Shown here piece by piece: positions 1-64,000 of a DNA stretch of 64,000 nucleotides; the first letter of the stretch is position 1, and each line of letters starts with the position of its first letter. The stretch lies in contig NZ_KN525716.1 of the NCBI RefSeq assembly GCF_000789235.1, positions 2,772,100 to 2,836,099 of the forward strand, written 5' to 3'. The translations under genes and the position numbers were made by a program. The DNA is from Wocania ichthyoenteri Th78 (GTDB lineage: Bacteria > Bacteroidota > Bacteroidia > Flavobacteriales > Flavobacteriaceae). The notes beneath the pieces were generated by a model. It was not told where the DNA came from and searched no databases. It saw only the letters and a program-made list of their open reading frames with translations.

Positions 1-1
1 T

Positions 2-709
2 GTAAGACTTTTAATTTTTTGTTGGCTTGCTCTATTTACACATATGCTATTAGATGCATTTACAACCTATGGCACTCAGCTATTGTTGCCTTTTTCCAAT
101 TATCGAGTAAGCTTCGATAGTATTAATATAGTTGACCCTTTTTACACTTTGCCTTTATTATTAGGTTTAATTTTAAGCCTTACATACTTCAGAAATAAAG
201 ACTCAAGAAGTTTATATAGTAAGATTGGAATAGCTATTAGCTCTTTGTATTTAATATTAACTTTAGGAATTAAATCTTATGTAAATCAAAAGTTTGATGA
301 AGTACTAACTTCACAAGGAATTGAATATAATTCACTACTAACCGTTCCAGTTAAAATTGGGAGTATCAGTTGGTATGGCGTTGCTAAAACTAATAATAGT
401 TTATTTATTGGTAGGTACAATAACCTTTCGCCAAATCTAATACTATTTACGGAGTTCCCAATTAACAATCATTTGTTGAATGATATTCCTACTGAAATAT
501 CCTCAACTTTAAAATGGTTTTCCAAGGATTTTTATACAGTTGCAGAAAGTAACGGAAAATTACGATTGTACAATATGCAATGCGATATGCAAGGCATTCG
601 TACTTACGGAAATTACAAAGCACCAACAGCTTTTTATTTTGAAATCACACCGCTTTCAAATGGAAAATATGATTTAACAACAGGAATGCACAAAAAAGCA
701 TCAAAATGA
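2..709 (+). CDS. YdjM-like inner-membrane metal-dependent hydrolase, 5' end missing
   Basis: The reading frame is open from base 2, so the gene begins outside the window; an internal ATG at 44 is not the likely start. The visible HMLLDAFTTYGTQLLLPFS stretch resembles the HxxxD region of the YdjM/LexA-binding-associated putative hydrolase family (PF04307), membrane proteins that probably bind a metal. Two hydrophobic segments follow (about residues 35-52 and 62-77 counted from the ATG at 44), then a soluble C-terminal domain of about 140 residues with unknown role. It ends 48 bp before the permease gene and may share its transcript. The function of the family is poorly defined; the call rests on motif recognition only. 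Confidence 0.6.
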   Translation, partial: VRLLIFCWLALFTHMLLDAFTTYGTQLLLPFSNYRVSFDSINIVDPFYTLPLLLGLILSLTYFRNKDSRSLYSKIGIAISSLYLILTLGIKSYVNQKFDEVLTSQGIEYNSLLTVPVKIGSISWYGVAKTNNSLFIGRYNNLSPNLILFTEFPINNHLLNDIPTEISSTLKWFSKDFYTVAESNGKLRLYNMQCDMQGIRTYGNYKAPTAFYFEITPLSNGKYDLTTGMHKKASK

Positions 710-757
710 AACATACTTATCACATAGCTTTCAGTAATTAAATTAAAAAACTACTTT

Positions 758-2110
758 ATGAAAATATCAAAAATAAATAATCAAAAACTCTCATTATTAG
801 GCTCAATATCATTAGGTACTGGTGTAATGATTGGTGCAGGAATTTTTGTGCTAATGGGCCAAATTGCTGAATTAGTTGGCGATTTATTTCCTATTGCATT
901 TATTGCAGGTGCTTTAGTAGTTGGCTTTAGTTCTTATTCTTATGTAAAGTTTTCAAATACGTACCCTTCTTCTGGTGGTGTTGCAAAATTCCTAACAAAA
1001 GCATATGGTCCTGGTACACTAGCAGGTTCTTATTCTTTACTAATGTACGTGTCAATGGTAGTTGCTGAAAGTTTAGTGGCTGGTACTTTTGGTGCTTATA
1101 CCTTACGCCTTTTTCCAAAAGAATATGCTGGATATGCTTCTGTATTAGGTGTGTTTCTTATAGTGCTGGCATATATTATAAACATATCTGGAAACAAAAT
1201 TATTGAAGCAACAGCAACTTTAACAGCTATTATAAAAGTTATAGGTATCGCTTTATTAGCAATTTCAGGTTTGGTAATTTCAGGTTTGCCAACTATCACA
1301 GGAAACTTTATTACTACTAATAGTCAAACTTTACCAGATGGTTTTGGTTTTATAGCTGCATTAGCTTTGGCAATTCTAGCATATAAAGGGTTTACAACAA
1401 TAACTAATCAAGGAGGAGATATAAAAAACCCTCATAAAAATGTAGGACGTTCCATTATTATTTCAATTGTTGTTTGCACAATTATCTATGTTATTTTGGC
1501 ATTATCAGTTTCAGGAGCGTTAACTATTGAAGAAATTATTATAGCTAAAGATTATGCTTTAGCTGCTGCAGCAAAGCCAGTATTTGGAGAATGGGGTTCT
1601 ATATTGACTATTTTTCTTGCCATTATAGCAACTGTTTCTGGTGTAATAGCCAGCGTATATTCTGCTTCAAGAATGTTAGGAATGTTAGGTAATATGAAAC
1701 AAGTTCCTAATCTAAATCGCATCAAAAAACTTAAAAACCCTTCTTTGATTTTTACAGTTTCTTTGGCAATTCTCTTAACTATTTTGTTCGACTTAACTCG
1801 AATAGCTTCCATTGGTGCTATTTTTTATTTAATAATGGATATAGCTATTCATTGGGGTCTTTTTAGACGTCTGAAAAAAGAAGTAAAATTCAATCCAATT
1901 ATTCCAATTATTGCCATACTAATGGATGTAATTATTTTGGGTGCATTTATTTATATGAAATATCTAAATGATCCTTTTGTACTTATAGTGTCAGCAATTG
2001 GAATTGTTCTCATTTTTCTTTCTCAATATATTTTTATGAAATCTCATACTGATGAAGATGGAAATATGCATATGGGAATGGATATGGATGAACATAAAAT
2101 GATGAAATAA
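758..2110 (+). CDS. APC-superfamily amino acid permease with a Met/His-rich C-terminal tail
   Basis: 450 residues, the usual length for an APC transporter, with about 12 hydrophobic segments. The N-terminus has the family's signature GTGVMIGAGIFVLMG (residues about 20-34), part of the substrate site. Such proteins exchange or import amino acids across the inner membrane. The unusual part is the last 20 or so residues, rich in His, Met and Asp (HMGMDMDEHKMMK), a composition typical of Cu(I)/Ag(I) binding. Only 16 bp separate it from the Cu ATPase gene, so the two are probably co-transcribed. A role in copper handling is inferred from the tail and the neighbours; the substrate cannot be read from the sequence. 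Confidence 0.85.
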   Translation: MKISKINNQKLSLLGSISLGTGVMIGAGIFVLMGQIAELVGDLFPIAFIAGALVVGFSSYSYVKFSNTYPSSGGVAKFLTKAYGPGTLAGSYSLLMYVSMVVAESLVAGTFGAYTLRLFPKEYAGYASVLGVFLIVLAYIINISGNKIIEATATLTAIIKVIGIALLAISGLVISGLPTITGNFITTNSQTLPDGFGFIAALALAILAYKGFTTITNQGGDIKNPHKNVGRSIIISIVVCTIIYVILALSVSGALTIEEIIIAKDYALAAAAKPVFGEWGSILTIFLAIIATVSGVIASVYSASRMLGMLGNMKQVPNLNRIKKLKNPSLIFTVSLAILLTILFDLTRIASIGAIFYLIMDIAIHWGLFRRLKKEVKFNPIIPIIAILMDVIILGAFIYMKYLNDPFVLIVSAIGIVLIFLSQYIFMKSHTDEDGNMHMGMDMDEHKMMK

Positions 2111-2126
2111 TTTAAAATATAAAAAA

Positions 2127-4625
2127 ATGAAACATACATATCACATACACGGAATGACTTGCAACGGTTGTCGCAGTCACGTAGAAGAAACACTTTCAAA
2201 AGTGGAAGGTGTTTCAAAGGCTTCTGTTGATTTAGAAAAAGCAGAAGCAACAATAGAAATGGAATCTCATATTCCAATAGAAAAGTTTCAAGAAGCTTTA
2301 GAAAATGATGGTAGAAAATATAGTATTCATAAAGCAGGAGAGCATCATCATACCAAAGTAGAAAAGGAAAAACAACCAAAAGGAAAAGGCACAGGTACGT
2401 TTTATTGTCCTATGCATTGCGAAGGCGAAAAAACTTATGACAAACCAGGCGATTGTCCTGTCTGCGGCATGGATTTAGTCGAAGAACAAAATCTATCCAC
2501 AACTTCAGCAGAACAATGGACGTGTCCTATGCATCCAGAAATAATAAAAGATGAAGCAGGTGCTTGTCCTAAATGCGGAATGGATTTAGTGCCAATGGAA
2601 GCAGATAGTTCAGCGGAAGAGAAGACCTATAAAAAATTATTAAAGAAGTTTAAGATTGCAGTAATATTCACATTGCCAATTTTCTTAATCGCAATGAGCG
2701 AAATGTTGACCAATAATCCATTGTATGACATCATGGAACAAAAATATTGGAATTGGATTCAATTCGCATTATCAATTCCTGTCGTGTTTTATGCAACATG
2801 GATGTTCTTTGAACGTGCCTATAAAAGTATAAAAACCTGGAATCTTAATATGTTCACACTTATTGGAATAGGTGCTGGTGTAGCTTGGTTATTTAGTATT
2901 TTTGGTATGTTTTTTCCAGATATTTTTCCAAGTCAGTTCAAAACGGAATCTGGAGCAGTACACGTTTATTTTGAAGCAGCAACCGTCATTCTAACATTAG
3001 TGCTTTTAGGTCAACTTTTAGAAGCTCGTGCGCATAGTAAAACCAATTCAGCAGTAAAAGAATTGTTAAAGCTAGCACCCAATAAAGCTATAAAAGTAGT
3101 AGATGGCGAAGATGTTGAAGTTACCATCGATGCTATTGAATTAAATGATATTCTAAAAGTAAAACCAGGCGATAAGATTCCTGTGGATGGTTCGATAACA
3201 GAAGGAGATACAACCATTGATGAGTCAATGATTACTGGAGAGCCAATTCCTGTTAATAAAACAGTAAATGATAAAGTAAGTAGCGGAACAATAAACGGCA
3301 ACCAATCTTTTTTAATGAAAGCTGAAAAAGTGGGGAGTGATACGCTACTCTCTCAAATCATCCATATGGTTAACAATGCCAGTAGGAGTCGTGCGCCAAT
3401 TCAAAATTTAGCCGATAAAGTATCAGGTTATTTTGTGCCTGTTGTGGTCATTATCTCTTTACTAACTTTTGCGGTTTGGGCAATTTGGGGACCAGAACCA
3501 GTTTATGTTTATGCGTTTGTAAATGCTATCGCTGTTTTGATAATAGCCTGTCCTTGCGCTTTAGGATTGGCAACACCTATGTCTGTAATGGTTGGTGTTG
3601 GTAAAGGTGCTCAAAATGGCGTGTTGATTAAAAATGCTGAAGCACTTGAAAAAATGGATAAGGTTACGACACTAATTGTAGATAAAACAGGAACAATTAC
3701 TGAAGGAAAACCAACCGTTGAAACAGTAGGTTCTTTTGATGCTGATTTTAGCGAAAGTGATATTCTGGAATATATTGTTTCATTGAACAAAAACAGCGAA
3801 CATCCATTGGCAGAAGCTACCGTTAAATATGGAAAAGAACAAAACGCAGAAATTTTAAAATCCGAAGATTTTAGTGCCGTTACAGGTAAAGGTGTAGAAG
3901 CTACTGTTAATAATAAAAAGGTGGCATTAGGAAATCCTAAGATGATGGATTATGCCAATGCTGAGATAACCTCGCAAATGGAGGAAGAAGCTAAAGTTTA
4001 TCAAAAACAAGGGAAAACAGTTTCTTATTTATCAATAGATAAAAAGGTTACTGGTTATGTAGTAATAGGCGATAAAATTAAGGAAACTAGCGCCAAAGCC
4101 ATTAAAGAACTTCAAGACAAAGGTATTGAAGTCATCATGTTAACAGGCGATAATCACGACACAGCACAAGCAGTAGCAACAGAATTAAATCTTACAGATT
4201 TTAAAGCAAGTATGTTGCCTGAGGATAAACTTAAAGAAGTAGAGAAACTACAAGAAAAAGGAAAGGTTGTTGCTATGGCAGGCGATGGTATTAATGACGC
4301 ACCAGCACTTGCTAAAAGTGATGTAGGTGTCGCAATGGGTACAGGAACAGATGTAGCTATAGAAAGTGCCATGATAACCTTGGTAAAAGGCGATTTGCAC
4401 GGTATTGTAAAAGCCAGAAATTTAAGCGATGCTGTAATGAAAAACATTAAACAGAATCTATTTTTTGCACTTATCTATAACACATTAGGTGTGCCGATTG
4501 CAGCAGGTGTTTTGTTCCCATTCTTCGGAATTTTACTATCGCCTATGATTGCAGCATTAGCCATGAGTTTTAGTTCGGTTTCAGTTATAGCCAACGCATT
4601 AAGATTAAGAACAATTAAAGTTTAA
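2127..4625 (+). CDS. copA: Copper-exporting P1B-type ATPase (CopA-like)
   Basis: 832 residues. Order: HMA domain with GMTCNGC (Cys12, Cys15), a His-rich linker, two heavy-metal-binding modules of the CPMH...CGMDL kind (about 94-117 and 133-155), then the ATPase core. The core has the transmembrane metal site CPC (475-477), the phosphorylation motif DKTGT (Asp519), the HP pair in SEHPLAE and the hinge GDGINDAP (about 719-726). CPC plus HMA marks the Cu+/Ag+ export class, which pumps metal from cytoplasm to periplasm using ATP. It lies between the permease and DUF305 genes with short gaps (16 and 18 bp), consistent with one copper operon. All catalytic motifs are intact. Silver specificity cannot be excluded. 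Confidence 0.93.
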   Translation: MKHTYHIHGMTCNGCRSHVEETLSKVEGVSKASVDLEKAEATIEMESHIPIEKFQEALENDGRKYSIHKAGEHHHTKVEKEKQPKGKGTGTFYCPMHCEGEKTYDKPGDCPVCGMDLVEEQNLSTTSAEQWTCPMHPEIIKDEAGACPKCGMDLVPMEADSSAEEKTYKKLLKKFKIAVIFTLPIFLIAMSEMLTNNPLYDIMEQKYWNWIQFALSIPVVFYATWMFFERAYKSIKTWNLNMFTLIGIGAGVAWLFSIFGMFFPDIFPSQFKTESGAVHVYFEAATVILTLVLLGQLLEARAHSKTNSAVKELLKLAPNKAIKVVDGEDVEVTIDAIELNDILKVKPGDKIPVDGSITEGDTTIDESMITGEPIPVNKTVNDKVSSGTINGNQSFLMKAEKVGSDTLLSQIIHMVNNASRSRAPIQNLADKVSGYFVPVVVIISLLTFAVWAIWGPEPVYVYAFVNAIAVLIIACPCALGLATPMSVMVGVGKGAQNGVLIKNAEALEKMDKVTTLIVDKTGTITEGKPTVETVGSFDADFSESDILEYIVSLNKNSEHPLAEATVKYGKEQNAEILKSEDFSAVTGKGVEATVNNKKVALGNPKMMDYANAEITSQMEEEAKVYQKQGKTVSYLSIDKKVTGYVVIGDKIKETSAKAIKELQDKGIEVIMLTGDNHDTAQAVATELNLTDFKASMLPEDKLKEVEKLQEKGKVVAMAGDGINDAPALAKSDVGVAMGTGTDVAIESAMITLVKGDLHGIVKARNLSDAVMKNIKQNLFFALIYNTLGVPIAAGVLFPFFGILLSPMIAALAMSFSSVSVIANALRLRTIKV

Positions 4626-4643
4626 CTATAAAATCAAATAATT

Positions 4644-5126
4644 ATGGAAAATTCAAATCAACACTCAAATAAAGGAAACTATAAAACATTTTTTTTAATG
4701 TTAGGGTTGTCATTTATAGCAATGTATATAACCATGTACTTAAATACCTATGCCATAGACCATGTATATTTCAGCTTGACTCGCTTTTATATGGTTTGCT
4801 TAGGGATTTCAACGATGGCAGTTATTATGCTATTATTCATGCTGAAAATGTATAAAAACAAAAAGAAGAATATAGCAATACTTATAGGAAGCCTAGTGCT
4901 TTTTGTAAGTGCATTAGGATTAGTTAGAGCACAAGCACCAATTGTAGGAGATGTGCTTTGGTTAAAAGGGATGATTCCTCATCATTCTATTGCCATACTA
5001 ACAAGTGAACGAGCAGATATTCAAGACCCAGAAGTCAAAAAATTAGCAAATGCTATTATTGAAGCGCAACGTAAGGAAATAGAAGAAATGAAAGCAATGA
5101 TAAAACGATTAGAAAATGAAAAATAA
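4644..5126 (+). CDS. DUF305 membrane protein
   Basis: 160 residues. Three hydrophobic segments (about 15-33, 47-67 and 76-93) are followed by a helical DUF305 domain (PF03713) with the hallmark MIPHHSIAILTSERA and the terminal IIEAQRKEIEEM. DUF305 proteins occur beside copper efflux genes and carry conserved His and Met residues, so periplasmic metal binding is plausible but not established. The end overlaps the start of the next gene by 11 bp, which suggests translational coupling with the CusB-like adaptor. Confidence 0.82.
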   Translation: MENSNQHSNKGNYKTFFLMLGLSFIAMYITMYLNTYAIDHVYFSLTRFYMVCLGISTMAVIMLLFMLKMYKNKKKNIAILIGSLVLFVSALGLVRAQAPIVGDVLWLKGMIPHHSIAILTSERADIQDPEVKKLANAIIEAQRKEIEEMKAMIKRLENEK

Positions 5127-6894
5127 TAAATTAGTCATTTACATAGGAATATTAGCAGTAGGACTTTTGTTAGGATGGTTTCTTTTTGGTAATTCATCTG
5201 CTAAAGAAACTGAACATAATCACGAAGCAACAACAGAAACCAACCAAATGTGGACGTGTTCTATGCATCCACAGGTTATGCAACCAGAACCAGGCGATTG
5301 CCCAATTTGTGGTATGGATTTAATTCCTGCTGCAAGTGGAAGTGATGGTTTATTAGCAGATCAATTCAAGCTTACAGAAAACGCTATGGCATTGGCAAAC
5401 ATTCAAACGTCAATTGTTGGTAAAGGTAAAACAGAAGATAATACAGTTAAATTATCAGGGAAAATTGTAGAGAATGAAGAAGCTAATGCAGTTCAAGTTA
5501 GTTATTTTTCAGGAAGAATAGAACGTCTAAATGTAAGTTTTACAGGCGAAGAAGTTAGAAAAGGACAGTTATTAGCAACTATTTATTCGCCAGAATTATA
5601 TGCAGCGCAACAAGAACTTATCACAGCAGCTTCATTAAAGGAATCACAACCTGCATTATACAAAGCTGTACGTAACAAATTAAAATTGTGGAAGCTCTCT
5701 GAAAATCAGATTAATCAAATTGAAACTTCTGGTAAGGTTAAAGAAAACTTTCCAGTATATGCAACGGTTTCAGGTACAGTTTTTGAAAAATTAGTAGAAC
5801 AAGGGGATTATATCAAACAAGGTCAACCTTTACTCAAAATAGCTAATCTAAAAACAGTTTGGGCAAATTTTGATGTTTATGAAAATCAAATCGATTTATT
5901 TAAAAAAGGACAAGAGATTTCAGTCACTACTAATGCTTATGCTAATAAAGAATTTAAAGCCAAAGTAGATTTTATAGACCCTGTTTTAGATACAAAAACA
6001 AGAACTGTGAAATTAAGAGCTGTACTCAACAATAAACAGGACGTTTTTAAGCCAGGAATGTTTGTTGAAGGAAAAGTTAAAGGAATGAATTCAAGTAACG
6101 AACACGTATTGACCATTCCATCTACATCTGTTTTATGGACAGGAGAGCGTTCTGTTGTCTATATTAAAACAGACCCTACTCAACCTATTTTTGAAATGCG
6201 CATTATTACATTAGGTAATCAAATTGGCGATAATTATGAGGTGTTAGAGGGTTTGAGTATTGACGATGAGATAGTAACAAATGGAACATTTACTGTTGAT
6301 GGAGCAGCACAATTACAAGGTAAAAAATCAATGATGAATAAAAAAGGTGGTAAAGTTATGACTGGTCATGAAGGACATCTTGGAATGGGAAACAATCCTT
6401 CCGTAAATATTGAGAATCATTCTAATATGAATGAGAGGATAAAAGTGTCTAAGGACTTTAAGAATCAATTGAAAGTCGTTTTTAATGATTATATCAAATT
6501 AAAAGATGCTTTGCTTAAAGATGAATCTAATAACGTAATAACAGAATCAAAAAGACTATTGGGTAATTTATCTAAGGTTGATATGAAGCTATTAAAAGAT
6601 AAAGAGGCTCATGGTCATTGGATGTCATTAGAAAAAGAAATAAAAGCATCGGCAACATCAATTTCAAACACATCAAATATTGAATCACAACGAAATCATT
6701 TTAAGCACCTCTCATCACATTTAATTAGTACGATTCAGACATTTGGTATCAATGAAAAAGTCTTTGTTGAGTTTTGCCCGATGGTAGACGATAACAACGG
6801 TGCATACTGGTTGAGCAGGGAAGAAAAAGTAATCAATCCATATTTTGGGGGCGCAATGCTAACCTGTGGAGAAGTAAAACAAGTAATCGAATAG
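5116..6894 (+). CDS. CusB-like RND periplasmic adaptor with metal-binding module and DUF3347
   Basis: 592 residues, longer than a plain adaptor. It has an N-terminal membrane anchor (about 5-25), a heavy-metal-binding module with CSMHPQ...CPICGMDL (about 48-70), a barrel-sandwich/alpha-hairpin/beta-barrel membrane-fusion core (about 95-420) and a C-terminal helical DUF3347 domain ending in a Cys-containing FCPMVDDNNGAYW segment. Adaptors of this class link an RND pump to an outer-membrane channel and hand over Cu+ or Ag+. It overlaps the DUF305 gene by 11 bp. A second adaptor gene follows the CusA gene downstream, so this one may serve that pump or capture metal exported by CopA. Confidence 0.88.
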   Translation: MKNNKLVIYIGILAVGLLLGWFLFGNSSAKETEHNHEATTETNQMWTCSMHPQVMQPEPGDCPICGMDLIPAASGSDGLLADQFKLTENAMALANIQTSIVGKGKTEDNTVKLSGKIVENEEANAVQVSYFSGRIERLNVSFTGEEVRKGQLLATIYSPELYAAQQELITAASLKESQPALYKAVRNKLKLWKLSENQINQIETSGKVKENFPVYATVSGTVFEKLVEQGDYIKQGQPLLKIANLKTVWANFDVYENQIDLFKKGQEISVTTNAYANKEFKAKVDFIDPVLDTKTRTVKLRAVLNNKQDVFKPGMFVEGKVKGMNSSNEHVLTIPSTSVLWTGERSVVYIKTDPTQPIFEMRIITLGNQIGDNYEVLEGLSIDDEIVTNGTFTVDGAAQLQGKKSMMNKKGGKVMTGHEGHLGMGNNPSVNIENHSNMNERIKVSKDFKNQLKVVFNDYIKLKDALLKDESNNVITESKRLLGNLSKVDMKLLKDKEAHGHWMSLEKEIKASATSISNTSNIESQRNHFKHLSSHLISTIQTFGINEKVFVEFCPMVDDNNGAYWLSREEKVINPYFGGAMLTCGEVKQVIE

Positions 6895-6929
6895 TAAAAA
6901 TCAAATAATAACAATTAAATTTTAAAACA

Positions 6930-7370
6930 ATGAAAAAAGTAATTTTAAGTTTAGCAGTAGTAATGGCTATAGGTTTAACAAGTTGTAAAGACGAAACCAA
7001 GCAAGAAACAACAGAAACAAAAACGGAAGTATCTAAAGACATGGCTATGGCGGATATATCTTTTGGTGTTAGAGGTAATTGCGGAATGTGTAAAAAAACC
7101 ATTGAAAAAGCTGTTAACAAAGTTGAAGGTGTGGCAAATGCAACATGGGATGTCGATAAAAAGAAAATAGATGTGTCTTTTGATGATGCCAAAACAGATG
7201 AAATGGCAATTCATAACGCAATTGCAGCATCAGGTTATGATACTGAAAAGGTTTCTGGAAATGAGGAAGCTTACAGTAATTTACCAGGATGTTGTAAATA
7301 TGAACATGATATGGTAATGAATCAATCAGGAGATAAAAATGAAGAGGATCATTCAGACCATGACCATTAA
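6930..7370 (+). CDS. HMA-domain lipoprotein, periplasmic metallochaperone-like
   Basis: 146 residues. A lipoprotein signal with lipobox LTSC puts Cys20 at the acylated N-terminus. One heavy-metal-associated domain follows, with the metal site GNCGMC in place of the usual GMTCxxC, then a second Cys pair (GCCKYEHDM) and an Asp/His-rich tail ending HSDHDH. The protein probably sits in the periplasm and binds a soft metal before transfer to an efflux partner; this is inferred from domain and context. It follows the CusB-like gene by 35 bp and is followed by a strong hairpin, so it is probably the last gene of the copper operon. Confidence 0.82.
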   Translation: MKKVILSLAVVMAIGLTSCKDETKQETTETKTEVSKDMAMADISFGVRGNCGMCKKTIEKAVNKVEGVANATWDVDKKKIDVSFDDAKTDEMAIHNAIAASGYDTEKVSGNEEAYSNLPGCCKYEHDMVMNQSGDKNEEDHSDHDH

Positions 7371-7377
7371 TAATAAT

Positions 7378-7412
7378 TATAGAAGAGCCTTGTTAATTAA
7401 GGCTCTTCTATA
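7378..7412 (+). terminator. Strong hairpin after the copper operon
   Basis: Two perfectly complementary 14-base arms, TATAGAAGAGCCTT at 7378-7391 and its complement at 7399-7412, with a 7-base loop. There is no long T-run on the plus strand. The position, 8 bp after the HMA lipoprotein stop codon and before a new promoter region, supports transcription termination. Confidence 0.7.
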
Positions 7413-7436
7413 ATAAAAGTTACATGCATACGTTAT

Positions 7437-7472
7437 TTGCAACACCATTGCATTAAATAATTTATATCTTTG
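7437..7472 (+). promoter_or_regulatory. Putative Fur-family operator and TANNTTTG promoter for the efflux operon
   Basis: The motif TTGCAACACCATTGCATT at 7437-7454 contains the inverted repeat TGCAA-N5-TTGCA. It is followed 10 bases later by TATCTTTG (7465-7472), an exact match to the Bacteroidetes -7 consensus TANNTTTG. An almost identical motif (15 of 18 bases) lies at 13852-13869, just after the Fur-family gene, with similar spacing to a -7-like box. A repressor bound here would block the promoter. That the bound protein is the Fur-family regulator encoded at 13435-13848 is inferred. Confidence 0.55.
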
Positions 7473-7477
7473 CTACG

Positions 7478-7789
7478 ATGAAATTTTTAGCCTTCATATT
7501 ATCAATTTATATTTTCGCGCTTAATTTAGCACCTTGCGAAGATAATGCTACGCTTGATAATGAGGTTCAAACAGAAATTTCACAAGGAATGGACAATGAC
7601 CATCAACATCAAGATTCAGATTTATGTTCGCCTTTTTGTATTTGTCAATGCTGCCATGTAAGTGCTGTGCATTTTGATATTCCAGATTTAAAATTAGACA
7701 TATCTTTTATTTCCACAAAAGATGTTTTATACCTAAACGGTTCAGAAAAAGACTTCACAAATTCCGTTTTACAACCACCACAAGTATAA
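7478..7789 (+). CDS. Small Cys/His-rich exported protein (DUF6660-like)
   Basis: 103 residues with an N-terminal hydrophobic signal (about 1-18), a Met/His patch (GMDNDHQHQ) and a dense Cys cluster, CSPFCICQCCH, at about residues 50-60. Small proteins of this layout (DUF6660, recognised from memory) commonly precede CusA/CzcA genes in flavobacteria. Periplasmic or membrane-bound metal binding is plausible, but no function is established. It is the first gene after the putative Fur-family operator, and the start lies only 5 bases after the -7 box, so its leader is very short. Confidence 0.7.
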   Translation: MKFLAFILSIYIFALNLAPCEDNATLDNEVQTEISQGMDNDHQHQDSDLCSPFCICQCCHVSAVHFDIPDLKLDISFISTKDVLYLNGSEKDFTNSVLQPPQV

Positions 7790-7792
7790 TGA

Positions 7793-7812
7793 ATACCTGC
7801 AAACGCAGGTAT
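7793..7812 (+). other. Short hairpin between DUF6660-like and cusA-type genes
   Basis: ATACCTGC (7793-7800) and GCAGGTAT (7805-7812) pair around a 4-base AAAC loop directly after the stop codon at 7789. No T-run follows, so this may be an attenuator, an RNA-stability element or a weak terminator within the operon. A 12-base palindrome, TACCAGTTGGTA, follows at 7837-7848. Confidence 0.45.
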
Positions 7813-7887
7813 ATTATAAATCTATGCTACCATCGATACCAGTTGGTAACTATTCTTTATTTATAAATTCATTATAACTATAATTCT

Positions 7888-10800
7888 ATGATTAATAAAA
7901 TCATTGATTTTTCAATCAATAACAAATTCATCATTGGTTTGCTAACACTTACCATTGTTGGAGCAGGTATTTGGAGTATGACCCAAGTACCAATCGATGC
8001 TGTTCCAGATATTACCAACAACCAAGTACAAGTCATTACACAAGCACCAAATTTAGGAACAGAGGATATTGAGCAAATTATTACTTATCCAGTAGAGGTG
8101 GCAATGAGTAATCTGCCTAATGTTCAAGAAATTCGTTCAATTTCTCGTTTTGGCTTATCAGTTGTTACCATAGTTTTTGACGATGATATGGGAACATATC
8201 TGCCGCGTCAATTAGTCGCTGAAAAACTCAACGACATTAAAGGACAAATTCCCGAGGGATTCGGAGAACCTTCAATGGGGCCTATTTCATCTGGTCTTGG
8301 AGAAATATATCAATACACACTTAAAGTCAAAGCAGAATATAAGGACAAATATTCGGTTACTGATTTGCGCACCATGCAAGATTGGATAGTACAACGTCAA
8401 ATGGCAATGGTTGAGGGTGTTGTTGAAGTTAATGCTATTGGTGGAAAAATTAAGCAATATGAAGTCGCTGTCGACCCAAATGAGTTGCGAGCAATCGGAT
8501 TAACAATTACCGATGTCTTTGAAGCGTTGGAAAACAACAATCAAAATACAGGTGGTGCATATATCGAAAAGAACCATCAAGCCAATTTTATTCGTGGCGA
8601 AGGCTTAGTGCGTAGTTTGGATGATATTAAAAAAATTACAGTAAAAAATATAAATAATATTCCTATAACTATTGGAGACATTGCCAAAGTGCAATTTGGC
8701 TCTGCTATACGTTACGGCGCATTAACACAAGATGGCGAAGGCGAAGTTGTAGGTGGTTTGGTAATGATGCTTAAAGGGGCTAATTCAAACGATGTTATCG
8801 AGAATGTAAAAGAGCGCATGGCTCAAATAGAAAAGTCATTACCCGAAGGTGTAATTATTGAACCTTTATTAGACCGAAGTAAATTAATAGCAGAAACTAC
8901 ATCAACTGTAGCAACAAACCTTATTGAAGGCGCATTAATTGTAATATTTGTACTCATTTTTTTATTAGGAAACTGGCGAGGTGGTTTAATAGTAGCATCC
9001 ACTATCCCATTATCGTTGTTGTTTGCCTTTATATTGATGAATGTATTTGATGTGTGGGCAAACCTAATGAGCTTGGGTGCGATTGATTTTGGAATCATTG
9101 TAGATGGAGCAGTAATAATAGTTGAAAGTACTGTATTTCTCATTACATCCCGAGTACTTAAAAAGAAGAGCCTTACAGCAAAAGAAAGAGATAAGGTAGC
9201 TTCAAATGCTTCAAAAAAAATGATGAATGCTGCGTTTTTCGGTCAGCTTATTATCCTTATTGTTTTTCTTCCAATTCTGGCTTTACAAGGTATTGAAGGG
9301 AAAATGTTTAAACCAATGGCATTGACATTCATTTTCGCAATGATTGGCGCCATGGTGCTTTGTTTGACCTATGTGCCAATGATGTCTGCCTTGATTTTAA
9401 GAGCACCAAAAAACGACAAAAAATCATATGGCGATAAATTTGTGCATTGGGTAGAACGTAAATATCAACCGTTGTTAGAAAAAGCCTTAAAGAAAGGTAA
9501 ACTAATAATTGGTGTTTCTGTTGTTTTATTTGGTATTGCAGTCTTTATGTTTACGAGAATGGGAGGCGAATTTATACCACAACTTGATGAAGGAGATATT
9601 GCGTTTCACGCCATTTTAAAACCAGGTAGTTCCCTTAAAGAAACTATTGAAACGACTACAAAAATTGAACAAATTGTAAAGGCAAAGTTTCCAGAAGTTG
9701 AAAAAATTGTAAGTCGAATTGGTGTTGCTGAAATTCCAACAGACCCAATGCCAATGGATTTGGCTGATGTTTTTGTAATTCTGAAGCCAAAAAGCGAATG
9801 GACAACAGCCATTACAAAAGATGAATTGATAGAGAAGATGAAAGAAGCGGTTGAAATCGTTCCAGGTGTTAACTATGAATTTACACAACCTATCGAAATG
9901 CGCTTCAACGAATTACTAGAAGGTGTTAGAGAGGACATTGCCATAAAACTTTATGGAGAAGATATAAATGTACTGTCTCAAAAAGCAGAAGAAATATCTC
10001 AAATTATTGCAGGTACAGAAGGTATTGGAGATATGAAGGCCGAAGCCACAACAGGCTTACCACAAATGACCATTACCTACAATAGAAATAAATTAGCACA
10101 ATACGGACTGCAAATAAATACTTTAAATCAAATCGTTCAATCGGCTTTTGCAGGTGGAACAGCAGGAATTATTTTTGAAGGCGAAAAGCGATTCGATTTA
10201 GTGGTAAGGTTAAATTCTCAAAACAGAAAGGATATTTCAGATGTTCAAAATTTATATATTAATTTACCGTCTGGTACTCAAATTCCACTTCGTGAAGTTG
10301 CAGATATAAGCTACAAAGCAGGCCCAATGCAAATAAGCAGGGATAATACAAACAGAAGGACCTATGTTGGTATTAATGTAAGAGGGCGTGATGTAAAATC
10401 TTTAGTAACCGAGATTAAATCAAAGTTAGACGCTAAACTTGAATTACCAACTGGCTATTTTATTAGGTATGGTGGTGCATTTGAAAACTTAGAACGTGCA
10501 AGTAACAGATTACAAACTGTAGTTCCAATTGCGTTATTGCTCATTTTTGTACTTATTTATTTTGCTTTGAAATCGTTGCCACAAACTTTAATGATTTATA
10601 TCGCAATTCCTATGGCAACCATTGGTGGTGTAGTAGCATTGTGGTTAAGGGATATGCCCTTTAGTATTTCGGCAGGTGTAGGTTTTATTGTTTTGTTTGG
10701 CGTCGCTGTTCTTAACGGTCTGGTAATGATAAGCGGACTGAATGAGTTGAAAGAAGAAGGTGTTACCAATCTTAAAGATAGAATTATAGAAGGTACAAAA

Positions 10801-12222
10801 CGAAGAATTAGGCCAATTATGCTGACGGCTTTTACAGATGTTTTAGGGTTTTTACCTATGGCAATTTCAGCATCAGCTGGTGCAGAAGTACAAAGACCTT
10901 TAGCGACGGTTGTAATTGGTGGTTTACTAACCTCTACATTATTAACATTGTTCGTGTTGCCGATATTATATCATTGGGTAGAAAGCAAATCATTCAAGTT
11001 TAGAGCAAATAAAAAAGTAATTATCGTTACTGTAATGGTAGCTTTTATGTTTTTGTTGCCAATAACAGGAAACGCCCAAGAAGTTAATGATACGTTACCA
11101 ATTATTTCAATGAATGAAGCGGTTAAATTATCAAAAGAAAATTTTCCGCTTTTAAAACAAAAGCAATTAGAAATTAGCAAACAAGAACAGTTAAAAAGTA
11201 CAGCTTACGATTTTGGTACATCTCAAATTTTTACTGGAGGCGAGGAAATTAATAACGGAAATGGTATTTATACGACTATTGGAATTGGTCAAAGTAACAT
11301 TGATGTGTTCGGTATTTCTGCAAAAAAGCGATTGCAAGAACAACGCATTCAATTAGCTCAAAAGGCGTTTCAGCTTTCAGAATTAGATTTAGAATTGGAA
11401 GTGAAAAAGGCGTGGGCAAATGCCTTGCAGAGTAAAAGGAATTATAAATTATACAAAGAATTAGATTCTATATATACCAATTTTGAAAAAGCAGTAGCAT
11501 TAAATTATGAAGTTGAAGCTATTTCCAAGTTAGAATATTCAGCAGCTAAAAATCAAGCCTTACAGATTCAAAATAAATTTATGCAATCAAAAAGTGAATA
11601 CAATATTGCATTACAACAGTTAAACCTATGGCTGGTTTCTGATACGTTCTATACGGTTCCAAATGATTTTGAAATAACCAATGAAATTGATGTTGATACT
11701 TTTAGCATAGAAGAACATCCCTTATATGGTCTAGCACAATTACAAGTGTCAGAAGCAGAAGCAACATATAAAGCTGCCAAAGCAGATAACTTACCCAAGT
11801 TAAATCTTCAAGGTGGTTTACAAAATGTAAATGGAAATTCAGGTTTTTATACGTATCAAGCAGGTGTTTCTATTCCTTTTTTGTCTGGTACAAATAAAGC
11901 AAAAGTTGAAACTGCAAAAATAGATAAGGAAATTGCCGAAACGAACATTCAGTTTAAAAAACAAGAAGTACAATCCAAGTTTCTACAATCAAAAGAGAAT
12001 TATCAAAAATGGAAGACCTCTTGGCTTTTCTATAAAAATGAGGTTTTACCACTTGTAAAAGAACAAAAAGTGGGTGCTTTATTTGCCTATAGAGAAGGCG
12101 AGGTAGATTATACAGGATTTACACAACTCATAAAAGAAGCTATCCAATCTGAATTACAAGCTCAAGAAGCATTAATAAATTATTTAGAAAGTACATTTCA
12201 ACTACAATATTTTAATAAATAA
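7888..12222 (+). CDS. CusA/CzcA heavy-metal RND pump fused to a TolC-type outer-membrane factor
   Basis: 1,444 residues. About 1-1035 is a complete HME-RND pump: the N-terminal helix and PIDAVPDITNNQVQV, two periplasmic loops and the TM4 signature GAIDFGIIVDGAVIIVES, whose acidic residue belongs to the proton relay. The TM4 form with a single acidic residue suits monovalent Cu+/Ag+ or related pumps, but substrate prediction is uncertain. From about 1065 to 1444 there is a TolC/CusC-like outer-membrane factor with long heptad helices. Between them lies an unexpected signal-peptide-like segment ending ITGNAQE (Ala1063-Gln1064-Glu1065). The adaptor gene starts 4 bp after the stop. This is a known architecture in Bacteroidetes. 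Confidence 0.92.
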   Translation: MINKIIDFSINNKFIIGLLTLTIVGAGIWSMTQVPIDAVPDITNNQVQVITQAPNLGTEDIEQIITYPVEVAMSNLPNVQEIRSISRFGLSVVTIVFDDDMGTYLPRQLVAEKLNDIKGQIPEGFGEPSMGPISSGLGEIYQYTLKVKAEYKDKYSVTDLRTMQDWIVQRQMAMVEGVVEVNAIGGKIKQYEVAVDPNELRAIGLTITDVFEALENNNQNTGGAYIEKNHQANFIRGEGLVRSLDDIKKITVKNINNIPITIGDIAKVQFGSAIRYGALTQDGEGEVVGGLVMMLKGANSNDVIENVKERMAQIEKSLPEGVIIEPLLDRSKLIAETTSTVATNLIEGALIVIFVLIFLLGNWRGGLIVASTIPLSLLFAFILMNVFDVWANLMSLGAIDFGIIVDGAVIIVESTVFLITSRVLKKKSLTAKERDKVASNASKKMMNAAFFGQLIILIVFLPILALQGIEGKMFKPMALTFIFAMIGAMVLCLTYVPMMSALILRAPKNDKKSYGDKFVHWVERKYQPLLEKALKKGKLIIGVSVVLFGIAVFMFTRMGGEFIPQLDEGDIAFHAILKPGSSLKETIETTTKIEQIVKAKFPEVEKIVSRIGVAEIPTDPMPMDLADVFVILKPKSEWTTAITKDELIEKMKEAVEIVPGVNYEFTQPIEMRFNELLEGVREDIAIKLYGEDINVLSQKAEEISQIIAGTEGIGDMKAEATTGLPQMTITYNRNKLAQYGLQINTLNQIVQSAFAGGTAGIIFEGEKRFDLVVRLNSQNRKDISDVQNLYINLPSGTQIPLREVADISYKAGPMQISRDNTNRRTYVGINVRGRDVKSLVTEIKSKLDAKLELPTGYFIRYGGAFENLERASNRLQTVVPIALLLIFVLIYFALKSLPQTLMIYIAIPMATIGGVVALWLRDMPFSISAGVGFIVLFGVAVLNGLVMISGLNELKEEGVTNLKDRIIEGTKRRIRPIMLTAFTDVLGFLPMAISASAGAEVQRPLATVVIGGLLTSTLLTLFVLPILYHWVESKSFKFRANKKVIIVTVMVAFMFLLPITGNAQEVNDTLPIISMNEAVKLSKENFPLLKQKQLEISKQEQLKSTAYDFGTSQIFTGGEEINNGNGIYTTIGIGQSNIDVFGISAKKRLQEQRIQLAQKAFQLSELDLELEVKKAWANALQSKRNYKLYKELDSIYTNFEKAVALNYEVEAISKLEYSAAKNQALQIQNKFMQSKSEYNIALQQLNLWLVSDTFYTVPNDFEITNEIDVDTFSIEEHPLYGLAQLQVSEAEATYKAAKADNLPKLNLQGGLQNVNGNSGFYTYQAGVSIPFLSGTNKAKVETAKIDKEIAETNIQFKKQEVQSKFLQSKENYQKWKTSWLFYKNEVLPLVKEQKVGALFAYREGEVDYTGFTQLIKEAIQSELQAQEALINYLESTFQLQYFNK

Positions 12223-12226
12223 GAAA

Positions 12227-13432
12227 ATGAAAAACACACGATATATAATCTTAACATTACTTGCAGTTTCACTTTTAGTTGTTGCATGTGGAAATAAAGA
12301 AAGTCATAAAGAAGGCGATGGTCATGAACACAATGAAGATGCAAAGCCAGAAGCTGAAGAAGCCCATAGTGATGAAGAAGAAGTGATGCTTTCACAGCAA
12401 CAGTTTGACGCCTTAAAAATGAAAACTGACACCTTGGTATTGCGCAATATGAGCGGTTATGTAGAAGCGAATGGCACATTGGAAGTGCCACCACAAAACG
12501 AAGCTGCAATAACTTCTGTAGTTGGTGCTAATGTGGTATCTATAAAAGTTATTGAAGGCGATAAAGTTAAAAAAGGTCAAGTGGTTGCATATCTATCACA
12601 TCCTAATATTATAAAAATGCAGACTGATTATTTGAATGCTTTTAGCAACAGTAATTTTTTAAAGAAGAACTACGAGCGTCAACAAAAATTAAATGATGCA
12701 GGAGTTGGCTCTGGTGCAAATTTTCAAAAAGCCGAAGCAGAATATGATGCCTCTAAAGCGATGGTAAACGGATTGGAAGCCCAATTGAGACTATTAAACA
12801 TAAACACGTCATCAATACGAAATGGAACAATTGCTCAAAGTATATCATTAATAAGCCCAATAGAAGGCTTTGTCCAAAAAGTTGAAGTTAAAACAGGACA
12901 ATATGTTGAGCCACAAACCGAACTTTTTGAAATTGTAAACACGCATCACGTTCACGCAGATTTAATGGTGTTCGAAAAAGACGTTTATAAAGTAAAGAAA
13001 GGTCAAAAAGTGATTTTCAATTTACAGTCCAATACAGAAGAAGATCTTACAGCTGAAATCTATTCGGTAAGTAAGACTTTTGAAGATAATCCTAAAGCAC
13101 TTCACGTACACGCTGAAATTGAAAACAAAAAAGGGAATCTAATTCCAGGGATGTATATAAGAGGTAAAATTCAAGTTGAGAATACAGAAACTAAGGCATT
13201 ACCAGAAAGTGCTATTATAAAAGAGGGCGATAGGTTTTATGTTTTTTCAGTAGAAAGAGAAAATGAAGATTGGAGTTTTAAACCTATTGAAGTGCTTTTA
13301 GGGGCAAAAGATGGCGATTGGATTGCTGTTCAATTTACTGAAGAGCAAGATAAAACCATGAAATTTGCTTATAATAATGCATATTATTTAATTGCTGAAA
13401 TGAAAAAGGGCGAAGCAGAACACGAACATTAA
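12227..13432 (+). CDS. RND efflux periplasmic adaptor lipoprotein (CzcB/CusB type)
   Basis: 401 residues. The signal ends in lipobox VVACG, giving a lipid-anchored protein, followed by a His/Glu-rich stretch (HKEGDGHEHNEDAKPEAEE). Then come the membrane-fusion core: biotinyl-lipoyl-like half motifs around EAAITSVVGANVVSIKV, a helical hairpin (about 120-185) and beta-barrel domains. The C-terminus ends GEAEHEH, another likely metal ligand. It bridges the CusA-type pump to the channel. The start is 4 bp after the pump gene and the stop 2 bp before the Fur-family gene, a tight operon. Confidence 0.9.
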   Translation: MKNTRYIILTLLAVSLLVVACGNKESHKEGDGHEHNEDAKPEAEEAHSDEEEVMLSQQQFDALKMKTDTLVLRNMSGYVEANGTLEVPPQNEAAITSVVGANVVSIKVIEGDKVKKGQVVAYLSHPNIIKMQTDYLNAFSNSNFLKKNYERQQKLNDAGVGSGANFQKAEAEYDASKAMVNGLEAQLRLLNINTSSIRNGTIAQSISLISPIEGFVQKVEVKTGQYVEPQTELFEIVNTHHVHADLMVFEKDVYKVKKGQKVIFNLQSNTEEDLTAEIYSVSKTFEDNPKALHVHAEIENKKGNLIPGMYIRGKIQVENTETKALPESAIIKEGDRFYVFSVERENEDWSFKPIEVLLGAKDGDWIAVQFTEEQDKTMKFAYNNAYYLIAEMKKGEAEHEH

Positions 13433-13434
13433 TT

Positions 13435-13848
13435 ATGGAAACAATAGAACAAGTATTAGAGTCGAGAAGCATTCGTGTTACAGCAATGCGTATGTTAATT
13501 TATAAGTTTCTTGCAGAAAAAGAGGTAGCTGTTACTTTAAGTGACATAGAAAATGCGTTTGTAAAAGCAGATAGAACTACATTATACAGAACTATAAAAA
13601 CTTTTGAGGAAAAAGCGATTGTGCATCAAATAGATGATGGTACTGGGATTACAAAATATGCGTTATGTGAACAAGGTTGTAATTGCGATATAAAAACTGA
13701 TTTGCATTTACACTTTCATTGTAATAATTGTAATGAAACCATTTGCTTAACAGACCATAAAATACCTCAAATAAAAGTACCTGATGGTTTTGTTTCAGAA
13801 AATGTAAACTTGGTTGTAAAAGGTATATGTGATAAGTGTAGTGGATAA
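13435..13848 (+). CDS. Fur-family metal-responsive repressor
   Basis: 137 residues, the usual Fur length. An N-terminal winged helix (about 5-80) contains the recognition segment RTTLYRTIKTFEEKAIV. The C-terminal part has the metal/dimerisation motif HLHFHCNNCNETICL and a second Cys pair, CDKC, near the end, typical of a structural Zn site. It closes the RND operon, with its ATG 2 bp after the adaptor stop. Candidate binding sites lie upstream of the operon (7437-7454) and just downstream of this gene (13852-13869). Which metal it senses (Zn, Fe or another) cannot be told; its place in a metal efflux operon suggests a Zur-like or specialised sensor. Confidence 0.88.
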   Translation: METIEQVLESRSIRVTAMRMLIYKFLAEKEVAVTLSDIENAFVKADRTTLYRTIKTFEEKAIVHQIDDGTGITKYALCEQGCNCDIKTDLHLHFHCNNCNETICLTDHKIPQIKVPDGFVSENVNLVVKGICDKCSG

Positions 13849-13851
13849 TAA

Positions 13852-13888
13852 TTGCACTTCCATTGCATTGGTTTTTATAGCATTTTTG
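13852..13888 (+). promoter_or_regulatory. Second copy of the putative Fur-family operator with a -7-like box
   Basis: TTGCACTTCCATTGCATT at 13852-13869 matches the upstream motif at 7437-7454 in 15 of 18 positions, and CATTTTTG (13881-13888) resembles TANNTTTG at almost the same spacing (11 versus 10 bases). It precedes the methyltransferase-like gene at 13915, suggesting that gene and perhaps the merTP-zntA genes are co-regulated with the pump operon. Confidence 0.5.
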
Positions 13889-13914
13889 TATCACCATAAT
13901 TAATATAGGAATCA

Positions 13915-14499
13915 ATGCTTTTATTCATTTTCTTTATAATTTACTTTCTATTTGTATTTGTAATCAGGTCAATTTTATTAAAAAATAAAACAGGCATTAA
14001 TCCATTGACCTTTAATAAAACTGATGATGCTCACGGTTTTAATGGAAAGGTATTTACCGTAATAACTTTTATGGAATTAGTTGTTGTTGGAATCTACGCT
14101 TTTAAGATTGAATGGTATAAATATTTACTTCCTTTTTGGTATATAGAAAATGAAATTTTATCCATAATTGGTTGGGGATTTTTAATTATTTCTCTAATCA
14201 TAGTTTGGATTGCTCAATCACATATGGCTAATTCGTGGAGAATTGGAATTGATGAAAAGAATAAGACGAAACTTGTAACTAAAGGATTATTTTCATTTTC
14301 CCGTAACCCAATCTTTCTCGGAATTATGATTGCGAATATGGGATTGTTTTTGGTCATTCCAAATGCTTTTACACTATTGATAATTTCATTATCAACTATA
14401 AGTATAAATACGCAAATTAGATTAGAAGAAGCATTTTTAGAACGAGAGTTTGGTAATGATTATTTAGCGTATGTAAATAAAGTAAGGCGTTGGATATAA
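13915..14499 (+). CDS. Isoprenylcysteine carboxyl methyltransferase/PEMT-like membrane protein
   Basis: 194 residues with five or so hydrophobic segments. The C-terminal half carries the family pattern TKGLFSFSRNPIFLGIMIANMG (positions about 122-143), where the RNPxxxG element lies by the S-adenosylmethionine site, and an acidic RLEEAFLEREFGNDYLAY. Bacterial members methylate unknown lipids or proteins. Similar genes are frequently seen near metal-resistance loci, with no proven role. It starts 66 bp after the Fur-family gene with an operator-like site between, and ends 22 bp before merTP. Confidence 0.8.
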   Translation: MLLFIFFIIYFLFVFVIRSILLKNKTGINPLTFNKTDDAHGFNGKVFTVITFMELVVVGIYAFKIEWYKYLLPFWYIENEILSIIGWGFLIISLIIVWIAQSHMANSWRIGIDEKNKTKLVTKGLFSFSRNPIFLGIMIANMGLFLVIPNAFTLLIISLSTISINTQIRLEEAFLEREFGNDYLAYVNKVRRWI

Positions 14500-14521
14500 A
14501 TATTAAATAATTAAAGTAATT

Positions 14522-15115
14522 ATGAAAAACAAATTAGTCATCACTAGTTTACTAACGGCAATTACGGCTTCATTGTGTTGTATCACACCTGTTTTGGCTT
14601 TAATTGCAGGAACAAGTGGTGTAGCTTCAACTTTTTCTTGGATAGAACCATTTAGACCTTATTTAATAGGACTTACAATATTAGTACTTGTCTTTGCTTG
14701 GTATCAAAAACTGAAACCAGAAAAAGAAATCGATTGTGAATGTGAAACAGATGAAAAACCAAAATTTATTCAATCAAAAACCTTTCTAGGGATTATTACA
14801 GTATTCGCAATTATAATGTTGGCGTTTCCATATTACTCAAGTATTTTTTATCCAAACACAGAAAAGCAAGTCATAGTAGTTGATAAATCAAACATCAAAA
14901 TAACAGAATATAAAATAGATGGAATGACCTGTGCGAGTTGCGAAGAACACGTAAATCATGAAGTAAATAAACTCAACGGAATTATTAACTCAAATACTTC
15001 ATACAAAAAGGGTAATGCAATTATTGAATTTGACAAAACTAAAACCAATAAGAGGGAAATTGAGAAAGCAATAATTTCAACTGGTTACAAAATAACTGAC
15101 AAAATAGAAAACTAA
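14522..15115 (+). CDS. Mercuric transport fusion protein (MerTP-like)
   Basis: 197 residues. The N-terminal MerT-like half has three membrane segments with the vicinal Cys pair SLCCITP (about residues 19-20) used to take Hg(II) across the inner membrane, and a cytoplasmic loop with CECE. The C-terminal half (about 120-197) is an HMA domain with GMTCASC, equivalent to MerP. Such fusions are common in Bacteroidetes. The stop codon overlaps the next start by one base. No mercuric reductase is visible nearby, so it may deliver another soft metal or feed the adjacent ATPase; specificity for Hg is by family only. Confidence 0.83.
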   Translation: MKNKLVITSLLTAITASLCCITPVLALIAGTSGVASTFSWIEPFRPYLIGLTILVLVFAWYQKLKPEKEIDCECETDEKPKFIQSKTFLGIITVFAIIMLAFPYYSSIFYPNTEKQVIVVDKSNIKITEYKIDGMTCASCEEHVNHEVNKLNGIINSNTSYKKGNAIIEFDKTKTNKREIEKAIISTGYKITDKIEN

Positions 15116-15321
15116 TGAAAATTATATTAAAATCAGTAATCACTTGCCCAAACTGTGGTCATAAAAAAGAAGAAGATATGCCAACAAATGCTTGTCAATT
15201 CTTCTATGAATGTGATAATTGCAAAACGGTAATGAAACCAAAAGAAGGAGATTGTTGTGTGTATTGCTCTTATGGTACAGTTCCTTGTCCACCAATTCAA
15301 CAAAACAAAAGTTGTTGCTAA
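15115..15321 (+). CDS. GDCCVxC-domain small Cys-rich protein
   Basis: 68 residues with eleven cysteines: CPNC near the start, CDNC in the middle, the defining GDCCVYC motif and a terminal SCC. The layout suggests two zinc-ribbon-like metal sites. The family (GDCCVxC domain) is repeatedly found with mercury or cadmium resistance genes. Its start shares a base with the merTP stop (TAATG overlap), indicating coupled translation. A cytosolic metal-relay role between importer and ATPase is an inference. Confidence 0.8.
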   Translation: MKIILKSVITCPNCGHKKEEDMPTNACQFFYECDNCKTVMKPKEGDCCVYCSYGTVPCPPIQQNKSCC

Positions 15322-15332
15322 AACAAAACTTG

Positions 15333-17294
15333 ATGAAAAAAAAGAAAGTTAATCTAAGAGATTTAAAGCCAGGTTCTGATGGACAACATAGTAACGATGA
15401 TGGTCATAACCATAGCAGTCCTAAAAAAGTTTCAAATATTGAAACCTATTTACCAGCTATTTTCAGTTTCGTAATGTTGATAGTTGGAATTACTGTTGAT
15501 TATTTTGAAGTATTTCCACATTTTTCTGGTTGGATTCGTATTCTTTGGTATGTTATAGCTTATATTCCAGTTGGATTTCCTGTTATAAAGGAAGGCTGGA
15601 AAAGCATTAAAAGTGGCGATTTTTTTACCGAGTTCCTTTTAATGTCTATTGCTACCATAGGAGCATTCATTATTGGCGAATATCCCGAAGGTGTGGCAGT
15701 AATGCTTTTTTATGCGGTTGGAGAATTATTTCAGAGTGCAGCAGTCAATCGAGCAAAAAGTAATATTAAAGCATTGCTCGATGTACGCCCTAATGAAGCT
15801 TTAGTTTATCGGAATAATGATTACATTTCTGTAAGTCCAGAGACGGTTGAAATTGGAGAAAAAGTTCAAGTACGCGTGGGAGAAAAAGTTCCCTTGGATG
15901 GTATTCTACTTTCCGAAAAAGGTTCATTTAACACAGCGGCTTTGACTGGCGAAAGCAAACCTGATACGATTGCAAAAGACGAAAAAGTATTTGCAGGGAG
16001 TATTAATATGGATGGTGTTATAGAAATCGAAACCACAAAAGAGTTTAAGGATAGTTCCATTGCTCGAATTCTCGATATGGTACAGAATGCCACAGCGCGA
16101 AAATCAAAAACAGAATTATTCATCAGACAATTTGCTCGAATTTACACACCCATTGTTGTTTTCTTGGCTATAGGTGTTACTTTCATTCCTTACCTTTTTG
16201 TAGATGATTATGTGTTTAGAGATTGGTTGTATCGTGCCTTAATATTTTTGGTTATATCCTGTCCTTGTGCTCTGGTTATATCCATTCCATTGGGTTATTT
16301 CGGTGGTTTGGGAGCAGCTTCAAAAAATGGAATTTTGTTCAAAGGAGCTTCGTTTTTAGATGCAATGACCAAAATTAACACGTTGGTAATGGATAAAACT
16401 GGAACTGTTACCAAAGGCGTTTTTAAAATCAAAGAAGTAAAGGCTATTGGTTGGGAAGAATCTGATTTTATGAAGTACTTAATGGCTATAGAAGAACAAT
16501 CCACACATCCTATCGCAAAGGCCATAATGGAGTATAAGGAAGACGGAGAAGATTTTGAAGCTAAAGACGTTTCTGAAATCGCAGGTAAAGGTTTAAAAGG
16601 GATTGTAAATGGTAAAACAATTTTAGTTGGAAACAAAGCCTTAATGCTTGCCAATAATATAGATGTTCCAACTGAAACTGATTCTATTGTAGAATCCATA
16701 GTATTAGTAGCAATAGATAATAAGTTCGCTGGTTATGTTGTGATAGCAGACGAATTAAAAGAGGATGCAAAAGAAACAATTACAATATTGCACAAAGTAG
16801 GTATTAAAAACATTATGATGCTCTCTGGCGATAAAGATTCCATCACTCAACAAGTAGCAAGAGAATTAGGAATTGAAAATGCCAAAGGAGGTTTGCTACC
16901 AGAAGATAAATTAAATGAAGTTGAAATTTTAAAACAGAACCCTAATAATAAGATTGCTTTTATTGGAGATGGGATTAATGACGCACCAGTTTTAGCAGCA
17001 AGCGATGTAGGAATCGCAATGGGCGGATTAGGTAGTGATGTAGCGATTGAAACAGCAGATGTTATTATTCAAACTGACCAACCTTCAAAAGTAGTCAGAG
17101 CAATTAAAATAGGTCGTTCCACCCGAAAAATAGTTTGGCAAAACATTGGTTTAGCATTTGGAGTAAAAGTAATAGTTCTGATTTTGGGCGCAGGTGGTTT
17201 GGCGACAATGTGGGAAGCGGTATTTGCTGATGTAGGTGTAGCTTTATTAGCCATTTTGAATGCTGTGAGGTTGCAGAAGATGCAATGGAAATAA
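15333..17294 (+). CDS. Zn/Cd/Pb-type P1B ATPase lacking an N-terminal HMA domain
   Basis: 653 residues from the ATG at 15333. An upstream in-frame ATG at 15219 would run through the preceding Cys-rich gene and adds a sequence unlike the family, so it was rejected. The N-terminus has a His-rich patch (DGQHSNDDGHNHSS) in place of an HMA domain. Core motifs: CPC (310-312), DKTGT (Asp354), STHP and GDGINDAPVLAASDVGIAMG. The membrane and C-terminal sequences, including GGLGSDVAIETADVIIQTD, resemble ZntA/CadA exporters of Zn, Cd and Pb. It lies 11 bp after the GDCCVxC gene in one operon and is followed by a terminator. Confidence 0.88.
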   Translation: MKKKKVNLRDLKPGSDGQHSNDDGHNHSSPKKVSNIETYLPAIFSFVMLIVGITVDYFEVFPHFSGWIRILWYVIAYIPVGFPVIKEGWKSIKSGDFFTEFLLMSIATIGAFIIGEYPEGVAVMLFYAVGELFQSAAVNRAKSNIKALLDVRPNEALVYRNNDYISVSPETVEIGEKVQVRVGEKVPLDGILLSEKGSFNTAALTGESKPDTIAKDEKVFAGSINMDGVIEIETTKEFKDSSIARILDMVQNATARKSKTELFIRQFARIYTPIVVFLAIGVTFIPYLFVDDYVFRDWLYRALIFLVISCPCALVISIPLGYFGGLGAASKNGILFKGASFLDAMTKINTLVMDKTGTVTKGVFKIKEVKAIGWEESDFMKYLMAIEEQSTHPIAKAIMEYKEDGEDFEAKDVSEIAGKGLKGIVNGKTILVGNKALMLANNIDVPTETDSIVESIVLVAIDNKFAGYVVIADELKEDAKETITILHKVGIKNIMMLSGDKDSITQQVARELGIENAKGGLLPEDKLNEVEILKQNPNNKIAFIGDGINDAPVLAASDVGIAMGGLGSDVAIETADVIIQTDQPSKVVRAIKIGRSTRKIVWQNIGLAFGVKVIVLILGAGGLATMWEAVFADVGVALLAILNAVRLQKMQWK

Positions 17295-17335
17295 TAAAAT
17301 TAATAAATAGAATATAATTTTATATATTTAATTCT

Positions 17336-17357
17336 AACCCCTGCTTTTGCAGGGGTT
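17336..17357 (+). terminator. Rho-independent terminator after the metal block
   Basis: Arms AACCCCTGC (17336-17344) and GCAGGGGTT (17349-17357) form a perfect 9-bp stem with a TTTT loop, followed by ATTTAGTTT. It lies 41 bp after the ATPase stop codon. Confidence 0.85.
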
Positions 17358-17390
17358 ATTTAGTTTGAATAATACTGAAATAAGCTCACT

Positions 17391-17575
17391 CAGCACATTT
17401 CCTTTAATTCCGTTGCTCTACATTACAGGAAAAGAGCTTCACTAACAGAAGTCTTGGACACAATTCCAAAGTTTTAGATTTCCACTTCGCTTAATCCTGA
17501 CTAATCCCAAAACTTTGGGAGTAGGAACGCTATATTCCCAATATAAAACTTTGAAATAACGTCCGCTTAATAGGG
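17391..17575 (+). repeat. Structured leader repeat A, copy 1 (noncoding)
   Basis: This noncoding stretch is closely matched at 21679-21850: both contain CACATTTCCTT, ATTCCGT, AAAGAGCTTCA, GTCTTGGACA and GGAAC in the same order. A hairpin lies at 17505-17520 (TCCCAAA/TTTGGGA), enclosed by TCCT/AGGA at 17495-17498 and 17523-17526. Copy 2 has a hairpin of different sequence at the same place. It lies upstream of leader repeat B and the ParB-like gene. No ORF is convincing here. The function is unknown; a structured promoter or RNA leader is inferred. Confidence 0.65.
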
Positions 17576-17589
17576 AGAGATATCTATAT

Positions 17590-17753
17590 CAATATTGGTA
17601 CAAAGATAAACTCGCAAAATATTCTCATCAAAAGACTACGGCATAAAGCCAACGCTTCGCCAACAACTCATTTATTCCGTTTCCTTTTGAGCAGAAATTT
17701 TGTCTTCCGTTTGGGTTCTGCAAAAATATTGTTTAATCTAAAATTTAAGTATT
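17590..17753 (+). repeat. Leader repeat B, copy 1, directly upstream of the ParB-like gene
   Basis: About 165 bp ending at the start codon at 17754. It matches 19642-19808 throughout, including the block CAAAAGACTACGGCATAAAG, then TTATTCCGTTTCCTTTTGAG, CTTCCGTTT and AATATTGTTTAATC. Both copies end at an ATG, so they are leaders of two different genes, not duplicated coding sequence. The element probably holds the promoter and 5' untranslated region. Confidence 0.75.
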
Positions 17754-19550
17754 ATGACAACAACAGCAAGTACTACAAGTAAAAACGGAAAGGCAAAAAC
17801 CACCGTTAAAAATGAGGTCAAAAAGAAATTGACACAAAGCGCCATTGGACTTCAAGTTCAAGAGCTAAGTATTGGAAGGATTATCCCAGACCCAATGCAA
17901 CCAAGAAAATCCTTTAACGAGGAAGCACTTAAGCAACTATCTGAAAGCATCGAAGAACACGGTGTCCTACAACCAATTACAGTACGAAAATCTGGAAAAG
18001 ATTACATCATTGTAATGGGAGAACGTAGGTATCGTGCAAGCAAATTAGCGAAAAAGAAAACAATTCCGAGTATCGTAAGGGAATATGATAATAATGATGT
18101 TTTGGAAATTCAAATTATTGAAAATCTGCAAAGACAAGATGTTGAACCTACCGAAGAAGCCGAAGCGGTAGTATTCCTAAGCGAAAAATATTCGCCAAGG
18201 GAGATTTCAAAACGGTTGGGGAGAACAGAAAACTTTGTAAGGCAACGTTTAAAATTAGCAGGTCTAATTGAAGGTTTTAAAACATTTGTTCGTAATGGCG
18301 AAATGACTATTTCATTAGGAGTAGGTGTTGCGCTTTTCGAGCCAGAGGAACAGCAAATGATGCTGGAAACAATGGGAGAGAGTTTTAACACACATCAAAT
18401 TAATCAGATGATTAAGAACCAGACCTACGATTTGGAAAAAGCACCTTTTGATGTAATCGATGAAAAATTGATTACCAAAGTTGGTGCCTGTACAACATGT
18501 CCGTTCAACGCAATAAATCAAGGTAATTTGTTTGGCGATGGCAAAATGGTATGTACAAAATCAGCCTGTTATGAAATGAAGAAAAGCAAGTCGTTTTTGA
18601 ATTTGATTGAGAAATCGAAGAAAGAGAATGTGCTTTTGATTCCTGAAATTCGCAAGTATTGGGCTGATGACGACAACAATCAGCTTATTATATCGCAATT
18701 GGAACAAAACGGATTGAAAGTTTACCTTCTGGATGATGTTGAAATAATCGAAGAGCCAATTGAGCCTACAATAGAAGCAATTAAGACAGAATACCAACAT
18801 TACGACTATTCTGAAGAGGAGCTAAAAACTGAACTAGAAGAAGCGATTGAGAATTACAAGGAAGAGTTGGAAACATATAATTACGCAAAGGAAAATGGAT
18901 TTGTAGATGGTGTTATGTTTCATCCAAAAACGTACCTAAATAAAGTAATTTTTGTGAAGATAAAAGAAGATTCAAAAACGGAAAATTCTACATATTCTGA
19001 GCCGATAGCCAATAGAAAAATGGCCGATTGTACACCAGAAGAACAAATCGTGAAAATCAACGAAAGGGAAATCCGTAAAAGACACATTGAGCATAACAAG
19101 CAGTTTGAGGATATGGTTCAGATGATTCGTCAAACCGATTATATTGAAAAGAAGAAAGCGCTTTCGGTAGATGAGATGGTGGCTTTCTCATTAACCTTAT
19201 TTGAAAATAATGTGGACTATGTAGGTCGACAAAAACACTTTTCAAAATTATTAGGCAACACATCCAAGATGACTGATGTGGAAACTGTCGAGAATTTCAA
19301 AAAGAATTTCAAAAAGGAAACCTTTTATAAGTTGATTCGGTACATTCTTACCAAGCAAGTACATTTTGGCGAAAGCAATCATGTTAATAACCTGACAAAC
19401 ATTTCATTCTACAATGCGATGCAAGGGTATTATAAAACCAAAATTGCCAATATTGAAAAGGAATATGTAGAAGAGAGAAACAAGCGTGAAACACGTTTGA
19501 AAGAGCGAATAGGAAATCTTGAAAAGAAAATTCAGGAATTAAACGATTAG
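17754..19550 (+). CDS. ParB/Spo0J-family protein of the ICE leading region
   Basis: 598 residues. The N-terminal ParB/sulfiredoxin-like domain (about 35-130) has PMQPRKSF, GVLQPITVR and the signature GERRYRA, followed by a helix-turn-helix middle domain (about 140-220) with REISKRLGRTENFVRQRLKLAG. A four-Cys element, CTTCPFN...CTKSACYEM (about 246-275), suggests a zinc site not present in classical ParB. The C-terminal part is charged and coiled-coil-like, ending EKKIQELND. No ParA partner is visible. Plasmid leading regions encode ParB-like proteins near ssb, which fits the genes here. A role in element maintenance or anti-defence on entry is inferred. Confidence 0.85.
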   Translation: MTTTASTTSKNGKAKTTVKNEVKKKLTQSAIGLQVQELSIGRIIPDPMQPRKSFNEEALKQLSESIEEHGVLQPITVRKSGKDYIIVMGERRYRASKLAKKKTIPSIVREYDNNDVLEIQIIENLQRQDVEPTEEAEAVVFLSEKYSPREISKRLGRTENFVRQRLKLAGLIEGFKTFVRNGEMTISLGVGVALFEPEEQQMMLETMGESFNTHQINQMIKNQTYDLEKAPFDVIDEKLITKVGACTTCPFNAINQGNLFGDGKMVCTKSACYEMKKSKSFLNLIEKSKKENVLLIPEIRKYWADDDNNQLIISQLEQNGLKVYLLDDVEIIEEPIEPTIEAIKTEYQHYDYSEEELKTELEEAIENYKEELETYNYAKENGFVDGVMFHPKTYLNKVIFVKIKEDSKTENSTYSEPIANRKMADCTPEEQIVKINEREIRKRHIEHNKQFEDMVQMIRQTDYIEKKKALSVDEMVAFSLTLFENNVDYVGRQKHFSKLLGNTSKMTDVETVENFKKNFKKETFYKLIRYILTKQVHFGESNHVNNLTNISFYNAMQGYYKTKIANIEKEYVEERNKRETRLKERIGNLEKKIQELND

Positions 19551-19567
19551 CTTTTGTTGTTGGAAGT

Positions 19568-19602
19568 AAGGGTCAGCATTCGTGCTGGCTCTTATTTTTT
19601 TT
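19568..19602 (+). terminator. Rho-independent terminator after the ParB-like gene
   Basis: AAGGGTCAGCA (19568-19578) pairs, with two G-U pairs, with TGCTGGCTCTT (19583-19593) around a TTCG tetraloop; a T-rich run follows to 19602. It begins 18 bp after the stop codon. Confidence 0.85.
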
Positions 19603-19641
19603 ATATAGTATTCATGAAAATGGGTAAGTAGAAAGTATTCA

Positions 19642-19808
19642 ATCAATATCAGCGCAAAGGTAAACTCGTAAAATACACCCATCAAAAGACTACGGCATAA
19701 AGCCTACCCATCATCCAACGCTTATTTATTCCGTTTCCTTTTGAGCTGTGATTTTAGCTTCCGTTTAGGTACTGCTCAAATATTGTTTAATCAAAAAATC
19801 TTAGAATT
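19642..19808 (+). repeat. Leader repeat B, copy 2, upstream of a 53-residue ORF
   Basis: This matches the leader at 17590-17753 along its whole length, with a shared block of about 24 identical bases around ACTACGGCATAAAGCC (19686-19705). It lies between a terminator and the next ATG, so it is likely an independent promoter/leader. A weaker third relative of the TTTATTCCGTTT part is seen around 21580-21605. Confidence 0.75.
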
Positions 19809-19970
19809 ATGAAACAAGTATCCGAAAAACCCGACATGACATTACAAGAAGCAGAAGAACATTATCAATTAAGTAGTGAAAAGTACGATGTAGATAGTGG
19901 AGAAAGTCATTTAGCGTATTACAGAGATAAGCATCCTTCAAATTATCAAGTATTATTAGATAGTGTTTAA
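19809..19970 (+). CDS. Small acidic unknown protein (53 residues) of the leading region
   Basis: The ORF runs from ATG at 19809 to TAA at 19968-19970, immediately after a long repeated leader that also precedes the ParB-like gene. The product begins MKQVSEKPDMTLQEAEEHYQ and is acidic and helical with no membrane segment. A dedicated leader and coding frame right up to the next gene support it as real. I do not recognise a family. Its place among genes facing oriT makes it a candidate early-entry factor, a guess from position only. Confidence 0.55.
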   Translation: MKQVSEKPDMTLQEAEEHYQLSSEKYDVDSGESHLAYYRDKHPSNYQVLLDSV

Positions 19971-19986
19971 TTTAAAATCTCACATC

Positions 19987-20532
19987 ATGGAAAATTTAAA
20001 AGTAGTTCAGTTCGATTTCGGTTTTGAACGTAAGCCGATATCAGCAAAAGATAAAGTTGTAAAACCAACTAAAAAGGATAAGAGTGATTTCGTTTTCGAT
20101 TTTATGGATTGTCTTGCAAGTCCAATCATAGTTTTTAAATCTGCATGGCAAGATACTATACCAAAAGATATACTTGGTAGAATCAAATTATCACGAATCA
20201 TTTGCTCAATGACAGGAGATAAAATGGCATCACTTACAGAGACTTTAGCCTATATGATGCCAAGAACTTATGAAGCACCCATGCAGACAGAATGGGCAAA
20301 CATTTATACATGGCTAGGACTTCAATATGCAATGCAGACCAAAAGTAAAGACCAATTAGAAGCTATGATTGAAATAGCACCAAAAGAACTGTCTGATTAT
20401 GAAAAAGGACTCTTAAAAAACCTGAGACTATGGATTTATGATAAACGAAGAAAAGCTCTAAAAGGTATTTTGAAAAAGAATAAAGTTTCAAAAGAAGATG
20501 GTATTTTAGATATTCAAGAGAAGCTGTTTTAA
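19987..20532 (+). CDS. Unknown leading-region protein (181 residues)
   Basis: Start at ATG 19987; an in-frame ATG at 19963 would overlap the preceding ORF and was not preferred. The product is soluble, with a Lys-rich N-terminal third and a helical core containing DFMDCLASPIIVFKSAWQDT and a Trp/Tyr-rich TEWANIYTWLGLQYAM. It ends in a basic Lys-rich segment (RRKALKGILKKNKVSKE), which could contact nucleic acid. I do not recognise the family and give no function. It is 16 bp after the 53-residue ORF and probably shares its transcript. Confidence 0.65.
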   Translation: MENLKVVQFDFGFERKPISAKDKVVKPTKKDKSDFVFDFMDCLASPIIVFKSAWQDTIPKDILGRIKLSRIICSMTGDKMASLTETLAYMMPRTYEAPMQTEWANIYTWLGLQYAMQTKSKDQLEAMIEIAPKELSDYEKGLLKNLRLWIYDKRRKALKGILKKNKVSKEDGILDIQEKLF

Positions 20533-20617
20533 TAATAAACATTTTCAATAAAAGTCATTTTATCTCTGCTTTTTTTACGTTATAACATTATATTTATAAT
20601 TCATAGAACAGTTCGAA

Positions 20618-21502
20618 ATGTTGACATATCATGGACTTATAGAATTAAGGGACAAACTCGCAAATAACGAGATTGGGCTAGAACTTGCAAAAGAAAAATG
20701 TTGGAGTGACTTCAAAGAAGGACAACGGTCTTGGCATACAAAAGATTGGAAGGATAGAAGGTCAAAATTCATTAAAGAAAAATGCGAAATATGTAGTAGT
20801 AAAGAAACATTAACGATACAGCATCTTTCCCACCCAAAAAAATATTCAGAATTTAAAAGAGAAATAATAAGAACTTATGCGAAGGATTACATAAACACTA
20901 ATCCAAACATTGATAAATCTGAATTTACTGCTCATATTCTAAAAAAATATGAATATGTCCCAATTCCTTTGTGCCCAAATTGTATGTGTAAAAATCCCAG
21001 CGAAAGGGTAAGGAAAATTCCAAAATATCGTTGTGCGGATTGTAAGCACGAATTTGAAGAAGCGATTTATAGGTCGGAAATCGAACTTATTTCTATTTTT
21101 TATCAGGATGAGGATGCATATGAAGTTCGAGATAAGTGTTTTATTTCAAAAGATAAATGGAGAAACAAACACAACCTATCAAATATTCGGTATTGGTTGC
21201 AAAGAGAATTAGCAAAAAATAAAGATTCTGAAACGATTGAAAAAAAGGCTTTTTTACTTTATTTAAGCGACAACATTAAGTATCTGTCCTTTGAAGATAC
21301 AATAACGGCTTGCAAAAAATGTGCATCTAGTTTTGACTTACACAAAATGGAATTATGCCCCAAATGTAAAAAACATTATAAAGGCATTCAATATCCAACT
21401 TGTATACAATGTTTGCCAGAAGAAAAACGAAAAGCTGCGATGGAAAAAATTGAATTTGGTAAAGAATGGCAGGATATGCATAAAAGACTTGGAATAGACT
21501 AA
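20618..21502 (+). CDS. Multi-zinc-finger protein, HNH-like N-terminal part, unknown function
   Basis: 294 residues with at least four Cys pairs: CEIC (about 56-59), CPNC/CADC (about 118-139), CKKC and CPKC/CIQC near the C-terminus. The first pair is followed by TLTIQHLSHPKKY, which loosely recalls an HNH-type CxxC...H arrangement, but a full catalytic HNH motif is not evident. The other Cys pairs look like zinc ribbons. Its own promoter is likely, since 85 bp of AT-rich DNA precede it. It lies in the leading region among unknown genes. It could be a nucleic-acid-binding or nuclease-like protein. Confidence 0.6.
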   Translation: MLTYHGLIELRDKLANNEIGLELAKEKCWSDFKEGQRSWHTKDWKDRRSKFIKEKCEICSSKETLTIQHLSHPKKYSEFKREIIRTYAKDYINTNPNIDKSEFTAHILKKYEYVPIPLCPNCMCKNPSERVRKIPKYRCADCKHEFEEAIYRSEIELISIFYQDEDAYEVRDKCFISKDKWRNKHNLSNIRYWLQRELAKNKDSETIEKKAFLLYLSDNIKYLSFEDTITACKKCASSFDLHKMELCPKCKKHYKGIQYPTCIQCLPEEKRKAAMEKIEFGKEWQDMHKRLGID

Positions 21503-21678
21503 TATTGGAAGTAATAAAACGAGCAGCTAAGTCGTATAAAATTAATTGCTAGTACAAACCTACTTACGAAATTCCTCGCAAATTTTTTATTCGGTTTTTT
21601 GATTTGCTAAACCATCCAACTAATTATACAAACAAGCTGTTTGAAATAACCAGTAGAAATCAATTTTTATATCCCATT

Positions 21679-21850
21679 CAACACATTTCCTTCCATTCCG
21701 TAAAAACTGCATTCCAGAAAAAGAGCTTCATTAACAAAGGTCTTGGACATAATCCACACTTTTGACTTTTCATTCCGTTAACCCTTTCCGATTCTCTGGA
21801 AAGGAACACTTCATTACAAGTAAAAAGCGCGAATCAAGTCCGCCAAATAA
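21679..21850 (+). repeat. Structured leader repeat A, copy 2, upstream of ssb
   Basis: This aligns with 17391-17575. The hairpin at the equivalent place is CCTTTCC (21784-21790) with GGAAAGG (21799-21805), a different sequence from copy 1 but again a 7-bp stem just before or overlapping AGGAAC. Conserved structure with altered sequence argues for function. It sits in a gene-free stretch about 410 bp before the ssb start. Confidence 0.65.
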
Positions 21851-21966
21851 GTAAAAATGTATTTGCATTTTGTTCCACTTCCTATGATTTTGTATTTCAC
21901 AAAGAATTTAGAATCACTTCCGTAATCCAACACCGTCATACCTTTTTTTGACAGCAAAATAACAAC

Positions 21967-22036
21967 ATTCAGCTTTGAACGACAGCATAATCAGGCTCGT
22001 GCCTCGCACTTTTTATATGTCTAAACAAAGCTGAAT
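21967..22036 (+). other. Long-range inverted repeat in the gene-free stretch before ssb
   Basis: ATTCAGCTTTG (21967-21977) and CAAAGCTGAAT (22026-22036) are perfect 11-base arms around a 48-base loop that itself holds a small GGCTCGTGCC hairpin. This can be a protein-binding DNA structure or a folded RNA. The 21503-22081 stretch otherwise holds only repeat A copy 2 and no convincing ORF. Confidence 0.5.
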
Positions 22037-22081
22037 ATCGAAAGCACTAAGCAACAAAAAGAAGGTAACAGCGTCGGCTCT

Positions 22082-22216
22082 ATGGGAAGTAAATCTAAAA
22101 TGAATCTTATGAAATCTTACAAAATCAATAAAAAGGAAGCGGAACAAAAGTTAAAAAAACAAAAAAAGGAAAACGCTCTGGATATAATAAGTAAATCAAT
22201 AACAAAGCCTTTCTGA
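22082..22216 (+). CDS. Possible very small basic protein (44 residues)
   Basis: ATG at 22082, TGA at 22214-22216. The product is strongly Lys-rich and helical (KKEAEQKLKKQKKENAL) and ends 42 bp before the ssb start. It may be an RNA/DNA-binding peptide or chance. There is no recognised family. Internal ATGs at 22100 and 22109 are alternative starts. Confidence 0.35.
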   Translation: MGSKSKMNLMKSYKINKKEAEQKLKKQKKENALDIISKSITKPF

Positions 22217-22258
22217 ATGGTTCAGATAGGTCAATATTAATCTTTAAATTTTTTAATT

Positions 22259-22612
22259 ATGAGTACTCTAAGAAACAAAGTACAGTTAATTGGCAACGTG
22301 GGAAACGAGCCAGAAATCACAAACCTTGAAAGTGGAAAGAAAGTTGCGAAATTTTCAATCGCTACAAATGAATCTTATAAGGATTCTAAAGGCGAAAAAG
22401 TGACAAACACCCAATGGCACAATATTGTAGCATGGGGAAAGATTGCCGAAATCGTAGAGAAATATGTTGGCAAAGGAAAAGAAGTAGCACTTGAAGGCAA
22501 ATTAACCTCACGCTCTTATGAAACTAAAGAGGGAGAAAAAAGATACGTTACCGAAGTGGTCGTAGATGAAATTCTTCTTTTAGGAATTAAAGGCGATAAC
22601 GCTACGGAATAA
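22259..22612 (+). CDS. ssb: Single-stranded DNA-binding protein
   Basis: 117 residues forming one OB fold: MSTLRNKVQLIGNVGNEPEI at the start, then FSIATNESYKD, TQWHNIVAWGKIAEIVEKYVGKG and GKLTSRSYETKEGEKRYVTEVVVDEI, all standard SSB elements. It lacks the long acidic tail of chromosomal SSB, ending in KGDNATE, which is common for mobile-element copies. It coats the incoming single strand during conjugation and assists replication. It lies downstream of leader repeat A, faces the candidate oriT, and ends at a terminator. Confidence 0.93.
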   Translation: MSTLRNKVQLIGNVGNEPEITNLESGKKVAKFSIATNESYKDSKGEKVTNTQWHNIVAWGKIAEIVEKYVGKGKEVALEGKLTSRSYETKEGEKRYVTEVVVDEILLLGIKGDNATE

Positions 22613-22621
22613 TTGAAAATT

Positions 22622-22662
22622 AAAAGAGAGCGTTCCTGTGGAAAGATGCGCTCTCTTTTTCA
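22622..22662 (+). terminator. Rho-independent terminator after ssb
   Basis: AAAAGAGAGCG (22622-22632) and CGCTCTCTTTT (22649-22659) are complementary 11-base arms with a 16-base loop and a T-rich 3' side; it starts 10 bp after the ssb stop codon. Confidence 0.85.
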
Positions 22663-22689
22663 TTATTAATCTTATTAAATAGAATTACA

Positions 22690-23070
22690 ATGAATGATAA
22701 AGTTAACAAAATAAAAGCCGATTTGCAACATTTTTGTGGTACAGAAATGTTCTTTAAAATTCCATTAATTGGAACTCGTTTTACAGATGGATTAAAATAT
22801 TTAGCCAACGAAGCGGAATGCTTTTGGTTGATTACAGATGCATCCGTAATTGCAAAAAGTTTATCGAACAGAAGTGAATTTATTACCATCGATTTTAAAC
22901 GACTTTCTGAAAAGGAACAGTTTGAAAAGCAATGTGAAGCCATCATTAATTATAGTGATGGAAATGATAAAATTTTTGAAACGCACCGATATAATGTAAC
23001 CGATTTTCCTTTGGATGAATTGCGATTATTTTTTGTAGATAATACGCTGATGCTTCCAAGTGAATATTAA
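22690..23070 (+). CDS. DUF6876-like protein of unknown function
   Basis: 126 residues. The order FTDGLKYLANEAECFWLITDA in the middle and DFPLDELRLFFVDNTLMLPSEY at the end is the pattern I associate with the DUF6876 family, found on mobile elements of Bacteroidota and Proteobacteria; no biochemical function is known. It is soluble and mixed alpha/beta with no evident catalytic motif. It begins after the ssb terminator and precedes a 65-residue ORF by 11 bp. As part of the leading region it could act soon after entry into a recipient. Confidence 0.68.
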   Translation: MNDKVNKIKADLQHFCGTEMFFKIPLIGTRFTDGLKYLANEAECFWLITDASVIAKSLSNRSEFITIDFKRLSEKEQFEKQCEAIINYSDGNDKIFETHRYNVTDFPLDELRLFFVDNTLMLPSEY

Positions 23071-23081
23071 ATTTTTGAGAT

Positions 23082-23279
23082 ATGATTTATATTAAATTTC
23101 AAGATTTGAGTTCGGAAAAGCAAGAGGAACTTTTACAAGTTTCAAGAGAACACGTTACATATCTTTATGGAGATTCCATTAAAAAGTATGTTGACGAAAC
23201 TGGCGCAGATTATGATAGCCTGATAGACGAAGAAATGATTAAAAATTTATACACTTACAGTTATGTTTTTAACATTTAA
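23082..23279 (+). CDS. Small unknown protein (65 residues)
   Basis: This short acidic helical protein begins MIYIKFQDLSSEKQEELLQ and is followed by a strong terminator, supporting a real gene co-transcribed with the DUF6876-like gene 11 bp upstream. There is no recognised domain or membrane segment. Size, position and transcript organisation are all that can be said. Confidence 0.55.
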   Translation: MIYIKFQDLSSEKQEELLQVSREHVTYLYGDSIKKYVDETGADYDSLIDEEMIKNLYTYSYVFNI

Positions 23280-23306
23280 AAGATTTATAATTGAATTATT
23301 AACCCA

Positions 23307-23336
23307 GGACCTCTAATTATTTAGAGGTCTTTTTTG
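23307..23336 (+). terminator. Rho-independent terminator at the end of the leading region
   Basis: GACCTCTAA (23308-23316) and TTAGAGGTC (23321-23329) form a perfect 9-bp stem with a 4-base loop followed by seven Ts. It separates the leading-region genes from the candidate oriT. Confidence 0.9.
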
Positions 23337-23480
23337 TCATGTTATTTTATATTCTGCAACAAAAAGAGCCATTCCTTAAAGATACTTTTAAACTTCAAGA
23401 ATAACACTCTTAAAAAATCGAATTACAATTAGCAATCGTTAAAAAGCCATTACATTTTTGGATGAAATGGTATTTTTTTT

Positions 23481-23572
23481 GTCCAGCGAGCTGGACGAAA
23501 AGGAATAGCAAGAGGGTAACACGCTAGCGCGATGTTATATATATTGATTTGATATTCAATTCATTGAATATC
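23481..23572. other. Candidate origin of transfer (oriT), palindrome cluster
   Basis: In the 399-bp gene-free stretch before the mobilization genes three palindromes occur within 92 bp: GTCCAGC-GA-GCTGGAC at 23481-23496, CGCTAGCG at 23522-23529, and GATATTCAAT-TC-ATTGAATATC (10-bp arms) at 23551-23572. Between the first two is AAGAGGGTAACA, a possible nick-region sequence. Position next to the BfmA/BtgA-like and relaxase genes and hairpin density are typical of oriT. The nick site itself cannot be assigned. Confidence 0.55.
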
Positions 23573-23678
23573 AGTTGTTTATTTGGTTTTTGAACACTTA
23601 TTTGAATGGCTCTGTTCCAAAAAGTTTATTGAAAACCATGCGAAAAACACCGAAAACATTGAAAAAGTTTATTGAAAA

Positions 23679-24074
23679 ATGAAAGTTAAGGACAAATATG
23701 AATACGACTATTTAGCAATCAATTTAAAGCGCCATGTAGTAAAGCGTTTTCGTAAACTATCAAAAAAATTTGCTAAACCACAATCGGAAACTTTGGATGC
23801 CATGGTCGATTTTTTTGAATGGCACGGGTTCTCGCCATTTGATAAAAAAGAGCCAAGTCTTTTGATTGAACTATTAAAGAATCGTAAACGTACTGAAGCA
23901 GTAATTGCCATTATAAAAGACATTGAAAAGAACCATGATAAACCGACAACTGCAATGTTGCAATCTTTATTTATGGAGTTTGAACCAAAGAAAGAAAAAT
24001 TGATTTTAGAGAAAGAGGTCAAAGAGAAGGAAGTACTATTTGTAGAAAAAAATGATTCAAATAATCAATTATAA
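23679..24074 (+). CDS. BfmA/BtgA-family mobilization accessory protein
   Basis: 131 residues. The N-terminal half (YDYLAINLKRHVVKRFRKLSKKFAKPQSETLDAMVDFFEWHG) fits the ribbon-helix-helix-like DNA-binding part of Bacteroidetes BfmA/BtgA accessory proteins, which bind oriT and help the relaxase. The C-terminal part is charged and helical. It starts 106 bp right of the last candidate oriT palindrome and ends 4 bp before the relaxase ATG at 24079, so the two are likely co-translated. Confidence 0.78.
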   Translation: MKVKDKYEYDYLAINLKRHVVKRFRKLSKKFAKPQSETLDAMVDFFEWHGFSPFDKKEPSLLIELLKNRKRTEAVIAIIKDIEKNHDKPTTAMLQSLFMEFEPKKEKLILEKEVKEKEVLFVEKNDSNNQL

Positions 24075-24078
24075 TATT

Positions 24079-25107
24079 ATGTATATTACAATTACAGCTC
24101 AAAAATTAGGAGGAGATTATTCACAAAGTTCTGCGAATTTTGCTGAGTATCTGGAGAAGGAAAATCAAGGTTTGGAGCAAGAAGATGTGGAACATTTTTT
24201 TAATCAATATGGAGATGAAATTGACGCCAAAGACGTGGTCAAAGAAATCGATGGCAATACTGCAAAACTCAAAAAGAAAGAACCTAAATTTTATTCAATT
24301 ACAGTTAGTCCTAGTAAATATGAATTGAGAGAATTACAGAATAATTCTGAAGATTTAAAGAAATATACCAGAGCCATAATGAACGATTATGCAACGTCTT
24401 TCAATCGAGAAATTAATGGTAAACCTATAACCGTTGACGACATAAAATATTTTGCGAAAATTGAGCATCAAAGAACATTCAAAGGCACAGATAAACAGGT
24501 AAAAGAAAACCAACCTTTTGCCACTAAAATACTTCAGCTAAAAACTGATATTCGGAAAATTGAACAAGGTCAATTAGAAGGCAATATCAAGAAAATGAAA
24601 TCCGATATAGCCAAACTTGAAGCTGAAGCACCACACCAACAAAATGGAAAACGGATTGTTCAAGGGATGAAAAAAGCGGGTAATCAAAGTCATATTCATA
24701 TTATCGTGAGTCGAAAGGATGCATCAAATTCTGTGAGTTTATCGCCAGGATCTAAATACAAAGCTTCAGAAGTTACGATGCATGGTAAAATTGTAAAACG
24801 TGGGTTTGATAGAGATGCGTTTTTCACAAAAGCTGAAACCACTTTTGACAAAACTTTTAGCTACAAACGCAACTATGCAGAATCCTATAAATCGAAAAAA
24901 GATTTTATTAAGAATCCAAAGTTGTACTTCACAACATTGTTAGGATTGCCTGCAAGCGAAAAAGCAGTTGCTTTTAAAATGCTTGCTAAATCTGGAGTAC
25001 CCATTGCAAGTATTCCAACAAATCAAGTCCAAATAGCGCTTAAAACCATAAGGTATTTAAAACGTGGTGTGGACATAGCAATTAAATCAGGTTCAATAGG
25101 TATATAA
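24079..25107 (+). CDS. mobB: MobB-type relaxase
   Basis: 342 residues from the ATG at 24079 (MYITITAQKLGGD); an earlier in-frame ATG at 24052 lies inside the preceding gene. An early Tyr and the motif QSHIHIIVSRKD, an HxH metal-binding element preceded by Gln, match the Bacteroidetes MobB relaxase family (DUF5712). The enzyme should nick one strand at oriT and stay covalently attached to the 5' end. A coiled-coil stretch (about 145-190) lies between. It ends one base before the coupling-protein start, giving a mobA-mobB-mobC operon reading away from oriT. Confidence 0.82.
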   Translation: MYITITAQKLGGDYSQSSANFAEYLEKENQGLEQEDVEHFFNQYGDEIDAKDVVKEIDGNTAKLKKKEPKFYSITVSPSKYELRELQNNSEDLKKYTRAIMNDYATSFNREINGKPITVDDIKYFAKIEHQRTFKGTDKQVKENQPFATKILQLKTDIRKIEQGQLEGNIKKMKSDIAKLEAEAPHQQNGKRIVQGMKKAGNQSHIHIIVSRKDASNSVSLSPGSKYKASEVTMHGKIVKRGFDRDAFFTKAETTFDKTFSYKRNYAESYKSKKDFIKNPKLYFTTLLGLPASEKAVAFKMLAKSGVPIASIPTNQVQIALKTIRYLKRGVDIAIKSGSIGI

Positions 25108-25108
25108 A

Positions 25109-26701
25109 ATGGAAATACAAGGAATCACATTTACGATTGGGTTATTATTTGGAATGAGCTTAGTGTTCTCTAGTCTTTTCAAAATGACCCGATATGCTTT
25201 TTTTATAAATCTTATTTTAACTGTAATTTGCTTAGGACTACTTTTTAAATTAAGTCCTTATTTAATGCATTGGGTTATCCAGCTTCTATATATTGGTTGT
25301 CCGCTTTTACTGATTAATACAGTTTTATATGTATTTCTTCACAAGGAAAATGAAATTATGGATTCCAATGATAAACATCAAGTTCATTTTAAAATAAAAG
25401 GAGGAAGTTTTAAAATTAACAACATCAAACGAGGCGCTTCCATAATTGGTTCTGCAGGAAGCGGAAAAACAGAAAGTGTTGTTTTCAATTTTCTTCAGCA
25501 TTTTAGCAGGCATAAATTTTCTGGTGTGATTCACGATTACAAGAATTTTGAAATCACAGAAATGGCATTTCCCTTATTTGAAAAAAACGAGATTGATTTC
25601 AAAGTGATTTCATTCGATAATATTCATGATCGAGTGAATCCAATTGCACCAAGATATATGACCAATGAAGAAAGCGTAAATGAGGTTGCAAGAGTACTTA
25701 TAGAAAACTTATTAGAACAAAGAGAGTCCGGAAGTATAGGAACAACAAAATTTTTCAATGATGCAGCAGAAGGCTTAATTGGTGGATTGATTTGGAAGTT
25801 AAGAACCTCACATCCGCAATATTGTACATTACCACACTTAATAGCTGTTTACCAATATCTAAATACTTCAAGTCTAATTGCATTTTTGAGTAAGAATACA
25901 ACATCGAGAGCGATGGCAGATGCTTTTATTAGTGGTAAGGATTCCGACAGGCAAACCGCTGGTGTAAAAAGTACTTTGGCCAATGCGCTCAAAAAAATAA
26001 GTACGCAACGTATTTTTATGGCGCTTTCTTCAGATGATGTTCCACTCGATATAAATAGCCAGGAACAACCTTTAGTAATTTCAGTCGTCAATAACCCTAA
26101 ATACGAAACTGCCTATTCGCCAATTATAGCAACTATTATTCACACGATTACAAAGCAAATGAGTGTGAGAAATTCTAATGCTTCGTTTTTATTGATGGAA
26201 GAAGCACCAACGATTAGATTGTTGAATATGCATAGAATTCCAGCCACATTGCGTAGTTATGATATTGCGACGATTTACGTAATGCAAGACAAAATACAGA
26301 ATGATATGATGTATGGAGATAAAGCGAGTAAAGCAATTCTAAGTAATTTATCGTATCAATTCTTCGGAAAGGTAAACGATCCAGACACAGCGAAGTATTA
26401 CGAACGCTTTTTTGAAATCGTAAAGAAAGAAACCACTAGCGTAAATCGAGGACACAATCTCAATTTTGATACACGAATTACAACAGGAGAACGTGAAGTC
26501 GCTAAAATTAGAGCAGATGTGTTCTTCAGACTAAAAGAAGGCGAATTTATTACTTTTGCAGATGGAAAGGACAGGAAAGTACAATTTAAACTTCCTAAAA
26601 TTGAAAAGCTATTACCAACGAAACAACAAGACTATTCAGATGCTGATTTGCAAGCTAATTTTGATAGGGTTTATGAAGAGGCTAGGTCGATATTTAAATA
26701 G
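25109..26701 (+). CDS. mobC: Type IV coupling protein (MobC/TraG-like ATPase)
   Basis: 530 residues with two N-terminal hydrophobic segments (about 5-50 and 53-78) and a VirD4-type ATPase domain. Walker A is GSAGSGKT (114-121); a Walker-B-like SFLLMEEAPTIRLL lies near 360. It links the relaxase-bound DNA to the mating channel in the inner membrane and drives transfer by ATP hydrolysis. It directly follows the relaxase (start one base after its stop) and is the last mobilization gene before the cargo patch. Confidence 0.88.
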   Translation: MEIQGITFTIGLLFGMSLVFSSLFKMTRYAFFINLILTVICLGLLFKLSPYLMHWVIQLLYIGCPLLLINTVLYVFLHKENEIMDSNDKHQVHFKIKGGSFKINNIKRGASIIGSAGSGKTESVVFNFLQHFSRHKFSGVIHDYKNFEITEMAFPLFEKNEIDFKVISFDNIHDRVNPIAPRYMTNEESVNEVARVLIENLLEQRESGSIGTTKFFNDAAEGLIGGLIWKLRTSHPQYCTLPHLIAVYQYLNTSSLIAFLSKNTTSRAMADAFISGKDSDRQTAGVKSTLANALKKISTQRIFMALSSDDVPLDINSQEQPLVISVVNNPKYETAYSPIIATIIHTITKQMSVRNSNASFLLMEEAPTIRLLNMHRIPATLRSYDIATIYVMQDKIQNDMMYGDKASKAILSNLSYQFFGKVNDPDTAKYYERFFEIVKKETTSVNRGHNLNFDTRITTGEREVAKIRADVFFRLKEGEFITFADGKDRKVQFKLPKIEKLLPTKQQDYSDADLQANFDRVYEEARSIFK

Positions 26702-26774
26702 ACCTGTTACCTTTATCTAAAAAATACATTTATTATCTTTAAAGTTTTATTTGAGGAAAAAAGAAATTAAATAT

Positions 26775-27350
26775 ATGGCAGAAAAACCTTTAAAGATAAT
26801 GTTGTCTTCAACGGTATACCACTTCAAAACTGAAATTGAACAAATTTTCGGGATATTAAAAGGTTATGGATATGATGTTATTTGTTCTCATATGGGAACT
26901 GTTTACAACATTCCTGGAAAATCGCCAACCGAATCTTGTTTAAAAGCAGTTGAAGAATGTGATTTTTTCTTTGGAATAATTTTGCCTCACTATGGATCTG
27001 GAATAACACATTTGGAGTTTCAAAGAGCAATAGAATTAGATAAACCTAGAGGTTTTTTGGCTCACAGTTCTGTTACATTTGCTCGTACTTTATTAAAGCA
27101 ATTTATGTATGATGAAGATGGTAAAAGAAATGACTTTAAATTGTTAAAGAAGACACCATTAATGGACGATTTAAGGGTTATTGATATGTATAATGAGGCT
27201 ATTGGAGACGGAGAGCCAATGGAAAAACGATTGTGGGCGCATGAGTTTTATAAGTTTGCAAAGGATGGCGCACCGTTTGTTGCAAGTCAATTTGAGAACA
27301 AAACCAGACTTACTAACGATTTAAATGCTTTAAAGGATGACAAGAAATAA
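26775..27350 (+). CDS. DUF4062 protein (probable sensor/effector), cargo
   Basis: 191 residues from ATG 26775; a TTG 24 bases upstream is a weaker start. It shows the DUF4062 pattern: IMLSSTVYHFKTEIEQIF, ESCLKAVEECDFFFGIILPHYGSG and THLEFQRAIELDKPRGFL. The family has a flavodoxin-like fold related to TIR/nucleoside-hydrolase-like proteins and is often fused to NTPase or repeat domains in defence-associated proteins. This copy is standalone. Its stop overlaps the next gene by 14 bp, so the two are almost certainly translated together. Activity is unknown. Confidence 0.72.
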   Translation: MAEKPLKIMLSSTVYHFKTEIEQIFGILKGYGYDVICSHMGTVYNIPGKSPTESCLKAVEECDFFFGIILPHYGSGITHLEFQRAIELDKPRGFLAHSSVTFARTLLKQFMYDEDGKRNDFKLLKKTPLMDDLRVIDMYNEAIGDGEPMEKRLWAHEFYKFAKDGAPFVASQFENKTRLTNDLNALKDDKK

Positions 27351-28845
27351 AGAAATAAAGGACATTCTTAAAGAAGGCGAGACTAACGCCATAGAATTTA
27401 AGATAAATGCTAATAAAAAATCGATTGGTAATTCTGTAAGCGCGCTCTTAAATTCTGAAGGTGGACGAGTTTTAATTGGTATTTCAGATAAAGGAGAAAT
27501 AAAAGGAATAGATAATGTTGAACAAGTTAGTGAGGATTTAAGAAAACACCTAATTGAAGAAATAGTTCCGGACACACCCATAGATTTATCGATTGAACAC
27601 ATTAATGATAAAGCCATTATTATTCTTAAAGTTTCCGAAGGAAGCAAGCAGCCTTATATTTATGATGGTAATATCTACTATCGTAGAGGTTCTAATACGG
27701 TTAAAGCTACTTCAAAAGAAATATCAAGATTAATACATCAAAGAGAAGTTGATGAACAACATTGGGAGCGACAAGTTTTTTTAGGATTTGCTTGGGATGA
27801 TTTAGACCATAAGCTTATTAAGAATACATTAATAGAATCTAAAGAAAATTATAGAAGCAGTTATCAAGGTAATGATTTACAAGAATTTTTAAACCATTAT
27901 GGTTTAATGACTAATGGTGCGTATACTAATGCTTGTGTAATTTTATTCTCAAAAAATACATCTAAGTTTCTTCCACAATCTAGAGTTAGAATAACGGAAT
28001 ATGCTAATAGTAAAACTGATAATAGTCTAATTCGTGATGAAGCTTTAGAAGGAAATTTATTTGTTTTAAGAGATAAGCTTGAAAGTTATATTTACAATTT
28101 AGGAACAAAGAGTCATTTTGATGATAAAAATTGGAAACGAATAGACTTTAGATACCCAGTAAAAGCATTACAGGAAGGAATTATTAATGCTTTAATGCAT
28201 AGAGACTACAGTAGTTATAATAGTCAATTAACCATAAGCATATATCCTGATAAACTTGTTATAGCTAATAGTGGTAAATTACCTGAAGAAATTGCTATAA
28301 GAGATTTAAAAAAGAATCATCGCTCTTTTCCTGTTAATCCAGATATCGCTCATATTGTTTTTCTCAGAGGTTTAATTGATAAACTAGGAAGAGGAACAGT
28401 TAAGATAAATGAAGAATGTAAAATTGCAGGACTTAAATCCCCAACTTGGAAACAAAGTAAAGGAGAAGTTATTTTAACTTTTAATGGACCTCTAGCTTCT
28501 GTAGCTAAAAGACATTCTGATTTAAAAAATAAAAGCATTGATGCGACAAATGATGCAATAAGTGATGCAGTAAATACTGCAATAAGTGATGCGATAAATG
28601 ATGCAATAAGTGATGCAACAAATGATGCGGTAAAAAGTAGACTTAAACAAGAACTTGTTTTACTTTATATAGAGGAAAGTCTAAGTTTAAGAAGTCTTCA
28701 AGATACTTTTGATGTTGGTAGAGCAACTATGCAAAGAGATATGACTTTAATGAATGAAAATAAACTTATTGATTTCACAGGCTCAAATAAAACAAGAAAA
28801 TATATTATTAATAAGGATTTAATGGAGAAATTAAAATCTCTATAA
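27337..28845 (+). CDS. AlbA_2 (Schlafen-like) DNA-binding and GHKL-ATPase-like protein
   Basis: 502 residues. The N-terminal AlbA_2 domain (about 10-125) has NAIEFKINANKKSIGNSVSALLNSEGG and GISDKGEIKGID. A RecG-associated HATPase_c_4-like region (about 265-390) follows with ALQEGIINALMHRDYS, IANSGKLPEE and LRGLIDKLGRGT. A low-complexity AxNDAxSDA repeat (about 403-434) comes next, then a C-terminal helix-turn-helix (about 440-502). Such proteins are nucleic-acid-related regulators or defence factors. It overlaps the DUF4062 gene by 14 bp. Together they could be a two-gene defence or stress module; this is inferred. Confidence 0.8.
   Translation: MTRNKEIKDILKEGETNAIEFKINANKKSIGNSVSALLNSEGGRVLIGISDKGEIKGIDNVEQVSEDLRKHLIEEIVPDTPIDLSIEHINDKAIIILKVSEGSKQPYIYDGNIYYRRGSNTVKATSKEISRLIHQREVDEQHWERQVFLGFAWDDLDHKLIKNTLIESKENYRSSYQGNDLQEFLNHYGLMTNGAYTNACVILFSKNTSKFLPQSRVRITEYANSKTDNSLIRDEALEGNLFVLRDKLESYIYNLGTKSHFDDKNWKRIDFRYPVKALQEGIINALMHRDYSSYNSQLTISIYPDKLVIANSGKLPEEIAIRDLKKNHRSFPVNPDIAHIVFLRGLIDKLGRGTVKINEECKIAGLKSPTWKQSKGEVILTFNGPLASVAKRHSDLKNKSIDATNDAISDAVNTAISDAINDAISDATNDAVKSRLKQELVLLYIEESLSLRSLQDTFDVGRATMQRDMTLMNENKLIDFTGSNKTRKYIINKDLMEKLKSL
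28543..28638 (+). repeat. 12-bp tandem repeat inside the AlbA_2 gene (8 units)
   Basis: Eight consecutive 12-base units alternate between GCAATAAGTGAT-like and GCGATAAATGAT-like versions, coding for alternating AISD/AIND tetrapeptides. The number of units can change by slippage without breaking the frame, altering the linker before the helix-turn-helix. A related unit recurs at about 28949-28964 downstream of the stop codon. Confidence 0.85.
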
Positions 28846-28848
28846 GTT

Positions 28849-28995
28849 GAATATGATGATTTAGGCGGAAATTGGTAAAGAGAACTTACTAGTAAAGATG
28901 ATAATATACTAGGTGGTCAAATAAGTGGTCAAGAAGGTTGTCAAATGAGTGATGCAATAAATGATATTTCTAAATTCACAAAAACATATGAGTAA
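28849..28995 (+). pseudogene. Remnant C-terminus of an AlbA_2/ATP-binding protein
   Basis: In the frame starting at 28849 the sequence reads EYDDLGGNW, then a stop at 28876-28878, then RELTSKDDNILGGQISGQEG and MSDAINDISKF to a stop at 28993-28995. The EYDDLGGNW ending followed by GGQ repeats is the usual C-terminal end of AlbA_2/HATPase proteins in Bacteroidetes. It sits just after the intact gene, so it looks like a displaced or decayed alternative C-terminus. Confidence 0.5.
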
Positions 28996-29002
28996 ATAAC
29001 TA

Positions 29003-29536
29003 ATGACAGGAATTCTGCTTATTTTATTAATATTATTCTTTCTCGGACTTCCATTCTATTGGATTTATAAGCTGATTTCAAAAAAGAAAAAAGGAAATAA
29101 AACTAATGTCCAAAACATATTGAAAGACGAATCTAAATTTGAAGCTTCAGATTTAATAAAGAAAACGAAGTTTACATTTATGGATGATTATCGAATGTGG
29201 ACAAAACTATCTGAAGCTGAAAGAAAAGAACGTTTAAATGATATTCAAGTCATATTTGATTATGGTAAAGACCATATCACAAGAGAAATGATAAAGAAAG
29301 GTTTTGAGCCTGGTTCCAAAATTATTGACATTAAGTACTTTACAGGATTATCTGAGCACGGATTTACAATTTCAACATTTATTATTCAACACAAAGATGG
29401 TGGAGAAATAAGAGCTTTAACAATGAATATAGACTTGAAGAAAATGGAATTCAAAGCCACTCGAAATGCTTACTTTAGTTCAGGAAAGGAAAAATATTAC
29501 TATTTGAAAGATAGAGAAAACTTAATGGAAATATAG
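29003..29536 (+). CDS. Membrane-anchored unknown protein
   Basis: 177 residues: one strong N-terminal transmembrane segment (about 3-25), a short Lys-rich cytoplasmic stretch, and a soluble domain with DDYRMWTKLSEAERKERL and a beta-rich end (GFTISTFIIQHKDGGEIRALTMNIDL). I do not recognise the family. It is upstream of the Mrr-like and TIR genes by 62 bp on the same strand, so it could be part of the same cassette or unrelated cargo. Confidence 0.5.
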   Translation: MTGILLILLILFFLGLPFYWIYKLISKKKKGNKTNVQNILKDESKFEASDLIKKTKFTFMDDYRMWTKLSEAERKERLNDIQVIFDYGKDHITREMIKKGFEPGSKIIDIKYFTGLSEHGFTISTFIIQHKDGGEIRALTMNIDLKKMEFKATRNAYFSSGKEKYYYLKDRENLMEI

Positions 29537-29598
29537 GTGCAGATACAAAATCAAATAAAATTATTTACTAAATTGGGTAATTAATAAAACAGTCATAA

Positions 29599-30096
29599 AT
29601 GAAGTTAACATTTGACGAAATAGAAGACGATAAGATCTTTGAAGAATTAACAGCGTCGTATTTTCGTGAACTAAAAGAATCACCAGATAATAATATAACT
29701 GATGTAATTGTTAAAGAAACAGGAGAAGGGACTGATGGAGGTAGAGATATACTTATTGAATTTAATCTGTCTGATGATATAAAGGTTTTCAAGAGAAAAT
29801 GGGTTATACAATGCAAGTTTAGAGAAGATTCTGTATCGCCATCGCATCTCAAAGCCATTAATATACCTACCTTAATCCATTCATATAATGCGCAAGGGTA
29901 TTTACTAGTTTGTAAAACAAGAGCAACTTCAGGAGTTACTGATTTGTTTGAAAGGCTAAATGAACAATGCAAAGACAGCTATCATTATGAGTGTTGGAAC
30001 GGTAGTCAATTTTTAAGCAAGCTTATTTTACAAGAAAAAATTCAAGAACTTTTCTTTCCAGATTACTATGAGTATATACAAACTTTTAAAAAATAA
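29599..30096 (+). CDS. Mrr-like PD-(D/E)xK nuclease domain protein
   Basis: 165 residues. The core motif GTDGGRDI (Asp46, Asp50) followed by a beta strand with QCKF (Gln71, Lys73) is the G-x-D-G-G...QxK signature of the Mrr_cat nuclease superfamily; Glu14-Glu16 near the start could be the helix acidic residues. Mrr enzymes cut modified or foreign DNA, often needing a separate targeting domain, and none is present here. The TIR-domain gene starts 6 bp after the stop, so both are probably one operon and one system. Alternative: a solitary type IV restriction enzyme. Confidence 0.75.
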   Translation: MKLTFDEIEDDKIFEELTASYFRELKESPDNNITDVIVKETGEGTDGGRDILIEFNLSDDIKVFKRKWVIQCKFREDSVSPSHLKAINIPTLIHSYNAQGYLLVCKTRATSGVTDLFERLNEQCKDSYHYECWNGSQFLSKLILQEKIQELFFPDYYEYIQTFKK

Positions 30097-30102
30097 AGTG
30101 AA

Positions 30103-30567
30103 ATGAGAACATTTATATCATATTCAATTAATGATACAGACCAGTACCTTTTGACTTTGCTTTCAAGTGAACTTTACAAAAAAGGTGTTACAATTACTCA
30201 AAGCAATGATTTTCATTTAGAAATGAGTTCATTAACAAAAGTAAATATTAATAAGTCAAATTTATTCATAGGAATAATCACAGGTCAAGGTCAGGAAAGA
30301 GATAGAGTTTTAAAAGAGTGGCAATTGGCAAATGTATCTAATGTTCCATCCATATTGATGATTGAAAATACCGTTCCTATTGATCCAAATTTTACAAGTC
30401 CATATATAATTTTTGATAGAAACTATCCTCAAAAAGCAATTAATCAATTAGATCAAAAAATAACAAAATTAAAAAAAGAGATAGATAAAAATCCAAATGC
30501 TTTAGCTTGGATTTTAGGTGGTGCAGCATTATTATCGATTTTTGGACTATTATCATCAGATGATTAA
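30103..30567 (+). CDS. TIR-domain protein with a C-terminal membrane segment
   Basis: 154 residues. The N-terminus reads MRTFISYSINDTDQYLLTLL, the classic box 1 of TIR domains; LFIGIITGQGQERDRVLKEWQLA follows, in which Glu72 sits where the NADase glutamate of bacterial TIR proteins and SARM1 lies. The end (about 133-150) is a hydrophobic stretch, ALAWILGGAALLSIFGLL, able to anchor it in a membrane. Such TIR proteins can cleave NAD+ or oligomerise upon infection. Coupled with the Mrr-like gene 6 bp upstream, it suggests an abortive-infection module. Catalytic competence is not certain. Confidence 0.75.
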   Translation: MRTFISYSINDTDQYLLTLLSSELYKKGVTITQSNDFHLEMSSLTKVNINKSNLFIGIITGQGQERDRVLKEWQLANVSNVPSILMIENTVPIDPNFTSPYIIFDRNYPQKAINQLDQKITKLKKEIDKNPNALAWILGGAALLSIFGLLSSDD

Positions 30568-30590
30568 TTAAATAAGTAGCGCATAATCAT

Positions 30591-30953
30591 CTAAAATGGA
30601 CCGCGTTCCCGTGGCTTTTTACTACTCACTTTCCATTTTCCATTCTCTTTGACCAGTTTAAAAACACCAGGACTTTTATCATAGGATGAATTGTATTTTA
30701 CCCAAGCCAAATCGCCTTCTAATGCTTCATCTAATATTTCTACATTGGCATCTTTATCTTCATCTGGTATCATATCTTGAATCATTATTAAGCCAGTATA
30801 GCCGTCAGAAGTGGTGTGTTTTTTAAGTGTGGAATTGTCCTTTTTATAGAAACTTTCCACAACTATTTTAGCTGTTTCGGTATGAGTCAGATTTTGTTTT
30901 TCAGCACAAGAGAAAATTAGTAATGCGAGAACGGAAGTGATTAATGTTTTCAT
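30591..30953 (-). CDS. Small lipoprotein at the end of the tra operon
   Basis: 120 residues with a signal and lipobox FSCAEK (Cys16), and a compact NTF2/DUF4878-like fold: ETAKIVVESFYKKDNSTLKKH, then WVKYNSSYDKSPGVFKLVKENGKWKV. DUF4878-like proteins are small periplasmic lipoproteins of unknown role. It directly follows traN (7 bp) on the minus strand, so it is probably expressed with the transfer genes and may take part in mating-pair formation or surface exclusion. That is inference from position. Confidence 0.65.
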   Translation of the reverse strand: MKTLITSVLALLIFSCAEKQNLTHTETAKIVVESFYKKDNSTLKKHTTSDGYTGLIMIQDMIPDEDKDANVEILDEALEGDLAWVKYNSSYDKSPGVFKLVKENGKWKVSSKKPRERGPF

Positions 30954-30960
30954 AATATTA

Positions 30961-31791
30961 TTAATTTGGGTTATTGATATATTTATGTGATATTTTCATT
31001 TTAATATTTCGTTCGCCATCTTTCTCGTTTAATTCTAAAATTACCTTTCTGTCATTAGATAATGAAAATTTGGGCATAACATATATAAGTCTTACCGTTT
31101 CATTTATCACAATTTTCGAAGGCAGATGATGTTTAAAAATAGGCTCTACGTACAAACGTTGTAAAGATTTCTTTTTTCCTTTTTGTCGAGTCTCGATAGA
31201 AAGGTTCAAGAAATTCAAATCATAATCCAAAGTAGAATTATTCCTAATTTGAATAACGAAGTAGAGCTCTTCTTTATCAAAAACAATATTTTCAAGCCTC
31301 ATTATAACACCATTATTTCGTCTTGTGTGTCTTCCAAGATATTGTCTTCTATCAAGAAGATAAGAGCAGAATTTTTGATAATAATACGTATCATTATCAA
31401 TACTTTTTTCAGAAATTTCAGTCTGAATAGAGTCTGCCGATTTTGGCTTTTCATTCCCAATACTGTTAGATAATGGGACAAAATAATTGAGTTTTGAAAG
31501 CTGCGCTTTATACCTTACAATATACGAAAAAATTGAGCCATTTCTATTGATTACCAGTAGATTACTTTCTTTTCCTGGTTGGGCTTGCAGTAAGCCGAAA
31601 TATTGCTCTTTTTCACGATTGTAAGTGAATACAAAATTTTCTGAGCCAGTAATGCCTTGTCGTATAGGCTCTGGAAAAAAGAGTGCGACATTTTTGCTGT
31701 CGTTTGCATAAATAGTATCAAGGATTTCTGTTGTTTGTGCTTCCACTAAAGTGGCAAACAATACGGATAATATAAATAGTATCGGTCTCAT
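30961..31791 (-). CDS. traN: Conjugative transposon protein TraN (VirB9-like, DUF4138)
   Basis: 276 residues with a signal peptide (MRPILFILSVLFATLVEAQ), then a beta-rich domain with FFPEPIRQGITGSENFVFTY near the start, the typical TraN/DUF4138 layout. In CTnDOT-type systems TraN is a periplasmic/outer-membrane core component. It overlaps traM by 4 bp (ATGA), as usual for this operon. It is the last tra gene before the lipoprotein. Confidence 0.85.
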   Translation of the reverse strand: MRPILFILSVLFATLVEAQTTEILDTIYANDSKNVALFFPEPIRQGITGSENFVFTYNREKEQYFGLLQAQPGKESNLLVINRNGSIFSYIVRYKAQLSKLNYFVPLSNSIGNEKPKSADSIQTEISEKSIDNDTYYYQKFCSYLLDRRQYLGRHTRRNNGVIMRLENIVFDKEELYFVIQIRNNSTLDYDLNFLNLSIETRQKGKKKSLQRLYVEPIFKHHLPSKIVINETVRLIYVMPKFSLSNDRKVILELNEKDGERNIKMKISHKYINNPN

Positions 31792-32717
31792 AATTTAGGT
31801 TTTAAAATAAGTTTATAATTGTTCAGTACAGTAACCTTTACGTTTCGGTTACTACGTCTTAATACTTTTGTAATGCCACCAACTTGCGGAACAGTCGGGA
31901 TATTGATATCGCCTATAACATCGTCCAGAACTTCACTTGTTGCTTCAGCTCTAAAGTTGTTTTCTACATAAATGCCTTCACTACCATCCTGTAAATCGAA
32001 AGCTTTAAGCTTTGTGGGATGATGCTTAATGTTTTCTATCTCAATTAATGCACGATTAGGTTGAAAACTGATAAAGCCAAAAACAGGCGTGTTCTTTTTC
32101 ATTAGTTTGCCATTTATTGTTGCAGCTTTTGTAAGTCGCATTCTTAATCTGGTATTCGCCTTTACAACTTGGTCGCCATCTACAACCACATAAATGGTAG
32201 CATCTGTGTTACCGATAATTGCAAGCTCATTGGGTTTGGGTGCAGCAGCAAAAAACAATTGATGTTCTAGGCTCAATTCTTTGGCTTTGATTTTAAGTTC
32301 TCTTAGTATTTCTGAAGAATCAATTTCTACAGTTTGCTTCTTCTCAACTTTCTTTTGTCCGAAATTTTGATATCTTTTTTCAGAATATTGAATTTTACCT
32401 GCATTGTAAATACTATCTACAATACGTTTCTTTTCACGCTCTGGAAGATCTGGATCGTAATAGCCTAATGAATCAATTAGTTTTTCATCATAGATACTCG
32501 GTGCATTGTTTTCACGCACTTCTTTTAAATCATTAAGAGCGTCCAATTTAGAATCGTACTCTTTTTGGTTTTCTTCCAAATCTGGTATTAAGGTCTGTTC
32601 AAGGTTGTCATTTTCATTGTCATCATCGCCCATTACCATCACGGAATAGGAAATCAGGAATATGAAAACAATAGCCAATACTGCAATAAATACTATTTTA
32701 TTCTTTTCTATTTTCAT
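31788..32717 (-). CDS. traM: Conjugative transposon protein TraM
   Basis: 309 residues with one N-terminal transmembrane segment (about 7-30), a long charged linker and a C-terminal beta domain with LRMRLTKAATINGKLMKKNTPVFGF, the TraM signature region resembling VirB10-like parts of type IV secretion channels. It overlaps traN by 4 bp and traK by 20 bp, showing tight coupling. It probably spans inner membrane and periplasm. Confidence 0.85.
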   Translation of the reverse strand: MKIEKNKIVFIAVLAIVFIFLISYSVMVMGDDDNENDNLEQTLIPDLEENQKEYDSKLDALNDLKEVRENNAPSIYDEKLIDSLGYYDPDLPEREKKRIVDSIYNAGKIQYSEKRYQNFGQKKVEKKQTVEIDSSEILRELKIKAKELSLEHQLFFAAAPKPNELAIIGNTDATIYVVVDGDQVVKANTRLRMRLTKAATINGKLMKKNTPVFGFISFQPNRALIEIENIKHHPTKLKAFDLQDGSEGIYVENNFRAEATSEVLDDVIGDINIPTVPQVGGITKVLRRSNRNVKVTVLNNYKLILKPKL

Positions 32718-33321
32718 CGCTTAGTTTTTTTAAAGTGTTTTCGAAGTAATTTGTAATTAAAAGTCCATGTGGATTGTTGGGAAAGTTTCGGTCAACCATA
32801 ATTAGGTTTCCGGTGGAAACTAATTCATAAGTATCTATTATAGAACCTCTATTGATTTCAAAAATGGTCGTTGTAGTAAAACCATACGAGCCATTATTTT
32901 CTGTTATCTGAGAATCGATACTCAGTACTTTTTGCACTAAGGAATATTGCAATAATCGATTATAGACGCCATCAGCTTTTTTCTGGCGATATAGATTGTC
33001 GACTGAACTATTACCAAGCCAAAGCGCTTTTTTCAGATTCTTTTCATAGTTACTTGCATCAATGTTGTAGAAGTAATTGTGAAACAATTCTAAATGTGCC
33101 AAAGCTTCAACTTTAAAATTTTCTTTTTGGTTAACGAGCTTCAGCGGAATGATACTGCCATCTGTATTAATGGCAAATGCGCTATTCATCGCATTTTTGT
33201 TTGTGGTAAATGCCATCCAAACTGAAAAACTACTGGATAGCAAAGCACAAACCACTACTGCTAAAACGATAAATCGATTCAGTTTTAAGACGTTGTAAAT
33301 GTTTTTATAAGGTGTTTTCAT
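32698..33321 (-). CDS. traK: Conjugative transposon protein TraK (VirB8-like)
   Basis: 207 residues, close to the family length. An N-terminal transmembrane helix (about 14-36, IVLAVVVCALLSSSFSVWM) is followed by a periplasmic VirB8-type domain with HLELFHNYFYNID and NGSYGFTTTTIFEINRGSIIDTYEL. It nucleates the inner-membrane part of the mating channel. The 3' end overlaps traM by 20 bp. Confidence 0.85.
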   Translation of the reverse strand: MKTPYKNIYNVLKLNRFIVLAVVVCALLSSSFSVWMAFTTNKNAMNSAFAINTDGSIIPLKLVNQKENFKVEALAHLELFHNYFYNIDASNYEKNLKKALWLGNSSVDNLYRQKKADGVYNRLLQYSLVQKVLSIDSQITENNGSYGFTTTTIFEINRGSIIDTYELVSTGNLIMVDRNFPNNPHGLLITNYFENTLKKLSDENRKE

Positions 33322-33332
33322 TGTGAGTTGAA

Positions 33333-34175
33333 TTAGCTGGTAAACAATCTAAGCGTAAAAGATGTAGCGCGTTTGTATAACTTGAATTTCAGGAATACGA
33401 TAAAGCCTACCGATCCTAATTGTACAACAGGCGCAAAGAAGCCCTGGCCAAAATCGGTACCAAACAAGTTGGTCCAGAAATTGGTGTTAATTTCAGTATA
33501 GATGGCGTTGACAAATACATTGACTAGAAAAAATGCTGGCACTAACATATAGACAGCTGCATAAAGTTTAAAAAAAGTGTAGGCAAGTGATCGGAATTTT
33601 TCAAATACTGCCAGACTTATAATCAATGGAAAAAATGCCTGCATAATGCCTAAAAGAAAGAAGCGTTCTGCTAAAAAAAGCGGGTAGATAAACAAGTCTA
33701 GAATCCATAAAAATAGACTCACTATGAAAGCAAGTATTTTGAATCCGTATAGAGGTGTTATCAAAGCTTCGTAAAGTAATGCCATAGCAGCTTGCGCTGC
33801 TTCGATAAAATTCACATCTTCTTCAATAGGAATATCCTGCATCTGTAAAGGCAACAAAGCAGGTGCAGTACCTCGATATTGTCCTTCAACTGCAACAAGA
33901 ATACTGTCAAAAAACCCTAAAATCTGAGTTGAAAATATAACCAAGAGTACCACAGCAAAATTCTTTGCGAGTTCGCCAGGACTCAATCCCCAAGAATAAC
34001 CGTCTTTATCCGCAATACCTTCATTATATTTCTTTAGGATATTGACTAGAAAAAACAACACAGCAAGCGTTTTCATTCCGGCAATGGTATATTGCGAGAA
34101 ACTACTGTTCTGTATGGTTTGAAATACCGCATCGATATATTCTAGCCCAATTCCTAAGATGATGGTTGCAGTCAT
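33333..34175 (-). CDS. traJ: Conjugative transposon protein TraJ (VirB6-like)
   Basis: 280 residues, polytopic with about six hydrophobic segments and a short periplasmic loop. The sequence GLSPGELAKNFAVVLLVIFSTQ followed by a strongly hydrophobic centre (FILDLFIYPLF-like) fits the TraJ/TrbL class, the inner-membrane channel component. It starts 2 bp after traI's stop on the minus strand. Confidence 0.85.
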   Translation of the reverse strand: MTATIILGIGLEYIDAVFQTIQNSSFSQYTIAGMKTLAVLFFLVNILKKYNEGIADKDGYSWGLSPGELAKNFAVVLLVIFSTQILGFFDSILVAVEGQYRGTAPALLPLQMQDIPIEEDVNFIEAAQAAMALLYEALITPLYGFKILAFIVSLFLWILDLFIYPLFLAERFFLLGIMQAFFPLIISLAVFEKFRSLAYTFFKLYAAVYMLVPAFFLVNVFVNAIYTEINTNFWTNLFGTDFGQGFFAPVVQLGSVGFIVFLKFKLYKRATSFTLRLFTS

Positions 34176-34177
34176 TT

Positions 34178-34759
34178 TTAATAATTTGTTTCGCGATTAT
34201 TAACTTTATCCTGCATTTTTCTGAAGGATATAATATCCTTGTAACGCTTCGTTTTTGTCTTGATATTGGAAACCATTTCTCTGGATTCTAATTCTTTTTC
34301 TTTTAGGATTTCTGCACGTTCGGCATCACTCATTTTTAGATTATCGCTGGATAAGATTTCACTCATAAATTCAACGGTGTCCAATGAGTTTTGGACTATG
34401 GTATCGAATGATTCTACAACCTTAGTAACTTCATCTGGTTTTATGTAAGGCGAGTTCAAAATGTCTTGTAAATCATTTTGCATAACCTGAATAAGACGTT
34501 GATTGTTTTGTGCAATTTCCTCAACTGCTCTTAGTTGTTGTACGACACTAGATACTTTTTCTATAGCTTCTTTTGCATCCTTTAGGAACTTTACAGACTT
34601 AATCATTTGAGCCGTCTGTTTACCTGATTCTACAAGTTGTTTTACCAAACTGATAAAATTGGTGTTGTCATAAGTTGGCATTCCTTGGCTTGTTGCCTTT
34701 GATGGTATTAATAGCATTAATGCTACTGCCATTACTAAAATTCTAATTTTGTTTTTCAT
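34178..34759 (-). CDS. traI: Conjugal transfer protein TraI (TrbJ/VirB5-like)
   Basis: 193 residues: a cleavable signal (MKNKIRILVMAVALMLLIPS...TSQG), then almost entirely alpha-helical, with coiled-coil stretches (VSSVVQQLRAVEEIAQNNQRL). This is the layout of periplasmic TrbJ/VirB5 proteins that cap or assemble the pilus. It lies between traG and traJ with spacings of 4 and 2 bp, the expected CTnDOT gene order. Confidence 0.8.
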   Translation of the reverse strand: MKNKIRILVMAVALMLLIPSKATSQGMPTYDNTNFISLVKQLVESGKQTAQMIKSVKFLKDAKEAIEKVSSVVQQLRAVEEIAQNNQRLIQVMQNDLQDILNSPYIKPDEVTKVVESFDTIVQNSLDTVEFMSEILSSDNLKMSDAERAEILKEKELESREMVSNIKTKTKRYKDIISFRKMQDKVNNRETNY

Positions 34760-34763
34760 AATA

Positions 34764-37166
34764 TTACGTTTTAGATGTGAATTGAATTATTGCTTTTTGC
34801 ATGTCATGATGCTCTTCATAGAACTTCATTATATCTTCGTTTTCTTGTCCATCGGTTAAATAGGCTGCGTACACTTCTTTAGGCACTTCAAGCCTAAAAA
34901 TGTTGCTTTCCTTTCCGATTTTGATAAACATTTCGGTATACTTCCGTGAACCAGAAAGATTGTTTTTAATGGATTTTAATTGGTTTAAGTCGTGGCTAGA
35001 TAGATTGAGTCTTTTAACCAGTTCTTCATAGCCTTTTTCATTATTGAGACTGTAAATGACTTGGGTATTCTCTAGAATGCTGGCAGATGTTGAATTATTC
35101 GGAAGTTGATTAATGGATTGCAGTATAATTCCAATAGCGCCATTTTGTTTACGAATAGCTTGATAATAGAATTCTACACTTTCCAGTACATTTTCAAACT
35201 TCAGTTGTTTAGCAAACTCATCGAAAAGAATGATGCCCTTTTCTGCTCTGTTTTTCCAAATAGTTCGTTGGATGGCAGACTTAATGAGCTTCAACATTAC
35301 GGACAAAATTTCCTTATTGTCTTTTACTTCATCCAGTTCAAAAACAATCAATCGTTTGTCTTCTATTTTATAGGTTTGGTCTTCGCTGACCTCAAATAGA
35401 AAACTATATAGACCATCGCCAACATACTCAGACATCACATGTAAGAAACTCGTAACATTAAAGTAGTCAGGATGGATTTTTAAGGTGCTCAGAAGATCTT
35501 CCTGATTCCTTTCTATAAAATTGTAATAGCCTTCCAATGAATGATTTTCTGAAGTGCTATTGTAATAGTGACGCAGAATCTTTTTAACGGAAACTGATTG
35601 CGCTTTAGTTACTTTCAAATCTGAAGCAAACAATTCAAAAAGAAATACCGATAAATCTTCAAGTCGTTCTGGTGTCAGATCATTTTTATTGCTGATGTAA
35701 AAAGGATTGATACCTAAGTTTTTTCCGCTTTCATATCGTAATACGGTATATTTTTCAGGATAGAGTTTGGCAAATTTGGTGTAAGAACCACCCAAATCAA
35801 TAATAACTAAGCGAACACCACTTTCAAAATATTGGCGTAAAATGTTATTCGCCAAAAACGATTTGCCTTCACCTGTTGGTGCGAAAATGGCAAAGTTTCT
35901 AGCTTTGATTCGTTTCTTTTTTTCATCCCAAACATCTTTTAATACCGGAATGTTATGTTCTCTATCATTAAAGATGATTCCTGTTTTATCTGATTTATAG
36001 TTGGTATTATTAATGAACAGGCAAAGGGCATGTTTTAAATCGGTAACATATAAATCATTGTTTGAGAAATTGGAAGAAAAACAGCAGTAACTATTCAATA
36101 TATAATTTTTGCGTTCTTCACCTCTTGGATAGTAAGGGATAATGTCTAATTCCTTAAATTCAGTTTTAATTTTAGAAGTTATTTTGTCCAGCTCTTTAAC
36201 ATCTTTCGACCAATACACAATGTTTAAATGACCACGAATAATGCGTGAATTATCATCTGCATTTATCTGGTCCAAAATGTATTGAATTTTACCAAGTACC
36301 ACTTTGTTCTGTGAACCAAAATTTGAACTTTTGTTGAGTTCCTCTATTTTCTTGTCGAGAAGCTTGCGCCATTTCTGTTTGTCATCCAAATAAAGAATCT
36401 GGTTAACAATATGGTTTTCATTAAGTGTAAGTCCTAGACCATCAATAAACCCTTGATGAAACACAAAATCGTCCGAAGTGAATTTCTCATTGGTTTTGCT
36501 ACTTTGTACGTTTTCGCCAAAGCATAATTCGCTGTTGATGGCAAGCGCATCAAAATGGTTTTCGCCAACATTGACGCTTTTCTTTTCTAGTAAAATATCG
36601 GTATCAAATCCTTCATTGAAACCATTGAAATAACTACTAGTTAATTGCTGAATATCTTCTGCGTTTAACGGAAGAAATTCTATTTTTCTACTGTTATTTA
36701 TAAAGGAAACCGAATCATTTACAGAGTTAGTAAAGCTCTTAATGTTATCATTTAATTCTTGTACAATGCCCTTTGAAATTTTTCTGAAGGGATTGACGTA
36801 TTTCGGATTGTTGAGTGCTTTGTTCTTAGTTAAAATAAAGAACAAATAACATTTATGTTCTATGTGTCCACGACCTTTAAAATGCTCGTGTGTGGCTTTT
36901 TCTAAAAAGGTGGTGTTTGGAAGTTGTTCTGAAGAATAAGATTTCTTAAGGTAAATGTCTTGTTTGTGAACTACAGTTCCGATAGGTAATGATTTCAAAG
37001 CTTGAAACCATGCACCATGCATATCCTCAAAATCTTTTTCGGACAAGGAATAGATTTCTGGTAGATTCCCTTCATAACATAAAATCACATTACCATTGTT
37101 GGCAAATACGATATTGTCTTGAATATCTACAATGGGTTGATATGCTGAAATATTAATCTTCTTCAT
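34764..37166 (-). CDS. traG: TraG-family conjugation ATPase (VirB4-like)
   Basis: 800 residues, the usual size. Walker A lies in APTGEGKSFLAN (about residues 432-443) and Walker B in GIILFDEF. The N-terminal half is the VirB4 membrane-associated domain; PTGEGKS and the downstream DLGGSYTKFAKLYPEKY are typical of Bacteroidetes TraG. It energises pilus and channel assembly at the inner membrane. It overlaps traF by 14 bp on the minus strand. Confidence 0.92.
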   Translation of the reverse strand: MKKINISAYQPIVDIQDNIVFANNGNVILCYEGNLPEIYSLSEKDFEDMHGAWFQALKSLPIGTVVHKQDIYLKKSYSSEQLPNTTFLEKATHEHFKGRGHIEHKCYLFFILTKNKALNNPKYVNPFRKISKGIVQELNDNIKSFTNSVNDSVSFINNSRKIEFLPLNAEDIQQLTSSYFNGFNEGFDTDILLEKKSVNVGENHFDALAINSELCFGENVQSSKTNEKFTSDDFVFHQGFIDGLGLTLNENHIVNQILYLDDKQKWRKLLDKKIEELNKSSNFGSQNKVVLGKIQYILDQINADDNSRIIRGHLNIVYWSKDVKELDKITSKIKTEFKELDIIPYYPRGEERKNYILNSYCCFSSNFSNNDLYVTDLKHALCLFINNTNYKSDKTGIIFNDREHNIPVLKDVWDEKKKRIKARNFAIFAPTGEGKSFLANNILRQYFESGVRLVIIDLGGSYTKFAKLYPEKYTVLRYESGKNLGINPFYISNKNDLTPERLEDLSVFLFELFASDLKVTKAQSVSVKKILRHYYNSTSENHSLEGYYNFIERNQEDLLSTLKIHPDYFNVTSFLHVMSEYVGDGLYSFLFEVSEDQTYKIEDKRLIVFELDEVKDNKEILSVMLKLIKSAIQRTIWKNRAEKGIILFDEFAKQLKFENVLESVEFYYQAIRKQNGAIGIILQSINQLPNNSTSASILENTQVIYSLNNEKGYEELVKRLNLSSHDLNQLKSIKNNLSGSRKYTEMFIKIGKESNIFRLEVPKEVYAAYLTDGQENEDIMKFYEEHHDMQKAIIQFTSKT

Positions 37167-37437
37167 AATCGAAACCTGAATTTCTTTTGTTACTAATGAT
37201 TTGCGGAAAAGCTTTTGCCATCTGAAAAAGTTGTGGATCGTTGGTTATGCGTGTCAAGGCAACATATAAAGCTGCATTGAAAATCAGAATGCTAATTATC
37301 ATCACAAAGCTGAAAGAGAAAATGATGATTAATAATGATGCAAGAATTGAAACCATCATTAAGGCAAACAGGGAAATAGGCAATCCAAAAATGACTGCCC
37401 GTTTCCTAATGTTTTTATATACTTCGTATTTCTTCAT
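37153..37437 (-). CDS. traF: Conjugation protein TraF (VirB3-like, DUF4133)
   Basis: 94 residues with two close hydrophobic segments in the N-terminal half (ILASLLIIIFSFSFVMIISILIF region), as in DUF4133/VirB3 proteins. Its end overlaps the traG start. It probably helps place the ATPase at the inner membrane. Confidence 0.8.
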   Translation of the reverse strand: MKKYEVYKNIRKRAVIFGLPISLFALMMVSILASLLIIIFSFSFVMIISILIFNAALYVALTRITNDPQLFQMAKAFPQIISNKRNSGFDYEED

Positions 37438-37471
37438 ACAGCTGCTCTAATAAATCCCTTGATGAGGGTCA

Positions 37472-37759
37472 TTATACTACGATAGTTATTAAGTAAGTGA
37501 AGATGCCTACCACAGCACCAGCAATTAGAACAAATACTAAAACACGAGTAATACCTTTTTTAAGGTCTGCGTTCTCGCCAAAGAAATGACCAGCATTAAA
37601 TAGGAATCCAACAAGAAAGATGACGCCCAAAATGATTGGAAAAATGGTTCTAATGGTATCTGAAACATCATTTACAGAATCTTCAATACCACCAATTTGC
37701 GCAAAGCTTGATGCTGATGTCATCAAGAATGCGAGTAAGATAAAAATTGATTTTTTCAT
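37472..37759 (-). CDS. traE: Conjugation protein TraE (DUF4134, pilin-like)
   Basis: 95 residues: a signal peptide (LLAFLMTSASSFAQIGG) and two hydrophobic helices, the small VirB2-pilin-like layout of DUF4134. It is the first gene of the minus-strand tra operon (traE-F-G-I-J-K-M-N). The operon promoter is expected in 37760-37934, a 175-bp AT-rich gap shared with the divergent amidase gene; I see no clear box there. Confidence 0.82.
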   Translation of the reverse strand: MKKSIFILLAFLMTSASSFAQIGGIEDSVNDVSDTIRTIFPIILGVIFLVGFLFNAGHFFGENADLKKGITRVLVFVLIAGAVVGIFTYLITIVV

Positions 37760-37934
37760 AATTATTTGGTTTAGCCTTTCGAGGCAGTTTCTAATTTTAT
37801 TTTGTGAAATCTATTACGAAATGAAGATGAAGGAAGAAAATCTCTAAATTTTAACGCTAATTGGTGTTAAACTTTTGAAGATTATTAAGGAAGTGATTGA
37901 TTTCTTGAATATTGTGTAATCTAAAACGATTATT

Positions 37935-38585
37935 ATGAACACATTAAATCAAATTATAGTCTTACTATTCTGTCTAGTTTTTCTAAATCTATCTTATGCG
38001 CAGAATGGTAAAGATCAAGCAAGAAATCCTATTGTAGTAATAGATCCTGGACATGGAGGAAAAGATGCTGGAGCAACAACCAGAAATGGTATAAAAGAAA
38101 AAGATATTGTTTTGGGTATTGCTTCTAAAATAGTGGTACTAAATAACAAGCTAGTTGAAAATCCTTTACTATTATATCTAACTAGATATACAGACACATT
38201 AATATCTCTAGGCGATAGAACGGAACTAACAAAAAGACTAAAAGCTGATATATTTATTTCAATTCATTGCAATCAAGCTATTAACAGAACAGCATCAGGA
38301 ACAGAAGTTTTTATTCATCCTAAAAGCGAAGTACAAGCAGAGGAATCTACCTATTTAGGATTTACTATACAAAAAGGATTGGCAGATATACTTGGTATTA
38401 AAAACAGAGGAATAAAGTTTGGAAACTTTCAAGTGTTGCGAGATAGTGATAGTAGTGCAACAATTCTCTTAGAGCTTGGTTTTTTATCTCAAACTGATGA
38501 AGCTATCTATTTATCTCAAGAAGATTCTCAAAATGCTGTTGCTTTGGTTATACTTCAATCGATTATTAAATTTTTGGGATTATGA
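37935..38585 (+). CDS. N-acetylmuramoyl-L-alanine amidase (conjugation lysozyme-like)
   Basis: 216 residues with a signal peptide (MNTLNQIIVLLFCLVFLNLSYAQ) and an Amidase_3 domain: VVIDPGHGGKDAGAT (zinc-binding His), KEKDIV (Glu ligand), ISIHCNQ (second His) and LLELGFLSQTDEA (catalytic Glu). The periplasmic enzyme cuts the peptide side chain from peptidoglycan and probably opens the wall for the mating channel. It is divergent from the tra operon and followed by a tiny overlapping ORF. Confidence 0.9.
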   Translation: MNTLNQIIVLLFCLVFLNLSYAQNGKDQARNPIVVIDPGHGGKDAGATTRNGIKEKDIVLGIASKIVVLNNKLVENPLLLYLTRYTDTLISLGDRTELTKRLKADIFISIHCNQAINRTASGTEVFIHPKSEVQAEESTYLGFTIQKGLADILGIKNRGIKFGNFQVLRDSDSSATILLELGFLSQTDEAIYLSQEDSQNAVALVILQSIIKFLGL

Positions 38586-38671
38586 GTGAGCTGTATTTGG
38601 AGTTCGTTAAGAGCATCAAGGAAATATTGATAGCTTTATATAAGGATGTTTTAAAGAAAAAACAGGGATAG
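38582..38671 (+). CDS. Possible 29-residue peptide translationally coupled to the amidase
   Basis: The ATG overlaps the amidase stop (ATGA at 38582-38585) and the frame runs 29 codons to TAG, starting MSELYLEFVKSIKEILIAL. It is amphipathic and might associate with the membrane. ATGA overlap suggests coupling, but 29 codons can occur by chance. No family is recognised. Confidence 0.35.
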   Translation: MSELYLEFVKSIKEILIALYKDVLKKKQG

Positions 38672-38787
38672 TGATATTTATCTGTTTTCTTAGATTTTTT
38701 AAATAGAATTACTTTTTTTGGGAATGAAATCATTTGATTTAAATGGTATAAATCATAAATTAATTAGTATTAATATATTTAAGAATA

Positions 38788-38818
38788 ATATTTATACTGT
38801 TTTAAACAATATAAATAT
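38788..38818 (+). promoter_or_regulatory. 31-bp near-perfect palindrome upstream of the controller gene (putative operator)
   Basis: Fifteen-base arms around a single central T pair with one mismatch; the outer arms are ATATTTATA (38788-38796) and TATAAATAT (38810-38818), and the centre is TGTTTTAAACA (38798-38808). It ends 37 bp before the controller start at 38856, a typical place for a C-protein or XRE-regulator box. Its match to the controller's own site is inferred. Confidence 0.6.
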
Positions 38819-38855
38819 GTGTTATAGTATTTGATTTTTTTATTATTTTTGATAT

Positions 38856-39065
38856 ATGTCAGATCGCATTAATAGAATCAAGGAAATTCTCGTAATTCAA
38901 AACGTTTCTCAAAAAGAACTCGCAGAACGATTAGGGAAAAATCCAAATACTATTGCCTCAATTTGTAATAATAAAACTCAACCGCACATCAAAATATTCA
39001 GAGATATAGCAAAAGTTTTAGATGTAGATATAAGGGAATTGTTTGTTCCAACAAAAACTGTTTAG
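38856..39065 (+). CDS. XRE/Cro-type controller of the restriction-modification locus
   Basis: 69 residues, essentially one helix-turn-helix domain (about 5-62) with SQKELAERLGKNPNTIASICNNK as recognition region. Size and position directly before a methylase gene match restriction-modification controller (C) proteins, which delay the nuclease until methylation is done. A near-perfect palindrome lies 37 bp upstream. It ends one base before the methylase ATG at 39067. Confidence 0.78.
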   Translation: MSDRINRIKEILVIQNVSQKELAERLGKNPNTIASICNNKTQPHIKIFRDIAKVLDVDIRELFVPTKTV

Positions 39066-39066
39066 T

Positions 39067-42000
39067 ATGTTGGAAAAACTTTTCATAAAACTGGGCTATA
39101 ATCGCAATAATGGTTTGTTTGTTCTTTCAGAATCAAAAGAAGCTATAATTGAAACTTTTCCTAGTCGTATTAGTAGGGTTTTAACGAAAGTTATAAAGCC
39201 TTATGCTGTTTTCAGTTTGGATGCATATCATAATACTGAAGGGCACGTGCAACCTTTCAACAATCCACTTATATTATTTTATGAAAACCCAAGTGAAGAA
39301 GACTATCAGCTGATTCCAAAGCACTCATTTAATCTTAGTCGTTCACCAATAGTTATTGTGGCAAAAGATAATGCGATAGAAATTTTCAACGGCTTTGATT
39401 TTGCTTCTTCTAACCGTGACTGGTTAAAATCAATAAATGTTGACCACGATCTACTTAATATAAGTAATCTTAGGTCAGGGAAAGGATGGAAAGAAATTCA
39501 TCAGGAGTTCTTTGTTAGAACAAAAACAGTTGACAGGTATTTGTTGAGTAATATAACAGATGCAAGACGAATTCTAATCGCCAGAGAAAGCAACTTCAAA
39601 TCAGGAAATCTTCCCCCTGAAGTAGCGAACCGCTTAATTGGAAGAATCTTATTCATAAGATATCTAATTGATCGAAATGTTCGATTTACCGACCAAGACT
39701 TGTTAATTGGAAATGATAAGGAAGAGAGGCAAGAAGCACTTAATATGTTACTTCTTGACCACGCTAAAACCTATGAGTTTTTTGAATATATAAATCAAAA
39801 ATTCGAAGGAGACTTATTCCCATTGTATTATGAAAACGAAGGACTGGAATTCTATGAGAAAGATACTGTACTAAAGGAAAATTTGGAGGTTTTATATTAT
39901 CTGCTGACATCATCTAATATGTTTAAAGGAGATACTATCAAGGGTTATACAGTACAACAGTCATTATTTAATGTTTATGATTTCGAAATTATTCCGGTTG
40001 AACTCATAAGTAATATTTATGAGAGCTTCTTAGGTAATACCGCTTTTGCCAAAGGCGAAATAGTAACTAAATTGTCTAAACAAAAAGAGGTAAAGGCTTT
40101 TTACACACCACCTTTTTTAGTAGATTATATGTTGAGTCAAACAGTCAAGCCACATTTAAAAACATCTAATGGAACAGATTGTAAAGTGCTCGATCCATCT
40201 TGTGGTTCTGGAATATTTTTAGTTGAATCTCTAAGACAAATTATTGATAACGAAATAAGGTTACAATCCAACGGTCGTAAGGACAACAATGAATTAATTT
40301 CAAATGAGCGATTGTGGGAATTACTAGAAAATAATATATATGGAATAGACATAGATCCAAACGCCATAGAGATTACGATTTTCTCACTTTATATTACACT
40401 TTTAGATTATAAAACCCACCCTAGAGAGATTGAAAATTTTGCCTTTAAGCCTTTAAAGGGAGTTAATCTTTTTGGTGGACAAGAAGCAGATTTTTTTAAT
40501 TGCGATAATAAATTCAATAAGCTTTTCAAAGAATCTGTAAAGTTGGATTTCATAGTTGGAAACCCGCCTTGGGGAAGTGTAAAGAAATCGAGATATGTAG
40601 AATATATTGATAAACGTTCTAGAAGAGAATTCAAAGCAAGTCTAAATAAGCAAGTAAAATTAGCGATTGGCAACAAGGAAATTTCTCAGGCTTTTATGGT
40701 TAGAGTAGAAGACTTAATTCAAGATGATGCTAACACCAAAATATGTTTGATTGTTACAGGTAAGAATATTTATAATTCGGATCCTAAAGCTGTGGCGTGG
40801 AGAAAATATTTCTTAAACAACTTTGATGTGCACCAATGTTTTGATTTGTTTGGAGTGAATAACAAAATTGCTGGAGGTAAACAAATATTTGATAATGCAA
40901 ATCAGCCACCGGCAATATTTCTTTACTCTCAAAAAAAGGACAAATCAAAAAACAATGTAATAAAGCATATTGTAGCACGTGCCAATTTATATTATCATTA
41001 TTTCAAGACGATCGTAATAGAAAAAAATGACGTTAAATATGTTAGTCAAAAGCTTTTTCTCAATGATGACAAGCTCTGGAAAATTTTATTATATGGAAAT
41101 TCCCTTGATTATCTCTTTGTTAAAAAAATAAGAAGGAATGGTAAACTTATTTCTGAATTGTTAGAAGAAGAAAATATGTTTGTCAAGGGTGGTTACAAAT
41201 CTAAAGATTCGGCTATTTTATCCGCAAAACGAAAAGACACAACTAAGTATTGGGGATATCAGTATGTAGAAGTAGAAGGCGAGAAAGGTTTAAAACAATA
41301 CGAGGTAAATACCCATAAGACTTTTAAGGACAAATTGGATAAACTTCATCTTAAAGGAGATATTAATGATGATTTTAAAGTTCCTCAAATTTCTGAGGAA
41401 GATATTTTTAAAGGGTTTAAGCTTTTGATAAAAAAAGGTTTAGATAACTATTTAAATCATAGGGCAGTAAGTGCGATATCAGAAGACAATGTAGTTTTCT
41501 CTGCTACTGTTGCTGCAATAGGATCTATTGATGACGAAATTAGTGAAGCTCAAGAAAATATGCTCTATTCGATGTCAGCTATATTTAATTCAAAGCTTTT
41601 TATTTATTATTCTTTTATGACAAGTTCGTCATTTGGTGCTGGCAGAAATCGCTTGAATTTTAATGAGTTTTTAAAAATGATGTATATACCCAATGACGAA
41701 CTTAGTCAATATTCTAAGGAAATTCATATGGCTTTAAAAATTAATTGGCCAAATAAAGACCACAACAGAATAGAAGAGCTTGAATATTTAATAGAAGAAA
41801 AAATTAGTGAGATTTACGAAATCACACCTCTAGAAAATGAACTCATTAATTATGCTTTGGAAGTGAGCTTGCCTATAATGAAAAGAGCTGATAGGTCAGG
41901 AGCAGATTTGCCTATAATATTTAGGGAGGTAAATGAAAGTAATTTTGAGATACTTGCAAATTATTCCCAAATTTTTATTGAACACTTTTCTGATAGATTT

Positions 42001-42342
42001 GACGATGATGGCAAAATGTTTTGTATTGATGTATACGTAAATTCTGATTTCATAGCTCTTCATTTTACAATTACCAAACCAAGAACAAATAGATTGAAAT
42101 TTAACTTTGATACCAAATTAGATAACGCGATTAGTAAACTTGGTAGCCTAGGAGTTAATGAAGTTAGTTCACAATTATTTACCCAACAAGATATTAGAGG
42201 CTTTAATAAAAAGTCTTTTTACCTAATTAAACCTAATATTATTAAAAACTGGCATTCTGCAGTAGCTCATATTGATTTAATAGAGTTCATTGAAGCCATA
42301 GCGAGTTCTGAAATTAAAAACACAAAACAGAGAATTAATTAA
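39067..42342 (+). CDS. N6-adenine DNA methylase (Eco57I/type IIG-like, large)
   Basis: 1,091 residues from ATG 39067; an ATG at 39043 overlaps the controller. SAM motif I is VLDPSCGSGIF (about 374-384) and the catalytic motif IV is NPPW (499-502), an N6-adenine gamma-class signature. The C-terminal 500 residues would hold a target-recognition domain. The N-terminal 350 residues lack an obvious PD-(D/E)xK motif, and a separate nuclease-like gene follows with a one-base overlap. It most likely modifies the element's own recognition site. Whether it also cleaves is unclear. Confidence 0.8.
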   Translation: MLEKLFIKLGYNRNNGLFVLSESKEAIIETFPSRISRVLTKVIKPYAVFSLDAYHNTEGHVQPFNNPLILFYENPSEEDYQLIPKHSFNLSRSPIVIVAKDNAIEIFNGFDFASSNRDWLKSINVDHDLLNISNLRSGKGWKEIHQEFFVRTKTVDRYLLSNITDARRILIARESNFKSGNLPPEVANRLIGRILFIRYLIDRNVRFTDQDLLIGNDKEERQEALNMLLLDHAKTYEFFEYINQKFEGDLFPLYYENEGLEFYEKDTVLKENLEVLYYLLTSSNMFKGDTIKGYTVQQSLFNVYDFEIIPVELISNIYESFLGNTAFAKGEIVTKLSKQKEVKAFYTPPFLVDYMLSQTVKPHLKTSNGTDCKVLDPSCGSGIFLVESLRQIIDNEIRLQSNGRKDNNELISNERLWELLENNIYGIDIDPNAIEITIFSLYITLLDYKTHPREIENFAFKPLKGVNLFGGQEADFFNCDNKFNKLFKESVKLDFIVGNPPWGSVKKSRYVEYIDKRSRREFKASLNKQVKLAIGNKEISQAFMVRVEDLIQDDANTKICLIVTGKNIYNSDPKAVAWRKYFLNNFDVHQCFDLFGVNNKIAGGKQIFDNANQPPAIFLYSQKKDKSKNNVIKHIVARANLYYHYFKTIVIEKNDVKYVSQKLFLNDDKLWKILLYGNSLDYLFVKKIRRNGKLISELLEEENMFVKGGYKSKDSAILSAKRKDTTKYWGYQYVEVEGEKGLKQYEVNTHKTFKDKLDKLHLKGDINDDFKVPQISEEDIFKGFKLLIKKGLDNYLNHRAVSAISEDNVVFSATVAAIGSIDDEISEAQENMLYSMSAIFNSKLFIYYSFMTSSSFGAGRNRLNFNEFLKMMYIPNDELSQYSKEIHMALKINWPNKDHNRIEELEYLIEEKISEIYEITPLENELINYALEVSLPIMKRADRSGADLPIIFREVNESNFEILANYSQIFIEHFSDRFDDDGKMFCIDVYVNSDFIALHFTITKPRTNRLKFNFDTKLDNAISKLGSLGVNEVSSQLFTQQDIRGFNKKSFYLIKPNIIKNWHSAVAHIDLIEFIEAIASSEIKNTKQRIN

Positions 42343-43079
42343 TGAACGCCGATAATTTCACATATTCCAAAGAGCCGTATTACCAAGAGAGAATTTTCAA
42401 TCTTGTTGGATTTTCACAAAAAGAAATTAAAAATAAAAGAAGCATCGAAAAGTTTTCTAGAAAAGCGATACTTGATAAACACAGAGCAAAAAAAGGGAAG
42501 CCTGGATCTAAAACAAAACTGGAATTAGAGGATTTCTTAAGAAATGATCTTATTCAAAATTATCTCAAGATTTATAAGACCAAGTTTAATCTAAGTCATT
42601 TCTATTTTGAACCAGGTGTAGATGAAATTGAAGATGGAGTTTCTACTGGAAGTTTGGATATAAAGGTTATTTTTCCAAACAAATCACTTGAGTCTGGAGA
42701 GGAATATCTAGCTATTGAATGTAAGCGAATTAATAAGCTCTTAAATAAGAAACGCTATTATTTAGATGAAGGATTAAATCGTTTTATTACAAGGCAATAT
42801 TATCCGCAATCGGATAATAAAGTAGCGTGGATGCTTTCTTTTATGGAGTGTGAAAAAGACTCACAGCGTCAAAGTGCACAAGATATTATTTCACACTTTA
42901 ATGAACTTTTAAGGGTAAGTTATAAAAAACACATTGTAAAAGAAATTGGAGAAGAAGCCATTAATCTAAATATTGATCCAACCTTGGAAGTATTTAATTC
43001 TTTAATAGAGAGAGATGACAAAACTGAACTAATAGTTTATCACGTTTTTCTAGATTATTATGATCTTATAGAGCCTTAA
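42342..43079 (+). CDS. Putative restriction nuclease with PD-(D/E)xK-like core
   Basis: 245 residues. A strand with GSLDIKV (Asp106) is followed 20 residues later by AIECKRI (Glu126, Lys128), the D-(X)n-ExK arrangement of restriction nucleases. The N-terminus is basic (HRAKKGKPGSKTKLELEDFL). The start overlaps the methylase stop by one base, giving a coupled methylase-nuclease pair under one controller. The family is not recognised by name, so the nuclease role rests on the motif and the operon. Confidence 0.65.
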   Translation: MNADNFTYSKEPYYQERIFNLVGFSQKEIKNKRSIEKFSRKAILDKHRAKKGKPGSKTKLELEDFLRNDLIQNYLKIYKTKFNLSHFYFEPGVDEIEDGVSTGSLDIKVIFPNKSLESGEEYLAIECKRINKLLNKKRYYLDEGLNRFITRQYYPQSDNKVAWMLSFMECEKDSQRQSAQDIISHFNELLRVSYKKHIVKEIGEEAINLNIDPTLEVFNSLIERDDKTELIVYHVFLDYYDLIEP

Positions 43080-43142
43080 ATTATTTTATAAATGAAGCTT
43101 TAAAAGACTTTTCTTTTAAGGAGATAAATAAAATTAAGTAGT

Positions 43143-44261
43143 TTAAATATCAATCTTCCCCCAAACCAAAGGATGCTCACTAGCAGCAACATTTCTATTA
43201 GCAACAGATTTGTAGATAGACCATTGCGGATGCTTTTCTGGCCACATCGCTTTGCGATTTAAGCCACTATCTTCCATTTTAATGAATAAAGCTGGAGAGA
43301 ACAACATGTAATCTTTCTGTTTAATATTTACACCCATTCTGTAAGCGCCTAATCTGAAATAAGTACCATCGTTTCCCTTATCAATATCCACTTCAAAAGA
43401 GAGATGCTTTGTAATATCTTTTAAGTCTGTGTCTTGAATTAAAGGAGATAAAGAATTACAATAAGACGGCGCGTTAAATGTGCCTGCTATGATTATATTG
43501 GTTTTACCTTCAGCTATCAACTTTTTGTAAACTTCAGCAATTTTACATACTTGTTTTTTCCTAATGTTATCAGACTGTTTTCTGTCTATCGCTGGCTTTT
43601 TTAAATAAGCATTTAGTAGCCAAATGGTTTCTTTTGATGGTGTGCTAATTTCATATTCAATCAAATTTTTGCCATCGTCATTAGTTGCTGCATTGATATT
43701 ATGAGTTCTAACAGCATTTAGATTATAGCCTTGTCGCAATGCTATTCCCATTTCTAAACTATTCATATCATTGCCTTGAATCACAAAAGAGTGGTTAAAA
43801 GGTTTGCAGTCAAATTCTGGTAGAATGAGCTGGTTAAAGTCTTCAAATGATGCTCTATCCTCGATTTCTTGTAGAAGTAAAATATCTGGATTTACGTTGG
43901 CGATAACTTGTGCTTTATGTTGTGTTGATCTAGGATGAATAGGAACGGTTTGTAGTTTTATCCATCCGTTCCAATCTGTGAGATTTGCAGCTTTGCTATC
44001 AATAGAATGGCTAAGACCCTTCATAAAGAGAAAACCTGCTTTTCGTCTCAAAACAGCATAAGGTCGTGGACTTGATTTTTCAAAACCAATTAAAAATGAT
44101 AGTTCTCTAATACGATCTTGCTGGTTCAATGATTTAGAGGGTTCAAGCATGAGTTTGTCAAGCTCAATTGTCCAATCGGCAGTTAGATTTTTGGTTAGTT
44201 TTTCTAACAGGCTTCTGTCTCTATGGAATAAATTCTGAACATTAAAAGTTGCTATTTTCAT
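43143..44261 (-). CDS. Endonuclease/exonuclease/phosphatase-family protein with altered catalytic residues
   Basis: 372 residues. Family features: FNVQNLF at the start and DILLLQEIEDR (the metal-binding Glu). The later GDFN catalytic motif reads AGTFNAP here, with Thr in place of Asp, and the terminal SDH reads SEH. The fold is therefore expected, but activity may be reduced or different. It lies 12 bp from the DnaC-like ATPase gene on the minus strand in the replication block. It could process DNA or act on a phosphoester substrate. Confidence 0.72.
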   Translation of the reverse strand: MKIATFNVQNLFHRDRSLLEKLTKNLTADWTIELDKLMLEPSKSLNQQDRIRELSFLIGFEKSSPRPYAVLRRKAGFLFMKGLSHSIDSKAANLTDWNGWIKLQTVPIHPRSTQHKAQVIANVNPDILLLQEIEDRASFEDFNQLILPEFDCKPFNHSFVIQGNDMNSLEMGIALRQGYNLNAVRTHNINAATNDDGKNLIEYEISTPSKETIWLLNAYLKKPAIDRKQSDNIRKKQVCKIAEVYKKLIAEGKTNIIIAGTFNAPSYCNSLSPLIQDTDLKDITKHLSFEVDIDKGNDGTYFRLGAYRMGVNIKQKDYMLFSPALFIKMEDSGLNRKAMWPEKHPQWSIYKSVANRNVAASEHPLVWGKIDI

Positions 44262-44273
44262 AATTTCTAAATT

Positions 44274-44930
44274 TTATTTTCGTTTATCGCTGGTGTCTTG
44301 ATCGAATGCTACGAGGTTAAATAATTCTCTCATTCTACTTCGGACTCTATTGCCATATAAATCTTCCAATTCTTCAGCATTTAGGTTTGTAGTTCCGTGT
44401 GTTTTTATGTGATGGTTTATAAAAAGTTCATGACGAGAAAGCAAAATTTCGCCCATGACATTACAATCCTTTCCGTAGTGTCTTCCAATGGGTTCAATAC
44501 CCAAATCATCAAAACAGAAAAACTGTCTACACCCATAATCTTCAATGGTTTTATAACCAATATGATTAAAGCCAAATACAATATTTCTAGAGGGAATTAA
44601 GATGTAAGGTTTTTGTAACGGAACGATGTTTTTTAGCAAAATCATCAAACTCGTTTTGCCACAGCCAACTGGTCCAGAAAGTAAAATGCCTTTATCTGGA
44701 TCAATCTCGTTTTTCTCGCAGTTTGCTTTGTCTTTTATGAAATAATGGCAAAGTTTTAAAATGATTGGATGGTCTTCTTCGTAGATTTTAAAACCGTTAC
44801 CAAAGAGCATTTTTCCTTTGATATCGAGGTAAATTAAAATTTTTTCAAAATCGTACGTCACTTCTTTGCCATCAAACGTGCCAATATCATACGTTTTGTG
44901 TTCTTCGACTATTTTACAAGGGTTGACCAT
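44274..44930 (-). CDS. DnaC/IstB-like replication ATPase
   Basis: 218 residues. Walker A GPVGCGKT (about 85-92), Walker B FCFDDLG (about 139-145) and sensor-like TTNLNAEELEDLYGNRVRSRM agree with DnaC/IstB-type AAA+ helicase loaders. With the helix-turn-helix protein upstream it likely forms the replication-initiation part of the ICE, or loads a host helicase. Its start overlaps the preceding gene by 17 bp, so the two are co-translated. Confidence 0.8.
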   Translation of the reverse strand: MVNPCKIVEEHKTYDIGTFDGKEVTYDFEKILIYLDIKGKMLFGNGFKIYEEDHPIILKLCHYFIKDKANCEKNEIDPDKGILLSGPVGCGKTSLMILLKNIVPLQKPYILIPSRNIVFGFNHIGYKTIEDYGCRQFFCFDDLGIEPIGRHYGKDCNVMGEILLSRHELFINHHIKTHGTTNLNAEELEDLYGNRVRSRMRELFNLVAFDQDTSDKRK

Positions 44931-45561
44931 AATCTTTGTTTTTACTGGTTCTCAGGTTGTCCTTTTTTTGAGGAACTGCATCTGCAGTTTCAAATTCATT
45001 GGCTTTAAGCATCCAATTACTTGCAGTAGCATGCCAATCTTCTATTTTTATTTTACCACCAATTTTCCAACCAATGCCTTGATAGTGGTTGTAGAATTTC
45101 TTGGCTTCATTATCAGGCCATTTTTTCTTTTTAAAAAAATCAATGACTTCAAATTCATTTTTTGGTAGCTTAGTTTTATTTATGTTTTCTATTTGTTTAT
45201 TAATGTTTGTATTACGTATCAATGCTTGTTCACTACTTGTTTCAAACTCATTCACAACTTGTTCAGAGGTTGTACCGAAATTGAACAACTTGATTTTACT
45301 GCCTTTATATGGATTGTGTGAAGGGAAATATTTTAGATAATCCCATGAATCCATCTGTTTTAAACAGCGATGATAAGTTGCTGTCGAACCAATTTTTGAA
45401 AGTTCCATAACTTCTTGTCTGTCTATGTAAAATTCTTCTCGAAATCGGTTTAAATTCCAAAACTGAAACAAAGCCATATATAAGCTTACATGAGTTGTAT
45501 TCAACCTTTTGTCTGCATAGACTTTTTGAAATACAGCATTGAGATGTTTTATATAATTCAT
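44914..45561 (-). CDS. Replication-initiator-like helix-turn-helix protein
   Basis: 215 residues. The N-terminal half (about 15-95) looks like a winged-helix domain (THVSLYMALFQFWNLNRFRE ... MELSKIGSTATYHRCLKQM) and the C-terminus has a DnaD-like compact segment (PDNEAKKFYNHYQGIGWKIGG, WHATASNWM). Proteins of this type precede DnaC-like genes on many Bacteroidetes ICEs. It overlaps the ATPase gene by 17 bp. The role as replication initiator is inferred. Confidence 0.65.
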   Translation of the reverse strand: MNYIKHLNAVFQKVYADKRLNTTHVSLYMALFQFWNLNRFREEFYIDRQEVMELSKIGSTATYHRCLKQMDSWDYLKYFPSHNPYKGSKIKLFNFGTTSEQVVNEFETSSEQALIRNTNINKQIENINKTKLPKNEFEVIDFFKKKKWPDNEAKKFYNHYQGIGWKIGGKIKIEDWHATASNWMLKANEFETADAVPQKKDNLRTSKNKDYGQPL

Positions 45562-45567
45562 ACATCC

Positions 45568-45849
45568 TTAATCGATTTTGTGGTGTACTCGGTTATTTTC
45601 CATGACTTTCTGAATTTCTTCGGAATCATAAAAAATGATGCCACCAACTTTTGTGTAGGGTAGTGTACCTTTAATTCGAAGATTCTGTAGAGTGCCAGGA
45701 CTAATTTGGAGTAAGTCCATGAGTTCTGAAGATTTTAGATATTTCTTCAGTTTACCTTGCGCTTGTTTACTTAAAAGTTTTTTGATATCATCAAGTAGTT
45801 CAAGTTTGAAATCCATTAGATCATCTGTGGTAATAATTGTTGCTGGCAT
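45568..45849 (-). CDS. Excisionase-like helix-turn-helix protein
   Basis: 93 residues. The C-terminal half, LKSSELMDLLQISPGTLQNLRIKGTLPYTKVGGIIFYDSEEIQKVM, is the MerR/excisionase-type HTH_17 domain with the tell-tale GTLPYxKVGG wing. It might direct excision with the integrase or regulate the replication genes, which follow by 6 bp on the same strand. Near-identical small proteins head this operon on many Bacteroidetes ICEs. Confidence 0.78.
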   Translation of the reverse strand: MPATIITTDDLMDFKLELLDDIKKLLSKQAQGKLKKYLKSSELMDLLQISPGTLQNLRIKGTLPYTKVGGIIFYDSEEIQKVMENNRVHHKID

Positions 45850-46130
45850 AGTAGAACTGTTTTTAGAAAAGAACTACCATTTTGCTTTCAATTAAAATGA
45901 TAGTCCTTGACCTGATTTGACTTTCGTTCTACAAATTTGAATAGTATTGATGGATTTTAATCACAAGTAAGACCAGAGTACGGTCAAATTTTAACATTAT
46001 TAAATTTGATGCTATTTGTTGGGTTTTGATGTTGTTATAAGTGAATTGCTGATTGGGAAAAGTCGATAATTGGAATAAAAACATGAAAGCAGGAGGTCAA
46101 CCGTATGTGGTTATAAAAATGAAGATTTTT

Positions 46131-46961
46131 TTATTCTTCAGCGCTATCCATTTGAAGAAGTAAACCATTGGATAAATCATCCAAAAATTTAGTTCTGCTT
46201 ATTTTCCGAGATTTGATTTCAGAGAATATTTTATAGAAATCCCCAATATCAAAATGTAATACTTTTTGTAAAGCTGTTGCTATTTCTTTTATATCGACAT
46301 TACCATTATTAATTACACGATTAAAATAAAGTGCATAGATTAATTCTGTTAATGCAGATTTTGAAGATGTCCATTTTAGATTTGTATTAACAACTTCATT
46401 AGTAGATTTTCTGTTCTTTATTTTATCAAGCCTAAATTTTAAATAATTTATAAAAAGCTTATAAGCTCTAATCTTACCTAAGAGCATATCACGAGGTGTA
46501 CTGAAATCTGGATCTTGGAAATAAAACTTAGATGATGTGATTGAAAAATTATCTAAATGCCCTCTGGTGTAATATTGTTTATCAAAATGGTAGAGTTTCG
46601 CCTCTACATACTGATTGAAATCAATATTGTATAAATAAAACCGATTGAGCTTTCGAAGTTTTTTTCTCAATGCTTTTTCTTGGTCTTGAACATTTGATTT
46701 TGGAAACTGAAGTTCAAAAGACCGTATTTCGGTATAATAGATAAGTTGAATTAAAGAGGTTTGTTTTTGATGTTTGAAGAATTCTACTTCCTTGGGAATT
46801 GAGACAAAATCAGTTTTAATAATAGCTTTTCTAAAATCATTTAATGTATTGCGTGATAGGATGATGATTTGTCTAGACGTGTCAAGAATGGATGAAGAAC
46901 TTTGTTCAATTCTTTCAAGTTCATTAGTGTAAATAGTATTGCGTAAGGTAAAATCCATCAC
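46131..46961 (-). CDS. rteC: RteC-family regulator
   Basis: 276 residues, all helical. LIQLIYYTEIRSFELQFPKSN, FYLYNIDFNQYVEAKLYHFDKQYYTRGHL, and TELIYALYFNRVINNGNVDIKEIATALQ are the RteC hallmarks. In CTnDOT RteC is a winged-helix activator of excision genes. It is separate from the excisionase gene by a 281-bp gap (45850-46130) without a recognisable gene. A 17-bp palindrome is located 27 bp upstream of its start. Confidence 0.88.
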   Translation of the reverse strand: MMDFTLRNTIYTNELERIEQSSSSILDTSRQIIILSRNTLNDFRKAIIKTDFVSIPKEVEFFKHQKQTSLIQLIYYTEIRSFELQFPKSNVQDQEKALRKKLRKLNRFYLYNIDFNQYVEAKLYHFDKQYYTRGHLDNFSITSSKFYFQDPDFSTPRDMLLGKIRAYKLFINYLKFRLDKIKNRKSTNEVVNTNLKWTSSKSALTELIYALYFNRVINNGNVDIKEIATALQKVLHFDIGDFYKIFSEIKSRKISRTKFLDDLSNGLLLQMDSAEE

Positions 46962-46987
46962 AAAAGTTTAGTTATACACGCGGCACC

Positions 46988-47004
46988 CAATAGATAATCT
47001 ATTG
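46988..47004 (-). promoter_or_regulatory. 17-bp palindrome upstream of rteC
   Basis: CAATAGAT-A-ATCTATTG has perfect 8-base arms and lies 27 bp before the rteC start codon. The position and symmetry suit a dimeric regulator site; whether RteC itself or another factor binds is unknown. Confidence 0.5.
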
Positions 47005-47150
47005 ATTTTTAATAGTATTTGGTAGATTTTAGGTTAGTTTAATAAAGATGGTTAGAAATTCATGAATGAAGGACAATAAACTGTGTAAATTTTGCGTATT
47101 TGCTATGTGAATTTTATTCACAATTCATAAATACTATTCAAATTAGTTTA

Positions 47151-48065
47151 TTAATTCACTTTATCAATAAGTTCTTGTCTGCTCGAACAGTTTGATTTGT
47201 TAAAGATATTAGAAGCGTGCTTTCTAACTGTACCATAGGATATAAACATGTTTTCAGCTATTTTTTTATAACTGTAGCCTTCTATTATCTGAAGTACAAT
47301 TTCATTTTCTCTATTTGTAAGACCGTATAGGTCTGCAATATCTTGATCTAATTTATAAGTGTTCTTTAATCGATATAAATAACTATTTACTTCCATTATG
47401 GTCACAAAAAAGAAGGAGGATGTCATTATGGAATGCGTAATTGGTTGAAAATCGCCAAAATAAGTTAATGCTGGAAGCATAACTAAAGAAAATATTGAAC
47501 TTAAACCTAAATTCGTTTGAATTATAAAATAGCTGTCTCTTTTGGTTTTCTTTTTAATCACTTGAAAGAAATACACAATAAAAACTATGGAAAGTATAGT
47601 AGGGAAAATTAGAAATAGACTTCTAGCGAAATCTAGAGAGCCTGTATAGTAGTATGGAATAATAAACAGTAACGCAAAACAAAGGGAAAGAATGATAATC
47701 AAGTTCTTTATTTTGAAAAATGTATTCGGTGTTTTAATATTAAATTCTTTATACAAATACCAAACTAGATAGATGCACATTAATATTGAAATAGTATAAG
47801 TTATTACATATTGAATAATTTTAGGACCAGGAAAGTTGTCATCTGGTAATAAGCCATTCAAAATATTGTACAGTAGAAAAATAATAGCTAAAATTAGATA
47901 GCGATACTTGGATTGAATGTTTTGACGCTTGCCTAATCCAATATTAAAAAGTTGAAAAACAATAATAATGCCAATAACAATACACAAGAATAGCACCACC
48001 CAATGCATAGAAGAAGCGTAGGTGTATTCTGGGACAAATCGATATTTTTGTATTAAGTAAAACAT
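47151..48065 (-). CDS. LuxR-type transcription regulator with a polytopic membrane sensor domain
   Basis: 304 residues: about seven hydrophobic segments in the first 220 residues, then a C-terminal LuxR helix-turn-helix (about 240-304) with LTNRENEIVLQIIEGYSYKKIAENMFISYGTVRKH. Membrane-integrated LuxR regulators of this kind are frequent in Flavobacteria and may sense an envelope ligand. It is divergent from the PLP-enzyme gene with 92 bp between, so it may control it. Confidence 0.82.
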   Translation of the reverse strand: MFYLIQKYRFVPEYTYASSMHWVVLFLCIVIGIIIVFQLFNIGLGKRQNIQSKYRYLILAIIFLLYNILNGLLPDDNFPGPKIIQYVITYTISILMCIYLVWYLYKEFNIKTPNTFFKIKNLIIILSLCFALLFIIPYYYTGSLDFARSLFLIFPTILSIVFIVYFFQVIKKKTKRDSYFIIQTNLGLSSIFSLVMLPALTYFGDFQPITHSIMTSSFFFVTIMEVNSYLYRLKNTYKLDQDIADLYGLTNRENEIVLQIIEGYSYKKIAENMFISYGTVRKHASNIFNKSNCSSRQELIDKVN

Positions 48066-48157
48066 ATAACCACATGTACAACAATATTTTAGCTTAAAAT
48101 TCCGAGAATACTAAATATAACTTATCTTAGTGTGAATCAAAAATTATAAAGCGTAAA

Positions 48158-49138
48158 ATGCTGAATAACAAGTATAAACTAGGTTTTTTCCCTACGCCCT
48201 TGGAGAAAATGGATAACTTATCTCAAGTCTATCCAAACTATAATTTGTATATAAAAAGAGATGATAACTCAGGTTTGGCATCTGGCGGAAACAAAGTAAG
48301 AAAGCTTCAGTTTTTTATTTATGAAGCTTTAAGTAAAGATTGTGATACGATTATAACTGCTGGCGCGCAACAATCTAATCATTGCCGACAAACAGCAGCA
48401 GCTTGTGCTAAAGCTGGATTAGAATGTCATTTACTGCTAGGAGGTAAAGAGCCTAAAAATTACAATGGTAATTTGCTGCTTTCTCATTTATTAGGAGCCA
48501 AAATTCATTTTACTGGAGATAATAGAAAAGGAGAGGATATAATCAAATTAAAACAAGACTTAGAAGTACAGAAAAGAAATGTTTATGAAATCCCTTATGG
48601 TGGCTCGAATATGCTAGGAGCTTATGGTTTTATAGATGCAGTTAAAGAATTGAAGGAACAGCTTTCAGAAAAGAACTTAAAAATCGATTATATTTTCTTC
48701 GCTTCAAGCTCTGGTGGTACACAGGCAGGACTTAAGCTTGGTGTGGATTTATATAATCTTGATATAAATTTAATGCCTATCAGTATAGATAAAATTGGTT
48801 TAGGAGATAAAACATTAGACGATGTTGTTTTAGAAATACTTAATCAAGGTCAAAAAGAATTGAGTATTCAAAAAACGTACTCAATTAAAGATGCAACACT
48901 TATTCGAGATTACGATAAGCCTGGTTATGGAGTAATTACTAAAAACGAAAAGATGGCCATAAAGCAATTGGCTCAAAGTGAAGGTATATTGTTAGACCCT
49001 GTATATTCTGGTAGAGCGTTTTACGGAATGATAGACCATCTTAAAAATAATAGGATAGAAAAAAACTCTAATGTGCTCTTTTGGCATACAGGTGGCTTAC
49101 CAGCAAATTTTTATTATTCTGAAGAACTTTTAAAATAA
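48158..49138 (+). CDS. PLP-dependent deaminase/D-cysteine desulfhydrase (ACC deaminase family)
   Basis: 326 residues, normal for the family. The cofactor Lys46 lies in SGGNKVRKLQ; QQSNHCRQTAAACAKAGL, SSGGTQAGLKLG and VLFWHTGGLP are other family hallmarks. Members degrade D-cysteine to pyruvate, sulfide and ammonia, or 1-aminocyclopropane-1-carboxylate to 2-oxobutyrate and ammonia. The substrate cannot be fixed from sequence. It ends 1 bp before the integrase stop and is convergent with it. It is cargo at the element's integrase end. Confidence 0.88.
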   Translation: MLNNKYKLGFFPTPLEKMDNLSQVYPNYNLYIKRDDNSGLASGGNKVRKLQFFIYEALSKDCDTIITAGAQQSNHCRQTAAACAKAGLECHLLLGGKEPKNYNGNLLLSHLLGAKIHFTGDNRKGEDIIKLKQDLEVQKRNVYEIPYGGSNMLGAYGFIDAVKELKEQLSEKNLKIDYIFFASSSGGTQAGLKLGVDLYNLDINLMPISIDKIGLGDKTLDDVVLEILNQGQKELSIQKTYSIKDATLIRDYDKPGYGVITKNEKMAIKQLAQSEGILLDPVYSGRAFYGMIDHLKNNRIEKNSNVLFWHTGGLPANFYYSEELLK

Positions 49139-49139
49139 C

Positions 49140-50477
49140 TTAAAAGTTAATTACTTCCTCTAAAGCATCATCAGCTTCTTCATGTATAAAATTAGCTTGA
49201 TATATTAAAGTCGTTTTTAAATCGCTGTGTCTGTATAGTTTTTGGAGCATTCTTGGATGAATCTTATTGCCAGCGATATTTCCAAAACTATGTCGAGCAA
49301 TATGGTTAGACAGATTTTTGTCAATTTCACACATATCGCCAATTCGCTTCAAATATTTGTTAAGCAATTTAGTTGCGTTTCTAGTTTTTCTAAAAATATC
49401 TTCAGTATCAGATTCATTCACATTTTTCAGAAAAGGAAAGATAAAGCTATTGTTAGCTTCCTTTTCTTGTTTGTAATATTCTAGTATTGCTTCCGCCTTC
49501 TCAGATACTTTAAGACTTAATGGTTTTTCATTCTTATTCATTACGTAGAACAAACGTCCATCTTTAAAATCTGACCATTTTAATTTTATTGCATCCGAAA
49601 TTCGTATTCCAGCAAAGTAAAAAGCAAATAGCCATACGTTTTGAGTGTGCCATATTGAGGTATTAGGTTCTAATTCTAAAAGTTCAATCTGCTCTACCTC
49701 ATTTACAATGAGACCTATCTTATGACTAGAGCCAATACGAATTTTTTCTTTTTCACCACCGAAAGGATAAAATTTGGAATCTACTATACCATTTTTAATA
49801 GCCTTATTAAAAAGAGTACGGATAAATATGAGTTGATTAGTTATAGTACGTGTTTTCTGCTCAAGGTAGACTGCACAAAAATCTTTATACCTATCCAAAA
49901 AAGATTCATTAATATCTTGAAACTTCAGAGATTTATTCTTTTTAAAATGCTCAACAGAATCCATAAAAGTATGCTCACCCTTTCGACCTTTACTAACTCG
50001 TGCCTTTCTACGTTCTTTAATTCCGTTAATAACTACATTTTTTTCTTGAGAGTCATTATGGTTCAAAAATTCTTCTAAGTTGTATAAAATTGATAATTCA
50101 GATTTTGCAACTGAAAATACATCACGTTCATATTTGCTTTTAATTCTATCTGAGGCAACATTGAAAAATGATTTAGAACCACCAGCACCTTTTAATTTTA
50201 ATTTGACCTGCTTTGGTGTGATTTTGTCTTTAGAATCATAGTAAACGTCATTTGCTTCAGTAAGTTTTTTTAAAAGATAGTTATTAAGTTTCTTAGCGTT
50301 TGGGTGTGTTTTTTTTACTCTTCCTGCATTTTTATCCCAATCTTTTTCTAGCACATACTGTCCAAGCCATTTATAATTTGTCTTATAATTTTCACTAATA
50401 CGAATTGCAAGTGGGATAGTTTTATCTTTGCGAATCATATTTTTCCGAAGTACTATTTTAATAATCGCCATAATCAC
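49140..50477 (-). CDS. Tyrosine site-specific integrase of the ICE
   Basis: 445 residues: an N-terminal arm-binding/Arm-DNA domain, a SAM-like core-binding domain (about 165-250) and a catalytic domain. Conserved residues are Arg292 (AGIRIS), His392-Arg395 (HIARHS), His417 (YRHSD) and nucleophile Tyr426 (TLIYQANF). It recombines attP with the tRNA 3' end and reverses this with an excisionase. It lies 166 bp inside the right end copy of the tRNA fragment. The start may be ATG 50477 or 50471. Confidence 0.93.
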   Translation of the reverse strand: MIMAIIKIVLRKNMIRKDKTIPLAIRISENYKTNYKWLGQYVLEKDWDKNAGRVKKTHPNAKKLNNYLLKKLTEANDVYYDSKDKITPKQVKLKLKGAGGSKSFFNVASDRIKSKYERDVFSVAKSELSILYNLEEFLNHNDSQEKNVVINGIKERRKARVSKGRKGEHTFMDSVEHFKKNKSLKFQDINESFLDRYKDFCAVYLEQKTRTITNQLIFIRTLFNKAIKNGIVDSKFYPFGGEKEKIRIGSSHKIGLIVNEVEQIELLELEPNTSIWHTQNVWLFAFYFAGIRISDAIKLKWSDFKDGRLFYVMNKNEKPLSLKVSEKAEAILEYYKQEKEANNSFIFPFLKNVNESDTEDIFRKTRNATKLLNKYLKRIGDMCEIDKNLSNHIARHSFGNIAGNKIHPRMLQKLYRHSDLKTTLIYQANFIHEEADDALEEVINF

Positions 50478-50642
50478 TTAACTTAGAATATAAAGATAAT
50501 CAATTTTAAAATAGTTAGTACAGAATAAGTACAGAATAATTTGATTTTAATTGTATTTAAATGCTATCGTTTAAAATGTAAAGTACTGATTAACATAGGT
50601 TTTACTAGAGAATGAGGTGTTTAGTGTCTTACTACCTTTAAG

Positions 50643-50686
50643 CTCATAACCCGAAGGTCACTGGTTCGAGTCCAGTTCCCGCTACT
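50643..50686 (+). repeat. attR-like site: 3' part of initiator tRNA, copy 1
   Basis: This 44-bp sequence starts at the anticodon loop CTCATAA and runs via CCCGAAGG and the T-arm ACTGG-TTCGAGT-CCAGT to the acceptor end TTCCCGCTACT. The anticodon CAT with CCCGA stem is that of tRNA-fMet. The upstream half does not form a tRNA, so it is an attachment fragment. An identical 44-bp copy lies at 53277-53320. It marks the right ICE end. Confidence 0.85.
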
Positions 50687-50697
50687 AGAAAAGACAA

Positions 50698-50725
50698 GGG
50701 TTTCAAGAAATTGAAACCCTTTTTT
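50698..50725 (+). terminator. Terminator right of att copy 1
   Basis: GGGTTTCAA (50698-50706) and TTGAAACCC (50711-50719) form a 9-bp stem with a GAAA loop and six Ts. It resembles a tRNA terminator carried along with the fragment. The following stretch to 51006 holds no further feature I can support. Confidence 0.85.
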
Positions 50726-51006
50726 ATTTCTCTGTACAACATATGTACAACATGTGTGTGTGGCAATGAATTAATTCTTACCTTTAACTAAGTGGCACAA
50801 ATCAGGCTAACTATTTAAAAGCAAAATTACGGATTTCCCGTAAGAATTCTTTTTGACTTTCGAAAAGCATTTATACTATCAAGAAACAATTGTAGGAATT
50901 AAGATTATATTTTGTAAGTTTGATTTTATAGCAAATTATCCCTAAATAGATTAATCCTAAATAGCATACGTAAAATTTATTAACTTTTAATTAATTGTAT
51001 ATGCAC

Positions 51007-52686
51007 ATGAAATTTTATTTAAAAAACACTCTCAAACTTGGAATTCTGTTCTTTGGAATATCCTTAATGCTTATTAATTGTCAAAAAGAAAGTGTTGAAC
51101 TACCACAAGATGGCTCAGAGATTACTGTAAAGATTATAGGCTTTAATAAGGTACAGTCAAATGATAAAGCATTAAACAAACTCAAAAAGGTTTCTTCCAA
51201 AAACAATTCTAAAACCTCAAATATTAATAGAGATATTTTTTATAATGCCGAGTATGGATTTTCTATAAATACAGATTATGTAAAGTATATCGAAAAAGAA
51301 GATTATCATTCTTATAATTTTTCTATACTAAGAGATAACCCTAATACTAATAAATTAGAAAATCTATTATTATCACTTAATAGCGATGGTGGTTATAATG
51401 CTTACATTGTAACCTATGGGTTTACGAAAGAAGAGTTCAGAAATGAAGTGTTTAATAATTTAGATACAGATTTACTAAGTAGTAGAACTACACAATATCA
51501 ATTAATTGATTTTGATTCATCGTTTTTAAATAAAGGATCAAAATCGCAAACATCAAGTGCAAAAGGTGGTTGTGTTGAAGAGTGGGTTGTTGTAGAGATA
51601 GACCCAGGTGATGAAGGCGAGCTAGTAGGTGCGGGTAATGAGGAAGATCCAGAGTTTATGTGGGTTTTGAAATCATCATATTGTTCTCCTGGAGGTGGGG
51701 GTGCTACATCTGGAGGTGATGGAGGTGGTGGTCCTTCTGGACCAGGTGGTGGTAGTTCAAGTGGAGGAGACACATCTAGTGGCCCAGGTACTGATGATAC
51801 AATATCTTCTCCAATTAATCAAGATGGAAGTGATGATGAATGTGTTGCAGCGCTCGATGTGCTTAATGCTCATTATAGTAGAAGCTCTCCATTTACTGTT
51901 GATCTAAAAGAGGTTATAAAGACACCTTGCGATCAAATTTCTACAGATGATGTTGTAAATGAAAAATTCATATGTATTTATAATAAACTCACAAAATCTT
52001 CAAAATTTAAGAATTTGTTTGTAGATACCTTTGGGGAAAGCGATAATATTAATGTAACTTTTAAAGTTGTTGATAGCATTTCTGGTGCAAATGGAACTAC
52101 GGGAAAATTACCAAATTCAATAAACAGTATAAACTCTAAAACAGGGGAAATTACTTTAAATCTTTTAATTAAAATAGATGAAAGTTATATCTCATCTAGT
52201 TCGGCAATTGCAGTTGCTAAAACTATTTTACACGAGTCTATACATGCTTATTTAATATTAAAACATATTAAATGTAATGTTGGAACGCCTTTTGATGATA
52301 TTATCGAGGAAATTGATGATAAAAAATTAGATGAATTATTAAATTATTATTATGATTCAGCTTGTCCAGTAGAAGAACAACATGAATTTATGTTTGATTA
52401 TATGATTCCAACGATGGCAAATATATTGGATGACATTAAAGACGACTTGATTCCAGAGAATCATCAAACAAATGCAGAGAGTGAAACATTTATAGATTTA
52501 AGTAACCCGAATGGACCAGAAATTCCTTGGAAATGGAGTGAATTTTATAACTATTTGAGTATGTCAGGATTACAACAAACTGATGCTTTTCTATGGAAAA
52601 TTTCCCCAGGCTCAGATGAAAAAGAAAATTATAATCATTATATAAGGACTGGAATACAATCATTTAAAAAAGAATGTGTAGATTAA
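51007..52686 (+). CDS. Surface lipoprotein with Gly-rich linker and HExxH motif (putative metalloprotease-like)
   Basis: 559 residues from ATG 51007; an in-frame ATG is at 51001. Lipobox LINCQKE gives lipid attachment. A domain up to about residue 210 is followed by a Gly/Ser-rich linker (about 230-275, repeated GGG), then a second domain with TILHESIHAYLI, an HExxH zinc-protease-type motif (His-Glu-x-x-His), at about 415. A downstream third metal ligand cannot be assigned. It may be a surface-exposed peptidase or a toxin-like effector; the class is not recognised. It lies between the two att copies with a small exported protein as neighbour. Confidence 0.55.
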   Translation: MKFYLKNTLKLGILFFGISLMLINCQKESVELPQDGSEITVKIIGFNKVQSNDKALNKLKKVSSKNNSKTSNINRDIFYNAEYGFSINTDYVKYIEKEDYHSYNFSILRDNPNTNKLENLLLSLNSDGGYNAYIVTYGFTKEEFRNEVFNNLDTDLLSSRTTQYQLIDFDSSFLNKGSKSQTSSAKGGCVEEWVVVEIDPGDEGELVGAGNEEDPEFMWVLKSSYCSPGGGGATSGGDGGGGPSGPGGGSSSGGDTSSGPGTDDTISSPINQDGSDDECVAALDVLNAHYSRSSPFTVDLKEVIKTPCDQISTDDVVNEKFICIYNKLTKSSKFKNLFVDTFGESDNINVTFKVVDSISGANGTTGKLPNSINSINSKTGEITLNLLIKIDESYISSSSAIAVAKTILHESIHAYLILKHIKCNVGTPFDDIIEEIDDKKLDELLNYYYDSACPVEEQHEFMFDYMIPTMANILDDIKDDLIPENHQTNAESETFIDLSNPNGPEIPWKWSEFYNYLSMSGLQQTDAFLWKISPGSDEKENYNHYIRTGIQSFKKECVD

Positions 52687-52701
52687 TAAATATCGAAGTT
52701 T

Positions 52702-53184
52702 ATGAAATATTTAATAATAACGGCTTTGCTTTTTTTTACATCATTAACTCTCTTTGCTCAGAATTTAGATGATATAAAAAAAACAGATGTATTAATTGTT
52801 TACTTTGAAAATGATAGAAATTCATTTGTTGGCAGAGAATATGATAAAAAGAAAAATAATATTGAAACAATATTGTACAAATATTATTCTATTAATAATG
52901 AGGATAATACACATACTCTTGTGTTGTGTTATAGAACCTATATGGATTTCGATGCGCAATTTAAAGGAGAAAAAGCTTTAGTGCTACCTTTAAATAAAAG
53001 TTTTTTGAGAAAGAATAAAGATATAATTTTAACTAAAAAATTTATGGATAAAATCGGATTTTCTGAAACTTTAAGTTTGTTTAGTAAGGCAAAAACGATA
53101 TTGCTAATAGATAATAATGATAGTGTGAATAATAAACTTGTTCTAAAAGAAGTTAAATACTTTAATACTAACCCAATAGAATGA
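52702..53184 (+). CDS. Small exported protein of unknown function
   Basis: 160 residues with a cleavable signal (MKYLIITALLFFTSLTLFAQ) and a soluble domain with DVLIVYFENDRNSFVGREYD and TYMDFDAQFKGEKALVLPL. It follows the HExxH lipoprotein by 15 bp on the same strand and precedes att copy 2. It may be an inhibitor, immunity protein or partner of the lipoprotein, which is a guess from the pairing. No family is recognised. Confidence 0.6.
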   Translation: MKYLIITALLFFTSLTLFAQNLDDIKKTDVLIVYFENDRNSFVGREYDKKKNNIETILYKYYSINNEDNTHTLVLCYRTYMDFDAQFKGEKALVLPLNKSFLRKNKDIILTKKFMDKIGFSETLSLFSKAKTILLIDNNDSVNNKLVLKEVKYFNTNPIE

Positions 53185-53276
53185 AAGTTTAATTTTTTTG
53201 TTGTGACTAGGTGAGATCAAAACAAAAAAACAAAATTTAGAACAATTTTACTTTGCTTTATAAGCACTACTATTTT

Positions 53277-53320
53277 CTCATAACCCGAAGGTCACTGGTT
53301 CGAGTCCAGTTCCCGCTACT
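53277..53320 (+). repeat. att-like site: 3' part of initiator tRNA, copy 2
   Basis: This is identical over 44 bp to 50643-50686 and again lacks a tRNA 5' half upstream. The two direct repeats bracket a 2.6-kb island. It probably marks the end of an earlier or tandem integration at the same tRNA. The chromosomal flank starts to its right. Confidence 0.85.
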
Positions 53321-53323
53321 TGT

Positions 53324-53366
53324 AAAAAGTCTAACAGGATGAAAATCTATTTGTTAGACTTTTTTA
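53324..53366 (+). terminator. Terminator right of att copy 2
   Basis: AAAAAGTCTAACA (53324-53336) pairs with TGTTAGACTTTTT (53352-53364) around a 15-base loop. It begins 4 bases after the att copy, the usual terminator place of a tRNA gene. Confidence 0.8.
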
Positions 53367-53430
53367 TTTTACAAAGAACCCCTGAAACAACCCCTGAATT
53401 TGATTTTTATCACTTTTTTGACTTAATTAT

Positions 53431-54847
53431 GGATCATTCTCAAAAGTTGTGTGTAGATTGAAATAATATTTAGATTTTTGCAAGAAAACTAATTTAACTT
53501 GGACAATTATCTAGACCTTCTGAAACTTATTCTTCCTGAATTTTTAATCAATCACTTTGACTTAATAAAAAACACTAAGAATGGTGAAGTGATGCATCTT
53601 TATTTTGAAGAACGAAATACACCTCCAAAACAAGAGAGTAACGGCCAACTTATAGCTCATGGTTTCCATAAAGAGGTGACCATACAAGATTTTCCCCTTA
53701 TAGGCAATAGGTCTATCTTTATGTTAAACGCCGTAGATGGCTAGATAAATCAACTAAAGCAGTTGTACAAAGAGATTGGAATTTAGTAGCACAGGGAACT
53801 CGTATGACAGATGAGTTTGCTGCTTTTTTAAAAGAAATTAATCGATACCAAGGCTAGTGATTATCATACTATAGCAGGGTTTTATAATGTCAACGGAAAG
53901 AAGTTACAAAGACAATATCGTGATTACTTGAGTGAATTTAAACAATGGAAAGAAAAAGACACATGCCAAAGAATGGTTGGTATTCCCAGAGAATATTGGA
54001 GCTCATTTATCTATCGATGAAACCGCCTTATCTAAAGGAGAATTATATACTATCATAACTAACAAAAAAGCCAAAGGAAAAAAAGGAAGTATTGTCGCAA
54101 TATTCGCTGGAACCAAAGTAGAGCCCATCATAGAACAGCTACTCAAGATATCTGCAAAGAGAAGAGCTAAGGTTAAAGAAATAACATTGGATATGGCTAA
54201 CTCAATGAAAACTATCGCTAGAAGATGCTTCCCTAAAGCCATGCAAGTAACAGATCGGTTTCACGTACAAAAACTAGCACTAGAAGCGCTACAAGACATT
54301 AGAATCAAACACAGATGGGATGCTATAGATCTAGAAAATGAACAAATAAAACAAACTAGAGCAAATAACAAAAACTACATACCACAAGTATTTGACAACG
54401 ATGATACAAGAAAACAATTATTAGCCAGAAGCAGATATCTACTCTACAAATCGCCTTCAAACTGGACAAAAAACCAATATCAAAGAAGCAAGGTATTATT
54501 TAAGGAGTACCCAGATATTAAGCTTGCTTTTGACTTAGTGCAAGGACTCAGAAATATATTTAACTCGGCAAAATCAATAGAAATAGCTTATACAAAACTA
54601 GCTCATTGGTATAAAGATGTGGAACAAACAGGATTTAGAGCATTTAATACAATCGCTAATACCATAACCATTAATTACAGGTCGATATTGAATTACTTCA
54701 TAAATAGAAGCACTAATGCTTCCGCAGAATCTTTTAATGCCAAAATTAAAGCCTTTAGAGCACAATTTAGAGGTGTCAAAAATGTTGAATTCTTTCTCTA
54801 CAGATTAACCACAATTTTTGCTTAAACACAACAATTAGTCTTGATCC
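53431..54847 (+). mobile_element. Degenerate ISL3/ISAon1-type insertion sequence
   Basis: Imperfect terminal inverted repeats are visible: the left starts GGATCATTCTCAAAAGTTGT at 53431 and the right, at 54825-54847, ends TTGATCC; in reverse complement the two match at about 15 of 23 positions, with identity at both ends. The 1.4-kb length is right for this group. No target duplication is seen. An istB fragment starts right after it. Confidence 0.65.
53499..54825 (+). pseudogene. ISL3/ISAon1-family transposase, broken by frameshifts
   Basis: Part A (from 53499) reads DFPLIGNRSIF, then the frame shifts near 53700-53720 to the correct VYLYVKRRRWLDKST, ending at NRYQG. Part B begins with DYHTIAGFYNVNGKKLQRQY in another frame and shifts again at an A-rich run near 53945-53955 to the main catalytic ORF (53932-54825), with the ISL3 DDE pattern SIDETALSKGELY and ASAESFNAKIKAFRAQFRG. 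The A/B split may be natural, but the extra shifts make it nonfunctional unless they are sequencing errors. Confidence 0.75.
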
Positions 54848-55024
54848 GATAGACATGGCAAACGAACTACCATTATAGCTTCTCAATTACCTGTAGAGGC
54901 TTGGCATCAAATTATTGGAGAACAAACTATTGCAGATGCCATTTTAGATAGGCTAGTTCACTCTGCTCATAGAATAGATATAAAAGGAGAATCTATGAGA
55001 AAGAAATTAAGAAAAAAACACTAA
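54848..55024 (+). pseudogene. Truncated istB (IS21 helper ATPase) C-terminus
   Basis: The frame from 54848 encodes [20 protein letters not shown], then [20 protein letters not shown] and GESMRKK before a stop at 55022-55024; this is the canonical IstB C-terminal end. The start and the rest of the gene are missing, cut by the ISL3-type element. The 254 bp to the next gene hold AT-rich DNA with no clear gene. Confidence 0.8.
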
Positions 55025-55278
55025 ATTTAAACCACAAACGAATCAACTTTTAGTACTTCATTTACACTGCTCACTTTGACCGCCCTATCCAATAGGGAGT
55101 GTAATTTTGTCAAAAAAGGCCATGAATTGGTCAAATACATCTTTAAATTATTTTATTATATATAATTGTTTTTTATTGCGATATAGATAAAATAATAGTT
55201 TTTTTTATAGATACAGTAAATCTTCTCTTTATGAGGGCTATTGTTTTATTAGCAAGAGTGTTTAAAGTAAATAATTAA

Positions 55279-58632
<3,354 letters not shown>

Positions 58633-58712
58633 CATATTTATTATATTGTAAGAGGTGTTTGGTACCATCTTAAGACTTGTACAGTTTATCTGAGAGGTAA
58701 TGTCTTTACTTT

Positions 58713-61700
58713 TTAAGAGGGGTTAAAATATGCTATGTCAATATTATTTTGTTTTAGGTATTTTTCAATATCATCCTCATTAATCACCTCATTTTTAAAC
58801 TGCTTTGGAGTGATTTTAAATTGACTTTTAAAGCTTTTAGAGAAATATTTTGGATTGTTAAATCCAACCATATAGGCTACTTCTGAAATGTTATAACCAT
58901 ATTTAACTAAAAGAATTGCTGCTTTTTTAAGTCTTAATTGACGTATATAATCAATAAGGCTTAAACCTGTTAGCGTTGAGCATTTTCTGTATAGACTTGA
59001 GTGACTCATATTAAGTTTATCAGATAGTTCGTCTACTTTAAAATTTGGGTCGTTTAACCGTTCATTTACAATATTATTTAGGTTTTCTAAGAAAACTTCA
59101 TCTTGAGATTGTCCAATTTTAATTTCTGGTTTATTAATAAGTTCTTTACGGTATTTAGATATAATATATTCTTTTCTTATTAAAGTGTTTTTAATTTTTA
59201 GAAGTAGCTCATTAGAGTTAAAAGGTTTGTTTATATATTCAATAGCACCAGCTTTTAAACCTGTTATTTTAGTTTGTGTGGAGTTTTTTGCGGTTAATAA
59301 AATAACTGGTATGTGCTTTGTTAAACTGTTTTCTAAAAGCTTTTCACAAAGTTCTATGCCATCCATTTCTGGCATCATAATATCACTAACAATGAGGTCT
59401 GGTATATTGTTTTTTGCATGATAGTAACCTTGTTTGCCGTTTTCGGATAGTAAAACATTGTATTGATCTGAAAGTAATTGCTTTAAAAAGTTTTGAAGTT
59501 CAAAATTATCTTCAACAACTAAAATTGTTTTTTTATTGCCATCAAAAACAGATGTTTTATTGAAACTTTCTAGTTCTAAAGGTTCTATTTTTTCAACTTC
59601 TTTACTTGATGTGATTTTTTCATTATCTAAATAAGCATCTTCTGCCACTGGTATTTTAAATGTAAAAGTTGTGCCTTCAGATTTTGAACTCTTCACCTTT
59701 ATTTTTCCTTTGTGTATATCAACAAGTTCTTTAGTTAAGGCTAGACCTATTCCTGTGCCTTTTATTTGGTTGTTGGTTCGGTAGAATAATTTAAAAATAC
59801 TTTTGAGTTCGTTTTGTGGAATGCCAAAACCAGAATCTGTTACCGAAATCTTTACAAATTGTTTTTTGTTAACTGGTAATACATTGAGTTGTATATTGCC
59901 TTCTGTTGGGGTGAACTTAAAGGCATTATCGATTACATTATACAGTATATGCTCTATTTTTTCTTTGTCATACCAAGTATCATTTAAATTTTTTGGACAA
60001 TTAATATTAAAATCTATTTTCTTAACTCTTGCCAATTCTTTGAATGATAAGCAGATATCATTAATGTTTTGATATAAATTATTTTGAGTTACGTTTAGTT
60101 TTAATTTTTTTAGTTCTTTATTTCTTACCAATGTTAACTCTCTTGCTATTCTCGATAATCTTTGTGCATTATTTGAAATTACACTTAATCGTTCTTTTAG
60201 AAGCAAATTACCGTTGTCTTCAGCACGTTTCAGCATGTCTTCTATTGGGCTGAGGATTAATGTAATTGGCGTTTGAATTTCGTGAGACATTTTTGCGAAA
60301 AAAGTCATTTTAGCATTATTAAGCTCCTTTTCTTTTTTTCTACTAATTTTATAAACTAATAACTTTTTATTTAAAATAAACCATTTTGTGATGGCAAAAA
60401 TTAGGATAGACAGTAATACAAGATAGATAAAATAAGCTATAGGAGTTTTCCAAAAAGGTGGTGCTATAATGATTTTAATTTCTTTTTCTAAAATTCCAGA
60501 GGATTGGTTTGTTTCGTTGGCTTTAAATTTAAGTGTGTAATTTCCTGGGGGAATATTCGTATAGGTAGCAATACCTTCTGAATAAGAAGATTTCCAATCT
60601 GTATCAAAACCAATTAATTTATATGAATAATGATAATTAGAATTCAAAATATTGTTAATTGCAGAGAATTTAACTGAAAAAGAGGATTGGTTATTTGTTA
60701 AGTGTAAGCTGTTTAAATTGAAGATATCAGATGTTATTTGATTTGGAATAATATCTTTAGCAGGTTTATTTAGTATATCTATATTTCTTATAAATAAATT
60801 ACCTTTAGAGGGCGTTTTTTTTAATTTATCAGGATTAAAATAGTGCAAACCTTTATTGCTTCCAAAATAAATAATGCCATTGTCATCAATAAATTTACTT
60901 CTTTGAATGTGATTGTTTTCTTGTAAACCATCAGAGGTATAATAAGATATAAAGTCTTTTGTTTTTACATTAAAATGATGGATACCATTAGAAGAACTTA
61001 GCCATAAACTATATTCATCTTGAGCTATCACTGCCGTAAAATCATAAACCTGATTAGGAGATAAATGTTTGAAATCAATAAATTCTTTAGTTTTTGTATT
61101 AAGCTGGATAAGATCAAAATCCTCGTTTATAAACCAAATTTCATTGCGCTCGCCTAAGCACATGTCAATAACTCTAGGTCTGGTGGTATTCTTTAAGTCT
61201 TTTAAGTAGTTTGTAAATGAAGAGTTTTTAATATTATTAGTGTCTTCATTAAATTTAAATAGACCTCCATAAAGTTGTCCTATCCAAATTTGGTTGTTTT
61301 GATCTTCAATAATACTTTCGAAATTACCTCCATTGAGTCCATTAGTATTGTTTTTAAAACTGGCAATCAAGGTGTTATTACTAGAAAAAATATTTAGTGC
61401 AACATTACTACCAACCCATATGCGGTTTTTAGAATCTGTAAAAACGACACGCACATCAGTAGCCAATTGATTTAAACTATTACTAACAGCTATGTTTTTA
61501 AATTGTTGTGTTTCGTAGTTATATTTCCATAAACCGTTTCTGTAGGTGCCTAACCAAATATTGGCATTATTATCTTCGGTTATGGATTGGATATAAAAAT
61601 TGTTGTCTAAATCATTAAAAAAATCTTTTTCTTTTTGATTATGGTCAATTCTAACTAAACCATTACCATCTGTCCCTATCCATAAATCACCTTTACTGCT

Positions 61701-62783
61701 TCTATAAGTGCTTAATATTTTTAAAGGAACACCATGAATAGAACCTTTATGGTAGTTAATATTTTCTGTTGGTTTAGTAATGACATTTATGGTGCCCTTT
61801 TTTGTAACAAGCCATATATTTTTATTCAAGTCTTCACTGATACTGCCTACAGTATTGCTACTTAAAGAAAACTCATTAGGGTATTTATACTTGAGTACAT
61901 TAACTTGACCCGTCGTACCATTAATTATATATAATCCACCACCATCTGTCCCTCCCCAAATAAACCCATTACTATCGCAATATAGATGTATAAAAAGGTC
62001 TTTGCCAATATTCTTAATACTGCCTTTAAGTAATGTATCTTGTATAAATTCTTTTTTTAGAATATCATAAACAAATAACCCATGTGTTTCAGTACCAATC
62101 CAAAGTCTGTTTTTTGCATCAGCTAAAAGTTTTACACCTACAGGGTAACCTATAAAAGGGCCTGTAAGTTCATTTAACATGTGGGTTTTTAAGGAGTAAT
62201 TAAATATTTTTCCTTTAGAGGTACTTAGGTAAAATTCAGTATCATTTCCTAATGCCATATCTATTATTTCATTATCTTTTTTATGGATATTAGGAATTGT
62301 GAAAATTTTCTCGATTTTATTATTGAAGTAAGTGAATACCTCTCCTGTTACTGAAGCTATAAGCAACCCTTTTCTTACTGGCTTTATAGAATTTATTGGC
62401 TGTTCAATAAGAGTATCTAAATATGTAAAAACTCCTTTTGTAGTGTCGTATTTTGATAGAAGGCCATTATTGCTTTTTATCCATATGTTTTTGTTTTGGT
62501 CTGAATACATTCCATTTATTCTGTTTTCAGATGATTTTATCGAAAATATGTCTTCGTTTTTTATTAAAGTATAAGAGTGTCCATTATATTTTAATATGCC
62601 CTTATCTGTAGACATCCATATATTCCCAATTGAATCTTGAGAAACTTCTTTAATAGAAATGGGAAGATTATTATACTGCGGTTCAATATGCTTTATAATT
62701 ACAGAATTTTGAGCAACTGAATTAATAGTACAATAAATGGAGAATATAATATAAGTTAAGGCTTTAAAATGCTTTGATCTCAT
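58713..62783 (-). CDS. Hybrid two-component system (HTCS) regulator
   Basis: 1,356 residues from the ATG at 62783 (MRSKHFKALTYIIFSIYC), which opens a clean signal peptide; an ATG at 62858 is the alternative. Order: periplasmic two-component propeller (repeated IWxGT blades), Y_Y_Y domain (NYTLKFKANETN), one transmembrane helix (about 790-810), HisKA with MSHEIQTP (His834), HATPase, receiver domain with Asp1134 (SDIMMPEMDG) and a C-terminal AraC helix-turn-helix (about 1250-1345). It senses an oligosaccharide in the periplasm and activates a glycan locus, likely the GH2 gene and neighbours. Confidence 0.93.
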   Translation of the reverse strand: MRSKHFKALTYIIFSIYCTINSVAQNSVIIKHIEPQYNNLPISIKEVSQDSIGNIWMSTDKGILKYNGHSYTLIKNEDIFSIKSSENRINGMYSDQNKNIWIKSNNGLLSKYDTTKGVFTYLDTLIEQPINSIKPVRKGLLIASVTGEVFTYFNNKIEKIFTIPNIHKKDNEIIDMALGNDTEFYLSTSKGKIFNYSLKTHMLNELTGPFIGYPVGVKLLADAKNRLWIGTETHGLFVYDILKKEFIQDTLLKGSIKNIGKDLFIHLYCDSNGFIWGGTDGGGLYIINGTTGQVNVLKYKYPNEFSLSSNTVGSISEDLNKNIWLVTKKGTINVITKPTENINYHKGSIHGVPLKILSTYRSSKGDLWIGTDGNGLVRIDHNQKEKDFFNDLDNNFYIQSITEDNNANIWLGTYRNGLWKYNYETQQFKNIAVSNSLNQLATDVRVVFTDSKNRIWVGSNVALNIFSSNNTLIASFKNNTNGLNGGNFESIIEDQNNQIWIGQLYGGLFKFNEDTNNIKNSSFTNYLKDLKNTTRPRVIDMCLGERNEIWFINEDFDLIQLNTKTKEFIDFKHLSPNQVYDFTAVIAQDEYSLWLSSSNGIHHFNVKTKDFISYYTSDGLQENNHIQRSKFIDDNGIIYFGSNKGLHYFNPDKLKKTPSKGNLFIRNIDILNKPAKDIIPNQITSDIFNLNSLHLTNNQSSFSVKFSAINNILNSNYHYSYKLIGFDTDWKSSYSEGIATYTNIPPGNYTLKFKANETNQSSGILEKEIKIIIAPPFWKTPIAYFIYLVLLSILIFAITKWFILNKKLLVYKISRKKEKELNNAKMTFFAKMSHEIQTPITLILSPIEDMLKRAEDNGNLLLKERLSVISNNAQRLSRIARELTLVRNKELKKLKLNVTQNNLYQNINDICLSFKELARVKKIDFNINCPKNLNDTWYDKEKIEHILYNVIDNAFKFTPTEGNIQLNVLPVNKKQFVKISVTDSGFGIPQNELKSIFKLFYRTNNQIKGTGIGLALTKELVDIHKGKIKVKSSKSEGTTFTFKIPVAEDAYLDNEKITSSKEVEKIEPLELESFNKTSVFDGNKKTILVVEDNFELQNFLKQLLSDQYNVLLSENGKQGYYHAKNNIPDLIVSDIMMPEMDGIELCEKLLENSLTKHIPVILLTAKNSTQTKITGLKAGAIEYINKPFNSNELLLKIKNTLIRKEYIISKYRKELINKPEIKIGQSQDEVFLENLNNIVNERLNDPNFKVDELSDKLNMSHSSLYRKCSTLTGLSLIDYIRQLRLKKAAILLVKYGYNISEVAYMVGFNNPKYFSKSFKSQFKITPKQFKNEVINEDDIEKYLKQNNIDIAYFNPS

Positions 62784-63214
62784 TATGGAATAACTTTTCT
62801 TTTTTTTGTTCCAGATAAAGGTATTAATATATTTTTCAATAAGTGTTGTTATGCCCATATCAATTATGGGTATGTTTTACGCAAAAAAGGATTCTTTTTG
62901 GTTAAAGATATCTTCTAATATAAAAAAAAATAATAAATTGTTTGAGCTTGATTAATAGCGAGTTGTGTTAATGTCTCAATGAGAATATTAAGTTTTTTAA
63001 AGCGCTTTTTTTTAAAAAATAAATCCTTCTAACCATCTTAATACAATGCCGTATAAAATCAAAATATGAGTTTGGTTAATGGTTTGGTATCATTCATAAA
63101 AGTATACTTTTTCGTCAAATCTTAACGAATGACTATTAAGGCTACCTTTTTTGATTAAACCTATATATCTCCATTCTAGAAGGTTTTTGCAAATTTGTTA
63201 GCAAATACTTAATT
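62784..63214. other. Intergenic stretch between HTCS and GH109-like gene
   Basis: 431 bp of AT-rich DNA between divergent genes. It includes the weaker alternative HTCS start at 62858 and should hold promoters for both genes. I see no repeat, RNA gene or strong TANNTTTG box. Confidence 0.5.
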
Positions 63215-64000
63215 ATGAAAGGAAATTCTAGACGCAATTTTGTTAAAAAAACAGCACTAGCTGGCGCAGGCGTATCGATTATGCCAAATTTATCATTTGG
63301 TTCAAATTTTGGTTTAAGCCAAGACAAGTTAAAAATAGCTTTTATAGGAGTAGGCTTACGAGGAACAAATCATTTAAATAATGCATTACAAAGAAAAGAT
63401 TTAGAGATTACTGCAATTTGCGATGTAGATTCTAATCGTATAAAAATAGCTTTAGATAAAATTAGCAAAGCCGGATTTACAAAGCCAAAAGTTTTCGGCA
63501 ACTCAGATTACGATTATAGAAACTTATTAGATTTAAAAGATGTTGATGCCGTTATTATTTCAACACCTTGGTTATGGCATACAAGAATGGCAGTAGATGC
63601 TATGAAAGCAGGGAAGTATACAGGTTTAGAAGTATCTGCAGCAAATACACTTGAAGAATGTTGGGATTTGGTAAATACGCATGAAGAAACAGGCTCTCAT
63701 TTAATGATTTTAGAGAACGTAAATTACCGACGCGATGTACTAGCTGTATTAAATATGGTAAAACAAAATGTTTTTGGCGAGTTGTTGCATTTTACTTGTG
63801 GTTACCAACATGATTTAAGAGGTGTTAAATTTAACGATGGAAAATCAGCTTATGGCAAAGGTGTTGAGTTTGGCGAACAAGGAATTTCAGAATCAGCTTG
63901 GAGAACACAACATTCATTATTAAGAAATGCAGACGTATACCCAACACATGGTTTAGGACCAGTAGCGGTTATGGCTGATGTAAATAGAGGAAATCGGTTT
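63215..64000 (+). CDS. Gfo/Idh/MocA-family enzyme, GH109-like, 3' end outside the window
   Basis: The first 262 codons are visible, starting at ATG 63215. The N-terminus has a twin-arginine (Tat) signal, NSRRNFVKKTALAGAGV, then the Rossmann motif IAFIGVGLRGTNHL (GxGxxG variant), AICDVD, and DAVIISTPWLWHTRMAVDAM. The pattern GLEVSA replaces the EKP of ordinary dehydrogenases and fits GH109-type N-acetylgalactosaminidases, which use NAD in a retaining oxidation mechanism. It is divergent from the HTCS gene. The substrate is not defined. Confidence 0.82.
   Translation, partial: MKGNSRRNFVKKTALAGAGVSIMPNLSFGSNFGLSQDKLKIAFIGVGLRGTNHLNNALQRKDLEITAICDVDSNRIKIALDKISKAGFTKPKVFGNSDYDYRNLLDLKDVDAVIISTPWLWHTRMAVDAMKAGKYTGLEVSAANTLEECWDLVNTHEETGSHLMILENVNYRRDVLAVLNMVKQNVFGELLHFTCGYQHDLRGVKFNDGKSAYGKGVEFGEQGISESAWRTQHSLLRNADVYPTHGLGPVAVMADVNRGNRF

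Follow-up and report, generated by a model that had tools for sequence, protein, structure and literature searches.

The window, that is, the whole 64,000-nucleotide stretch of DNA analysed here, lies on one contig of a 3.95-Mb genome (positions 2772100–2836099) and within a Bacteroidota-type integrative conjugative element (ICE). Two adjacent genes in this element encode a short Mrr-type nuclease and a small TIR-fold protein with a predicted membrane tail (Table 1). A sequence-only reading of the same DNA had described these ORFs as a pair separated by 6 bp, and both their positions and their spacing were correct. It had also assigned the pair to ICE cargo, which agrees with its location between conjugation genes; relatives occurred in phage and defence-gene settings as well.

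Table 1. Positions in the window of the Mrr–TIR pair and of the surrounding ICE genes
Feature	Position	Strand	Basis
MobB relaxase	24052–25107		NCBIfam, 3.9e-124
ORF after MobB, read as conjugation coupling protein	25109–26701		Label without search match
DUF4062 gene and AlbA_2 Schlafen-type gene	26751–28845		Pfam
177-aa gene	29003–29536		
Mrr-type PD-(D/E)xK nuclease, 165 aa	29599–30096	+	Pfam Mrr_cat, predicted structure, active-site residues
TIR-fold protein (154 aa) carrying Glu72 and a hydrophobic helix at its C-terminus	30103–30567	+	TIR_2 in relatives, predicted structure, fold matches
Predicted membrane tail (C-terminal hydrophobic helix, residues about 134–152; 133–151 in the model)	30502–30558	+	Hydropathy, predicted structure
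TraN-type gene	30961–31791	Opposite to the pair	Pfam DUF4138, 8.4e-25; TIGR03780, 4e-28, under cut-off

Predicted properties of the two proteins

Conservation was assessed across 20 pairs, comprising 17 genome-contig loci, the window, a phage contig (L027) and L087. The Mrr-type identity of the first ORF, proposed from the letters alone, was confirmed by Pfam Mrr_cat (E 5.4e-7; 30.2 bits, over the cut-off of 21). Structure prediction, which had been suggested as a check for both proteins, yielded a nuclease fold for Mrr (pLDDT 87) and a TIR/N-glycosidase fold for its partner (pLDDT 88). The structures closest to the Mrr model were AF1548 (Z 11.2), AspBHI (10.6), MspJI (10.2) and Avs4 (8.9), where rows within Z 1 of each other are ties, and the top Foldseek matches were AspBHI (1.6e-5) and MspJI. 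The predicted active-site residues D46, D50, Q/E71 and K73 were kept in all 20 proteins, residue 71 being Q in 17 and E in 3, and E7, G48 and C72 were likewise invariant. Pfam detected no added DNA-recognition or ligand domain in the 165 residues. By its domain and active-site residues, Mrr is assigned to the PD-(D/E)xK nuclease type, with predicted DNA cleavage. At E values up to 0.01, no solved chain matched the Mrr or TIR family profile by sequence.

The TIR protein of the window matched Pfam TIR_2 under the cut-off (E 0.0062), and 16 of the 17 aligned family members matched it at E values up to 0.1 (best 8.8e-8), with the phage-contig relative over the cut-off (32.4 bits vs 28). In structural comparisons, the model reached Z values of 11.4 with BcmB, 9.7 with SfSTING, 9.3 with SARM1 and 9.1 with SPARTA. 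The N-glycosidases BcmB, MilB and DNPH1 (the last at about 11) outranked the TIR proteins (9.6–11.4 vs 9.0–9.7 for SARM1, SfSTING and SPARTA); therefore, the fold alone cannot separate a TIR protein from an N-glycosidase. MilB was the only Foldseek match below 0.001, and the list also contained EF-G, EF-Tu and KRAS chains (E 2e-3 to 1e-2) and SARM1 (2.4e-3). Foldseek alone is thus soft evidence for this model, and it is the sequence, with TIR_2 in 16 of 17 members, that points to a TIR protein.

Seven TIR residues (S6, S8, D11, E72, A76, E88 and G140) were invariant in all 20 pairs. In an alignment with L029, a larger TIR protein, Glu72 fell on the KE position; the TIR domain of L029 matches solved bacterial TIRs, and we take the glutamate at this position to be the catalytic residue of NAD+-cleaving TIRs. 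The tail was the most hydrophobic 17-residue stretch of the TIR protein in every pair and, in the window, had the highest mean hydropathy of the whole protein (2.18). Across the 20 relatives, the tail mean ranged from 1.75 to 2.8, vs 0.7–1.3 for the best stretch of Mrr, and most TIR relatives carried a W-I-L-G-G-A-A-L type of tail sequence. Glu72 and the hydrophobic end, both pointed out in the sequence-only reading, were therefore family-wide features (20 of 20).

The gene directly upstream (29003–29536) encodes a 177-residue protein with an N-terminal hydrophobic stretch, and the earlier reading had brought it in as a membrane-anchored neighbour. As a third component it was rejected. It was absent from L008, which carries the pair, and a 96% identical copy was present in L066, where the pair is missing; among the compared pair loci, only the window and L007 have the gene. 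It is separate cargo, outside the unit.

The pair as a conserved and mobile unit

When a two-sequence Mrr alignment was scanned against the genome-contig collection, 20 loci were recovered, two of which were generic Mrr proteins of Streptomyces (E 7e-6 and 7e-5) without a TIR gene. In 17 of the 18 remaining close relatives, a tailed TIR gene lay directly downstream of Mrr. The exception (L021) had a shortened Mrr, with the C-terminal part missing and the gene running off the contig end, followed by a TIR-like gene that is divergent and lacks both Glu72 and the tail. Neither this TIR-like protein nor the product of the third gene after it (L021 2–1649) had a Pfam match. This locus is possibly a variant with the third gene as effector or a decaying copy. 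Co-occurrence of the two genes elsewhere, on which the earlier proposal depended, was thus observed at 20 loci including the window; seen from the TIR side, the pairing can be judged on very few data, as a TIR-profile search gave the window and two genomes with matches in large ORFs.

The pairs were distributed over 14 settings, namely window/L007/L008 (the same ICE type), L009, L010, L011–13, L014, L015, L016, L017, L018/19, L020, L022/23, L024, L027 and L087. The L018 and L019 proteins are identical, and L002 and L022 seem to be one and the same locus. When ORFs of 80 aa or more from 13 of these settings were compared all against all by BLAST, Mrr and TIR were the only genes in common among the matches listed, except for one further gene common to L015 and L024; the matches listed for the other loci point to no further gene in common with L012–L015. 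The neighbourhood of L087, outside this comparison, was read by eye. The two genes overlapped by 4 nt in 13 of the 20 pairs and by 1 nt in two, and the other five had gaps of 4, 6, 40, 104 and 319 bp, the three Aureispira loci having Mrr and TIR 40–319 bp apart. The overlaps fit subunits that are made together, and such translational coupling suggests that the Mrr and TIR proteins bind each other. No Mrr–TIR fusion was present in the loci examined.

Distances among the Mrr and among the TIR proteins were correlated (r 0.89, Mantel p 0.0001; 19 pairs, shared ancestry not removed). The dN/dS ratio was 0.02–0.15 in 15 of the 20 gene comparisons (ten per gene), i.e., 0.02–0.09 in eight of the ten for Mrr and 0.03–0.15 in seven of the ten for TIR. 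The comparisons with the phage contig (two per gene) gave 0.2–0.36 for Mrr and TIR, and one TIR comparison had a saturated dS. Both genes are under purifying selection. The pair is a conserved unit, the two genes of which move together among unrelated sites of bacterial genomes and of a phage.

Within the ICE type of the window, the 6-bp gap accompanied a one-base homopolymer length difference from L007 and L008, and the window Mrr was three residues shorter. Between the window and L008, dS was 1.24 for Mrr and 0.30 for TIR; the much greater divergence of Mrr is a sign of recombination inside the pair.

The region between the gene at 25109–26701 and the TraN side (window 25109–30953) is a cargo slot of the ICE family. 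The protein encoded at 25109–26701 was compared with 199 family genomes, 48 of which had matches with E up to 1e-150, and 8 kb downstream was examined at 20 of these places (L066–L085). In 16 of the 20, the stretch extended to the far ICE boundary, and in one of these 16 (L072) the slot was empty. No Mrr–TIR pair was found in these 20 stretches of 8 kb, including that of the closest ICE relative (L066), in which the 25109–26701 protein is 96% identical and the 177-residue gene is present. The slots held differing genes, several of which matched defence models. Among ten likely-looking cargo proteins, a non-random choice, nine gave PADLOC matches with E values of 1e-8 or lower, namely AbiEii, CBASS-type cyclase, TmtA, type III and type IIG restriction, PDC-S06, PDC-M03A (weak), caspase and Ppl-like.

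In the window, the slot also holds the DUF4062 and AlbA_2 genes, which are common to the window and L008; in L007, the AlbA_2-type gene is a different one and DUF4062 is absent. DUF4062 has a TIR-like fold. The AlbA_2 protein matched a PADLOC pAgo model (3.5e-23) and was found beside the pair only within this ICE type. The DUF4062 gene overlaps the AlbA_2/HATPase gene by 14 nt.

On the phage contig (L027 1–8968), Pfam verified the genes for the large terminase and the capsid. The pair lay ca. 1 kb from the terminase large subunit gene and 0.1 kb from an ORF taken for the terminase small subunit. It sat at one end of the available sequence, on the strand opposite to the structural genes.

The pair is rare, and a wide distribution was not found. 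The window Mrr was detected in two of 296 genomes of the order, its own included, and a two-row Mrr profile matched five of 395 phylum genomes, i.e., its own and four distant matches without TIR. In a class sample of 395 genomes, Mrr was matched three times: in the window, in L087, which has the pair, and in the distant L088, which does not. The TIR profile matched the window and two genomes with large ORFs of 582–649 aa, one of which was read, and found no second member of the tailed TIR family in the 395 phylum genomes. The order and phylum samples overlap. Plasmid searches with the window TIR, the window Mrr and the L024 TIR gave no match; the L015 Mrr recovered a single distant match, a restriction endonuclease of Sinorhizobium, with no annotated TIR in the 6.4 kb around it that were inspected. 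Phage records gave no match to the L027 Mrr or the L015 TIR, and scans of viral contigs yielded one locus, L027. No tailed TIR was present near the distant Mrr genes of L003–L006, L025–L026 and L088 in the stretches examined (1.9–3.4 kb each for L003–L006 and L088, that of L004 being truncated), indicating that association with this TIR does not extend to the wider Mrr family. The L024 record is labelled Glaciecola amylolytica, a label that may be wrong; its neighbouring genes look, in our judgement, Bacteroidota-like. Because of this doubt, transfer between phyla is not claimed.

Comparison with known systems and neighbouring defence genes

The pair corresponds to no system in PADLOC (2023 version), and the sequence-only reading could not name the arrangement either. 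None of the 17 TIR members matched this library, and the Thoeris models in it matched neither the eight window proteins nor the 17 TIRs. PDC-M58, PDC-S02 and LmuA were considered as the identity of the pair and rejected, since the matches were confined to the Mrr domain. The A gene of PDC-M58 is a short Mrr-like gene, and all 17 Mrr members matched PDC-M58A at E up to 0.1 (best 3.4e-9), a weak match that would reflect a related Mrr domain rather than equivalence. In contrast, PDC-M58B was matched by none of the 17 TIRs at E 0.1. Its profile found one place in 247 phylum genomes, a protein that by eye is SPOR plus beta-propeller-like, without TIR, and two matches in the own genome (E 0.008–0.009) away from the pair. 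An E. coli system combining an Mrr nuclease domain with a beta-propeller is mentioned in PMC9519451.

Among TIR-based systems, Thoeris resembles the pair in its operon and its small TIR protein without an extra sensor domain. The partner here, however, is an Mrr nuclease rather than ThsA, a SIR2/SLOG protein, or another ligand-binding effector, and the TIR protein carries a membrane tail. The likeness to SPARTA/TIR-APAZ lies in the TIR (Z 9.1 to the SPARTA TIR) and in a partner expected to contact nucleic acid; the pair differs in lacking both Argonaute and APAZ and in having as partner an Mrr nuclease whose predicted active site is conserved. The PD-(D/E)xK fold is shared with Avs4, Lamassu LmuA and MspJI/AspBHI (Z 8.9, 6.8 and 9.7–10.6, respectively), in which it is a domain of a larger chain (PDB chains of 379–1534 residues), whereas here a single-domain protein has a TIR partner. 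The neighbouring DUF4062/AlbA_2 pair is also two-gene cargo but belongs to different families. The Mrr–TIR pair was not found in open-licence literature, including passages of PMC6299218, PMC13092281 and PMC7159879, which is weak evidence of absence. It may be a new variant of TIR-based defence, and a later name is possible given that the PADLOC version dates from 2023.

In six of the 14 settings, a defence or restriction gene, either recognised or candidate, lay near the pair. In a PADLOC scan of ten hand-chosen neighbours, in which L011–13, L015–L017 and L087 were left out, eight matched. These settings included Gabija in L020 (GajA 3.7e-286, GajB 7.4e-238), type III restriction (2.2e-197) and methylase (6.5e-179) genes in L022, a type II methylase and restriction enzyme 2–4 kb from the pair in L009, candidate PDC-M48B in L024 and NotI after the pair in L014. 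In L010, a deaminase-domain gene matching the dCTPase model (5.8e-119) ends 18 bp before Mrr. In L022 (region 3365–9037) and L023 (region 1347–9037), the type III restriction gene ends 8 bp before Mrr, as if the pair were appended to the restriction-modification operon. A gene beside L018 carries a RES domain by Pfam; neither this gene nor the L021 TIR-like gene matched PADLOC.

Possible modes of action

A role in defence, drawn from association, is credible. Our best explanation, which we hold tentatively and at somewhat less than an even chance, is that the pair is a mobile two-protein anti-phage or anti-element module with nuclease engagement as the trigger and a membrane TIR as the effector. 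We infer that the Mrr and TIR proteins would form one complex, in which the small nuclease-fold protein would engage invading or replicating foreign DNA and probably cut it, with the TIR protein inserted in the inner membrane and anchored there through its tail. Signalling would run from nuclease to TIR, as engagement with foreign DNA would cluster the TIR protein and switch it on. The activated TIR would then act as an NADase, consuming NAD+ via Glu72, and the anti-phage effect would consist in stopping the cell before the phage matures. We prefer this order for two reasons: of the two proteins, the nuclease alone has a natural contact with foreign DNA, and the NADases of short-Argonaute immunity are TIR-APAZ proteins (PMC10474274).

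Since both predicted active sites were kept in all 20 pairs, both chemistries appear to be needed; this conservation does not decide which protein is sensor and which is effector. Several results count against the best explanation: neither Mrr nor TIR has a recognisable sensor domain, the TIR-like gene of L021 lacks Glu72 and tail, the Aureispira genes are separated by gaps of 40–319 bp, and distant Mrr proteins occur without this TIR. Moreover, the top structural matches of the TIR model are nucleotide N-glycosidases (BcmB and DNPH1), and thus the substrate may not be NAD+. To our knowledge, known TIR systems need a separate recognition part (Argonaute, STAND NTPase or cyclic-nucleotide receptor) or, in Thoeris, a second effector. 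That the pair is instead a minimal two-enzyme immune machine of ca. 320 residues, in which nuclease engagement with foreign DNA triggers a membrane-tethered TIR NADase, is rather doubtful; if true, a restriction-type enzyme would have become the alarm that sets off cell suicide. If protective, the pair would be a very small TIR system, with TIR paired with a bare nuclease domain, and would add a module missing from this PADLOC library; it would also allow tests of whether a nuclease may serve as sensor and of why a TIR protein is placed at the membrane.

A serious rival, although we consider it unlikely, reverses this order, such that the membrane-tailed TIR protein senses infection, through a phage protein or membrane disturbance, and activates the nuclease by contact or an ADP-ribose-type signal, the nuclease then degrading DNA as the effector. 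The nuclease domains of Avs4 and Lamassu LmuA are effector domains; the Mrr model resembles that of Avs4 (Z 8.9), LmuA models were matched by nine of the 17 Mrr members, and the nuclease lacks a recognition domain of its own. Staphylococcal Thoeris offers a precedent, with two TIR proteins that themselves sense phage by binding its major head protein (PMC11312562). On the other hand, Pfam found no ligand-binding domain in the 165-residue nuclease; therefore, a signal could act only through a new pocket or by direct contact. It is also conceivable, but quite improbable, that the TIR protein is mainly a membrane anchor or scaffold and that the nuclease cuts incoming phage or conjugating DNA at the inner membrane, the cell surviving. 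Retention of the tail in all 20 pairs is in keeping with such a role, as is carriage by ICE and phage, which fits the exclusion of competing elements. The invariant Glu72, S8 and D11 (20 of 20) are unexpected of a pure anchor, however, and L021 bears on both sides, its TIR-like partner lacking Glu72 but also the tail.

Least probable of all, and in our view very unlikely, is a pair that serves mobile elements in addiction or housekeeping, e.g., as a toxin and its neutraliser, rather than in anti-phage defence. Neither protein resembles an antitoxin, and predicted active sites are kept in both, whereas carriage by an ICE and a phage contig, the short two-gene layout and the RES-domain toxin-type gene beside L018 would suit such a pair. 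The match of eight of the ten hand-chosen neighbours to PADLOC defence models also argues against it.
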